From the NCBI GenBank assembly GCA_030737835.1, contig JAUJYN010000082.1, forward strand, positions 123,828 through 187,827: DNA of 64,000 nucleotides, written 5' to 3'. The stretch is from Acorus gramineus. Its lineage: Eukaryota; Streptophyta; Magnoliopsida; Acorales; Acoraceae. The position numbers and the translations under genes were made by a program. The notes beneath the pieces are model-generated. The model made no database searches, was not told the origin of the DNA, and was given only the letters and a program-made list of their open reading frames with translations. Below, piece by piece: positions 1 through 64,000 of the stretch (position 1 is the stretch's first letter; each line of letters opens with the position of its first letter).

Positions 1-468
1 ACCACAATGCTTGCCCTGAATGGTGTTTTCAATGAAGTATAATGTTGGAGACTATTCTTTTTTTATTTAATTTTTTAAAAATAATAAATCTTATCTAATA
101 AATAATATATATATATATTAATATTTATATTATATATTATATATAAAAATATTTATATAAATATATATATATCATTTTAAAATGTATATATCTCGTTAGA
201 TTGTTAAGGGGATATGTGGACATAATATGTGAACTAGAGGGAGTTTCGTCTTTTTATTTACTTTGGATTCTACCAGGCGGACACTTAGAGTATGAGTTGC
301 CTGATTTTTTTAGGGAACTCTATTCATTGATTTTAGGGAATGATGTCATTTTTGTCAAATTGGAATCTATGCAGTACATGTGGAAAGTTGGTTATCAATG
401 TGTTTGATTTTATTGGTGGGCTTCCTAAGTTGATGGCACTTATTGAGTTGAAAAATGTAATACTTTAG

Positions 469-784
469 GTGTGTTTGTGTCACATTGAAAGTGAAAGAAA
501 ATAAAAAAAAATAAAAAAAATTTCATTTTATCGCCCAAAAATCTACCGTTTGTCAAGGTAGACCCCCTTAACGGGTGGTTGAGACACACCCTCTTCCAAA
601 GAGAGGTCGGGGATTCAATTTTATCAAGCAAAAAAAAATAAAAATCTATCGCTTGTGCCAAATAGGCAAAAGGAAAAAAGTTTTATTCACTTTCCTTTTG
701 CACTTCCGTCTTATCAGAATTAGGAAGAAAATTTTTCCTTCATCGTAGAAGAGGAAAAGTGAGGGAAAATGAGATAAAACACAC
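469..784. mobile_element. MITE-like element, family A copy 1
   Basis: It starts GGTGTGTTTGTGTCACATTG and ends near AAAACACAC, an imperfect terminal inverted repeat. The left half and the middle (CACTTTCC.., GTCTTAT.., GAGGGAAA) match the element in PAG1 intron 7 at 11581-12189, so the two are the same family. The exact right boundary and target duplication are unclear. A SINE-like insertion at 554-639 interrupts it. Confidence 0.5.
554..639 (+). mobile_element. Short SINE-like insertion with 17-bp target duplication
   Basis: The body contains a tRNA-type A-box-like segment (GGGTGGTTGAG, 575-585) and a B-box-like segment (GGTCGGGGATTC), and ends in an A-rich tail. It is flanked by direct repeats at 537-553 and 640-656 that match at 15 of 17 positions (AAAAATCTACCGTTTGT and AAAAATCTATCGCTTGT). 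The sibling MITE at 11.6 kb carries a single uninterrupted equivalent of this site, which serves as an empty-site control. At 86 bp it is short for a plant SINE, so it may be truncated. Confidence 0.55.
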
Positions 785-1928
785 TCTTTGGGCGACCTTT
801 GAAACATGGTTTGATTATCAGAAATATCACCATTTTTTTGTTTTAAAATTGATTATTGAGTAAGTGTATTTTTTTAAAAAAAATAAAATAAAGTGACATG
901 TATAACTAAAATGGTTAGTCACCAATAGATAACAAGTAGGCTTATAATTTTTAAATGATAATTCTGTCTCTGTATAGTTGTTTTATTTGACAGTATGCGG
1001 AAGAAGTTTGACAAACATAACATGTCTTGGAATGTATATAATGCGTTTATGAGATTTGTTAAAATTAATAGGTAATTTCAATTCACAAACATAGATATAA
1101 TATTCCAACCTATTAGAATTACTATTAAAACTTATACTAACCTATCTAGCCATGAGAATCGAATTCTATTCTCATAAAAGCATTTTTTTATACTCTTATC
1201 AAAGTTCATCAGACCTTATTTGATATGTACAATCCTACACAAACAAGAGGTAAAATAAATAATTTTTTTTCGTTATTACAATTTTATTAGGGTTTATTTT
1301 ATGTTTCTTTTATTTAGTTGAAATCCAAATTTATAAAAATATTGTTATGGATATACAAAAAATAATGTTTTGAACATCCCTTTGCATAACCCATATGATA
1401 CACATATAGATATATCAAGTTTATTCATCTCTATTTGTTAAAGATTGTAACTATATTCAATAAAATAAACATAAAAGAAAAAAATGATATGAACTGATAA
1501 AACAAAAAATAAATGTCATAGTGAATAAAACAAAATAGACAACGACACAGAGCACAAAGTTATAATATAATCATAATTTTATGAGTAAATCATTTATCAA
1601 GTTGTGCTTTGATTTTTTTTAAAAACAAATATTTCATAAAATTATTTACATAAAAAATTAAATAAAAAATATTCTTAATAGAATGAATCAAATAATACAT
1701 ATCATTTTGACAAAAGTTGACTGGTATATAAAAAAAGGAAAAATAAAACGTATTCCCCCAAAATATTTTTAAATTTCTGATCCCACCCCTTCCAACATTC
1801 ATACTTTCATAGCCATCTCTTCCACCAATATATCGTTTTTTAAATTTATCGTTCATCACAGCCCTCAATCCGCGTGGATCATACGAAATCACACTGATCC
1901 AACGGTCCATATCAAATAGAAACCGACA

Positions 1929-1948
1929 TCTCGCGATATATCGCGAGA
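1929..1948. promoter_or_regulatory. Perfect 20-bp palindrome in the pseudokinase gene promoter
   Basis: TCTCGCGATATATCGCGAGA equals its own reverse complement over all 20 bases. It lies about 220 bp upstream of the predicted start codon of the pseudokinase-like gene. It contains two CGCG cores, the kind of site bound by CAMTA-type factors in plants; that link is inferred from the motif only. Confidence 0.5.
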
Positions 1949-2149
1949 CGATAAAATCCTTGGGTGGTGGGGGAGGGACAAGTGGAGTGTGTGAAACACT
2001 TGATAATCATCGTCAGTCGTCAGAGAGAGAGAGAGAGATATTTTTTTTATTTTTTTTTATTTTCGAATTTTAGTTTGTTTTGTTTATCAGTAGTGAAAAA
2101 AAGTCGGATGTTTTGTTGTCTCCGGCGAGGATCTCGTGCCGGCAATTGG

Positions 2150-2172
2150 AACCCTAATTTTGTAAACCCTAA
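2150..2172 (+). promoter_or_regulatory. Two telo-box motifs in the 5' leader
   Basis: AACCCTAA (2150-2157) and AAACCCTAA (2164-2172) sit directly before the predicted start codon; the second shares its last A with the ATG. Telo-boxes are common in leaders and promoters of plant housekeeping genes. The PAG1 leader has one too. Confidence 0.5.
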
Positions 2173-5100
2173 TGGAAGGTATGTGAAACCCCATCTCTCC
2201 CTTTCGATCTTATAATTGATGTGTATTCCCCCTCTCTCTCTCTCTCTCTCTGATTTTTTTTTTTTTGGTTTTTATGAACGTTTGATTGCTTTGATTGAAA
2301 GTGAGGGTTTTTTTTTGGTTCTTCGTGATCGGAATTGGAGAATCTTTTGGTTTGATTGGGTGGGCTTGATTTGGATTGGTTGAATTTGATTGAAAAACGG
2401 GAGCTTTTTTGGGGGGTACGTGAGCGAAAGCATGGATTGTTGATGTTTTTGTGGGGTGAAAATTGATTTGGGTTGCTGGGTTGTGTTTTTTTTTGGATCT
2501 TTGCCGTGCAATTGATAAATTTAGATGCAATGGAAGTCATTTAATGGGGTAGAAATCGAAAATCGTTTATTGAGAATTGCCGTACAATCACTCTCTGGGA
2601 TGGCGAGTACTGGCATTAAAGATGAAGTCCCCCCTCTGTCTGGTGATGTCTGGATCACATGTCAGTGCTGGCATGTGTGTGGGAGGTGGTGATTTTTATG
2701 TTAGAAATCTTGATTGGTTTGTAGAAACATCTGACCGATCTTTTCACCAAGAAATCACTTTTGTGGACTTTTGTGGATGATGTTGGCTGTTTGGTGTCCC
2801 GCAATTTATTGGGTTCTCTGTGCTGTTGAGTTTGAATGTTTGGACGTTGACTGTTTCGCATTAGTTGTGAACTGAGCTGTACAAATGTTGTTTTTGGTTG
2901 ATCAATGCAGTTGACTTGTGCCTTGCATGATTGCATCCAATGGTTATTTCTACTTCTAGTTTCAATTATGTAACCAATCTGATCACCTTTTCCACATTGT
3001 TCATTTTTCTTGAAGAAAAATCTTATCTGGTTAGTGATGTTATAATCAGAAGTTGGGAGGAACCAAAAGAAAAATACAAACAACGATATCCGATATATGG
3101 TGAAAAGGAGCTCAATTGGATGTTTCCTTCTATATGGCGTGAATCATAGGATATTATGATTCAATTTCTGTAGTTCTTCACAGAGCAGTCGAGGTTTTTG
3201 GTCTTTTAAGAATTTTTTTTCTCTGTCAGTTCATTATCATGATCCATATGGTTCAAGATATAACGTTTACCGGTTATTCACTTCAAAAAAACATTTGTCT
3301 ATTATTTATTGCGAGAACTTATGTGCAATGAGGATATTCGGGCCAAATATTCATGTTAAAAGACCATTGCATATTATGAAGGGTTGGAACTAATGTGCTA
3401 TGCATGTTAAAAGACCATTGAATATTATGAAGGGTTGGAACTAATGTGCTATGCATACTATCATGTGGAGAATTTATAAATTGTATGTGAAATCCTTATC
3501 AGTTTGCTGCTGATCAGAATTTTGATTTTTTTTTATGGGCTCATCTGGAAGAGCGTCAAATGGAACTTACAGCTAGCTAATGCTTGTGACTTGGTCAAAA
3601 TCCCTGTAAATGTGAAGCTTGGGTGTCCAAATTGATGTGATCCTCCATATCTGCCTTGAGATTCTTAGCTGGTTCATGAATATATATGTTCGGGAAATTC
3701 ATGCAATTGTTTCAGATTTTGTCTTTTCTGAATGGATCCCATTGTCTTTTTATGAAGATATCCCTTGCAACACTTCTAAACAAAGGAGAATGAAGCATTT
3801 ACTGTACTATTCTTGACAGTCTTTGGTGAATATATGGTTTCATTTTCTTCTTATGTTGAAGAGGGAGAAGAATGTAACTGAGGACATCTTTGAGTGAATA
3901 CTCATTTACCATTTTCTCCTTATGTTGAAGAGGGAGAAGGATGAATCTGAAAATATCTTTGAATTTACCCTATAATAAAACTTGATGACATTATGGCATA
4001 TTTTATAATAAGCGATAAAATTTGTTCATTAGCACTGCAATGATCATGATCCATGATATTGGTGGTTTAACTTGTATTCACACCAAGGGGCCAACAGTGT
4101 AATAGTTACTTGGGGGTGGGGGGGGGGGGGGGTGTGTGGTTAAACTAGAGATTGGGATATAGTAGACTAGTAGAGTGCTGATCTGAGGTTGAGTATGCCA
4201 GTCCAGTAGAATCCTCTTCTACTAGTTTATTTTTCTCTTGTGTTTCTTTGTTTTCTGTTTAAGGTATTGCACCCCAAGTTTGATATACATGAACTTTAAC
4301 AGTTTGTTAAAAAAAAGGTGTGATGGTTACAGAACTGACCAAGTCAGAGTTCTTAATTTTGATGCATCGTTAGATCTGATAAGTGTCTCTAGGTTCTGCA
4401 TGTTCCATATTTTGAAATACTGAAGGGAGTTATTAGATACCCCAGATTTCTGTGTGTGTTTGTGTATGTAGATATATATCCTTTTATTTCTAATTTTCTG
4501 TTTATCATTGAGAACTGTGAGAAAGAGAATGTGTACCTGATTCAAATAGATAGTAACAATTCCATATCTTGAACTTTAAAATAAAAAAAATTCCATATCT
4601 TGAACTTTCCATGCACCAGTTCCTGGTTGTCCTTTTTTTTATATAGATGGAGAATTGGAGATATTTAATTCAAATTGCGTAATTGGATGTGGTAATAATG
4701 GATAGTTGTTTTTGCCAGGCGGATCCCCCGACAGGGTGTCGTTGGGGTCCAGAGCAAAAAGATCCAGTGCATCATCAGGAGGCAGGTCACGGGCCGCATC
4801 ATCTTCAGTTCGGAAGGAGTTTGTGAGGAAGTTTGTTGACTGTGAAATATTGACTGCAAATCTTGAAGATTGGTTGTGTAACACTGACTTTGATGTTCCT
4901 TTTACACTGAAAGAACTTCAAGATTTTGATTATGCATTGGAAGCAGCATCCTTTCAGCAGTTAATTCGAATGCCCAATGCTCTTCATGCCTCAACATCAG
5001 AGGCTGTTGAAGCCGCGGCATATCTTGCTATTGAAGACTTCTTGCATGCAAGCTCCAAGGGTTTGTGGGAGAGATTTTGGGGCCAGGATGGACCCATGCC

Positions 5101-6799
5101 ATTTTCTGTTGCCTGTCTTCATAGTTCAAGCTCGAAATTCTATCCTGCGGAGAAGGCAATTGCAAGCGGAAAGCTTGGAGGTCTTTGTGCGACTGCTTTA
5201 ATGCTTAAAAACAGCCAACAATCTCGTGGGAAGTGGGATCAGATTCTTTTATTATCACTGTTGAAGCCTAATTTGGGGAGCCTATCTATGGAGGGTGACC
5301 GTCGATCTGCTCTTTCAATTCTTGGGGAAGCATTGTTCTTCGCGCTCCATGTCCTCTTGTGGAGAAGCCTCAGTCGATCTACTACTGTTCTTCATGACCC
5401 CACTTGTGTATTCGTGCTTCTTGTAGATTCTCAATATGGTGGTGTCCTTAAACTGGAAGGTGATGTGTACAGATTGAACTATGACAAGAACAATGTTTAT
5501 GAATCAGCCGCCGAGTGGATTAAAACCCACTCAAAAATTTCGGTTTCTCCGGTCGATCGCATCTGGAACAAACTCGGTAATGCGAACTGGGGAGATATTG
5601 GAGCTCTTCAGGTTCTCCTGGCAACTTTTCATTGCATGGTTCAGTTCTACGGAATGCCGAAACATTCTTTCGAAGAACTGGCTACGGATCATCATTCCCG
5701 TCTCCAAAATCGGCGGACAGAGAGGCAGTTGGTAGACACACGCATGAATGGGAATGGCATGTTTCGCTTCCAGCAACGCAGTGTCTCGCCTGAGATTGTA
5801 GAAGTTGAAGAGGAATCTGGTAAGGTGGAATCCGAGGAAGCTCTGAGGCTGGAGGTAGGATCTGTTTTGTGGCTTGAGGACTCTGATTGGCAGAAGGGCT
5901 ACCAGATTAATGAAGTTCTTAGTGATGGTGAACTTCCAATCTATAACGTCACCCCTGTGGAAGAACGGGGTAGGGAATTCTTCTTGTATGCTGGTTCAAG
6001 TCCTCGTCACCTGGAACTGGCACATGAGGACATGAACATATGGTATCATGTTCAGAGGCAGACTAAGATATTGAATCTGATGAAGCAGAGGGGGTTGAGT
6101 AGTAGACATCTTCCTCAGCTGGTTGCATCGGGTCGGTTGATTCACTCAGGTACTTGTGAGAAACCGAGCTCCAGTGGAAACTGTTCACACCCTCGTTGTG
6201 GAACTCCCATTCTTGTCACTGCTCCCTCTGGTATATCAGTCATGAACATGGTAAGGAATAGTATATTCACCCCAGATGAGGCTCTCAGATGCTGCCATGA
6301 CTGTCTGTCTGCTCTTTCAATTGCTTCTGCTGCTGGAATTCGCCATGGGAATATCACGCCGGAGAATGTGATCCATGTGAGCTCTGGCACGAGGCGTCCA
6401 TATTATGTCCTCATCGGTTGGGGTCATGCGGTTTTGGAGGACAGGGACCGTCCTTCCATGAATCTCATGTTCTCGTCATCCTATGCCCTTCTAGAAGGGA
6501 AATTGTGCTCAGCTTCTGATGCTGAGAGCTTGATTTATCTGCTGTATTTTTGTTCTGGTGGGGCCTTCCCAGAGTTGGACTCAGTTGAGGGGGCATTGCA
6601 CTGGAGAGAGTCATCATGGTCGGGCAGGTTGATCCAGCAGATGCTTGGGGACATATCAGCCGTGCTAAAAGCATTTGCTGATTATGTTGACAGCCTTTGT
6701 GGGACGCCCTATACGATCGATTATGAGATATGGTTGAGAAGATTGAAGAAAATCATAACCAGTGATGAGTATGGGAAGGAGATTGACGAGTCAGGTTAG
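2172..6799 (+). CDS. Protein kinase-like (pseudokinase) superfamily protein
   Basis: Model: exon 1 2172-2178 (only 7 coding nt, ATG GAA G), intron 2179-4718 (GTATGT..GCCAG), exon 2 4719-6799. The product is 695 aa and begins MEGGSPDRVS. The start was chosen because this ATG alone joins in phase to the long exon, which has no ATG near its 5' end. The N-terminal ~350 residues are a helical region I do not recognise. The C-terminal third looks like a degenerate kinase fold: HGNITPENV at about residues 545-553 stands where HRDxxxxN is expected, and GWG at about 569-571 replaces DFG. With catalytic Asp and metal-binding Asp both absent, activity as a kinase is unlikely and a scaffold or allosteric role is inferred. 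The leader is GA-rich with telo-boxes. I am sure it is a gene; the family name is less certain. Confidence 0.85.
3353..3454. repeat. 51-bp tandem duplication
   Basis: Two adjacent 51-bp copies starting ATGTTAAAAGACCATTG differ at one base. They lie in intron 1 of the pseudokinase gene. Confidence 0.85.
3841..3963. repeat. ~69-bp imperfect tandem duplication
   Basis: CATTTTCTTCTTATGTTGAA and CATTTTCTCCTTATGTTGAA begin two adjacent copies (3841 and 3910) that share the GAGGGAGAAG segment. Confidence 0.7.
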
Positions 6800-7259
6800 A
6801 TGAATTTCAAATTTCTCACTGATCGATCTCCACCCACTTGAGATGGAATGGGTTTGGGTTATTGAAAAATCAGTTGGGTTGGCTGTAGATGGTTTATTTT
6901 CCCATCAATCGAGCTGTTTTCATCTTCCGATACTTTTAGGGACATGTGGGATCTATTAAAATATTTGCACAGTTTGGTTATCCTTTTGCGTGGCTGGAGT
7001 TACATCATTTGAATTGATCAGCTCTACCTTTTTGTTTATCAGCATTGTTCGATTCCTTTTCATTGTGATAGAGCAAGTTCTTGATCCATTTCACTGCCAG
7101 ATTGATTTCACTCTGATAGTTTCTGCAGGACCTCAATCACACATAATAGAACAGCTTCTGAAGGTCTCTCTGCATGTTCTTTCCTATGGTTTGGACATAT
7201 TTCAGGTTGTTGCTGCTTTTCTTTTTGTGTTATCATTTACATCATTCGAAAATGTAGAA

Positions 7260-7317
7260 ACTGAGGTTGGCCGCTTATGGTTCCAATTATCGGATTGCTT
7301 GATCGGCCAACCTCAGT
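7260..7317 (+). repeat. Perfect 14-bp inverted repeat (hairpin)
   Basis: ACTGAGGTTGGCCG (7260-7273) pairs perfectly with CGGCCAACCTCAGT (7304-7317) around a 30-nt loop. It lies ~460 bp past the pseudokinase stop codon, so it could be a 3' UTR stem-loop. Confidence 0.75.
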
Positions 7318-8603
7318 ATCTGTAAATGTTGTTTATTTCCCCGTCTTTTCTTTTCTTTTCTTTTCTTTTCGAGTGTATTCAGATGTCAATTTGTATGAAC
7401 CAGTTCAATTTGTTTTTCTTTTTATCTTTGACTACTTGAAATACATGGATCTTGGCATTCTTTTCCATCATTTACTGATCACTCTTTATTATCTTCTTAT
7501 GCATATCTTATCAAGAAGCAGCTTGTCCAGGAAAATTGACCACAAGTCCAACATTTTACTTTGTTGCCTTTTTCAGAGTTGATCAGTGATGTAAATGAAA
7601 TTCATCTTTCGAGGTCTCATATGTGCTACTGAAATGCCACTTCGTATGGCAGTGGTACTGCATATGTATTAAACAGACAAAACTGAGCTCTGTGGTTCCA
7701 ATTAGGAATCCTGGTAATGTTTACAATTACAAGGGTGAAAAACTTAGCCCTCCATTATGAACAGCAACATAAGCAATTTTGGAATAAATAACTATTCTAG
7801 TATAGATGAATATGCTATTTTTCTATTTGATTGTGATTTTAGTTATTCACATTGAAAAATGTAATGATTTTTTTTTGTTGTTCCATTGATAATTTGTGGA
7901 TGAAAGGTGAATAAAATGTGATTAAAGAAAGAAAATGATATGTTCAATCTTATTCGTAGCTTCATCCGCTGTCTACATTGATTATTTATTTATTTAAAAT
8001 ATACACTTGCCTATTAAAGTAGTTATGTGATTTGTGATTTGAAATATACATTGAGATGTCCCATATTTTTTTATTTTGAAAAAAATTAAAAAACGCAGTC
8101 AGATATATTACGATAGAGCTCATGTGCCTGTGACAGTGCTATATACATTGCTCTATCGCAAGCTGTTGACGAGGTTGAAAAACATACTGAGTGCATCAAC
8201 GCTAGATTAAGAATTATAAAATGTAAAAATAAAAATTGACATGTGGCCGGATATAGGAATTCCAAGTGATGAAAAAATGATTTGATATATAGGTGCGTCA
8301 TGTGAACCTTTTTATTAATTAAGTGAAGTAAAAAAAATTTCAGGGGCTTATCTGAAAAACTGTTCGATTAATGAAGTTGTTAATAATTGGTTGATATATG
8401 TTTTATACAGGGGACGCATTTGAAATTTGTCCATCTAAAAGTCCGTCCTTTGTGGATGGAAAATGCAATTAATAATTTAATATGGAAAAGGAATTACTAT
8501 TCAGGGACCTATCAATGAATATTTTATTTTTAGAAAGTCGAACTGCAATTGACCCATCGTCTCCCGTCTTGAGATCCAAGAAACCCTTTTCGACTCAAAA
8601 CAG

Positions 8604-8694
8604 TCTCTCTCTCTGTCTCTCTCTTCCCCTCGATCGAACCTGATAAAACCCTAAATCTCTCTCTCTCTCTCTCTCTGACTGAGGAGCTGAAAAG
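8604..8694 (+). promoter_or_regulatory. CT-rich leader with telo-box before PAG1
   Basis: CT runs flank AAAACCCTAAA (8645-8655), directly upstream of the PAG1 start codon at 8695. CT tracts and telo-boxes are typical of plant housekeeping leaders. Confidence 0.55.
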
Positions 8695-11600
8695 ATGAGC
8701 AGCATCGGAACGGGATACGATCTCTCTGTCACGACCTTCTCCCCCGACGGGAGGGTCTTCCAGATCGAATACGCCGCCAAGGCCGTCGACAACAGCGGGT
8801 TTCCCTCCTCCCCTCTCTCTTCTCTCTCCCGATGTTTCCATTTTTAGGGTTTCCAAAATCTATGCTTTACGAGTTGATTTACTTGTTTTGTGGGTTTCTA
8901 CGTCAACAGGACTGTGATTGGGATCAAATGCAAAGATGGCATAATAATGGTACTGTTTCTTGCCCCATCTAGATTTTTGTCCGGAAAATTTTCGTTTTTT
9001 TTTTGTTGGTTTTTTGTGTTTATGTGGTTTTTGTTGGGTTTTGTTTGAAGGGGGTGGAGAAGTTGGTGGCTTCGAAAATGATGCTGGCGGGATCAAATAG
9101 GAGAATTCATTCCGTTCATCGCCACTCCGGCATGGTAATCATTTGTTTTTAAATTTTCATGGTTTTTTTTTTTTATAGTTGTTGATTTTGGGTTTTGATT
9201 GTTCTATGATTTATAATATGTGGTTTTAGTTATATTATTATCTATGGAAATCACTTTTTGTAGGAGAGGTAAATTTGAAACATTTAACTATAACTATTTG
9301 TTTAGCTTCATTATTTCTGGTCCAATCCCCTTGCACTATGTATGTTACTATGTTGTATGTTGCAGAAATCCAAAGAAATGTGGAACATGACAAGCTTAAA
9401 ATGATATTTTGTTTGGTTAACTGGGTTAATGCTGAAATTTTGCAACTCTTTTTTAACATGATTAGTTAAAAAAATAAAACAAAAAATTCCATACTGATTA
9501 TGAGAGATTATACACTGGATGTTTGTTGGTGAACTTATTGAAGAATTTACCTGGCCCATATGAATTTTTAGATTTTGATGTACTGGAATAAATTTTCAAG
9601 TAGTTCTGTTATAATATTGCCTCTAATTCTATCCTCATTTGGTAATGGTAGGCTGTAGCTGGACTGGCAGCAGATGGTCGGCAAATTGTTGCACGAGCCA
9701 AGTCAGAAGCAACTAGCTATGAAAGGTTTTGAGTTTGTACTTTAAATGATTCATGCACAACACTATTAGCTAGAAGAACGAGTGCATGGAGAAGGATTTA
9801 CAATATTTTCTTTATGTTTCTATCAATGTTGCTTTGATTTGATGTGCAGAGTGTATGGTGAGCCCATACCTGTAAAAGAACTGGCAGACAGAGTTGCCAG
9901 TTATGTGCATCTTTGCACACTCTATTGGTGGCTGAGGTGAGACATTGTTTTTCTTATGATTTTATGTAGTTTGTGATTTTGTTTTACTTCTTGGCCATGT
10001 TGACCCTTTCTTCTACCTATGATTTATCTTTTTCACCTCCCATCTTTCCTTACTGTATGGAATTTGATGCTTTGCAGACCTTTTGGATGTGGTGTTATTA
10101 TTGGAGGCTATGACAGAGATGGTCCACAACTATACATGGTTGAACCCTCTGGAATTTTTCATGTGAGTTAAAAAACTTTGTGAAACTATAGCGATGCAGC
10201 AAAATAAAATCATTTGCTAATATTCTCTTTCAGGCCTCCATCCACCCTAGCCTTTTAATTGTTTCCTTTTTATGTGGTTTCATAAATTTTTACAGATAAC
10301 TGTGTATGTTACAATTGAATTCTCTTTAACTACTTTTTTTTTTGGTGCATGTAGAGGTACTTTGGAACTGCAATAGGGAAGGGAAGACAGGCTGCCAAAA
10401 CGTGAGTTGGAAGTGACCTTTTCGTATAATTTATTTGGAAATTTGGTTGAAAGTACTTATTAAATGACTTCGTCTGTGTTTATGATCCCAAACTCAAAGT
10501 GAATTTACATCCAGCTTTATGCATATAAATTTCAATCATGAGTCAATTTCCTCAGCTTTTCCTTTGACTTATAAATGAATAGCTTTTATAAAATTAAGTT
10601 TCACATGTGGGATTCTCAGTTGAACCTAATTATATCCCATGCATATTTGCTGGTTCAAACAATATAATATAAAACTTTTTTTTTTTTTGCAATATCATTC
10701 AATGCAGAGTAGCTAAAATAAAATTTTCGAGTGTAAGAGGCTAATGATTTATAATTACATAAAGTGTGACCAGCACCTTCCTTAAAGCAGTTTGAGAACG
10801 ATGTTCTGAATGATGGTACTGGACCTCCTTTTTGGGATTCAAAAGGGAGGAACATTGTCATGGGTCTGTGACATTTCTAACCTCTTGCAACTTTATGCTC
10901 TTTATTTTTGCCCTTTATTGCTTAGGGAAGAGTAGTTAGGAAGGGGTATTACACATCATGAAGCAGAATCTAGGTATTCATATCTTTACAGAATTACTCT
11001 AGTGTCAGTATCTTGCGTTAAGTCTTGTTCAAACATTTTGACAGTGCGTTTGGACACTTGTATCTAAAAATCAGAATGTTGGCAAAATGTTAAGGTGAGC
11101 CTGGGAATGGAGTCAATTTGATGGGATTTTGGTTTTGATAAGTTTTTAAGTTTGATGATATTGCCAGCATCGTGAAAGTTGTAGAACTTTGAGCAAAGTC
11201 TGTTTGATAGGGAAAGAAAGTTAGGATAGGGAATGTCACATCAGTTTAAATTAACAGCCATTGATCTCTGATGACAAAATGCTTTATTATGAGGAAGTCA
11301 GTTGCCCTAGGAGGAGTATATGTTTCTTTGGTACGATGTATGGTTATCTAGAGGGGTTCATCCATTGAAATTAGCATAAAAACTAACAAATATGATGTAA
11401 ACATCTGCTATGCATGATGAATTTAGAAAATTGTATCACATGCATCTAACATCAGATAAACAAATAATTTTTGGATGTTTGTAGCTGATAATGTCAGAAG
11501 GGTATGTTATGATTGGAGATTATTATCTTAAGTAGAATACAATGTTAGAGTTTTTTTCTTGGGGATAAATTTGTCTTGTAGGATGTGTTTGTGTCACATT

Positions 11601-13889
11601 GAAAGTGAGGGAAAATGAGGGAAATTAAAAACTTTTCATTTGACCACATAAAAACCAGTTGTTTGTACCAAACAAAAAGTGAAATAAACTCTCTCACTTT
11701 CCCTTTGTTATTTTGTCTTATTAGGAGAGGAGGAAATTTTTTTCCCTCACCCTATAGGAGGGAAAGTGAAGGAAAGTGAGTTTGCTTTTTTTGAGTTTGA
11801 ATATTAAATGTTTGGTGATATTGAATATTTTTATTTGTTATTTTTATTTTATAATAAAATAATAAAAGTATTTATTTAAATTTTTTATTTATTATGTGAC
11901 ATGCCCTTGTTTATTGTCTTTCAAAACTTTATTTATTTAAAAATATTTTATTGATAAGTTAGGTTGCTTTTATATATTATATTTAAAGACAAAAAACAAT
12001 TTTTATTTTCCGTCATTTTCTATCACAGGCACAAACAACAATTTTTATTTTTCATCACTTTCCTTAACAAGCACAAACAACATATAAACTGGTCAAAGGA
12101 AAAATAATTTCTTTTCCATCACTTTCTCTTTGACCCAAATTCCTTCACTTTCCTTCATTTTTCTTTTGAGATTGTGCACAAACACACCCGTAATCATGTT
12201 AACTGGATTAGATGTCTGTTTTAGTTGCTAGTGCTAATTGCCAAGATTTTGGTTTTTGGAAAACCTTTTTTTCCCCTTTTATGGACCTTCATCTACCAAA
12301 AGAACATGAATTACTCGCTAAATGTGCTGAACTAGGTTTGAGGAAATCTGACTGTCACAGAACTCATAGGGAACTCTTTGTTTGAATAACTTGGGGCTGT
12401 AAGATACTATACAGACCCTCAATGGAGAGGGCTTATGGGAAGTAATCGCCTGGCCAAGAATAAGGATTGCATAATTCATATATTGTTTCATATGTTTTGA
12501 TTTCCCGAAATTAGAGTAGATGTGCTTCACTATCTTATCTTAATGTTCTAACATCTAAAGAAACTATTTGGTATCTAATGTTCCATTCTCCTCTGTCTGT
12601 AATTTTCTGTTCATTTTTGCTCAACATTATATAGTCATTACACAAGACAAATTTAATAATTTCTTACTTGCTGAACTCATGCTTTGGACAGTGAGATTGA
12701 GAAGCTGAAGCTTTCAGAGCTAAGCTGCAGGGAAGGGGTTATTGAAGTTGCTAAGATGTGAGTTGTTACATTCTTGTTACATGCCGTACCACCCTTTTTA
12801 CTCTATGCCAACGTTGCACCACCTCTCCTCTTCCATGCTTTCTTTTTCAACTATGCATTTAACTCTGAAAAGTTGGAATGTTTTTTTTGTTTTTGGCATT
12901 TTGTACTATCAATGCTGCAGAATCACACTGTAGCATATTGTAGACTCTCACTACCTTTAAAATTTTCTTGGGCTCCACCTTTTATTTTGTGTGAAATCGC
13001 ATTATTGTTAATGATCCTGTGATATGACTTGTCCTATGCAATAGGAAAATGTATGATGTCAGTTCAGTGTCCAAGTCTATGGATATATCTTATATATAGA
13101 ATGTGATAGCTTATGAAACATGCAGTAGATTATTTGAAAAATAAAAGTTGTATTTTGTTTTTTTACTTGCATGCAGCGAAAATATTGTTCTTATTTAGTT
13201 ATTTTTGTCCAACGCGATGATTAAACCAACGTTCACCAATATTTTCTTCATGGATCCATTTTTATCCTTACCAGTGGGTCAGTGACTATTTCTACGGCCA
13301 TTCTGTGAGATGAGTCACTTTAATCATTTCTTGTTCGTTGGAAAAATGTTGTATATTTTCAAAATTCCTTGTTTATACACTGCTTCTTTCAGTTTATAGA
13401 CTTGAAGATTAGGAGGTTATGTCAACACAGTGGATTTCAACAACTAGTTGAAGTTGTTATAGTTCAATTTTATGTTGTTGGACTCCTTTCCCTTGCTACT
13501 GAGCTGGAGTCCAAAGAATTCAAAATATTTTTTTTTTTTTGAAAAATTTCTAAAGAAGTTAACCTTGGAAAATCATCGGAGCCATGTAATTCATTATTCA
13601 TGTTCTTGGTTCATCTCACCCGTCGTTTAGTTAGAACCTTTTGTCTTCAAGCTGTTGCATTGGCATGGTACTTGCTATTACAAGACTTTATAGGAAACAG
13701 AGATTTGTCTACTAGTGTGGTTGCCTGTTAAAGTACAGCTGTATGGTAACCATATTTCTGGATTTTAATCCTTGCATCTTGAATTTTTAAAATCAACTAA
13801 AGCGGAAAAGTAGTTTCAGACTTTCTATAGTTTGTTCTTTCCCAATGCAATTCCAAGGGAGAGGTCATATTAGGCTGGCACCCGATTGT

Positions 13890-13947
<58 letters not shown>

Positions 13948-14939
13948 ATTCCAAGGGAGTTTGTCTCATAGGATCAGGATGAACCCGATACTGTGCCATG
14001 TCGATGTGTATGTTAATTTCTCCTTCATAGATGTTTACAAGATCCAACTGTTCCTTATTGGCTCTGATATCTCATGGCCAAACATATTTTCATCAAGATT
14101 TATTCTATTCATATGTATTGCAATCCATTGATCCGTTATGGAATTTTCACTCTAAATTTCAATTGCAGCATTTACGGATTACATGATGAGGCAAAGGACA
14201 AAGCCTTTGAACTGGAAATGAGCTGGGTCTGTGAGGAGTCGAACCGCCAACATCAGAAGGTAATTCCTGCTATCTTTGTTTTTGGGGATATTATGCTATG
14301 AGATAGGTGCTGGAGAGAGATGACACAACCTGCTTGTGTTGAATGTAGATTCTCGGTTTGCTATACAATGTGATCTGTTTGTTAGAAAACAAGCCTGGAC
14401 AATGAAGATCTATATATAAATAGGAAAATTCATTCTATGAAGACAATGGGACCAGTTGTAGGTGGATGACTGGTGTAAAGGAGATGGAATATTTCGAGGG
14501 GATTATTATATATGACCAAGTGTCCTTTTTTTTTTTGTTTGGCCAAGAAATCAAGGTTGAGGGGCACCTGCAATTTGCCGTATAATAAAGCCTAGCAAGC
14601 AGTGCATATTGAGTGGTCACCTACAATTTTTTGTTCTGAAAATTTGCCTATTGTTGTCAAAAGCCCATGATCTGACCATCATCCTGGCTGTTGGGTGTTA
14701 TACTTTGTGAAAACTTTAGTTTTATTCTTATATTCTGCACTATACGGTTATACAGGTTCAAATATAGCAAGCTTTTCCATGTTTCCATTTTTCCCTTCAT
14801 ATTACTTATTAGTTCTTATAAATGTGCTCTACTATGACTAAAACATGCTTATTTTTTTTATTCACAGGTACCTGATGACCTCTTGGAGGCTGCGAAGGCT
14901 GCTGCCAAAGCAGCATTAGAGGAGATGGATGCGGATTAA
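8695..14939 (+). CDS. PAG1: 20S proteasome subunit alpha type-3 (alpha-7/PAG1)
   Basis: Ten exons: 8695-8798, 8910-8949, 9051-9134, 9652-9725, 9850-9936, 10078-10162, 10355-10401, 12692-12757, 14169-14259, 14868-14939. All junctions are GT-AG and the 750-nt CDS gives 249 aa, the usual plant length. The protein starts [20 protein letters not shown], the alpha-subunit N-terminal signature that gates the 20S pore, followed by FQIEYA. Conserved blocks include [41 protein letters not shown] and [12 protein letters not shown]. The acidic end EEMDAD is typical of this subunit. As an alpha subunit it lacks the catalytic N-terminal Thr; it forms part of the outer ring of the 20S core, in nucleus and cytosol. 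Intron 7 is 2.3 kb and carries a MITE. It faces SIP2-1 tail to tail. Confidence 0.97.
11581..12189. mobile_element. MITE, family A copy 2, in PAG1 intron 7
   Basis: The ends GGATGTGTTTGTG and CACAAACACACCC are inverted repeats with one mismatch, and GTA flanks each side (11578-11580, 12190-12192), a possible 3-bp target duplication. The interior is rich in paired CACTTTCC and GGAAAGTG motifs and shares its left half with the element at 469-784. It has no coding capacity. Confidence 0.65.
13892..13948. repeat. Compound (CT)n(AT)n microsatellite
   Basis: A CT run followed directly by an AT run lies in PAG1 intron 8. Confidence 0.9.
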
Positions 14940-15441
14940 GTGCGACAGACATCCTCGAATTTTAAAGTGATCTCTGGGGCCATACTCCTGATGTTTACCC
15001 TCCTAGGAAGTTGACTGAAATTCCCTCACCAGGGATGAATGGACATCTGTGATTATTTTTGCTTTCCAGTTTGAATTAACATGTGCTGTGTATTGCATCG
15101 AATTATATACAATTGAATCACAGAGCAAATATCAGTCAATATTGCTTTTTATGTTGGAGGTCAAATTTTCTTTCTTTCTTTCAATGCCACCGGGTGATTC
15201 TGATGATGTGATCAATCAGATACGAATAAACAGGAATCATTAATGCCTTTTTGAAGGTCTAATGAACAGCATATGAATTGAACAAGAATATTTTTAATGT
15301 ACAAGTAAAAATGAGACCAAATTCTTTCAGTTTTTTGAGACTTGAAAAGAGAGAGAGAAGCCTTTTCATTAAGAAGCTGTGAGTGACTTTGGTTTCAAAT
15401 TTATAATGTACAGAATTAAAATCAGAAATGAATGAGACTCC
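14940..15441. other. Convergent intergenic gap PAG1 / SIP2-1
   Basis: About 500 bp separate the two stop codons, so this should hold both 3' UTRs. No other feature seen. Confidence 0.6.
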
Positions 15442-17866
15442 TCAATCTGCTTTGATGGTCTTGTCTGGTTGCTTCTCCTGCCTCTTCTGCTTCTGGGGCT
15501 TTGAAAGCAAGCTAAATATCCAGACGCCCAGTAGAGTTGCCTCAACTGGTGCCAACCAATACACAAACCAATGCTCTTTCGTTATGTGATCTCCTCGTGC
15601 AAATGCCCAGCCAAACACCTGCCCAATCAAACCTCATTGTCAATGATTTTTTTTTTTGTCTTGCATTTTTTTTTTTGGTGGGTTATCTTGCATGTTTAGC
15701 CTAACATAATAAATGGTAAATAGAATGAATAATTCTTTTACATGGTTACATCAAACTCTGCTCACGAAATTCTACTACAATTATTGAAAAGATCCAAGTG
15801 ACAACAATACACTAATCTTGGTGTTCTGCCTACTCTCTAACTGTTGTTTCCCCACAGCATCAAAGTCAGTCTCAACTTTGATTGCCAGATTAGTCTGATC
15901 CTGTATTTTGTTTTCCTTCATGAGTGATATTAAAGGCCAATGATCAAATACTTCCACAAAAATGCAAGTCTCAAATGATGAATTCTAATACCACGCAAAT
16001 GCTGACTATTCAACTTTTCAGTTCTAAACAAGGAAGTTCATGAAGCTGTATACATATCAAACAATTTCCAGTTTCAGCAATACTTAAGCTTGCGCTGTGA
16101 TGTTTCTAGAAATCAATGTGAAATGAAAAAAAAAGTGTATGAATTCTAGACCTATTTTACATGGATATGGTACAGACAATATGACCGATTCCTTTCACTC
16201 TAAATCTATTATAATCATAATATAGGCAAGATGTCAGTTGAGACTTGAGAGTAATAGAATATGTTAAATATTATCATAAGCATTAGATAGAAACTCACCA
16301 ATATTTACAGATGTTGTACTACCACTAATGATGTTATACTTACCAAAAGAAAATTGAAACACTTGGAGAAAAGAATCTGCAAGAACTATCAGAAAGTGAA
16401 ATGGAAAACAGAAGTACTTACAGAGGCAGGGTTCATACATCCACCAGTCAAGTCAGAACCTAATATATGAAGAGACAGTTTGGAGAGACTTGAGATCCAT
16501 GTTTTCATGAAAAATCCACTGTGACCATTCCTCAAGAACTGAGAAATCATCACAATAGATAATGTGAGAAGTCCTTCCACCAATGCTCCATGATGAATAT
16601 CAACATTCAGGCGCGGTCCTTTACCTACCTCAGGAAATGTTGCTATTATCAGCCTAACCCCAATAATAGATCCAATAACCTGGGGAAAAGAATCCAAAGT
16701 GCATTAAAGAAGTTGCTAAGGATGCAAAATGAGAACCAAATTGTATGACACAATGTCTCATAGATGATTCAGTATGACAGGATGAGTGGGCTAGTCACAT
16801 AGAAAACCAAGTGCATCATCAAGCCAGTATTTAAAGACTGATGCCATTTTCATCAACAGATCAGATATCAAGATCATTGGTCTATCAAGGCCAACTGCAA
16901 TACCATACAAATGCGTTCAGATACCATACAAAAAGACCATTATAATATCAGTCTTATCTATCAAGATAAACAAAATGAGTCTGATTCACACATCAATAAA
17001 ATGATTCATGTAGTGATCAGAAAACCATAGCCACAAAGTAGAACTTTTGACAAACTTTTGTTTGATGAACGGTGTGTTTGGTTTCCTTACGATTGCAAAT
17101 ATCCATTTAGAATGGAACCTATCACTCTTCGTAATATTAAAAAAAGTCTAATATGTCATTGCCGCCTTCACAACCAATGTGTATTTCTCATACTAATGAT
17201 CCATAAAAAGTTTAATTATTTCTATACTCTTTTACTAAAATTTATCTGTATCATTTACAAAAATAAAATCTTTACAGAATATTTGTCGTACACAAATTTG
17301 TAACTACAGTTACAAAAGCAAAAGAAAAAGACAGAGAAAAAGAAAAAGCTGAATCAATTTTAAGACTGATGCTACAGATTGGTACTATTATCAGAAACCA
17401 TATTCTCTTCTTCCAAGAATTCAACTTTGCAATCAAAACAAACAATAAAAAACAAACAAAAGAAAACAGCAGAAGAAAACCCAAATTCAAATACATAAAG
17501 CAAAACATTCACAGAGAATTGCCCAAAAAAGAAAAAAAAAAAAGAGGACCCACTTCATGAATCCCCAAAAAAAAACCTCACCTGAGCAGGGATTCTCCCA
17601 AAAAGAGTGAAAACAAAGTCACTGAACCTGCCAGAGATAGCCTGAGAGAGGACACTAAGAGGGTTATAAGATCCACCTCTGCTGACCTTCCCAAACCAAG
17701 CAAAGAAGAACATCACCACCACATACAGGGACACCTTCAAGGCCTCACCTTTGGCTTGAAAACCCCAACCCAGTACATGATAGACCAAGATCTTAATCAG
17801 TGCTCCCGAACAGACCCACATGAAGGACATCACCAGATCCGAAATGATCAGCCGAAATTCGTCCAT
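15442..17866 (-). CDS. SIP2-1: Small basic intrinsic protein, aquaporin SIP2-1
   Basis: Three exons on the minus strand: 17582-17866, 16422-16679, 15442-15618, all phase 0, giving 239 aa. SIPs are plant aquaporins of the endoplasmic reticulum with six membrane helices and two pore half-helices. Here the first pore motif is NPL (GGSYNPLSV, residues 68-70) and the second is the standard NPA (GGCMNPAS, 178-180). NPL in loop B is the hallmark of SIP2 and separates it from SIP1 (NPT/NPC/NPA). Other conserved blocks are IGKGP-like VGKGPRLNV, HHGALVEG, SGFFMKTW and HITKEHWFVYWLAP. The tail is lysine-rich (KPQKQKRQEKQPDKTIKAD), consistent with ER retention. The first intron (~0.9 kb) and the second (~0.8 kb) hold nothing else I recognise. 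Confidence 0.95.
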
Positions 17867-18685
17867 GGATTTGGTCAGAAACTATGCTCGCCTATGTTAA
17901 AACGGATACCGCTTTATGTGGGCGATTTATTTGTGCGTCAGTTTATCTGGGTGGGAAACCTCTCTTTTCAATTTGGGTTTTTGGAAAGATTGGATTTTGG
18001 AGGTCCTCAGTCAAATTGGGGACTGAGTCTAAATTGGGTTTTTGCTTGATTTGATGTTTTATTGTTTTAAACCTAAATTTGTGAATCTGGGTTTTATAGG
18101 AAATCTGAATTGGGTCACAGGGTTTTGTAAGTTTGTTTGAACAAAGTGGTTTTCTATTTTAAGATGAGATTCTTTGATGATCAATAATTAAGATGCTTTG
18201 TTTTGTGATTCCTCTGCTTATATTCTTTTCACCATTTTTTACTCATGGGTTCTCTTCAATATCTCTCTATACAATGCTTTGGACTTTTTAAAAAGTGTTT
18301 GTGTTTATTTTTTACTGGTAGGTAGGCATGTGATTTCATGAATGAATAAGAATGCCCCAAACGTACAACCAAAAGACAAATAACAGAAGGGAACAACCAG
18401 CCAAGTAACTCAACAGGAATAAGGGATCTACTAAAGTAACTCCGGCCAAAAATGACAAAAAGTGACTGTCACAATTCACATAGTACATTTTTGTTTTTTT
18501 TTTATAATTAAAACTATTGAACCGTTATTTTCACTAGAGAAGTATGTTTATATGTCTGAATTCGAAATGAACAAAATTAAAAACTAAAAACAAAAAATAC
18601 ATGAAATGGGACACATCCCATCAAGAAAATAGGTCGTAGATGGAATATCTATAGCCTTGCATGCGTCCCCACATAATTCATTTTT

Positions 18686-19152
18686 GGAAAAAATCTATAT
18701 AGCTTCGTGTAATCTTTCTGATATCTATATAATTATCTGTAATCTCAATATATTCATATAACCCTCTGTAAATATATCATAAATGCAAATAATCCCTCAC
18801 AATTAAATATTTTTTAACATAATTAGAATATTTTGAATATATTTCGTTATTTAAACCATTGTTAACAAATATGTATCATTTTAACTCTATAAAAACAGTT
18901 AATACTTAAAAAAAACCCTTAAAAAAATGTAAAATTAGAAATATGAGAGGTTTTTTTTTATAAGTATTGACCGTTTTTTGGGGGTTAAAAGAATACATAT
19001 TTGTTAACCATGGTTTAGATAACGCAATATATCCAAAATATTTCAATTCTGTTAAAAAAAATTTAACCACGGGGGGTTATTTACATTTATAGTATGTTTA
19101 CAGGGGGTTATATGGATATCAGGAAGATTACAGAGGTTATATGGATTTTCCC
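18686..19152. mobile_element. Foldback Mutator-like MITE with 9-bp target duplication
   Basis: The two halves are imperfect reverse complements over ~220 bp each (left GGAAAAAATCTATATAGC, right ends ATATGGATTTTCCC). TTCATTTTT is repeated directly at 18677-18685 and 19153-19161, a 9-bp duplication as expected for Mutator-like transposition. No coding capacity. A relative lies at about 27277-27730. Confidence 0.8.
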
Positions 19153-19478
19153 TTCATTTTTACAGCACCAAATCCCATCATATATGTACTTTTTAGTCAT
19201 CAAATGAGGTATATATATATATATTTTTTGAGTGAGGTATATACTTAGTTAACTTTTTTTTAATATTTATTAAAAAATTCATTCAATTCAAAATGAAACC
19301 ATAACATCATTGGATAAGTTTTATTATTAAAAAAAATAAAACATTTTTATCCTTAATGAATTAAATGATATCATTCATAGAAAATTAAAAAAAAAAAATC
19401 AAATGAGATGTATACAGAAGGCTATCTGTATTTAAAACTGTAAAAATAACCTGTCTTTTTTCGATGGCCCCTGCGGCC

Positions 19479-19500
19479 GGCCCATCACTACGAGGCCCAT
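19479..19500. promoter_or_regulatory. Paired site II motifs upstream of FMC1-like gene
   Basis: GGCCCAT occurs at 19479-19485 and 19494-19500 (ATGGGCC on the minus strand), 85-105 bp before the start codon. Such TGGGCC/T pairs are bound by TCP factors and are enriched before plant genes for mitochondrial and ribosomal proteins, which fits the predicted product. Confidence 0.55.
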
Positions 19501-19583
19501 TACCATCCACTTCGTCGTCCCCCTTTTCATTCATCGAAGTCTGAATTTGGGTTTTCGCGAGAATTCTCCATTGACGAGGGAAG

Positions 19584-22237
19584 ATGGGATCGGAGGCCGC
19601 GAAAGCCGCAAACGCGTATCGGCAGCTTCTGAAGGCGGTGAAGAAGCACATCGGTGGAGAGAGAAGCAACAGACACTTCAGGGACTTCATCACCGAAGAG
19701 TTCCGCAACAACGCCGCCTCGGTCGATGGACCCACCGCCAGACGGAAGATCACGCTCGCCCGCGATTACGCTTATTATCTCAACAGCGTGCATCGTCAGA
19801 AGGTTTGGTGTTCTGATTCTGTGGTTTCTTGTTCGGAGATTACCTTTATTTTTGGAATGGTTTTATGTGCTGTAGAGATGTTTGAATGTTTGCCTGATTG
19901 GAAAATGTTGCCCCCAATTGTTTTGATTTTTTTTTCCTTAAATTACATGCTCGCTTGATGAAGTACATACTATTATAAAAGTGAAGTATATATAAATAAA
20001 TTGATACTTATTTTTTGTTTTCTGAAAAATGGATTTTTTTAAAATTTTTCATACACTTCTATATATTTCGCTAGTGGAGTGTATAGGAGGCTGAGGGACC
20101 GTCTCTAGGGCACAGGCCAGAACGAACTAAGTGTATCAGTGCGCTCTTGGACTGATAGTTTAGAGAAAAGCATTGTTACGCTCGACCCATTTTACAAGTC
20201 CATTTATAGTCTTGTATATCTCGTTAGCCACTTGCACTCACTGTGATGACTGATGAGGTATATCCCTGTTTATATTTTTTTACATATTTTGTAAATGAGT
20301 GTCAATATGATTTACTGGAGTATATACTTTATGTTTTTCCGAGTGAGGCATGTTGATTGGGATTTGCATTTCTGCTAGCTTGGGCTGTGACTTAGGCGGG
20401 TTGGAGCTCAACTTGAATCCAAACTGATATCGGATGAGGCTAACCCAAACCTAAATCGACTTCAATCTATCTGATTTGGTTAGGGTCAAATTCAGGTTGG
20501 ATTTAGGTTTGAATTTAAAAAAGGTGTCGCTATAAACAATCTAAACTCTATTGCAATCACAACAAAGAATATTCTGCAAAGGAGATAATAGAGATGAAAA
20601 TAAGAGATGTCGATAAAGAGAATGGAAAACATGGAACTATGAAATCATGACAAATTTTAGAGTAACATAAATTAGATGATTTAGATTTCATCCTATACAT
20701 TAAACAATTCAGATCTGAACTGCACATTTAAATTTACTACTCACCCATCGAATTTGGTTGTGCTCGAGGAACCCAACCCCTCAATCCAAACCCCACGTGA
20801 TTTGGTGTTGGGATCACGTGGGTTTGGATTCAGATTGAACACCACCACTATAGCCCCAACCTGACCCTGTCCAAGAGTTGAGTTGGGTCAGTTTCAACCG
20901 GCGCAAGTTTTTTCTCTCTTGGTAACCCGCACAAGTTGTATCCATGTCACTAGTATTTGTTTAATATCAGTAAATAGAGGGATTTTGACATGCTGATGTA
21001 GCTGCAGCATCCAACACAGCTGCAACTTGTTCTGACTTTTACATTGTTGATGCTTCAACTTGTTGTGTATGAATCAGAAATTAATTTATTTTATACTTTC
21101 AGCAAAATGATTTTTATGCTATGTTCTGCTAAACTATATATATGTAGAGAGTTTGTAAAAGTGTTTTAATATGAGACACATATAGTTTTCTATATGTACA
21201 TGACATTTTGAATAGAGTGAGTTATACAGACCTATTCGATGTATCAGATGGTGACCATTATGTGCCCTTCTATCGTTTTTTTAAAGCTGTACAACAGTTA
21301 TATATGTGCAAACCATAGTGCATTTTTTTTTGTTATGAGTGTCGCTGCGTTTCATTCCTGACAACCATCCAAGAATATGAAATCTTCCATTCCATGTTTT
21401 CGAGTGTTGATGATAGTTGAATTGATTGATGGTACTGGTTTTCCCTATTTCTTCATATGCCTTCATCCATATAGAAGATAAGTTATCCTAAGTTTAGGCG
21501 ATAAAAAAAAAGTTCTACCAATTTTGTCCTTGTTCACATTTACCAATTTCAAAACAAAAAAAGTGTATAAATGCTATTCCAGCTTTTAGGCGAAAAAAAA
21601 AAAAAAAATTCTTCATTTTCAATTCAAAATTTGAACAATTGTCTTTACATTATCCTTTTTTATATATAACAAATGTGGTAAGTTGTTCCTTACTTATCCC
21701 CTTGTCCTGAAAAGTTGTCTCCTCATTGAACCAGGCCTATTCATTTACTTGTGAATCGGTGATCCTTTAGCAGATCTCGTATGTGACGTGAGAATCTTGG
21801 TTCCTTTTCCAAAAAATAAATTGTGTGTTAGAGAATGATTAAATCTATTAAAATCTCTCCCCCAGGCATGAATGAGTATATTGAATTCTGTTGCATCACA
21901 GTTGGCTCTGTAAACTACTATGTTTTAGCTCAGGAACGGGTACTGGTTTTTAAATACCTGCAAGTGAAATTAGCAAAAGCATGTGATTTAGGAAGAAAAG
22001 TTATAAGTGATGAGAGAAGATGAGCAATTTGACCGACTCATTTGTTTTTCAATATTGCCTCTATACGATGCATCATCGATCAATAATTGATTTGTGACAT
22101 TGTTCAATAAATGTTGGTTGCAGGAACTGTTGTTCTCTTACAATATAGCAGTGGATCGGACAGACGAGATGAAGAAAATTCTAACGAAATCTGCTTCCAG
22201 TGTCGGTCTTCAACTCCCTGATGTGTATCAACCTTGA
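19584..22237 (+). CDS. FMC1-like mitochondrial ATP synthase assembly factor (LYR-type)
   Basis: Exons 19584-19802 and 22124-22237 (GT-AG, phase 0) give a 110-aa basic helical protein. It starts MGSEAAKAANAYRQLLKAVK and has the small three-helix layout of the LYR/FMC1 family: AYRQLLKAVKKH, then FRDFITEEFRNN, then an amphipathic third helix. The C-terminal block SSVGLQLPDVYQP matches the VGLKLP block of animal FMC1. Family members help assemble complex V in the mitochondrial matrix. Site II elements upstream agree with a mitochondrial role. The single 2.3 kb intron carries degenerate repeat sequence. The assignment rests on motif and size resemblance, so it is good but not certain. Confidence 0.8.
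20783..20830. repeat. Inverted repeat with two G-box cores in FMC1-like intron
   Basis: AATCCAAACCCCACGTGAT (20783-20801) pairs with ATCACGTGGGTTTGGATT (20813-20830) with one bulged base and an 11-nt loop. Each arm holds CACGTG. The surrounding 20.35-20.9 kb is rich in CCAACC/GGTTGG and is probably a decayed hAT-like MITE. Confidence 0.65.
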
Positions 22238-23185
22238 TGATTTTCCGGATCTTCACCCCCCTTATCGGTGCTACCAAGCTGCAAATTCATGAAATACTGC
22301 CCTCTCAGTCGCTTATATGCTGGCATTTGCTTTGCAGTCAGATTTATTTTTTGGATTTCTGTGGTTGCAGTTGATATTTAGTTCATATGGAAATTCTATT
22401 GTTCAAACAAACCTGTCAAAACTTTTTTTTGGCAGGCTATGATTAATCATTCTAACATTGTCTTCTTTGTTTGATTATAAAGTCCCAAAAAAATGTGGTA
22501 CTGCAGATGATTAAGTATATGCCAACCTTTTTATTGTAATCCTGTTAAGGGTATGCCAACCTTTTTTTATTGTAATCCTGTTAATAGAGAGGATTTGGAT
22601 ATGGATCGAAAAAACTTAATACATGTATTGACTCTTATACTATTCAGACATGGATATCAATCATCAAATCTTGATCATTTTAGATTTGGAACTGATGCAA
22701 ATATTTTGATGATCAGGTGACATATTAGGGATGAAAGATGATGTTTTGAAGAAATTAAGGTTGAAATTGAGACTTAATGACTTCTTGTGTATTTCATAGT
22801 TCCTAAAAAGAGAATATATAGATAATTCAACTTTTAAGGATTATGATTAATCATGCAAGCATAAATTTTATAATATATACACACGAGATTTACATATTTT
22901 TTGGGAAAGGATATCTTGATATCCATATTTGGTTTTAAATCATTCCAAATATATCCGATAATTTCTAATTTTTTTGAAAATATATATGCATGTATAATTC
23001 ACACTTGAGTTCATAACAATCTTCTTTTCTTGATCAATATGGGAAAGCATACACATCAAAGTCTACCATTACAACAAAGGTCCTCTCATGAAGTCAATGC
23101 CTCACTCTTACAAAGATCCTTACACACACTATTACCCCACTATGCATGAATAAAATGAGATGGTGTTTTCAGGAAAAAAATGAAA
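22238..23185. other. Convergent intergenic gap FMC1-like / CRD1
   Basis: Contains both 3' regions. A ~35-bp tandem duplication (TATGCCAACCTTT.., 22517-22585) is the only structure noticed. Confidence 0.6.
22517..22585. repeat. ~35-bp tandem duplication
   Basis: TATGCCAACC followed by TTTTTATTGTAATCCTGTTA is present twice in a row with small length differences in the T run. Confidence 0.8.
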
Positions 23186-25985
23186 TCAATACACAAGCTT
23201 TGGCTCGAACTCAGCGAAATCGACAGAGCCAGACTCGATCGGAGGCATGAGATAGGCAGCCAAGATCTCGGAGGCCAGGGTCGCGACATGGGGAATCTTC
23301 TTCAAGTTCTTCACAAAAGGAATGTCCTGACTCTCACCCACAGCTATCAGCTTTTTGTTGATCTCCACCATCCTGTCCAACTTCCTCTTGAACTCTGGGT
23401 TCTCGACATCCAAGACCGCAGGGAAAATACGCGCTGTCGTCCTGTTTGTCTGCACAACACAATCAATGGTGAATGAGGTTTGGTTTAGACTTGGACTCCA
23501 TTTGGAACCGATTGTTAAACTGATTCTGCTTCTGCAAAATCAGTATTCATATGATTGATTCATCGATTCCAATCATTTTTTTTAAATTTTAGCAACAGCT
23601 TTTATGCAAAAGCTAATTGAGAGTATCTTTTATAAAAAAGCTGGTTGAGAGGCTTAGTCTTGTTTAGGTGCTTTGCCATCTAAAAAACAAGACCAAAGTG
23701 GGGAAAATAAATTGTCCTATTAATGTGTTTTCAACGCATGAATCGACAACAATCTCAGAATGACAGAATTTGAATATTTTCCTGAATAGACTATAACATA
23801 GATGAAATTTGCTACAATGTAATAGTAGAATCTGCACATAGGACTTCTGATTACCTCGATGATGACATGCATATCGAATTCTTTGGTGTTAAGGCCAATG
23901 CCTTCGTAGAAAGCAGTGCGTTGGCAGTCATTAAGGTACATCGTCACATAAACCTGTCGAATTCAAGTAGAGACCAGAAAAAAAAAACAGATCAGAAGCA
24001 GCAATGGCTACTAAGCTGAACATCAAGTTCAAGTAAATCACATCCACTTAGTTCATAATTTACTGAAATCATATAAGCCAATATAGTAGCAATAACAAAA
24101 ATTCTGATTACCGAAAGGCAGAAGAACCGTGACCACAGCTTCGCCTTCCAGTCGTTGAGGAACTGAGGCTGAGCCTTCATCAGCGCCGAGAAGAAGTCTC
24201 CATGTCTGTTCTCATCTTGGCACCAGTTCTCAAAGTACTTGAATATGGGATAGCATTGGTATTCTGGGTTGGCCTTTAGATGCCTGTAAATGGTGATGTA
24301 CCTCCAGTAACCGATCTTTTCGGATAAGTAGGTCGCATAGAATATGAACTTCGGCTTGAAGAATGTGTATTTCCTGGCTTTTGTCAGGAATCCAAGGTCC
24401 AGTGCCAGGTTGAAATCAGACAGACCCTTGTTCAGAAACCTGGATAGAACATGAACTGGGTATAAAATGGGAATTGATTGGGAAAATAGCTTTGAAAAAT
24501 GTAATTTTTAATCGGATTGTTACATGCCCATTCAATTGTCATAACTTAATCCAGGCATATGGAACAAGTAACATAAGAGCACATATTACATACCCGGCAT
24601 GTCTGGCTTCATCCCTCGACATGAGCGAAAAGATCTCTGCCACAACTGGATTTGTTTTCTGTTACAGAATTTGTATCAGAAGATCTATTGAGGCAAAGTC
24701 CCCCTCAGAAAGTCATGACATATGAATCGAACATCATAGTATCTAATCAGCTCGCCCAGAATACATACTTGGTACGTTTTATTATTAGTAGGTAATCTTA
24801 GATCTCTTGGGGTCCTGCTAATAAGTTGTGCTATATATAATTTTTTAAATCAATAATCTATACTTTTTACTATTTGTGACCCATAAAAGGAATGCCAATA
24901 CTCTTGAACGATCAACATTTTGAATCAATTAAAAAAATCATAATAATAATAAAAAAAAACAGTCTTGATTTTCTTCCTTGTGAAAACATGTTCTTTTCTC
25001 ATAATTCATATGTTAAACATATATGCTGCTAACTAATGAAATCCAACACTAAGCCCCTCGTTTGGTTTGAGAATAGGCCCATAATAACTGAGAATTAGTT
25101 GGAATAACATAAAAAATGGATGTTTGGATTACTAGAATAAATGAAAATATGTATGTCAGAATTAACTGTAGCACATGGGTTTCAGTTAACCCCTAGAATT
25201 AAATTATTTCAGGTTATTCAACCCAAAAGAATATATGGTGGGTCATTATTTTTTCATCTTTATAAATATTTATCCGCGTCTAAACAACTAAAACTTTTAT
25301 TATTACGTTTTTTCAACGAGAATAATTCAAAACACAACTAAATAAAAAAAAATCACATTATCCTTGTTTATACTAGAATAATCATAAATCTCATAATAAC
25401 TTAATTCTCAAACGGGGCTAACTGAATCCCATTATCATCCATTTACCCCAATTCAATCCCAAACCAATCCCTCCCCCCCCCAAAAAAAAAAAAAAGAACA
25501 CTAGACAATCATAAAAACCTCACCTTGAGCCTCCTCCCGAGCTCCTTGTAAAGCAAGAACCCCGAAAACTCGGCCGTGCAAGACCTCTCCAAGAATTCAA
25601 CAAAGATCTGCCTGAGAGGCCCCTCCAGCTTGTCCGCCGCCTCCTTGAACTCTTTGTTCCTCACGAAATGGGTCTGATTGTAATCCGTCTTGAACTCGTT
25701 CAACAGCGCCTCGAATTCCGCCTCGTTCAGGTTCTTGTTCATCTGGGTGTTGAAAAGCGCCTCCATTTCGTCGAAGTCCGTCGTGTAGAACCTCGGCGTC
25801 AGCAGGGTCTCCTGGATTTCGGACTTCCCTCCACCCTTCTTCGGCTTCGGCTTCGGCTTCGGCGGCGCCGTCGCCGCCACCGAAGACATCCTCACGAGGG
25901 AGGTGGGTCTTCGGACGGCGGTGGGTGCACCGAATCTGGTGATGGGTTTGATGGGTTTCAACAGAGACATCTCTGCTGCCGCCAT
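23186..25985 (-). CDS. CRD1: Mg-protoporphyrin IX monomethyl ester oxidative cyclase, chloroplastic
   Basis: Five exons on the minus strand: 25524-25985, 24594-24658, 24112-24439, 23855-23953, 23186-23449; 1218 nt, 405 aa, close to the ~409 aa of Arabidopsis CHL27. The enzyme makes the isocyclic E ring of chlorophyll, turning Mg-protoporphyrin IX monomethyl ester into divinyl protochlorophyllide at plastid membranes. The first ~45 residues are a Ser/Arg/Pro-rich transit peptide, followed by a Lys/Pro run ([12 protein letters not shown]). Di-iron ligands are visible: Glu139 in AEFSG, Glu171 and His174 in SRDEARH, Glu252 and His255 in CQDENRH. The end, [15 protein letters not shown], is complete. 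No truncation. The promoter has two G-boxes, fitting light control. Confidence 0.98.
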
Positions 25986-26103
25986 TGATGGATGGGTTTG
26001 AGTGAGTGAGTGTGCTTTGTGAAGGTGGGGTTTTTATTTAAAAAAAGGGAGTGATTTTTGTGTCTGATCCGATTGGGAAATCTGTGGCTTTGAATGGGAT
26101 TTT

Positions 26104-26197
26104 GACACGTGTACTTTGGTGATGACGTGGAGGGTTGGGATGGGTTTGATCTGAAGCGCGAAAATGTGTTTTATTGGTTGGGGAGGGTGACACGTGT
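26104..26197. promoter_or_regulatory. Twin G-boxes and an ACGT element upstream of CRD1
   Basis: GACACGTGT occurs at 26104-26112 and again at 26189-26197, about 120 and 205 bp before the CRD1 start codon. TGACGTGG (26123-26130) and ATTGG, an inverted CCAAT box (about 26173), lie between them. G-box plus CCAAT is the layout seen in light- and PIF/HY5-regulated chlorophyll genes; binding itself is inferred. Confidence 0.6.
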
Positions 26198-27276
26198 GTG
26201 GTGGTCGTTATGGAAAGATTTGTGTTTTTTTTGGGTTTTGTATGGTCTGTGTAAGTTCTCTGTCTTAATTTCTGACTTTTATTTATTTTTGAAAAAAAAT
26301 TTGGAAACTGAAACTATGGGAGTATAAATCTGTGGGAGAAGGAGAAACCAATATGATCAAACTGTACAACATATGAATTGAATTATATAATTTATAAATT
26401 GAACTGTATAATTAATTATTAAATATGTGTATCACTCTTTTATTGAATTAAATCAAATCCGTGTTTGGTTAGTACTATCATCTTCGAATAAAAGAAGGAC
26501 ACATGTATCAAACAATTAACTGTAAAGTTCGATGCTGATGGATTGATCGAGATCAAACCTGATTGAATCTGAACTCCTTCGTTACATGTAGTCTGAGGGG
26601 ACATGTATACACTTCTCTAAACGAGAGTTATATCTTATTAATAAATTTAATGATTTTAATCTAATAGACCCATTCAATATAATATATAAGAAAGATACAT
26701 TTTTCATAAAAAGACATATCTTATTTGAGATTGTTTACTATTTTTAAAAAATCAAAACGTGTGCGGATTGACCCTCACATTATTCTTATATTTAACCAGG
26801 TGTATGCACTTTGTCATTGGTATTGGAAGAATTAGACATATATTATAAAATTATAAATTTTATATATTTGAAAATTGATTAAACTTAATTATCATGATTA
26901 ATTAATTTGAACAATTCAAATAATATTTTACAGAAAATGTGTTACACGATCACCCCAACTAGTATACCAATTTAGAGGGAAAAATGGATAAGGATATTGG
27001 CTCAAGAAGAAATCCATTATTCAAATACACTGTTCAGATTTAAATTTAGACACTGAGGTGGATCTGATTTAATTTAGAAAACAATCTAACAAGGTTAATC
27101 AGAGATGTGATGGTGTAAGCTTTGGCAAAATGCTTGATTGGAAAATGATATATCCAACTTGTGTTCAGCACCCACAGATTTTTTTTTTTAAAAAAAATAT
27201 ATAACCTCCTTCATTAAAATACATACTGTATATGAAGTAAAATATATATTCAGATACACTAATATATTATTTTAAC

Positions 27277-27730
27277 TGAAATTCATATAACCCCTTGACT
27301 TTTCTTAAAATCCATATAACCCCTTGAAAACACCTTGTAAATCCAAATAACCCCTTGAATAAAATTTTCGTTAACAGATGTGAATATTTTATGAATATTT
27401 CATTTGGTTAACCATGATTGAAAACACAATATACTAAAAATACAAAAAATCCTATGAAAATGATGACTTTACCTCTCTCGATATAATGAAACCCTATCTA
27501 GAGAGATAAAATTATCATTACAAATGATTTTTATATTTTTAACACATTATAAATTTTTTTTATAGGTATATTATGTTTTCTATCAAGATTAATAAAATAT
27601 AATATTAACAAAATATTCATCATCTGAAAATGTAAATGTTATTCATGGGAATTTATTGTGTGTTTTCAAGGAGTTAAATAGATTTTAAAGAAAAGTCAGT
27701 TTACATGGGGGTTACATGGATCTTTCCCTA
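27277..27730. mobile_element. Second foldback MULE-like MITE
   Basis: The left arm (..CATATAACCCCTTGACTTTTC.., CTTGAAAACAC) and right arm (..GTGTTTTCAAGGAGTTAAA.., GGTTACATGGATC) are inverted relatives. Internal motifs such as GGTTAACCATG resemble the element at 18686-19152. Boundaries are approximate and no target duplication was fixed. Confidence 0.5.
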
Positions 27731-29243
27731 AAATAAATTATAGCCCAATATATTGCAATATAGCTCATACACCTCGATAATCATTTGCAACATATACAAG
27801 CTGATGCAAACAGACTTGAGTGCATTAATCATTTGCAATAACATAGTTTGACTCAAACATGGTTTAAATAAAGGCATGTGTAATTGTGTTCTGATTCATC
27901 TCTACCATTATAACTGACTTCACTTTATTACCCCTCAATAAAAAAAAAAAAATCATAGTCTCCCAAAAAAACATTAAAAAAAAAAAATCCTTAACAAAAT
28001 TTATAATAAAATCCCCAACCCTCCAATTCTAGTAAAATGGAGTTCAAAAAAAATGTGAAATCATTGTTTAGAAAATTATTTAATCCAAAGGAAGGGGGAA
28101 AATAAATTTAGGAACCTCTACCTTGTTTGAAACCTGCCTGACAACTTTCCAATCAAAGATTCCAATAATCACACATATACAATTTGATGCTGTTGGGTAA
28201 AAGCTTAAAAAACCATGATCTGTAGACAAAAAAAAATCAGCCCTTGGGGTGCAGTTGCCTTCTCCTCAAAGTGCACACTTATTTAGCACCAAAAAAAAAA
28301 AGTGCACACTTATTTGAAACTTCTAGGTGGTAATTTAGTATTTATTACAGCGCGTTCGAGATATAAATTGAGAGAAAGAACCAAAACCAATGAATTATTG
28401 ATTTCTTCTCTTGTTTCTTATATATGTATATATATAAACATCACAGAGCCAGAGAATCAATCACAGATTTGCTGAAGCTGAAAACAACACATGAACCCCC
28501 TCATTGCCATTGATAACAAGGGTGCACTTGAACTAGGGTGCCTACATTTTAAATATGAGAAAGATTAGCACCAACAAAGTAAGACTTGTTATAATTGAAA
28601 AAAAATGAATAGATGAGCTACAATAGGATATGGATTTGTATATAAGTTTGATTCTTGTTGCATTAGATAATCGGATCCCATCAAGTTCGGTCAATCTCCA
28701 ATAGAAGACTTACTCGTGACAACCTAGCATGCTTAATTTGCATATGAGGTTGTGACAATTTTTGCCACGAACTAACCATACCTAATGATCCAGACTTAGT
28801 GTGTGTGGCCCTATCATTATAGAGCTCTCACATGCTATCCGAGTTCAATGACTAAAAACAAGAAGGCAAATTTGAATTGCGAAGTACAACCTAACATCAT
28901 ATGAAACGAATGCAAATTAAATATCATGCTATCTTTGTGTATTGAGTTGGTGATGAAGTTCAGAGAAAATGGATCATATAGTTTAACACTTCCATATTTA
29001 CATACTGGATTTTAATTTCCAAAGCAACTTAGATGGGACATGGGAAAAATTATGCAATTGTTTTAACTTATTATCATGTCAAACAAAATTCAGATCAGAT
29101 TCAGTTGTTTTGTATACCAAGACATTGCAAGTCTAAACACATAATCGGATGCAAATTGGTCAATATTATGACAAATGCAGTTATTTTTTAGATTAAATGA
29201 TCAAAGAAAGGCATGCAAAACAAATAGGTCATTGAATTACCGT

Positions 29244-32200
29244 CTATTGTCCAAGAATATGAACTTCTTGATCAAGTGAAGTTGCTGTCCCATCAAAGGC
29301 ACTTCCTTCACCAGCGCTCTTTTCAACTTGGCCTGTAGTCCTTATAGAGGTACTTTCGACAATTATATCTTCTGTAATTTTATTCTGCTCAGAATCCTGT
29401 TGCTCTTCAATCGTAGGAAATGTGAATGCGTCCGAACCATTCTCGTCGCGCCTGTGATTGTACTTCAAATTCTCATCAATTGCACTGTAATCCAAATTCC
29501 GCAATATACTTGGGATGGATTCATTCCCACCCATCATAAATTTACTGCCCATTTCTATGTCAATCTTCTCCTTTGGGCTGATCATATCTATGCCAGTACT
29601 TGGAGTAGCGGATCCAACCTCGATTTGCTCATCTATCACCCATGACCGGAAATTGTTCAGTGAAGGAGGGATCCTTGTGAAGAACAACTCCTTGAAATTC
29701 CTTAACAACCCCTTGTTATATGGATTTTCTCTCTTATCATATCGATATCGAAAGTTTTCATAGGTCGTCTGCAATATAAATGGAAAGAATAATGATCCTT
29801 GTATGAATGCAAGAAATCATGTACATTTATACACATCATGAATGCAAGAATCTCTCTTTTTTTTCTTTTTTTTTGTTTATAGGTGAAAACATGTTATATC
29901 AAACATATAGTTGAAGAGTTCTACTTATATTACACATTGAATACAGGAAAAACAGTCTCCAATTAGTATAAGAGAAACATGAAGTAGAGAAGTAAAAAAA
30001 AAACCTGATTTGTGCTGATCAGATATAGATGGAAAATGGTGAGCCCTCCAACAAACCAAACTGCTATAAAAGTGTACACTATGAGCGCAATCGACAAACC
30101 ATGTCCCTTAATTGCTTTCCATAATTCCAAGTTTTGTAATTTCTTTTCCTCGTAAATATTGACCCACGAGAAGGTGAAGACATAGATACACAAGAAGGTT
30201 GAGGTTGATATAAATAAGAAGAAGAATCGGTAATTACGCTGTAATAGATTCAAATGAAACCAGTTAGATACAACAAAACACCCAAAAAATTGCATCATTA
30301 GCATATGTATTCCTAGAAAATGAACTTACAAGTCCAATGCACTGACCAACCCATGGGCAATGGTGATCAAATCTCTGGACGCAATTGTTGCAGACTGAAC
30401 AGTGAGATGCACGGGGTGGGCGATAAAGCAAACAAGTATCACAGTATTTCACTTTCACTGCACAACCATTTACAATGACATCTTTGGTTCGGGGTAGTCT
30501 TAGATGAGGAGTTCTCCCATGGACCCATTCCATAGATGGAGTCGTGACATCAAAGCCTTCGTCAGACTCTGGTGGTCTAGAATTCCTGGGCACTATACCT
30601 GGATCTCTACCAGATGTCAAGAAGAGAAATATCAAATCCTGCATTTGTCATCAAAAGGAAATGAGAATCAATTAATACACACGAATCCTAATCCAAATGA
30701 TAAATCAGATAACCAGAAAGATAAAATTTTCAAAGAAGATAGAGAGGATAACACTCTCTCCAAGATTTTTTCTATGACCAGAAACCCCAACATTTGTTGG
30801 AAAATTCCAGATGGAAAAATAGTAAGAATAGTAAAAAAAAATAAGATTAACATTGATAACAATAACACTAAGACTAATAGTAAAATAAAAATAATAGCAA
30901 GAATAACTGTTGTTGTTATTGCTATTCATAATGGTATTGTTACTTTTATAATTTTGTTCTTACTAATGTTCTTACTCCTTTGTTATTGTTGTTGTTGTTA
31001 TTCTTATTGTTATTGTTAATGTTATTCTTATCGTTATTCTTATTGTTATGTAAGCCCTAGAGGGTTCAAACTAAGACCTGTGAAGAAAACTTTTTGGCTC
31101 TAGCCAGAGAGCCAACCCCATGTGGGTTAATCTCCAAGAGTTAACTGACATCATAACTTGTTTTGAAGAGATGGGAAAATATCTGTCCATCAATCAAGTT
31201 GTCACTAAGAGATATCAATAGATCAACAAAATCATGCAATGAAATTGTAACAAAAATATATATGAGATTCTGAACCGGCATGAAGTTTTAAAAGCGCATG
31301 TGAAGGAAGGATTGGGAAACCTTGGTTTAGCAAAATGATCTAAATGAGATTCTGAACTCGTTGGACAATATTCGACACGTGAAGAAAGCAGTGGATATAG
31401 CAGCAGCTGGCCTCACAAAGGATAGGTTGGACTATACATGCTTTCTACAAGGATTGCAATTCATAGTCCATATTTGCTATGGTTTTCATTATATTTATAT
31501 TTGTGTTTATTTGACTAGTTCTCGTTCTATTGATATTGTGACATGCAAAGAGTGATCTCACCCATCTCCAAGGATAGGAGTTGATTCAAACTTCATCCCA
31601 ACATAATAAATTTTGTTTTGTTTTGATATCAAAATTGGCAAGCAAAATATTTCAGCAGATACTTTGAAGGCGGGAATTGGAAGAATAATATGTGAGAATA
31701 ACATAAATATCATACTCACTGACAAAGTGACGATGACAGCCACAAATGTAACCACAACATGATAGACATATAATAACTGTTCTTCAAGGGGGTCCAATTT
31801 TTTTTCACTGTTTTGGATATTTTCTTCTTGGTTGTTGATCTTCTCAATCATCTGCCAACAGAATGCAATTGCTGGACCAGCTATGAGAAGTGCAGATAAA
31901 AACAGTGATGCTACATCTGGACCAAATATCAATCTCCCGCCACAGATGAATTTCTGGAGCACACCCCACCCATCCACACAGGCCAAAGAAAAAATACAGA
32001 GAAACGACTGTCAGATTCAGTCTATAAATTAGGCATGGTAGATTTCACATGTCATAACACCAAGAATTTGAAAAAAATGTTCATTTTGTCACAAACTCAG
32101 ATCATTATTCAATATAACATCAAGGTCCAAAATTTCCTAGTTAGAAATGAAAAGAAAAACTTAACTTTTTAAAATCCCTATATGTTGTTGCTTATACAAC

Positions 32201-33444
32201 TTAATGAAATTAATCAAGATAAAATTCTCCTCTAAGAAAGAAAAAAAAAAAGAACCAACACCGAGGAGGAAATTGATGCTTCTAACATACATGGAAGAAC
32301 TCAATTCTGTTCCTTTACCAGGCACTATGTGATTTCTTACCATCATTGCAAAAAGAAGTAAATAATCAGTGGATGCATTCACAATGGCTTGCTTTGAATC
32401 AGATTTTGTTTTATCTGCTCGGTCAGGAAAATATCCAGCACATTAAAAAAAAAAATACATCCAGCATTGGTTGTTAAGTCAGGGATTTGATAAAGATGAC
32501 CACCTTAATGATGCACAAAAAAGAAATCTTGGAATTGTTGAATGAAATGAAGAAATATATATGAAAGAACAAAGAAGTAAAGAGAGATATGAGTGAATCA
32601 AGAACTGTTCTCTTCATATCAAATATTATTGTGAGTGGGGAAGTATAACTTGATCTACCTAGAGACAAGGAGGCTTCCACTGATGAAGGTCAAATTGGAT
32701 ATATCAACAAAATTTAAGAAAATTTGTAATTTTTTTTCCTGCCATTGTTCAGAACCATATTCCATTTCTAACTTATGGCATACATAACTAAATGGATTTC
32801 ATATATCATAACATCAATCAACAGAAGGAAAATAAAGAAACCAAACCCCTTCTTCCACAAGTCTCCTATAATTCAAGAGAAACCCATTTTGTGTTTTGTT
32901 TGTAGTTTGTACTTAAAAAACACCATTTCAGAAACCAGCATATCGAAAAAGAACTGCAATCCAATATCACATACACGATGGAAAATAGTATCAACTTCTA
33001 CATTGTCTTTCCAAAACCATTTTCATTAGACCAGATCATTAGACAGATAAAAAACCAGTTTCATATCGCATCCAGAGAGAAACCACAGATCAAAATAACC
33101 AAACCAGAAAATCAAACAGTGATCACGAAATGATATGACATCCTTCACTTAAAAACCAGTCAAACAAACAACACCCGGCATTCAAAATCCCCAACTTTCC
33201 TAAAAGACCAGCACATCAAAACCCGAACAAGATCAATGCAAGAACCCAAATGCAAACAAAAAAAAAAAAAAAAGCAACCTATTTGGAAACACAGCCAAAC
33301 AAACAAGACCCACCATTCAAAATCCAAACTTTCCAAACAAAAACACAAAAAACAAACCCTTACATTGCTCCCTTTCCAGACTTTATACAGCCTCCTGGGT
33401 TGCGGCGTCTCCTCCTCCTCCTCCCCCAAAGACGTCTCCTTCAT
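29244..33444 (-). CDS. DHHC-type protein S-acyltransferase (PAT)
   Basis: Five exons on the minus strand: 33364-33444, 31720-31953, 30330-30638, 30005-30238, 29244-29768, all phase 0; 460 aa. It attaches palmitate to cysteines of membrane proteins through a thioester. The N-terminus reads [11 protein letters not shown] then [13 protein letters not shown], typical of plant PATs. Four membrane segments lie at about 44-66, 88-112, 213-234 and 258-283. The Cys-rich domain ([20 protein letters not shown]) carries the catalytic DHHC at residues 196-199, then [19 protein letters not shown] (287-290) is the conserved TTxE motif. The ~170-residue tail is long, polar and acidic. Intron 2 has a GTTATT-type microsatellite. 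Which numbered PAT it is cannot be told from sequence alone. Confidence 0.94.
30906..31047. repeat. GTTATT-type microsatellite in PAT intron 2
   Basis: A run of degenerate GTT/ATT/GTTATT units, with a complementary-looking AAT/AAC-rich stretch just before it. Confidence 0.7.
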
Positions 33445-33670
33445 CTTCAGATAAACAGAAGAAAACCCAAAACCACCCCCTCAAAAATCCAAACTGGGTC
33501 TCCGAATCCAATCACAAAAACGTCGCTTTTGCTCGTCCGACAACCATTTGAAACAGAGAGCGAGACAGAGAGGGGGGAGAGAGAGAGAGAGAGAAGAGAC
33601 AAGAATATGTTTTGTCGCCCCTCCCGTAATCCGGATCAATCGATGAACGTCCCCTTCATCATCAGCATCA

Positions 33671-33703
<33 letters not shown>

Positions 33704-34906
33704 AAAAACTTTTGCTTTTGTCTCTCTAAAACGGATTCCCGTCTTCGTCCAATCTATCTCTCTCTGTCTTTTCTCGGGGTCTCCAATTTCCCGCGTTATT
33801 TTCGCGCGAAACCAACGCCTTTGTTTGATTTATTGATCAACGACGATATTTTGGTGGTTTTTCTCGCGATAACGTTTTTTATTTCAATTTATCGTGGCAG
33901 CGCATGAGCAGCCATCACGACGTGAGGGCCAATGGGAATGTGCCACGTGTTCTTCGGGGGGGGGTGGGGGACAACGTAAGATTCTGTTGTTAGTTAATAA
34001 TAATTATAAATGGTGTTTGATGCAGTATTATATATCCTATTCGAGTATATGATAAAGTTAAGAACATTGAAACTATACATTAATCATTATTGTATTGATT
34101 ATAATAATATTTCACCAACTTTTTTTTTTTTTTTGTTGTATTGATTATAATAATAGGAGAGGAATGTTGGTCATCTTTTGTTGTGTTAGAATAACAATGC
34201 AGGATGAGTTGGCATATGCAAATCTCCAGCTTGATTCGAAACCATTTTAATGAGATGGGATGGATTTTGTGGGGATATATACTTTTTAAACTTTTTTTCG
34301 AAATGAATTGTATAAATATTTCAAGTAAAGTATACGATCAAAATGAATTATGTATTTTATATTCTTAATAATTTTCATGAACGTATATATGCACTTGGAA
34401 AAAAAAAATCAAGTATGGGATTGCATGGTGGATTATACAATGCTATATGCATTCTTTGTATGCAATTCTGTCAATCTCATTTTGCTAATGAGGCATGCAT
34501 CTTTCAATGTTTTGCTGGCCCACTTAAGATCCATATTGTTCGAGTAAGCCCACATTAAGTGGGCCGTGCCTTCACGTGGCTCTTTGTGGAAAATAATGTC
34601 AAACTCTATGTGTAGCTCCATCAGCCGTACTAATTGATATTATTTTTAAAAACTCATTAAAATACATACTATTATGAAAAGCAAAGTATAAACTGACATA
34701 AACTATTTTTTTTCTTTAACAAAATAAAAAATTTAATTTTAATATACTATGATATCGTAATGTATAAACGGTTGGAGTATTATTTATGGACTGTAAAATA
34801 AATTGAATAGATGGGTTTGAAAGAACTGCAGCCCATTTAAATTCCTAAACAAATCCTACATTCCTAATTGCCAGGTTAACCCGTTTATTAACTACTGCTT
34901 TCTCTC

Positions 34907-34919
34907 TTCTAGAACATTC
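34907..34919 (+). promoter_or_regulatory. Perfect heat-shock element of p23
   Basis: TTCTAGAACATTC fits the three-unit element TTCnnGAAnnTTC exactly. It lies 32 bp before a TATA box and ~115 bp before the p23 start codon. Heat-shock factors bind such sites, and p23 is an Hsp90 co-chaperone, so site and product agree. Confidence 0.75.
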
Positions 34920-34950
34920 CAGTTCTCTCTCCATGGCCGTTGCCAACCAA

Positions 34951-34958
34951 TATAAATA
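34951..34958 (+). promoter_or_regulatory. TATA box of p23
   Basis: TATAAATA, 83 bp upstream of the ATG and just downstream of the heat-shock element. Confidence 0.65.
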
Positions 34959-35033
34959 ATCCCTCCATCTCCAATGCTTCTCACCAGAAAAAAAAAAAAA
35001 AAAAAAAAAAGAGGAAAGAAAGAAACTCCCAAA

Positions 35034-35335
35034 ATGAGGTGAGTCATGTTTTCTTCCGATAAGTTCTTGCTCTTTTTTTTTGGTGATTTGAATCCCTTCA
35101 AGTAGTTATGGAAATTTTTTTTTTGGTCCTCTCAGCATGAGTTATATATGTTTTTTTTTTTTCAATGGCTACATCTCTATTTGTTATTCATATTCTCTAG
35201 GATCTGAGTATGTTTGATATTTCACTAATCTATGATACATTTTGTCTTTGATCTCATAATGTAGAAATTAGAAAACCTGTTTTTGGTGATGTTTTCACTA
35301 ACAAGCTTATCTTCTGGCACTAGATTGCATCAGTT

Positions 35336-35372
<37 letters not shown>

Positions 35373-37130
35373 ATATTACATCTGATTGATCTTTCATGAA
35401 CAATTATGAATCATTGTATATGTTGGTCATGATTCACTTCAATTTCCTTGGGCATTGGTTTTCTGAATGTTTGCAGCCGACATCCAACCGTGAAGTGGGC
35501 GCAGAGGTCCGATAAGGTCTACCTGACAATTGAGTTGCCAAAGACAAAGGATGTCAAGCTGAAGCTTGAGCCTGAAGGGATGTTCAACTTCTCAGCCACC
35601 AAGGATGGGAACACATATGAGATCCACATCGAGTTGTTCGATAAAATCAACATTGAGGTGTGATGTGATGACAAACTAAATTTGATCGGAGAGAATGTGT
35701 GTGGTGCATAATGCTGTCTTTTTTCTCACTGTCATTGTTCGTGTTGCAGGAGAGCAAGTCGAGTATTGGTGTTAGGAGCATTGTCTGCTTGATAAAGAAG
35801 GCCGAAAAGAAATGGTGGGGCAGGCTGCTCAAGCAGGAAGGGAAACCACCTGCGTTTCTGAAAGTCGATTGGGACAGATGGGTTGATGAACATGATGAAA
35901 ATGGTGAGCAATATAACAAACTCTTTTGAGTGGTAGAGTAGAGAGCACTTCTTCTTGGTTCAGGACTAACAGTATCTCTCTTGCTTTCTCTTTTGTAGAG
36001 AAATCGGGGACAGACTTCGATGACGATTTTTCGGTATGTGAGGGAACTTAAGTTCTGAAACAGTTCTGATTGTTGTCACTTGTCACATTTTCGATTTGAA
36101 ATTTTGAATAATTAAATGTCCTGGTGTTTGATTTCCAATTATCTTTCTTGTGGGTTTTTTAATTCACTACGGTCATGGCTATTAGTACCCTTATAATTGC
36201 TCAGTTACCCCAGTTGCTTCAATAATTCAGGATTTTTTTGTACTTAAAATGTGGTGAATGGTGATGAAACAATATATAATTTTGTGATATGAACTATGAA
36301 GTTTTTTTTATATGAACTATTAAATTGTAATGTGTGCCTAGATAACAATTGCCAAGTTACTAGATAATGAATGAGATTTTTGTGTTTCACATTAAAAGGA
36401 AGGGGAGTAGTGGTTGAATTGTATAATGCTAATGCCCCATTCTGTCTCAACTATATGAGAACGGTTTTTTTTCTCCCTCTACTGCACAAATTTGTCAAAA
36501 AATAGTGCAAAAATTAGAGTTATAGGAGAATGAATAGCCATACCAATTCGCTGTTTGTTGATTTCTTCAAGCTTTTAATGATATTTGTGGGCGCTGGCTG
36601 GTTGGATACTTGATCATATCCCTGGTCCTATTAGTGGATCTGAAACATCATGTGAACATTACCCTGTCAGCAATTATAAATATGGTTAAGATGCACATAG
36701 TTTGTAACATCTGTCTTGTTCATAAAAGCAGAGATTACAAAAAAAATCTGACCAAAATTAATATATGTGCAGGACTTAGACATGGGTGGGAATGATTTTG
36801 ATATGGATGAGTTCAAGGATGAGGAAGGTTAAAACTCCTTAGCCATCCTCTATCTTTTCAATTGCCTTAATTAATCAGCTTTTAAGAATTTTTCTTCAGG
36901 GTTCCTTCTTCTGAAACCGTGTGCCTTGGAAAATCTTTAGCAAGAATCTCCATTTATCATCAATTCTGAAGTTTGTGCTGATCGAAAATTGTCTAATGAT
37001 ATCGCAACGAATGTCTACTTTTGCAGAAGAAGAAGCAACAGAAAATGAAGACAAGGAAGAAGCAGCAGCAGAAAAGGAAAACAAGGAAGAGCAATCCCTT
37101 ACAGAGGATGTGGATGAGACTAAAGCTTAA
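35034..37130 (+). CDS. Hsp90 co-chaperone p23 (CS domain, p23-2-like)
   Basis: Six exons: 35034-35038 (ATG AG only), 35477-35657, 35750-35903, 35999-36033, 36773-36827, 37027-37130; 534 nt, 177 aa. The tiny first exon is required: it alone supplies an ATG in phase and creates MSRHPTVKWAQRSDKVYLT, the standard plant p23 start. Residues ~1-105 form the CS beta-sandwich that binds Hsp90 in its closed ATP state; ELPKTKD, FNFSATKDG, KKWWGRLLKQEGKPPAFLKV and DWDRWVDEHDE are the family landmarks. The tail is highly acidic (DFDDDFSDLDMGG, then Glu/Lys repeats), matching the short-tailed p23-2 type rather than the Gly/Met-rich p23-1. Expression is probably heat-inducible from its promoter. Confidence 0.95.
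35339..35369. repeat. (CT)n microsatellite in p23 intron 1
   Basis: An uninterrupted CT run, about 30 bp. Confidence 0.85.
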
Positions 37131-38043
37131 TTGTATTTGTGAGGGTTGAAGTATAGAGTTATCTGTTTTCAGTCATGTAATCTCTCAGTCTTCGAAGTAA
37201 TGATATGCTTGTCTGTTTGAAGAAAGAATTGATGGTTGCATCTGCTTCTAATATAAAAAAATTGCAGTTGTGGGGGTTGATGGAGAGTTGCTCTGTTTTC
37301 AGTCATGTAACCTCCGTGAACAATGCAACAATTCCAGTTAACAAAAAACCACAATCACACTCTTATATAACAATAAGTAAACTGGATTGCCACATCCACC
37401 CTCAACCTTAAAATGAGTCGAACAACTTAGCATGAACATAAATCATGAAGAGTTACCCATGATTATAGTAGGCAAAACACTAGGCAATTTGCTTCATATC
37501 TCACACTAAAGTTTCTTTGAGTTGATGCCAGAAACCACAATCAATGATTTCAATTCTACAGAATCCCTCGACGGTCCACCCATAAAAATCCAACTACAGT
37601 TACTCAATAGCGATTTCTCTAATCCCCAATATCTTCACTGGTTCACATGGCATGAATAAATGTCCATTCTACAAAAAAAATGGAGGGAAAGAAAAGATTG
37701 CATTTTTCTTACCAACCCAGTAAACTAAAACACAAAAACACAATCTGACATGAAAATGAGGTCAATCAAACCACATAACACTCATAACTAGTTCCAACTT
37801 CTCTACCAAACCCAAATCCTCATTCAAATGCAATAAAGGAAACAATGCATAACATACAATAGTCACATTAATGAAGTACAACACTCAATGCCACTAGCAT
37901 CCCCAACAAAAAACCCAACTTCTCAATCAACACACCGCAATTCACCAAAAACCCTAATCTTCCTTCCCAGCCGTCCACCACCACATACACAAACAAAACC
38001 CCGCGGCACCTTTGTAAAACAGAACTGATAAACGATTCGATCT

Positions 38044-38170
38044 TCCCTTACCTGACAGAACAAGAGGGAGGAGGACACCGATCCTAACCCGCACCGATCG
38101 GCGTCGATGGCGATCCCGTACAAGTCGTAGCCTCTGCTTTCGAGCTTCCAGAGTCCCTTTGTAATTCAAG
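38044..38170 (-). other. Possible orphan first exon, minus strand
   Basis: Read on the minus strand, this GC-rich block ends in CTGTCAG followed by GTAAGG, a good donor. One frame reads LWKLESRGYDLYGIAIDAD without a stop, which looks coding-like, but it has no ATG. No matching downstream exon is visible before the p23 gene. It could be a 5' UTR exon, a noncoding transcript or a gene remnant. Confidence 0.25.
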
Positions 38171-38198
38171 CAAGAGAAGATCCCACGAGTGCTCTCTC

Positions 38199-38219
38199 TA
38201 ATCGATCGATCGATCGATC
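38199..38219. repeat. (ATCG)n microsatellite
   Basis: Five consecutive ATCG units (AATCGATCGATCGATCGATCT). Confidence 0.9.
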
Positions 38220-39864
38220 TAAACCCAGATTTCGATTTCGATCTATTCAAAAAAACTTTTTTTTTTTTTCACAAAAGGAGACGAAGAAGTGAAGGTTTCG
38301 CCCCAATTTTTTCCACCAAAGTTTTGAAAGACCCGAGATTACGAAACTACCCTCTACAGGACGATTCGGTGTCTCGTGGTGAGCTGTGAACATGATATCA
38401 CTGCTTCGTTATATAATTGTGATAAGAGGGTAAATCAGCATCAAGACTCGAATTTAAGATCTATCGTTAACACTGATAAGTCTTGAATCGTTGTGTTATG
38501 ATCACTAGGGATTAACGTTTCTTTATGTGTAGTGAAATAAAGTTATTTTAGGATAATCTGTCGTATTTTTATTTGTGCAGTGAAATAAAGTTATTTTAGA
38601 ATAAATAATCATTTTAATATAAATAATAAATAAATTATTTTTTATTTTGATATATTTTTAGTTATTTTCATTGTAAAGTGCAATAATAACATTTTTATTG
38701 TGTGGTTGACGATAGATAATTGTGATAAAATTTGAATAAAACATGAATAAGTTGTGATAAAATATAAATAGAATGTGTATGAATTTTATCAAACGTGAAA
38801 ATAAATGATTTAACATATGACCCTTTATTTATAAGAGATAATAATGAACAATGAATTTAAATTAAATCTAAATTGAGTGAAAAGTAACACAATTTAAGAC
38901 ATTTAGGATGCGTTTGAAAATATAGTTCAAAAAACAATTTTTAGCTTTATACACATTTTTTAGGATGTAATGTAATCACGAGTGCTGCTTTTTAATTAAT
39001 CAAGAAATTACATTTGTTACTAATAAATGTTTACACAATTACATGGTGATAAAATATTATGTCAAATTTGAATGAAAATTTAATCCAATAATGATAATTA
39101 GTTTTTTTTTTAGTTTTTAGGGACTCATGTGTCTCCCCCAACTTTTACAAAAACTTATATGAGATTACCCATGTTTGCAGGGATGTAGATGTCTTTAACA
39201 AAAAAAAGTTATTTTATTTTGAATATTTGTATAAATTTTTTTAAAAAAAACTATCTTCAAAATTAAAAATACCAATATCAGTTACTTTTAAAATTATAAA
39301 AAAAAATCTCATTTTATAATTTAAAAAACACAAAAGGCTCACGCGTTCTTATATAATTAGATCTTTTAAGGGTGGAGGCACCTAAGCCATGGTAATTTTG
39401 ATGAAACAGTGTGTATCTGTTGGTGATTGACCAGCCTGGCCCCACCTAAGCCATGGTAATTTTTTGTTTTTGGTGTATGTGTGTGATGCCAGTGTTGGTA
39501 ATTGACCTGATATTAAAATGAGGTGACGTTGGGGATAACTGAAAGTGAAAATTCTTACATTCAATCATGTTAGTTATTCTATTTAGAGCTCTCATGCATT
39601 TAAAAATCCGTGTATACTTAATGAAGGGGATATTAATGGAACCAGACAAATGGGATATTTGCAGAACGCCCCCAATTTCTACCAATTTAACAACAAGGTT
39701 CCTCTCTAAGATTCACCAAATTTTTATCTTCTCTGGGCTATTTGCAAATGGACCCCCAAGTTATGCCAGTTTATAGGCCCTCGCTAAGGGGGGTGGTCAA
39801 TTAAGATTTTTATGGACAAAATGTCCATGTTCGTGAATTTGTAAATCTTGTGTTTTTTAATGAG

Positions 39865-40243
39865 GATTTTGATTCGTAGATAAAAAGTCCAGCGTTATTC
39901 GATTGAGACATTATTTCATGGACAAAAAGTCCAGCGTTATTCGATTGAGACATTATTTCGTGGACATAAAGTCCAGCGTTATTCGATTGAGACATTATTT
40001 CGTGGACATAAAGTCCAGCGTTATTCGATTGAGACATTATTTCATGGACATAAAGTCCAGCGTTATTCGATTGAGACATTATTTCGTGGACATAAAGTCC
40101 AGTGTTATTCGATTGAGACATTATTTCGTGGACATAAAGTCTAGTGTTATTCGATTAAGACATTATTTCGTGGACAAAAAGTCCAGCGTTATTCAATTGA
40201 GACTCCTCATAGTAGACATTTTGTCATGTGTTATTCAATTTAA
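39865..40243. repeat. 42-bp tandem repeat, 7 good and 2 degenerate copies
   Basis: Near-identical copies begin at 39907, 39949, 39991, 40033, 40075, 40117 and 40159, with degenerate copies on each side. Each contains TGGACATAAAGTCCA, a 5-bp inverted repeat. Because 42 is a multiple of three, spurious open frames run through it on both strands; they are not genes. Confidence 0.95.
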
Positions 40244-41009
40244 ACAGGATTTGTGAAGACTTTCATAAGTGATGGATTCTTGTGGACTTTTGTGGACTTT
40301 AGAGAGAGAAATATAAAGGAAAAAGTCATTTCAAAATCCCACCCAAATGGGTGGGATTCTCATGGACTTTTATTCCAGCATTGTGAATATTTCTTCTTTT
40401 TTAACAAATCTACTTTATGATTTTTATCACGTGCCTTTCATATTTTTATTCACATTTTTTTTCTTTATTTATCATTTTTTTTTTTATGAATGTCCATATG
40501 TATGAAATATTCCTATCACCTCGTATGTTTGATGAATATATGAGAATGGTAAATTATATATGTTTGATAACGCAGTATTAATATACTTCATTCAACGTAG
40601 TCGGTTTTCATTTCCTGTACCAACATAAAAGAATCTATACCATTTATAGTGTTCTTTATGTGCACGCACGAAAAATAACACACTTTTTTTATTGCGGATG
40701 TCTAGACTTGAAATTTATGATGGTTAAACTTGATGGTTGTCATGTTGGTTTATCTATTATGGTTAAATAAAAATTTATGGTTGGTGGACTTATATTATTT
40801 TATTTTATTAATTTTTTATGATGTGTTTGATGTTTTATTTATCATATTTTTTATATATTAAATCTTTATTATTTAAAATATTCCATAAATTATTTTTAAG
40901 TTGCATCCTCATTGAAGATGTATCAATGAGTTCTTTATTTGTTATTTTAAAATTCTAAAAATATTTTTGTGTTTATTAATAGAAATCCACATGTGAAAAG
41001 AATCAATCT

Positions 41010-41395
41010 CTGAAAGTCTGTAAAAGTCTGTGAAAGTCCATGAGAGTGATTTGTGAAAGTCTGCAAAAGTCTGTGAAAGTCTATGAAAATCCATAAGAGT
41101 CAATCTGTGAAAGTCTGCAAATGTCTGTGAAAGTCCGTGAAAATCCATGAGAGTCAGTTTGTGAAAGTTTGCAAAAGTCTGTGAAAGTCTGCAAAAGTCT
41201 GTGAAAGTCCATGAGAGTCAGTTTGTGAAAGTCTGCAAATGTCTGTGAAAGTCCATGAGAGTCAGTTTGTGAAAGTCTGCAAAAGTCTGTGAAAGTCCAT
41301 GAGAGTCAATTTGTGAAAGTCTGCAAAAGTCTATAAAAGTCTACAAAAGTCTGTGAAAGTCCATGAAAGTCTGCAAAATCTACAAAAGTCCATCA
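41010..41395. repeat. Degenerate AGTCCA/AGTCTG tandem array
   Basis: Built of ~10-bp words such as GTGAAAGTCT, GCAAAAGTCT and CATGAGAGTC, arranged in higher units of about 45-60 bp. It shares the AGTCCA word with the 42-bp array. Confidence 0.85.
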
Positions 41396-41446
41396 CTTAA
41401 ATAATGTCCACAGAAATCCATCAAAATCCGTATCGACTACTCCCCT

Positions 41447-42621
41447 ATAAAACTGGCCAATTTCGTCTTTTTATGGGTTTCTTGCACATTGATCCTCAGA
41501 TTCTACCAGTTTCATGATCAGACCCCTATCTGTGTTACAAATACGTGCCTCATCCATATTTTTAGATTTATAACCAGATCCATTATCTCAAAACATCATT
41601 CCCCAAATTTCTAATTCATGAAATATCATGCAATAATTTCTCAGTGTTTATCTATAAAATTATAAAACATAAATATTTTAAAAAACATTTAACAAATTCA
41701 AGTAAATAAAACAATTGATTATATAATTAAATACATATATAGAGTAATTTTTTTAAATTAGTTAAATTAGTTGAATGAAAATAAATAAAAAAAGGAGGTG
41801 GTGGGTAAAAAAAGAGAGAAGTGGCTATTTATTTTAGAAGAGATATAGATCATAATTTAATTAATTTGTAAATGGTATGAAATACCATGCAATAGTTTCT
41901 CAGTGTTTATCCATAAAATTATAAAATATAAATATTTTAAAAAATATTTAACAAATTCAAATAAATAAAAAAAATGATTATATAATTAAATACATATATA
42001 GAGTAATTTTTCTAAATTAGTTAAATTAGTTGAATGAAAATAAATAAAAAAGAGCAGGTGGTGGGTAAAAAAAAAAAGAGAGAAGTGGGTATTTATTTTA
42101 GAAGAGATATAGATAATAATTTAATTAGTTTATAAATAATAAGATAATAATTTAATTTAAGATTCCTTGTGAAATTTGATATTACCATAAAAATGATGAG
42201 AATTTGATTCCATCAAATTTTTCTACATGCGTGATTCTAATTCCAGTATGACCCACAATTATCAGTAACATTACCATTAAATATGTACTTTAATGATTCT
42301 ATTATCAAATTGATTTTTTTTTTATGATATAAGTTTCAAATAGAAAATATATATCACTTTCATATATCAAATTGATTGTTTTCCTTAAACACCAACAGGG
42401 GTAAATAGGTAATTTTATTGGGGTGGATTTGTTGTGGTTGGCACGGATAGCAATGCTGTATTGCTGTTGTGGGTTTCTCCACACACTTCTTTTTTTTTTT
42501 GGCTCTTCTTTTTGTTTTTTTTTTGTTTTTACTTAGATGGTTGGTGAAAAAAATGAATATGAGAGCTTCAAATAACCCTTTTTTGTTTTGATTGATTATA
42601 GCCTTATAGGTTATGTATGTG
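41447..42621. other. AT-rich intergenic DNA
   Basis: Apart from the 259-bp duplication listed separately, nothing recognisable is visible. Confidence 0.5.
41617..42130. repeat. 259-bp tandem duplication
   Basis: Two adjacent copies start near CATGAAATATCATGCAATA (41617) and ATGAAATACCATGCAATAG (41877). CAGTGTTTAT recurs 259 bp apart, and the AGGTGGTGGGTAAAAAAA and GAGAGAAGTGG segments recur in order. Confidence 0.85.
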
Positions 42622-43460
42622 TAGGCCTGTCAACGGGTTTGGTCCGGGTCCGGGTCGGGTTAGGGTAGACTCGGACCCGACCCGTGGCAAGACCCGGCGG
42701 GTCCAGGAAAATGTGGACCAGGACCCGTCGGACCCGGGTCGGGTCCGGGTCCGACCCGACCCGGATGGTTGGTAAAAAAAAAAGAAAAAAAAAAGAGCTC
42801 ATGTATTTGTTTGCCTTATCATTCTATTTGAAATTTTTTATAATAAAACATTATTATTAATGAGACTATGTTTGAATATAATTTTATACAATTCAAAAGA
42901 AGTAAATGAATTATTAAACAACATCCAAAACAATAATCACTAACATAAAAATATATTAACCTAAATAATAAACATAACTAATTATACAAACATTCAAAAT
43001 AATATTAACCTAAACAACATTCAAAACAATAAACACTAACATATTAACCTAAATAATAAACATAAATCATCAATAAACTAATTAATTATACAAATTCAAA
43101 AGCTAATAAGTTAATTGTCCAAAACAAACCGACGACAATACATTACTAAGTTTATTACATATTAAACAATCAAGTTCTTGCAAGTTGCAACATCAACACA
43201 ACGAAAAAAATATTATGATTATGATTATGACTTATGATTTATGGGTTTGTTATTACAAAAATAAGTTAAGTAAGAAATAAAATTATGTATCAATTAATAC
43301 TAATGGTCTTATAATATATGAGCATATTTTAATAAAACAATCGGGTCTCGGATCCAACGGGTCGGGGCGGGGTGGACCCGGACCCGACCCGTTTGTTTGT
43401 TCAGGTCCGCCGGGTCGGGTCCAACTCGGGTCGGGTATATTACACGTGTTGACAGGCCTA
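42622..43460. mobile_element. hAT-type MITE rich in GGGTCC/GGACCC
   Basis: Ends TAGGCCTGTCAACGGGT and (reverse complement) TAGGCCTGTCAACACGT are terminal inverted repeats. TGTATGTG is duplicated on both sides (42614-42621 and 43461-43468), the 8-bp target duplication of hAT elements. Both ends carry CGGGTCGGGTCC-type runs; the middle is AT-rich and noncoding. Confidence 0.92.
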
Positions 43461-44429
43461 TGTATGTGTTGTTCATGTACAGTGATTTTATATTTTTTAT
43501 ATGTATTGCTCATGTATAGTTGGTTATAGATTATGTATGTATTGCTCATGTATATGGATTCATTTGTTTTGAGGATTTTATTTGTTTTCATATAGGGATT
43601 TTAGTTTTTGTTTTCTTATATAGAGATTTTAGTTTTAATATTTTTTGTATGTATTTCTCATATATAGAGATTTTAGGATTTTGGTATGTATTGTTTATGT
43701 ATAGTTGGTTATATATTATGTATGTATTGCTCATATACATGGATTTTATTTATTTTCATATAGGAATTTTAATTTTCATATTTTTGTATGTATTAGTCAT
43801 GTATTTTTTGCATATATTGTTCATGTATGCATGGCTCATATATTTTTTTTGTACTGATATATAGAGATTTTATTTTTCATATTTCATATGCAGGGATCTT
43901 ATTTTTCATGTATATACAACTCATATAAGGTGATTTCGTGAATGCTTTATAAACCTTTTCAATTTCTTTTTCTATTGAAAAACAATTTGTAAACATTTTC
44001 AATTGCATTTCTATTGAAAGGTAATTTTTTTTTTATTTTGTGGGAACTCTCAAATTTATCATCTCACGGAGCATACTTCCATTTATGTAGTCATGATAGG
44101 ATTCAATTAAGATATAATCACTATGACTTATTTTTCATTACAAAGGATAAAATAACATAATGGCTGATTTTGAAAAATTATGAGTTTATTTTAAAATAAA
44201 TTTCTTTTTTAAATAATATGCATTTTTATTTCATTATTCATTATGTTTCTATAATCTGTGATTAATACGCAAATCAGCGCGTGCATTTAATCTGGTACTA
44301 ATTTATATTTTATAGGGGTTATTTGGATTTTTCCAAATAAAAAAACAAAGAGGATATATTTTATATCCTTCTTTCTCCTTTCGTCCTCGTTTTTCATTTC
44401 TTCTTCTGCAAGTGATGTGAAACACGTTG
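43461..44429. other. AT-rich region with minisatellite-like repeats
   Basis: From 43490 to 43930 phrases such as TATGTATTGCTCATGTATA and TATAGAGATTTTA recur in an imperfect pattern; the long open frame there is a by-product. 43.93-44.43 kb holds nothing recognisable except the promoter-side sequence of the next gene. Confidence 0.55.
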
Positions 44430-44489
44430 ATGGGAAACACGTTGATCATCGGCGGCGGCGGCGGCAGCGGCAGCGGCAGCGGTCCTCGG
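44430..44489 (+). CDS. Candidate start exon, Gly/Ser-rich
   Basis: ATG followed by NTLII and a GGC/AGC triplet run, ending GPR, then donor GTAAGC. The 13-bp phrase GAAACACGTTGAT is directly duplicated across the start codon. The donor and everything after it match the LINE copy at 46054, so the exon border coincides with a LINE border. Confidence 0.45.
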
Positions 44490-47400
44490 GTAAGCAATCC
44501 CTTGGAATCTTATTAACCATTTATATTTCCATCTCCGATCGTTCGTTGTGAAAAACTCTTAAATCCGATGAATAACTTCTCTCCGATTCTTTAACAATGT
44601 GATTCGGTTTATCCATATTTTTTTATTTGCGATCTTATGAAAGAAACTCGTATTGTTATCACCCTCTTTTAACCACAATGCAAGTTCTTCCATATGATAT
44701 ATCGAATCAATGGCGGATTTAACACTTGAACGTTCTTCATGCCTTATCGAATCTAGTGGACCGTCCTCTTCTTAAAATGTCAATCCGCCCAATAATTTAA
44801 GATAGCTCCATCTTCCTCTGTCTTCTGTTTGTTTTAGCCTTGCGTCCCCATTCTGAAAGAAAGCCCGACAGATTGATTCAATCAATCTTGTTAAGAATAC
44901 CTCTGGGAATGCGAAACACTAATAAAAAGAACTAAGGCAAACTGGATGGGACATATTGGGCCTCCCATGCTATGTAGTCATCCCTTCCATCCAGCCAACC
45001 TTGCCTGAATTCTTTGAATGAGTGGATTCCACTCTCTCTTTGATAGTTTGTTCTTCACATTTGAGAGTCTGAGATGGTGAAAAGGGAGACTCTGCAGTTG
45101 ACATCCGACCACTCTAGCAAGGCCTTCAGATTCCAAATCCCCCACATCAATTAAAATCATTTAGCTTTTCTCCCAATTAATCTTCAGCCCGGATAAAGGT
45201 TCAAACCAACTCAAAATAAATTTGAATCCCCACATGTTATCTTCATTTGCTTCAGCCAAAAGTAGGGTATCATCTGCATATTGCAAATGGGAGCATCTGG
45301 AGCCGCCAACTGTACTAGAAAGTCCTTTGATCCATCCATCCCCCTCGGCTTGATGGCACATGCGACTTAATATGTTAGCCACCAGGATGAATAACTCCAG
45401 CGATAAAGGGTCTCCCAGTCGAAGACCCCTGTTTAGGTGAAAATACCCATGCAACTTGCCATCCAACATGATTGATGCCTTGGCGGTGTTTATGCATTGG
45501 GATATCACGCGCAACCATGGTGGTTCAAACACGTGAAGAGACATGACTTGGAGAAGGAACTCATGGTCCACACAGTCATAGGCTTTAGAGATATCTAATT
45601 TTAGCACGATGCCATTTCGATTGTCCTTGTGAATCACTGTAATTGTCTCTTGAACCATAAGAAAACCATCCCGGAGGCTTTACCCTTTCAAAAATGCAGT
45701 TTGGTTGGCCTCCACCATGTGCGCGCACACTCGCCTTAGCCAGTTGGCTAGAACCTTGGCTATCATCATACAACAACCATTAAGTATTAACCAAGCAAAT
45801 TGAGTGAAGGTCCTCAATCCGCTTTGCCGCTTCCTTTTTAGGAATCAGAACAAATGCCGATGAATCAATGAATCCAATCTTCTGGCTGCCATTATAAAAT
45901 TCATTAAACATCTCCAAGACACCATCCTTAATTATATTCCAATATTTTGGTAGAAATGAAGGCCGAAACAATTCGGACCCCGGGATTTGTCACCATCCGC
46001 TCCAAAAATGGCTGCCTTTATTTCCTCCTCTTCGAAAGGCTGCTCCGGTTCACGTAAGCAATCCCTTGGAATTCTGCTTAAATCTTCATCAAACCATTTA
46101 GGTTTCCATCTCCAATCCTTTTGAAAGACTCTCTTAAAATGTTGCACCACCTTGCTTTGAATCTGAGCTTCCTCCGTGATTAACTCCTCTCCGATTCTGT
46201 AATGATGTGATACAGTTTATCCTTCTTCTTTGACTTGCAATCCTATGAAAGAACCTTGTATTATTCTTGCGCTCCTTTAACCACAATGCCTTAGACCATT
46301 GTCTCCATTCAAGTTCTTTCATATGGTAAATAGAATCAATGGCGGGTTTAGCCCTTGAACGTTCTTCCCGCCTTATCGATTCTAGTGGACCGTCCTCTTC
46401 TTCAAACTCAATCCGCAATAAGTTAAGATAGCTCCATCTTCCTCTGTCTTCTTTTTGTTTTAGCCTTGCGTCCCCATTCTGTAAGCATTCGCAATAAGTT
46501 AAGTTGATGTTTTATTTATTTTGTTTCTTAATTATAAAGAAAATTGATTTGAAGTTTTCAATATCATCCAAGAATATATCAATACTACAAGTAATAGAAA
46601 ATAAAGTGTCATCATTACATATTCAACTAAAATGGCATAGATAGATACGAAAAGAAAATTTCAAATTCCCATCCATGGGATGCCGATGGTTCGTCCTTTC
46701 TCCCCTCAGTCAAGTGTCGTAGACTAAGGTCAATAATGATCCATCGAGGACAACTGGAGGGGGTGGGGGTACTATTGGAATTGAGAGTGTGGTAGCCGGA
46801 GTATCTCTGACCGGCCTAGATTCTTTTGATGGTGATGCACCATCCACGGAACAACTTGCACTCCCAAGGAAAAGAATGCCTATTGATTTTACTAGCGGAG
46901 GTAGGGATGATGGTTGAGTTTTGCAACCGACACTTCAATGTGAACGCATTGTTGGTAGGAGTGGTAAACTAGTCGAGCAGCTTGGGCTCGAATCGGTTGG
47001 AGCTTGTTCATGCTTTTTCGATTAGACAAATGAGCTGAGCCTGCCTGAGTCTGAACCCAAGCTGAGCCACGAGCCTATACAACCTCGTTTACTTAAAAGA
47101 AAGGGAGGGGACTTCTTCATTCCTCAATGCATATGAGCATCTCTGATTTGAGTTTGACAAATGTTATATGTTTTCGGCATGTTTTAATTGATAAATAAGT
47201 TTTTTTTAAGGTAAACGAACCCAAGCTCAAGCTTTGGTTTGAGCTTAGACTCAAGTTTGTTTTACAAACGAGTTGTGTCGAGCTTCAACCGAGCTTTTCA
47301 CGAGCCTAACAAGCCGATCTTGAACACAAAATTAATCTCGGTCGAATGCCGAGCCGAGCTCAGACCGAGCCAAATTATAAACGAGCCAAAGTTGAACATG

Positions 47401-50400
47401 TTAAAGCTCGGCTCGCTCTCCTCATTTATCACCCCTAACTGTCGGTCATGGAGGTGCTGATACGAGCAAAGGGAAGGCCGGAACCACCATCTTCAGTCAT
47501 AGTTCAATATGGAGATGATGCCTTCGATGGGCAAGGCCTTCGATGCATGGGGGAGTCCGAGGACATTGATGATGTGCGCGATGTGGGAGCACGGAGGGGC
47601 ATAACACCGAGGGAGGCATAGGGGTACTTGTTTGAGGTAATTGTTGAGCATACGTGTGTGGTTGTTCCATACAGTCCCGGTGATTTGCGCGAGGACAACA
47701 AAACCTAATGTTAAAAATTGTCTTAGTTGGAATTTTAGGGGGACTAATGAGCCAAGTAAATAAAAGGCGATCGTATTCTAATTTTTTTTTACATTTATTA
47801 TTATGTTAAGATAGAATTTGTAAAGTTATATTCGCTAATGTGATCTTTTTTTTTTTTTGGAATTGGTTTAGGCTCCTCATCAAACATCGCTGTACCTGTT
47901 GTTGCCCTGGTGATCTTGTTTTTTTTTAATTTAGATTTTTTTCTAGCAACTATTATTTTAAGTTGATATTTTATTTAATTTGTTTCTTAATTATAAAGAA
48001 AGTTGATTCGCAGTATTCAACAACATCTAAGAATTTATCAATACTACAAGTAATAGAAAATAAAGTGTCATCATTACATTTTCTGTTAAGATGGTAGAGA
48101 TAGATATAAAAAGAAAATTTCTAGAATTCCCATCCATGGGATGCCGTTAGTTCGTCCTTTGTCCCCTCAGTCATGTGTCGTAGACTAAGGTTGAGGATGA
48201 TCCATTGAGGACAACTGGAGGGGGTGGGGGTACTATTGGAATTGAGGGTGTGGTAGCCGGAGTATCACTCTTATCGTCCGAATTCTTTTGATGGCGATGC
48301 ATCATCCATGGAGCAAATTGCACTGCCAAGGGGAAGAATGCCTGTTGATTTTACTAGCGGAGTTTGGGATGGAGGCTGAGTTCTGCAACTGAGACTTCAA
48401 TGTGCATGTATGTTGGCAGGGGTGGTAAATGAGCCGAGCATCTCGGGCTCGGATCGGTTGGAGCTCGTTCGGGCTTGTTCGATTAGAAAATGAGTTGAGC
48501 TTGAACAATTTTAAAGGTTGATTGTAAAAGAGAAGAGCCGGCCCGAGCTCGAGCTAACCCACAAGCCTATACGAGCTCATTTACTTAAAAGAAGAGGGGA
48601 AAAAAACTGTTGCACTTTATTCTTCAATGCATCCGAGCATCTCTTATCTGAGCTTGACAAATGTTGTGTTTTTGTTTCAATTGTTAAACGAGCTTTTTCT
48701 TAGTTAAAGAAGCCCGAGCTCGTGCTTTGGTTCTAGCTTATACTCGAGCTTGTTTTACAAACGAGCCGAGTCGGGCTTCAACCGAGCTTATCACGAGTCA
48801 AATGAGTCGAGCTTGAACACAAAATTAAGCTCGATCCCATGTCAGCTGAGCCCAGTCGAGCCTAATTATAAATGAGCCGTGTTTGAACATGTCAAAGCAC
48901 GACCGCTTTGCTTTTTTACCACCCCTAACAAGCTCAACAATAGCAGTGGGTCGGAGTACTATTGGAATTGAGGGTGTGGTAGCCGGAGTATCACTCTTAT
49001 CGGCCTGGATTCTATTGATGGCGATGCACCATCGATGTAGTAAATTGCACTGCCAAAGGGAAGATTGCATGTTAATTTTACTAGCAGGGCTACGGATGGT
49101 GGCTGAGTTCTCCAACTGAGGCTTCGACGTGAATGGACTGTTGGTCATGGAGGTGGTGATACGGGCGAAGGGAAGGCTGAAACCGCCATCTTCAATCACA
49201 ATCCAATATGGATGACGCCTTTAGGTTGGCCTTCACCATAGAGGGATCCATGGTTGTCCTAAACAATCACGGGTGGAGTTGGGATGATCGAAGCAGGGGG
49301 AGTCGGCGATGAAGAGTTCAGTGAGGCAACAACACCAACCCCCGATTCCCATCCTCCCTGGGTCGACCCAGACCACCAGTGTTAGGTGTCAATCACGCAA
49401 TTGACCTACTACTCATGCAAAGGTTCTTTTATGCACCAGGAACCACAACGAGGACGGGAAAGGAAATTATTATAGCTGGCATGGGGTCTAAAAGGGCGGC
49501 CCTCAGCCCACACTGAGATGGTACATGCCATGCAGGAGGGCATTCGCGGTCACTCTTTGACAGGTGTAAGATTTGGCGGGAGATGAGGATTTTGTTGACC
49601 ATGGTTAGGGATCTAGATCGGATTCGAGAGGTCACGGTGAACCATCCTTGCGGATCCAGAACCATTGGCCTGGGTGGGCCTGGGCTTGGTATGGGGCGAC
49701 CCAAGAATTGGAAGGGACCTATTCAAGCTTGTCTATCAAGCTCAATTGCTTTGAGGGTCCCCTTATTCGGTTGGATATCGGTTTGTTTTTGCATTGGGGA
49801 TAAGAAGGATGATTCCGGCGGGGTCATCACTCGTTGTTCTGGTGAAGGTGGATGGAAAGTGGTAGGTACGGAGATTGGGGAGACGGAGTTCTTGCCTTCT
49901 GTGGGGCAGAAAACGAGAGAGAAGAAAAGGAAGGTCCTCGGTCACTAAGGTGACAATGACATCGGTGATCAATGGAGAGGAGCTTGCTTGCGAGTGATAA
50001 AAAAGCCTTGATAAAAAAGCCTGGGATTCTCATCAAGGATGCATATAATAAGGAGAAATTTATCTTCTTCCTCGGCAAGGCCTTCGATGCAAGGGGGTGT
50101 TTGAGGACATTGATGGTGTGCGTGATGTGGGAGCACGGAGGGGCACAACACCGAGGGAGGCATAGGGGTACCTGTTTTAGGTAATCGATCGGCATACATG
50201 TGTGGTTGTTCCATACAGTCCCGGTGATTTGCACGAAGACAACAAAACCTAATGTTAAAAATTGTCTTAGTTGGAATATTTGGGGGATTAATGAGCCAAG
50301 TAAATAAAAGGCGATCGTATTCTAAATTTTTTTTATATTTATATTATGTAAAGATAAAATTTGTAAAGTTATATTCGCTAATGTGATCTTTTTTTTTTTT

Positions 50401-53400
50401 GGAATTGGTTCAGGCTCTCATCAGAACAAGAACAACGCTGTACCGCATGCTGCACAGGTGATCTTGTTGTTTTTTTATTTAGATTTTTTTCTTGCAACTA
50501 TTATATTAAGTTAATATTTTATTTAATTTGTTTCTTAATTTAAAGAAAGTTGATTCGAAGTATTCAACATCTAAGAATTTTTCAATACTACAAGTAATAG
50601 AAAATAAAGTGTCATCATTACATATTCTGTTATGATGGCAGAGAAAGATTAAAAAGAAAATTTCTAGAATTCCCATCCATGGGATGCCGTTAGTTCATCC
50701 TTTGTCCCCTCAGTCAAGTGTCGTAGACTAAGGTCGAGGATGATCTATTGAGGACAACTGGAGGGGGTGGGAGTACTATTGGAATTGAGGGTGTGGTAGC
50801 CGGAGTATCACTCTTATCGTCCCGAATTCTTTTGATGGCGATGCATTATCCATGGAGCAAATTGCACTGCCAAGGGGAAGAATGCCTGTTGATTTTACTA
50901 GCGAGTTCGGGATGGAGGCTGAGTATTTCAACTGAGACTTCAATGTGCATGTACTGTTGGCAGGGGTGGTAAACGAGCCGAGCATCTCGGGCTCGAATCG
51001 GTTGGAGCTCGTTCGGGCTTGTTCGATTAGACAAATGAGTTGATCTTTAACAAATTTAAAGGTCGGTTGTAAAAGAGGAGAGCCGGCCCGAGCTCGAGCT
51101 GACCCACAAGCTATACGAGCTCGTTTACTTAAAGAGGAGGGGAAAAAAACTGTTGCTCTTCATTCTTCAATGCATCTGAGCATCTCTGATCTGAGCTTGA
51201 CAAATGTTATGTGTTTTTTGCATGTTTCAATTGTTAAACGAGCTTTTTCTTAGTTATAGAAGCCCGTCTCAAGCTTTGGTTCAGCTTATACTCGAGCTGT
51301 TTTACAAACGAGCCGAGTAGGGCTTCAACCGAGCTTATCACGAGTCAAACGAGTCGAGCTTGAACACAAAATTAAGCTCGATCCCATGTTGAGCCTAATT
51401 ATAAATGAGCCGTGTTTGAACATGTCAAAGCTCGACTCGCTTTGCTAATTTACCACCCCTAACAAGCTCAACAATAGTAGTGGGTCGGGGTACTATTGGA
51501 ATTGAAGGTGTGGTAGCCGAGTATCACTCATATCGGCCGGGATTCTATTAATGGCGATGCACCATCGATGTAGTAAATTGCACTGCCAAAGGGAAGATGG
51601 CATGTTGATTTTACTAGTAGGGCTCCGGATGGTGGCTGAGTTCTCCAACTGAGGCTTCGACGTGAATGGACTGTTGGTCATGGAGGTGGTGATACGGGCG
51701 AAGGGAAGGCTGAAACCGCCATCTTCAATCACAATCCAATATGGAGATGACACCTTTAGGTTGGCCTTCACCATAGAGGGATCCATGATTGTCCTAAACA
51801 ATCACGGGTGGAGTTGGGATGATTGAAGCAGGGGGAGTCGGCGATGAAGAGTTCAGTGAGACGACAACACCAACCCCCGATTCCCATCCTCCCTGGTCGA
51901 CCCAGACCACCCGTGTTAGGTGTCACATCACGCAATTGACCTACTACTCATGCAAAGGTTCTTTTATGTACTAGGAACCACAATGAGGACGGGAAAGAAA
52001 TTATTATAGCTGGCATGGGGTCTAAAATGGCGGCCCTCAACCCACACTAATATGGTACATGCCATGCAGGAGGGCATTCACGGTCACTCTTTGACAGGTG
52101 TAAGATTTGGCGGGAGATGAGGATTTTGTTGACCATGGTTAGGGATCTAGATCGGATTCGAGAGGTCACGGTGAACCATCCTTGCGGGTCCAGAACCATT
52201 GGCCTGGGTGGGCCTGGGCTTGGTATGGGAGCGACCCAAGAATTGGAAGGGACCTATTCAAGCTTGTCTATCAAGCTCAATTGCTTTGAGGGACCCCTTA
52301 TTTGGCTGGATATGGGTTTGCTTTCGCATTGGGGATACGAAGGATGATTCCGGCGGGGTCATCACTCGTAGTTCTTGGTAAGGTGGATGGAAAGTGGTAG
52401 GTACGAGATTGGGGAGACGGAGTTCTTGCCTTCTGTGGGGCAGATGGGGTGGAGAGCTGAGGCAGAAAACGAGAGAGAAGAAAAGGAAGGTCCTCGGCCA
52501 CTAAGGTGACAATGACATCGGTGATCAAGGAGAGGACTTGCTGGCGTGTGATAAAAAAGCCCGGGATTCTCATCAAGGATGCATAGAATAAGGAGAAATT
52601 TATCTTCTTCCTCGGCAAGGCCTTCGATGCGTGGGGGTGTCTGAGGACATTGATGGTGTGTGCGATGTGGGAGCACGGAGGGGCACAACACCGAGGGAGG
52701 CATAGGGGTACCTGTTTGAGGTAATCGCTGGGCATACGTGTGTGGTTGTTCCATACAGTCCCGTGATTTGCGCGAGAACAACAAAACCAAATGTTAAAAA
52801 TTGTCTTAGTTGGAATATTAGGGGGATTAATGAGCCAAGTAAATAAAAGGCGATCGTATTCTAAATTTTTTTATATTTATTATTATGTAAAGATAAAATT
52901 TGTAAAGTTATATTCGCTAATGTGATCTTTTTTTTTTTTGGAATTGGTTCAGGCTCCTCATCAGAACATCGTTGTACTGTTGCTCCTCAGGTGATCTTGT
53001 TTTTTTGTATTTAGATTTTTTTTCTTGCAACTATTATTAAGTTGATATTTTATTTAATTTGTTTCTTAATTATAAAAAGTTGATTCGAAGTATTCAACAA
53101 CATCTAAGAATTTATCAATACTACAAGTAATAGAAAATAAAGTGTCATCATTACATTTTTGTTAAGATGGAGAGATAGATATAAAAAGCAAATTTCTAGA
53201 ATTCCCATCCATGGGATGCCGTTAGTTCGTCCTTTGTCCCCTCAGTCATGTGTTGTAGACTAAGATTGAGGATGATCCATTGAGGACAACTGGAGGGGTG
53301 GGGGTACTATTGGAATTGAGGGTGTGGTAGCCGGAGTATCACTCTTATCGTCCCGAATTCTTTTGATGGCGATGCATCATCCATGGAGCAAATTGCACTG

Positions 53401-56400
53401 CCAAGGGAAGAATGCCTGTTGATTTTACTAGCGGAGTTCGGGATGGAGGCTGAGTTCTGCAACTAAGACTTCAATGTGCATGTACTGTTGGCAGGGGTGG
53501 TAAATGTGCCGAGCATCTCGGGCTCGGATCGGTTAGAGCTCGTTCGGCTTGTTCGATTAGACAAATGAGTTAAGCTTGAATAATTTTAAAGGTCGGTTGT
53601 AGAAGAGGAGGGCCGGCCCGAGCTCGAGCTGACCCACAAGCCTATACGAGCTCGTTTACTTAAAAGAGGAGGGGAAAAAAACTGTTGCGCTTTATTCTTC
53701 AATGCATCCGGGCATCTCTGATCTGAGTTGACAAATGTTATGTGTTTTTTGCATGTTTCAATTGTTAAACAAGCTTTTTCTTAGTTAATGAAGCCCGGGC
53801 TTGAGCTTTGGTTCGAGCTTATACTCGAGCTTGTTTTACAAACGAGCCGAGTCGGGCTTCAACCGAGCTCTTCACGAGTCAAACGAGTCGAGCTTGAACA
53901 CAAAATTAAGCTCGATCCCATGTCGAGCTGAGCCTAGTCGAGCCTAATTATAAATGAGCCGTGTTTGAACATGTCAAAGCTCGACTCGCTTTGCTAGTTT
54001 ACCACCCCTAACAAGCTCAACAATAGCAGTGGGTCGGGGTACTATTGGAATTGAGGGTGTGGTAGCCGGAGTATCACTCTTTTTGGCCTAGATTCTATTA
54101 ATGGCGATGCACCATCGATGTAGTAAATTGCACTGCCAAAGGGAAGATTGCATGTTGATTTTACTAGCAGGGCTCCGGATGGTGGCTGAGTTCTCCAACT
54201 GAGGCTTCGACGTGAATGGACTGTTGGTCATGGGGTGGTGATACGGGCGAAGGGAAGGCTGAAACCGCCATCTTCAATCACAATCCAATATGGAGATGAC
54301 GCTTTAGTTTGCCTTCACCATAGAGGGATGCATGGTTGTCCTAAACAATCACGGGTGGAGTCAGGATGATCGAAGCAGGGGGAGTGGCGATGAAGAGTTC
54401 AGTGAAGCGACAACAACAGCCCCGATTCCCATCCTCCCTGGGTCGACCCAGACCACCCGTGTTGGGTGTCACATCACGCAATTGACCTACTACTCATGCA
54501 AAGGTTCTTTTATGCACCAGGAACCACAATGAGGACGGGAAAGGAAATTATTATAGTGGCATGGGGTCTAAAAGGGCGGCCCTCAGCCCACACTGATATG
54601 GTACATGCCATGCAAAAGGGCATTCGCGGTCACTCTTTGACATGGGTAAGATTTGGCGGGAGATGAGGATTTTGTTGACCATGGTTAGGGATCTAGATCG
54701 GATTCGGGAGGTCACGGTGAACCATCCTTGCGGGTCCAGAACCATTGGCCTGAGTGGGCCTGGGCTTGGTATGGGGGCGACCCAAGAATTGGAAGGGACC
54801 TATTCAAGCTTGTCTATCAAGCTCAACTTCTTTGAGGGTCCCCTTATTTGGTTGGATATGGGTTTGTTTCTGCATTGGGGATACAAATGATGGTTCCGGC
54901 GGGGTCATCACTTGTAGTTCTTGGTGAAGATGGACGGAAAGTGGTAGGTACGGAGATTGGGGAGACGGAGTTCTTGCCTTTTGTGCGGCAGATGGGTGGA
55001 AGAGGTGCGGTAGAAAATGAGAGAGAAGAAAAGGAAGGTCCTTGGTCACTAAGGTGACAATGACCTCGGTGATCAATGGAGAGGAGCTTGCCTGTGTGTG
55101 ATAAAAAAGCCTAGGATCTCATCAAGGATGCATAGAATAAGGAGAAATTTATCTTCTTCCTCGGCAAGGCCTTCGATGCAGGGGGTGTATGAGGACATTG
55201 ATGGTGTGTGCGATGTGGGAGCACGGAGGGGCACAACACCGAGGAGGCATAGGGGTACCTGTTTGAGGTAATCGTTGGGCATACGTGTGTGGTTGTTCCA
55301 TACAGTCCCGTGATTTGCGCGACAACAACAAAACCAAATGTTAAAAATGTCTTAGTTGGAATATTAGGGGATTAATGAGCCAAGTAAATAAAAGGCGATC
55401 GTATTCTAAATTTTTTTTTATTTTTTATTATGTAAAGATAAAATTTGTAAAGTTATATTCGCTAATGTGATCTTTTTTTTTTTTGGAATTGGTTCAGGCT
55501 CATCATGAGAACATCGCTGTACCTGATGCTGCTCAGGTGATCTTGTTTTTTTTTTATTTAGATTTTTTTCTTGCAACTATTATTAAGTTGATATTTTATT
55601 TAATTTGTTTCTTAATTATAAAGAAAGTTGATTCGAAGTATTCAACAACATCTAAGAATTTATCAATACTACAAGTAATAGAAAATAAAGTGTCATCATT
55701 ACATTTTCTGTTAAGATGGAGAGATAGATATAAAAAGAAATTTCTAGAATTCCCATCCATGGATCCGTTAGTTTCCTTTGTCCCCTCAGTCATGTGTCGT
55801 AGACTAAGGTCGAGGATGATCCGTTGAGGAAACTGGAGGGGGTGGGGGTACTATTGGAATTGAGGTGTGGTAGCCGGAGTATCACTCTTATCGTCCCGAA
55901 TTCTTTTGATGGCGATGCATTATCCATGGAGCAAATCAAGGGGAAGAATGCCGTTGATTTTACTAGCGGAGTTCGGGATGGAGGCTGAGTTCTGCAACTG
56001 AGACTTCAATGTGCATGTACTGTTGGCAGGGGTGGTAAACGAGCCGAGCATCTCGGGCTCGGATCGGTTGGTGCTCGTTCGGGCTTGTTCGATTAGACAA
56101 ATGAGTTGAGCTTGAACAATTTTAAAGGTCGGTTGTAAAAGAGGAGAGCCGGCCTAGCTCGAGCTGACCCACAAGCTATACGAGCTCGTTTACTTAAAAG
56201 AGGAGGGGAAAAAAACTGTTGCGCTTTATTCTTCAATGCATCCGCATCTCTGATCTGAGCTTGACAAATGTTATGTGTTTTTTGCATGTTTCAATGTTAA
56301 ACGAGCTTTTTCTTAGTTAAGAAGCCGAGCTCGTGCTTTGGTTCGAGCTTATACTCGAGCTTGTTTTACAAACGAGCCGAGTCGGGCTTCAACTGAGCTC

Positions 56401-59400
56401 TTCACGAGTCAAACGAGTCGAGCTTGAACACAAAATTAAGCTCGATCCCATGTCGAGCTGAGCCTAGTCGAGCCTAATTATAAATGAGCCGTGTTTGAAC
56501 ATGTCAAAGCTCGACTCGCTTTGCTAGTTTACCACCCCTAACAAGCTCAACAATAGCAGTGGGTCGGGGTACTATTGGAATTGAGGTGTGGTAGCCGGAG
56601 TATCACTCTTTTGGCCTAGATTCTATTAATGGCGATGCACCATCGATGTAGTAAATTGCACTGCCAAAGGGAAGATTGCATGTTGATTTTACTAGCAGGG
56701 CTCCGGATGGTGGCTGAGTTCTCCAACTGAGGCTTCGACGTGAATGGACTGTTGGTCATGGAGGTGGTGATACGGGCGAAGGGAAGGCTGAAACCGCCAT
56801 CTTCAATCACAATCCAATATGGAGATGACTCTTTAGGTTGGCCTTCACCATAGAGGGATCCATGGTTGTCCTAAACAATCACGGGTGGAGTTGGGATGAT
56901 CGAAGCAGGGGGAGTTGAAGAGTTCAGTGAGGCGACAACACCAACCCCGATTCCCATCCTCCCTGGGTCGACCCAGACCACCCGTGTTAGGTGTCACATC
57001 ACGCAATCGACCTACTACTCATGCAAAGGTTCTTTTATGCACCAGGAACCACGAGGAGGACGGGAAAGGAAATTATTATAGCTGGCATGGGTCTAAAAGG
57101 GCGGCCCTCAGCCCACACTGATATGGTACATGCCATGCAGGAGGGCATTCGCGGTCACTCTTTGACATGGGTAAGATTTGGCGGGAGATGAGGATTTGCT
57201 GACCATGGTTAGGGATCTAGATCGGATTCGGAGGTCACGGTGAACCATCCTTGCGGGTCCAGAACCATTGGCCTGAGTGGGTTGGGCTTGGTATGGGGGC
57301 GACCCAAGAATTGGAAGGGACCTATTCAAGCTTGTCTATCAAGCTCAACTTCTTTGAGGGTCCCCTTATTCGGTTGGATATGGGTTTGTTTTGCATTGGG
57401 GATACAAAGGATGGTTCCAGCGGGTCATCACTTGTAGTTCTTGGTGAAGATGGATGGAAAGTGGTAGGTACGGAGATTGGGGAGACAGTTCTTGCCTTTG
57501 TGCAGCAGATGGGTGGAAGAGGTGCGGCAGAAAATGAGAGAGAAGAAAAGGAAGGTCCTTGGTCACTAAGGTGACAATGACATTGGTGATCAATGGAGAG
57601 GAGCACGCTTGCGAGTGATAAAAAAGCCTGGGATTCTCATCAGGGATGCATAGAATAAGGAGAAATTTATCTTCTTCCCGGCAAGGCCTTCGATGCAAGG
57701 GGGTGTTGAGGACATTGATGGTGTGTGCGATGTGGGAGCACGGAGGGGCACAACACCGAGGGAGGCATAGAGGTAATCGCTGGGCATACGTGTGTGGTTG
57801 TTCCATACAGTCCCAGTGATTTGCGCAGAACAACAAAACCAAATGTTAAAAATTGTCTTAGTTGGAATATTAGGGGATTAATGAGCCAAGTAAATAAAAG
57901 GCGATCGTATTCTAAATTTTTTTTATATTTATTATTATGTAAAGATAAAATTTGTAAAGTTACATTCGCTAATGTGATCTTTTTTTTTTTTTGGAATTGG
58001 TTCAGGCTCCTCATCAGAACATCGTTGTACCTGTTGCTCCTCAGGTGATCTTGTTTTTTTGTATTTAGATTTTTTTTCTTGCAACTATTATTTTAAGTTG
58101 ATATTTTATTTAATTTGTTTCTTAATTATAAAGAAAGTTGATTCGAAGTATTCAACAACATCTAAAATTTATCAATACTACAAGTAATAGAAAATAAAGT
58201 GTCATCATTACATTTTCTGTTAAGATGGGAGAGATAGATATAAAAAGCAAATTTCTAGAATTCCCATCCATGGGATGCCGTTATTTCGTCCTTTGTCCCC
58301 TCAGTCATGTGTTGTAGACTAAGGTTGAGGATGATCCATTGAGGACAACTGGAGGGGGTGGGGGTACTATTGGAATTGAGGGTGTGGTAGCCGGAGTATC
58401 ACTCTTATCGTCCGAATTCTTTTGATGGCGATGCATCATCCATGGAGCAAATTGCACTGCCAAGGGGAAGAATGCCTGTTGATTTTACTAGCGGAGTTGG
58501 GATGGAGGCTGAGTTCTGCAACTGAGACTTCAATGTGCATGTATTGTTGGCAGGGGTGGTAAATGAGCCGAGCATCTCGGGCTCGGATCGGTTGGAGCTC
58601 GTTCGATTAGAAAAATGAGTTGAGCTTGAACAATTTTAAAGGTTGGTTGTAAAAGAGAAGAGCCGGCCCGAGCTCGAGCTAACCCACAAGCCTATACGAG
58701 CTCATTTACTTAAAAGAGGAGGGGAAAAAAACTGTTGCACTTTATTCTTCAATGCATCCGAGCATCTCTTATCTGAGCTTGACAAATGTTGTGTGTTTTT
58801 TGCATGTTTCAATTGTTAAACGAGCTTTTTCTTAGTTAAAGAAGCCCGAGCTCGTGCTTTGGTTCTAGCTTATACTCGAGCTTGTTTTACAAACGAGCCG
58901 AGTCGGGCTTCAACCGAGCTTATCACGAGTCAAATGAGTCGAGCTTGAACACAAAATTAAGCTCGATCCCATGTCGAGCTGAGCCCTAGTCGAGCCTAAT
59001 TATAAATGAGCCGTGTTTGAACATGTCAAAGCACGACCGCTTTGCTTTTTTACCACCCCTAACAAGCTCAACAATAGCAGTGGATCGGAGTACTATTGGA
59101 ATTGAGGGTGTGGTAGCCGGAGTATCACTCTTATGGCCTGGATTCTATTGATGGCGATGCACCATCGATGTAGTAAATTGCACTGCCAAAGGGAAGATTG
59201 CATGTTGATTTTACTAGCAGGGCTCCGGATGGTGGCTGAGTTCTCCAACTGAGGCTTTGACGTGAATGGACTGTTGGTCATGGAGGTGGTGATACGGGCG
59301 AAGGGAAGGCTGAAACCGCCATCTTCAATCACAATCCAATATGGATGATGCCTTTAGGTTGGCCTTCACCATAGAGGGATCCATGGTTGTCCTAAACAAT

Positions 59401-61501
59401 CACGGGTGGAGTGGGATGATCGAAGCAGGGGGAGTCGGCGATGAAGAGTTCAGTGAGGCAACAACACCAACCCCCGATTCCCATCCTCCCTGGGTCGACC
59501 CAGACCACCAGTGTTAGGTGTCAAATCACACAATTGACCTACTACTCATGCAAAAATTCTTTTATGCACCAGGAACCACAACGAGGACGGGAAAGGAAAT
59601 TAGTATAGCTGGCATGGGGTCTAAAAGGGCGGCCCTCAGCCCACACTGAGATGGTACATGCCATGCAGGAGGGCATTCGCGGTCACTCTTTGACAGGTGT
59701 AAGATTTGGCGGGAGATGAGGATTTTGTTGACCATGGTTAGGGATCTAGATTGGATTCGAGAGGTCACGATGAACCATCCTTGCGGATCCAGAACCATTG
59801 GCCTGGGTGGGCCTTGGCTTGGTATGGGGGCGACCCAAGAATTGGAAGGGACCTATTCAAGCTTGTCTATCAAGCTCAACTGCTTTGAGGGTCCCCTTAT
59901 TCGGCTAGATATGGGTTTGTTTTCGCATTGGGGATACGACGGATCGACCTGGTGAGGGCCATCACTTGTAATTCTTGGTTAAGGTGGATGGGAAGTGGTA
60001 GGTAAGAAGATTGGGGTTCTTGCCTTATGGGGCACTTGGGGTGGGAGAGGTGAAACAGAAACGAGGGAGAGAAGAAAAGGAAGGTCCTCGGTCACTAAGG
60101 TGACAATGACATTGGTGATTAATGTAGAGGAGCTTGCTTGCAAGTGATCAAAAAGCCTGGGATTCTCATTAAGGATGCATAGAATAAGGAGAAATTTATC
60201 TGCTTCCTTGGCAAGGCCTTCGATGCATGGGGGTGTTTGAGGACATTGATGGTGTGCGCAATGTGGGAGCACGGAGGGGTACAACGCCGAGGGAGTAGGG
60301 GTACCAATTTCAGGTAATGGCTGGGCATACATTTGTGGATGTTCCATACAGTCCCAGTGATTTGCGCGAGGACAACAAAACCTAATGTTAAATTGTCTTA
60401 GTTGGAATATTATGGGGATTAATGACCCAAGTAAACAAAAGGCAATCGTATTCTAAATTCTTTTTATATTTATTATTATGTTAAGATAAGATTTGTGAAG
60501 TTATATTCACTAATGTGATCTTTATTTTTATTTTTTTTTATTTTTTTGGGAATAGGTTCAGGTTCCTCCCGGTCAGGTGATCTTGTTTTTTTTATTTAGC
60601 TTTTTTTTCTTGCAACTATTATTTTATTTAATTCTGTTTCTTAATTATGAAGATAGTTGATTTGAAGTATTCAATAACAGCATTCTATCTTTTTTCTCGC
60701 TTTTTCTCTCACCCCAAGTTCGTATATGTACATGGTATTCATTTATAATAAAATCAACGTAGCAAGTGTGCCTGCTGCATTGACAATGTCATGGCACAAC
60801 TGTAATCTGCACTTGTATGCCTTCATGCCACCATTTCTGAATCAGAACAAACTCAGACATGCATTGAACTGTTGTGGAAAATCAACAGGCATTCTTCCCC
60901 TTGTTTGTGTTGGGGAATCAGAACAAACTCAGACATGCATTGAACTATTGTGGAAAAAAAGGGACAGCCCAAAAGCAATCACAGAGGCCACCACCTCCAC
61001 TGGTGCTGCACATGGCCTTCAATCAAATATTGCTCCTGCCTGATACCTTCTGCATGTGTATTTTGCAGGGTGATGAAGAGGAAGCTCTGAAGAATCAAGC
61101 AGGAGCTGAGGCGCTCATTCCATGGCACCGAAGGGTAAAGCTGTTCAGTTTTTTAAGATTGAGTAAATTTTTGTTTCATAGAACTAAAAATATATTCTTC
61201 TAAACAGGTTCTCTCAGGTGAGGACCTGTCTAGGTACATGTCCATAATAACTTGCGTGGTTACTGTATACGCGATGGCATCCTTCGCTCTTCTTGCCACG
61301 GGGTTAAGTGTGCATGCTGGAGTTACATGGACCATGATGGTTTTCTTCATCGGGATGGCGATCTGCATGATACTCGCGGGCACTGGCCGGTTCCAGAATT
61401 TCTGCGTCCTATACTTGTCCCTTTGCTGTGGCATAATTGTCTTTGGTGTTCTGCTCGTATTTTGCATCGCTGCAAAAGTGAAAGCCAAGAAAAGGGCATG
61501 A
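44430..61501 (+). CDS. Unrecognised membrane-protein gene with amplified microexons (model)
   Basis: I do not recognise this protein. Candidate exons: 44430-44489 (start exon, 20 aa, Gly/Ser-rich), in-frame microexons 55498-55536, 58006-58044 and 60562-60576, then 61069-61134 and 61208-61501. All are phase 0 with GT-AG borders. The microexons encode AHHENIAVPDAAQ, APHQNIVVPVAPQ and VPPGQ. Exon 61069-61134 gives an acidic/Ala linker ending ALIPWHRR. The last exon gives 97 residues with three hydrophobic helices (about residues 10-34, 41-62 and 68-93 of that exon) and a basic end KVKAKKRA. Further microexon copies at 47872, 50414 and 52953 would shift the frame. The first exon is linked only by phase, strand and donor, across a LINE and the array, so it is the weakest part. 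The last two exons are the strongest. Confidence 0.5.
44490..44873 (-). mobile_element. LINE fragment, first copy
   Basis: Aligns along its length with 46054-46482 (GTAAGCAATCCCTTGGAAT, CCATCTCC.., CTTAGCC-type TTTTAGCCTTGCGTCCCC), but with many changes and deletions. It is antisense to the candidate gene and forms the start of its first intron. Confidence 0.75.
44945..46482 (-). pseudogene. Decayed non-LTR retrotransposon (LINE) reverse transcriptase region
   Basis: The minus strand encodes broken frames in LINE order: the pre-RT segment (ALWLKERKNNTRFFHRIAS, about 46230-46300), the RT core (LKLDISKAYDCVDHEFL near 45570-45600; RGLRLGDPLS near 45420; the catalytic box QYADDTLLL near 45270), and the thumb/connection segment (LARVVGCQLQSLPFHHL.., LAGWKG near 44985-45130). 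Frameshifts and stops separate them. The endonuclease half upstream and the 3' end are missing, so this is a dead, doubly truncated copy. Confidence 0.9.
46957..47436. mobile_element. hAT-like MITE in unit 0
   Basis: Ends AGGAGTGGTAAA and (reverse complement) AGGGGTGATAAA; the interior is rich in GAGCTCG/CGAGCTT. Flanks TTGTTGGT and CTGTCGGT may be an 8-bp target duplication. Orthologous copies sit at the same place in units 1-5: 48418-48926, 50962-51460, 53493-54009, 56028-56539 and 58552-59060. Confidence 0.7.
47872..47909 (+). pseudogene. Microexon copy 0, 38 nt, frame-breaking
   Basis: Between GGTTTAG and GTGATC. One base is missing near CATCAAACATC and the end reads GTTGCCCTG instead of GCTGCTCAG. 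Inclusion would shift the frame. Confidence 0.5.
48418..48926. mobile_element. hAT-like MITE in unit 1
   Basis: Terminal AGGGGTGGTAAA and its inverse TTTTTACCACCCCT; same position in the unit as the others. Confidence 0.75.
50414..50457 (+). pseudogene. Microexon copy 1, 44 nt, frame-breaking
   Basis: Between GGTTCAG and GTGATC. It carries an extra AGAACA-like segment (GAACAAGAACAACG) and a changed end CATGCTGCACAG. Inclusion would shift the frame. Confidence 0.5.
50962..51460. mobile_element. hAT-like MITE in unit 2
   Basis: Terminal AGGGGTGGTAAA and its inverse TTTACCACCCCT. Confidence 0.75.
52953..52990 (+). pseudogene. Microexon copy 2, 38 nt, frame-breaking
   Basis: Nearly identical to copy 4 but with GTACTGTT for GTACCTGTT, a 1-base loss. 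Confidence 0.55.
53493..54009. mobile_element. hAT-like MITE in unit 3
   Basis: Terminal AGGGGTGGTAAA and its inverse TTTACCACCCCT. Confidence 0.75.
55498..55536 (+). CDS. Microexon copy 3, 39 nt, in frame
   Basis: Encodes AHHENIAVPDAAQ in phase 0. Preceded by TCGCTAATGTGATC, a T run and GGTTCAG; followed by GTGATC. Confidence 0.55.
56028..56539. mobile_element. hAT-like MITE in unit 4
   Basis: Terminal AGGGGTGGTAAA and its inverse TTTACCACCCCT. Confidence 0.75.
57841..57912 (+). pseudogene. LINE endonuclease-start-like segment (unit 4 example)
   Basis: The plus strand reads NVKNCLSWNIRGLMSQVNK then RRSYSK, resembling the start of a LINE endonuclease domain (LSWNIRGL followed by KRR). The same segment occurs in every unit just before the poly-T tract (for example near 47712, 50253, 52790 and 55340), with the frame broken in several. 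Confidence 0.5.
58006..58044 (+). CDS. Microexon copy 4, 39 nt, in frame
   Basis: Encodes APHQNIVVPVAPQ in phase 0 with the same splice signals. It is the copy closest to consensus. Confidence 0.55.
58552..59060. mobile_element. hAT-like MITE in unit 5
   Basis: Terminal AGGGGTGGTAAA and its inverse TTTTTACCACCCCT; shares private variants with the unit 1 copy. Confidence 0.75.
60562..60576 (+). CDS. Microexon copy 5, 15 nt, in frame
   Basis: Encodes VPPGQ. A 24-nt loss relative to the consensus keeps phase 0. Acceptor GGTTCAG and donor GTGATC are preserved. Confidence 0.5.
60577..61068 (+). other. Intron with 76-bp duplication and a microexon-like relic
   Basis: AATCAGAACAAACTCAGACA starts two copies 76 bp apart (60840 and 60916). 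Near 60995-61042 one frame reads TGAAHGLQSNIAPA, which resembles the microexon peptide, but it runs into a stop and has no donor. Confidence 0.45.
61069..61134 (+). CDS. Penultimate exon: acidic linker
   Basis: Between TTTTGCAG and GTAAAG, 66 nt, phase 0. It encodes GDEEEALKNQAGAEALIPWH then RR. Confidence 0.65.
61208..61501 (+). CDS. Last exon: three-helix membrane domain
   Basis: Starts after TAAACAG with VLSGEDLSRYMSIITC and ends KVKAKKRA and TGA; 97 residues. Three hydrophobic stretches alternate with short polar turns (VHAG, TGRFQN). The GC content and codon use stand out from the AT-rich surroundings, which supports real coding. No family recognised. Confidence 0.7.
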   Translation, partial: VLSGEDLSRYMSIITCVVTVYAMASFALLATGLSVHAGVTWTMMVFFIGMAICMILAGTGRFQNFCVLYLSLCCGIIVFGVLLVFCIAAKVKAKKRA

Positions 61502-64000
61502 CTAGCTAGTGACATGGATGAGATGGATTGGTACATTGAGGAGGCAATAGAGGAACTAGCGCTGACGGTTAAGGATTGATACATTGAGGCAACAGACTCC
61601 CACCTAATTTTTCTTTTTGTTTTTGTCCATTTCAATTTTCCTAGTTTTGGGATTTATATGGCTGTTTTGGGATTTTTATGACTTACACACTCAGTCTGTT
61701 TTACCACCCCATTTGCAGCCCGATACACTATAATAGTGTAGTATATACTGCCCTAACAAATATATACTGAGCAAGAAGTATTACAATATCTACTCTTTCA
61801 TTAGGTGACATAATAAGATGATTCCTTTTTCCAAAATAAATAATCACTTTTCAACAAATATAAAAGAAGGTTAAAGATTTGTTTGTAAACGACGCAAACA
61901 AAAAAAAAATGATAAATGCATCTTTTAAAAATATTAAAGGGCTAGTTTGATAAGGGATTAAGATTTTGAGAATAAATTGTTTTAATTTTAGGGGATAAAA
62001 TGTCTATTAATTTTATTCATATTTGTCAAAATTGGGACAAAAAAATAGGGATAAATGCTATCTCATCCTTTAGGTGAAAGAAAATATCTTCATTTTGATT
62101 TCAAAATTGAGATAGCTATCCACAATTTATTCCGATTATTTTTTATACCAAATAGAATTAAGTTGTTCTCCTATTCACTTATTCTCATAATTACCCTTTA
62201 TTTCCTTGCTAAACCAGCCTTAAGAAATTAAAGAAAATAATGTATGCATGAGCCTCATTTATCATTCCAGTAAGATCAAAGAAACAGAGTTTGATAAAAA
62301 CAAAAATAACAATTTAACTAAATAAAGAAAAGGAATAAACAGATAAAGGGATATGGATCAAATTGAAATTTATTTAATTCCTTTTTTTTATATATTGCAT
62401 AATTATTTTTGTACATGTAGCGAACAAAAATGCTTTTACAAATAATTAAACAGTGTTACTACCTGGTCCCATTGGTGAGCCCCAATAGATGACATTATCC
62501 TATTGTTTCTCTGATTGACTTTTTTAAACAACCAAAAAGCCAATGACATAACTACCCTTCTAAGAATTTTAAAAATTAACTTCAATTAAATTATACCACC
62601 ATTAATCGTGGATACGGTATCCCAAAAAAATCAGCCTCATTAATCCTTCCTCCCTGGCTAAAATTTTTCAAAAAAGATTTAACCACCTAAGATTTCTTGG
62701 GCAAACGAGACGATTTTTGAACAAGGCGAACCAGACGAACGGAAGAAAAAAAGAAACGGCGATCAGAAGTTCATTTGATCATCTTCCCCAAATAAATCGT
62801 CAACAATGACGAAAAAAAAAATAGATTTCTTTCAATCGTCGAAGCCTCACCGTCTTTTTTTTCTTGAGACATAAACATAAACACATTATGAAATTTTTTT
62901 TTGCACTTCTTGAAAAGATGAAATCAATCTTCGAAGTTCCTTCCCACACGTTTTTCATCTGTTAATACTATGTGTATCTGAAATACATCTAATAAATATG
63001 TTAATATGAGTGTTTCAGATACTTGTACATAACTAAACACATTGGACATTGTTAATTTGAGTGTTTCAGATTCATGTATCTAAAAATCCGTAGTAATTTG
63101 TAATTTATTATATAAACATAGTCTCAAAATAAATGACTAAATTGCATCTGATGTGTTATCTTCATTTACCAGTGTATTTAGATTTGAGAAAAATCAATAT
63201 TTGACATGATTCAATCAATTTTAGGTTTTCTTGTGTACAGTGTTCATTTTTTGGGTCAAATGGTAAAACAAATACATAATTTCATATACTTGTATCTGAA
63301 AATTCAATTAATGTGCATAGGTTTATTAGAAAAATTGATTTTGTGTATGTGAAAATGTTTTAATTTTCCTTTGAATCCCTTTGGTGTATCTGAACTAACA
63401 AACATCTAACAGTATTCATTGGCGTGGAATCTGACTAATATGCATGTTTATGAAATATAGATGATTTGCATGTAATAAAATGAGAATGTACCCTGTACAA
63501 TGTACTTCCACCCATTAAAAACCAATATTAAAAAAATTAAAAATTACATGTTTCACATTATCACACGGAGACTGCAAATAATACCCATATAAAAAACAAC
63601 CCTCATTTTTATCACATTCTCATATTAGCCCAAATCAAAATAAAATTGCAACACATTTTACATTATTATTATTATTACTTTTATGAAACATAATTCCACA
63701 ATTAACATTTAAAACTTCAAAAACAACATAAAATAACCCAAACATTATATAAAAAATTAATTAAAAAAACCATTATTTATGTACACTTCTTGCATTCTAC
63801 AAAACACACACATAAAAAAAAAAAAATCAAGGTAGAGTATTGTTTTTATATATGTTCTTTTATTGAATCCTTTTAAATCTAGGGTTTTGAATAGAAGAAT
63901 TTCATGCTAGGTATAATAATATGTTATTTCTTGCTGATTTCAAAGGATGTCATAGAGAATATTCAGATCTTTGTGTGTGCCAAGTGTTTTTAACTTTTCA
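61502..64000. other. AT-rich intergenic DNA
   Basis: No gene recognised. A phrase of the type GTGTTTCAGATAC / GTATCTGAAA recurs several times between 62.97 and 63.45 kb, suggesting a decayed repeat. Confidence 0.55.

Follow-up and report, generated by a model that had tools for sequence, protein, structure and literature searches.

Plant microexons have been compiled in sets of 1–15 nt, according to PMC8831610, and in PMC10808074 exons shorter than 51 nt are given as common, making up about 5.5% of Arabidopsis exons; in both sources, many of these plant microexons keep their position across species. In Schistosoma, the micro-exon genes carry exons of 3–81 bp with long introns between them (PMC10526429). 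In parallel, exon choice by RNA pairing is described for Dscam, srp, and 14-3-3zeta in PMC6071210, which places the docker on the right in 14-3-3zeta, Mhc, and MRP1 and on the left in Dscam exon 6, proposes that a docker is born by duplication of an exon plus one stem arm, and observes that mutually exclusive exons tend to similar lengths. For Arabidopsis, 99 candidate mutually exclusive exons were predicted in PMC3923563, which takes these 99 as the first evidence of plant use and calls its own non-Drosophila data preliminary. A plant array of one microexon was not found described in the literature searched, a literature represented mostly by titles and the starts of abstracts and therefore no proof of absence.

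The locus described here occupies about 17 kb of the window, that is, of the whole 64,000-nt stretch of DNA that was analysed, which to judge by its genes and introns is plant DNA, and it carries six short exon-like blocks (u1–u6), one in each unit of a tandem array. We give a probability of about 0.5 to the reading in which a real gene had its microexon multiplied when an intron segment bearing transposons was duplicated in tandem, with partial decay of the copies. The outer exons of this candidate gene would be the following:

44430..44489, + strand, candidate exon 1, MGNTLIIGGGGGSGSGSGPR, ending in phase 0 at the donor GTAAGC
61069..61134, + strand, exon 3, 66 nt, GDEEEALKNQAGAEALIPWHRR, phase 0 on both sides
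61208..61501, + strand, exon 4, 294 nt, 97 amino acids and a stop, phase 0, with three hydrophobic helices

The original prediction placed the start at 44430, where a plausible first exon absent from its text would begin with an ATG, and it had announced two phase-0 exons downstream of the array, which exons 3 and 4 indeed are. A TATA-like stretch and a pyrimidine-rich leader can be seen by eye upstream of 44430. The three-helix membrane protein proposed at the same time agrees with the model of exon 4 alone, built from one sequence, which gives helices at residues 4–30, 35–56, and 62–96 (pLDDT 72.3). For the conceptual protein that includes u5, Pfam returned no family above its cut-off, the one match below it being TctA at E 0.43; the PDB searched by sequence gave no match up to E 10; and Foldseek, run with the exon-4 model against the PDB, listed 50 matches up to E 10 and none up to 0.001. 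The absence of both a Pfam family and a PDB match by sequence counts against the duplicated-microexon reading. The sole exon-4 relative proposed in genome_contigs (L001, 16 of 38 residues) lies opposite a 387-aa frame, which we take to be sulfatase-like, and was rejected as chance, and five stretches of viral_contigs matched a pattern for exon-4 relatives, none of which was confirmed.

Between exons 1 and 3 lie the array and its blocks, as follows:

46499..47529, + strand, shortened upstream copy of the array unit
47530..60679, + strand, tandem array, unit of about 2.54 kb, about five copies
47872..47909, + strand, block u1, 38 nt, frame-breaking alone, ending in CTG and not CAG
50414..50457, + strand, block u2, 44 nt, frame-breaking alone
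52953..52990, + strand, block u3, 38 nt, frame-breaking alone
55498..55536, + strand, block u4, 39 nt, AHHENIAVPDAAQ
58006..58044, + strand, block u5, 39 nt, APHQNIVVPVAPQ
60562..60576, + strand, block u6, 15 nt, VPPGQ
60556-60576, + strand, alternative acceptor form of block u6, 21 nt

The tandem array of about 2.5 kb units claimed beforehand is borne out by its self-comparison, in which 47530–58160 aligns with 50074–60679 at 92.6% identity; full units differ pairwise by 3.3–8.0% in substitutions, and the spacings from acceptor to acceptor, going from u1 to u6, are 2542, 2539, 2545, 2508, and 2556 nt. The array copies, the drift of the blocks, and a LINE reverse transcriptase fragment in the intron, detailed below, support the reading of a duplicated microexon. 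Six blocks with GGTT(C/T)AG before them and GTGATC after them exist as had been claimed, five coming from the pattern search and the sixth (60562–60576) from separate inspection, and every one of the six also has the CTAAT word and the T run upstream. By chance, 0.11 such blocks would be expected per window, a figure to be read with the array copies not being independent of each other. The further claim of 39-nt blocks like APHQNIVVPVAPQ throughout did not survive, given that only u4 and u5 have that length, and the length is a multiple of three in three of the six.

The conceptual phase-0 gene from 44430 to 61501 closes either with no block at all or with u4, u5, or u6, which supports the duplicated-microexon reading. 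Joining exons 1, 3, and 4 directly gives an intact frame of 139 residues, 97 of them from exon 4, while u1, u2, or u3 included alone leads to a stop six codons into exon 3. Taking all the possible subsets of blocks, 16 of 64 keep the frame, namely any of u4–u6 together with none or all of u1–u3. With all six blocks, the frame stays open and gains 71 codons, since u1, u2, and u3 together come to 120 nt (38 + 44 + 38), and it is this observation that favors the idea, also contained in the original prediction, that all or most blocks are spliced together and that array length sets the length of the protein linker. Nevertheless, one total in three is divisible by three by chance, most of u1–u3 would be translated in a frame other than that of the remaining copies, and the weak u1 donor (62nd of 983) would have to be used. 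A linker that follows the copy number of the array is not supported, with so few subsets in frame; it is weakened by frame and drift alike, and we consider it very improbable.

For the splice signals, we scored pairs of an acceptor (score above 3) and a donor (above 0) lying 12–80 nt apart on the + strand of 44.3–61.7 kb, with matrices of our own choice that are approximate Arabidopsis frequencies. Among the resulting 545 pairs, u5, u4, u3, and u2 take ranks 1 to 4, followed by u6 with its alternative acceptor (5), exon 3 (6), u6 (7), and u1 (10); with the same matrices, the exon-1 donor is first of 983 GT and the exon-3 acceptor first of 1112 AG. This lead of the blocks, exon 3, and the exon-1 donor in the + strand ranking supports the view that a genuine microexon was multiplied, although the high ranks of the blocks count only once, since the six blocks are copies of the same unit and make up a single observation. 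On the minus strand of the locus, no pair exceeds 12.9, compared with 18.5 for the best block on the + strand. The same reading is weakened by the low ranks of the exon-3 donor (74 of 983 GT), the u1 donor (62 of 983 GT), and the exon-4 acceptor (28 of 1112 AG), and also by the outcome of 300 dinucleotide shuffles of a unit, 16 of which attain the score of its best pair, which is the block. Besides this, the rest of the window (44.3 kb) holds 13 + strand pairs scoring at least 16, against 7 in the 17.4 kb of the locus, or 2.9 versus 4.0 per 10 kb, and one pair there (20.1) outscores every block. The earlier proposal of the blocks as exons is supported in so far as they lead the ranking of their own locus, with the shuffles and the rest of the window counting against it.

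These numbers have to be weighed together with an alternative that we regard as possible while not favoring it, in which the blocks are splice-like words in an intronic repeat and no exons at all, with exon 1 spliced to exon 3 or the gene starting elsewhere. Across U2–U6, 40% of the 7-column and 44% of the 6-column stretches are invariant, so the splice words are conserved no better than other stretches of the array, and their conservation carries no weight alone because the background is equally invariant. Few places in the unit vary as much as the block does, half of the blocks break the frame alone, and the blockless gene is intact, all of which fits with dead blocks; on the other hand, the top splice-pair ranks of the locus go precisely to the blocks, and u4, u5, and u6 keep phase 0.

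The variability of the block is high but not unique in the unit. In u1–u5, 14 of 39 columns vary in the block vs. 32 of 324 in the flanks (Fisher 6e-5), which argues against every copy being a constrained exon. Counting substitutions only in U2–U5, 40 of 2671 windows along the unit match the block in variability and fall into two clusters, one of them being the block itself; with gaps counted too, those as different as the block number 83 of 2671 in U2–U5, which weakens the case for a copied microexon, and 10 of 2671 in U2–U6. Positive selection on the block was considered in view of this variability and is not claimed, the changes being, by eye, of both silent and replacement types.

Part of this drift could be technical, with the array being real but some of its single-base indels, perhaps those breaking u1 and u3, being uncorrected read errors; this is compatible with the other explanations and not exclusive of them, and we consider it rather unlikely. 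Unit pairs differ by 25–52 indel events against 86–207 substitutions, the indels are mostly one base long, and they are commonest in pairs with U5 (44–52 events, vs. 25–37 in other pairs). U5 also has 52 private deleted columns and only 17 private substitutions, where the other units have 12 to 43 and 19 to 79, respectively, and u3 has one C fewer than u5, at a CC pair; all of this favors read errors. Against them, U5 is the home of the in-frame u5 and not of u1 or u3, so that its indel excess bears only indirectly on the latter two, and u2 (44 nt) and u6 (15 nt) depart from the other blocks by larger changes.

The intron after exon 1 contains transposon debris, in which two fragments can be delimited:

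44490..44863, - strand, LINE fragment, antisense, right edge approximate
45161..45679, - strand, LINE reverse transcriptase fragment, antisense, RVT_1, E 1.7e-19

Pfam, applied to ten reading frames chosen from intron 1 and unit U2, gave this RVT_1 match and two matches below the cut-off in the same frame. Clear identity of the sequence from 44490 onwards to that from 46054 onwards starts at the exon-1 donor GTAAGC, and because of this coincidence the donor, being either LINE-derived or the point of joining, may be fortuitous, which weakens the duplicated-microexon reading further. The three units inspected for it, namely the shortened copy, U2, and U6, contain a stretch with GGGGTGGTAAA and TTTACCACCCC at its boundaries that looks by eye like a small inverted-repeat DNA transposon; in the shortened copy, each of its ends has one change.

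The intron before exon 3 carries an inverted copy of a short stretch that recurs along the array:

46865..46890, + strand, selector-like stretch 0, between exon 1 and u1, 88% complementary
48327..48352, + strand, selector-like stretch 1, 26/26 complementary
50871..50896, + strand, selector-like stretch 2, 26/26 complementary
53402..53426, + strand, selector-like stretch 3, 96% complementary
55932..55961, + strand, selector-like stretch 4, 93.5% over 31 columns
58461..58486, + strand, selector-like stretch 5, 26/26 complementary
60839-60881 and 60915-60957, + strand, 43-nt direct duplication, 97.7% identity
60878..60903, + strand, docker-like element, inverted copy of the selector-like stretches

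This layout corresponds to the right-docker variant of PMC6071210 and could serve a choice in which the element at 60878–60903 would pair with one stretch, loop out the later blocks, and leave the preceding block adjoining exon 3. The complementarity is exact over 26 nt with three units and 88–96% with three more stretches, and, apart from the pairings of the element, the window has no exact inverted repeat that is non-simple and at least 18 nt long at spans of at most 17.4 kb, among 45 listed of 54 pairs of at least 16 nt and with non-simple defined by an entropy cut of our own, which also drops a GC-rich 18-nt pair at 42735 and 43374. Stretches 1–5 follow the donors of u1–u5 at distances of 418, 414, 412, 401 (taken to 55937), and 417 nt, the element itself follows u6 by 302 nt and precedes exon 3 by 166 nt, and the predicted duplexes reach −46.9 to −54.0 kcal/mol for stretches 1–5 and −37.4 for stretch 0.

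Several features speak against such a choice, which we consider very improbable. Four extra stretches (51587–51612, 54137–54162, 56665–56690, and 59187–59212) match 60878–60903 at 85–88% and, within 51577–59222, form duplexes of −35.2 to −37.6, about equal to stretch 0, and would compete. Another region of the same intron, 60982–61023, also binds the units at −38.3 to −45.5 (36 windows); the local unpaired probability is ordinary for the element (0.46, as in its surroundings) and for the stretches (0.26–0.62 vs. 0.34–0.40); and three of the blocks chosen in this way would break the frame. Moreover, the 43-nt direct duplication brackets the element and overlaps its first 4 nt, as templated filler DNA copied in at a repaired break would, and this is the sober rival for the origin of the element. 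A newborn plant docker-selector gene, with six microexons, six selector-like stretches, and one docker whose pairing sets the number of blocks looped out, is a long shot, in which the frame-breaking copies would be off states of the linker of the membrane protein; the layout is nonetheless a point worth an experiment.

Returning to the reading of a copied and partly decayed microexon, we infer that exon 1, one or more blocks, and exons 3 and 4 belong to one transcript of a gene of about 17 kb encoding a small three-helix membrane protein. An intron segment with one phase-0 microexon and transposon debris would have been duplicated in tandem, probably by unequal exchange, and the six copies of the microexon would have inherited their splice signals and then drifted, with three of them coming to break the frame. 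A productive mRNA most likely either contains at least one of u4, u5, and u6 or lacks the microexon; with u1, u2, or u3 as the only block, the product would be truncated. Should any block be spliced, the locus would be an example of how a transposon-bearing intron multiplies a small exon in a plant and creates many optional inserts at once; should the inverted element steer the choice as well, it would be a young plant instance of exons chosen by RNA pairing. If it is a newborn docker-selector gene, the evolutionary route that PMC6071210 proposes for mutually exclusive exons would be seen here at its beginning. Dead blocks would make this an ordinary intronic array and a warning that splice words in repeats are not to be taken for exons.

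In summary, the locus resembles the Schistosoma micro-exon genes in its short exons with long introns between them, but its coding region does not consist mainly of short exons, with exon 4 providing 97 of the 139 residues of the blockless form. Exons of mutually exclusive clusters keep the frame, and, unlike them, the blocks found here, while homologous, measure 38, 44, 38, 39, 39, and 15 nt, with three of the six in frame and three breaking it. Like plant microexons, they are candidates for a very short internal exon in a plant gene, all six having an AG acceptor and a GT donor at lengths of 15–44 nt, as is expected of a plant microexon at the level of sequence; unlike plant microexons, this candidate has been copied six times, varies between copies, and belongs to no known family. 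To the docker-selector genes, the locus bears a resemblance in sequence, with a candidate exon duplicated together with its intron, five blocks followed by a selector-like stretch, and one element in the right intron that might pair with these stretches.

Each of the six candidate microexon blocks, one per ~2.54-kb tandem unit, has GTGATCTT followed by T-rich sequence immediately 5' of its acceptor and again immediately 3' of its donor, a short direct repeat that flanks the block, both in the stretch 47826-47925 around the first block and at the equivalent position in the remaining units.

Elsewhere in the window, we also observed two other sets of tandem repeats and three putative protein-coding loci, as follows:

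39873-40203: a 42-bp unit repeated 7.9 times in tandem, with 94% matches
41007-41373: nested tandem repeats based on the 10-bp word TCTGTGAAAG, with longer periods of 44-64 bp
19584-19955, forward strand: frame of an LYR-motif protein
30267-30644, reverse strand: DHHC palmitoyltransferase exon (PF01529, E 4e-18)
25512-25985, reverse strand: CHL27-like frame

The LYR-motif frame scored 24.1 bits against Complex1_LYR, slightly short of the cut-off of 24.8 bits. The sole Pfam match of the reverse-strand frame at 25512-25985 was Rubrerythrin, below cut-off, and we take this frame to be the initial portion of a protein resembling the chloroplast magnesium-protoporphyrin cyclase CHL27.
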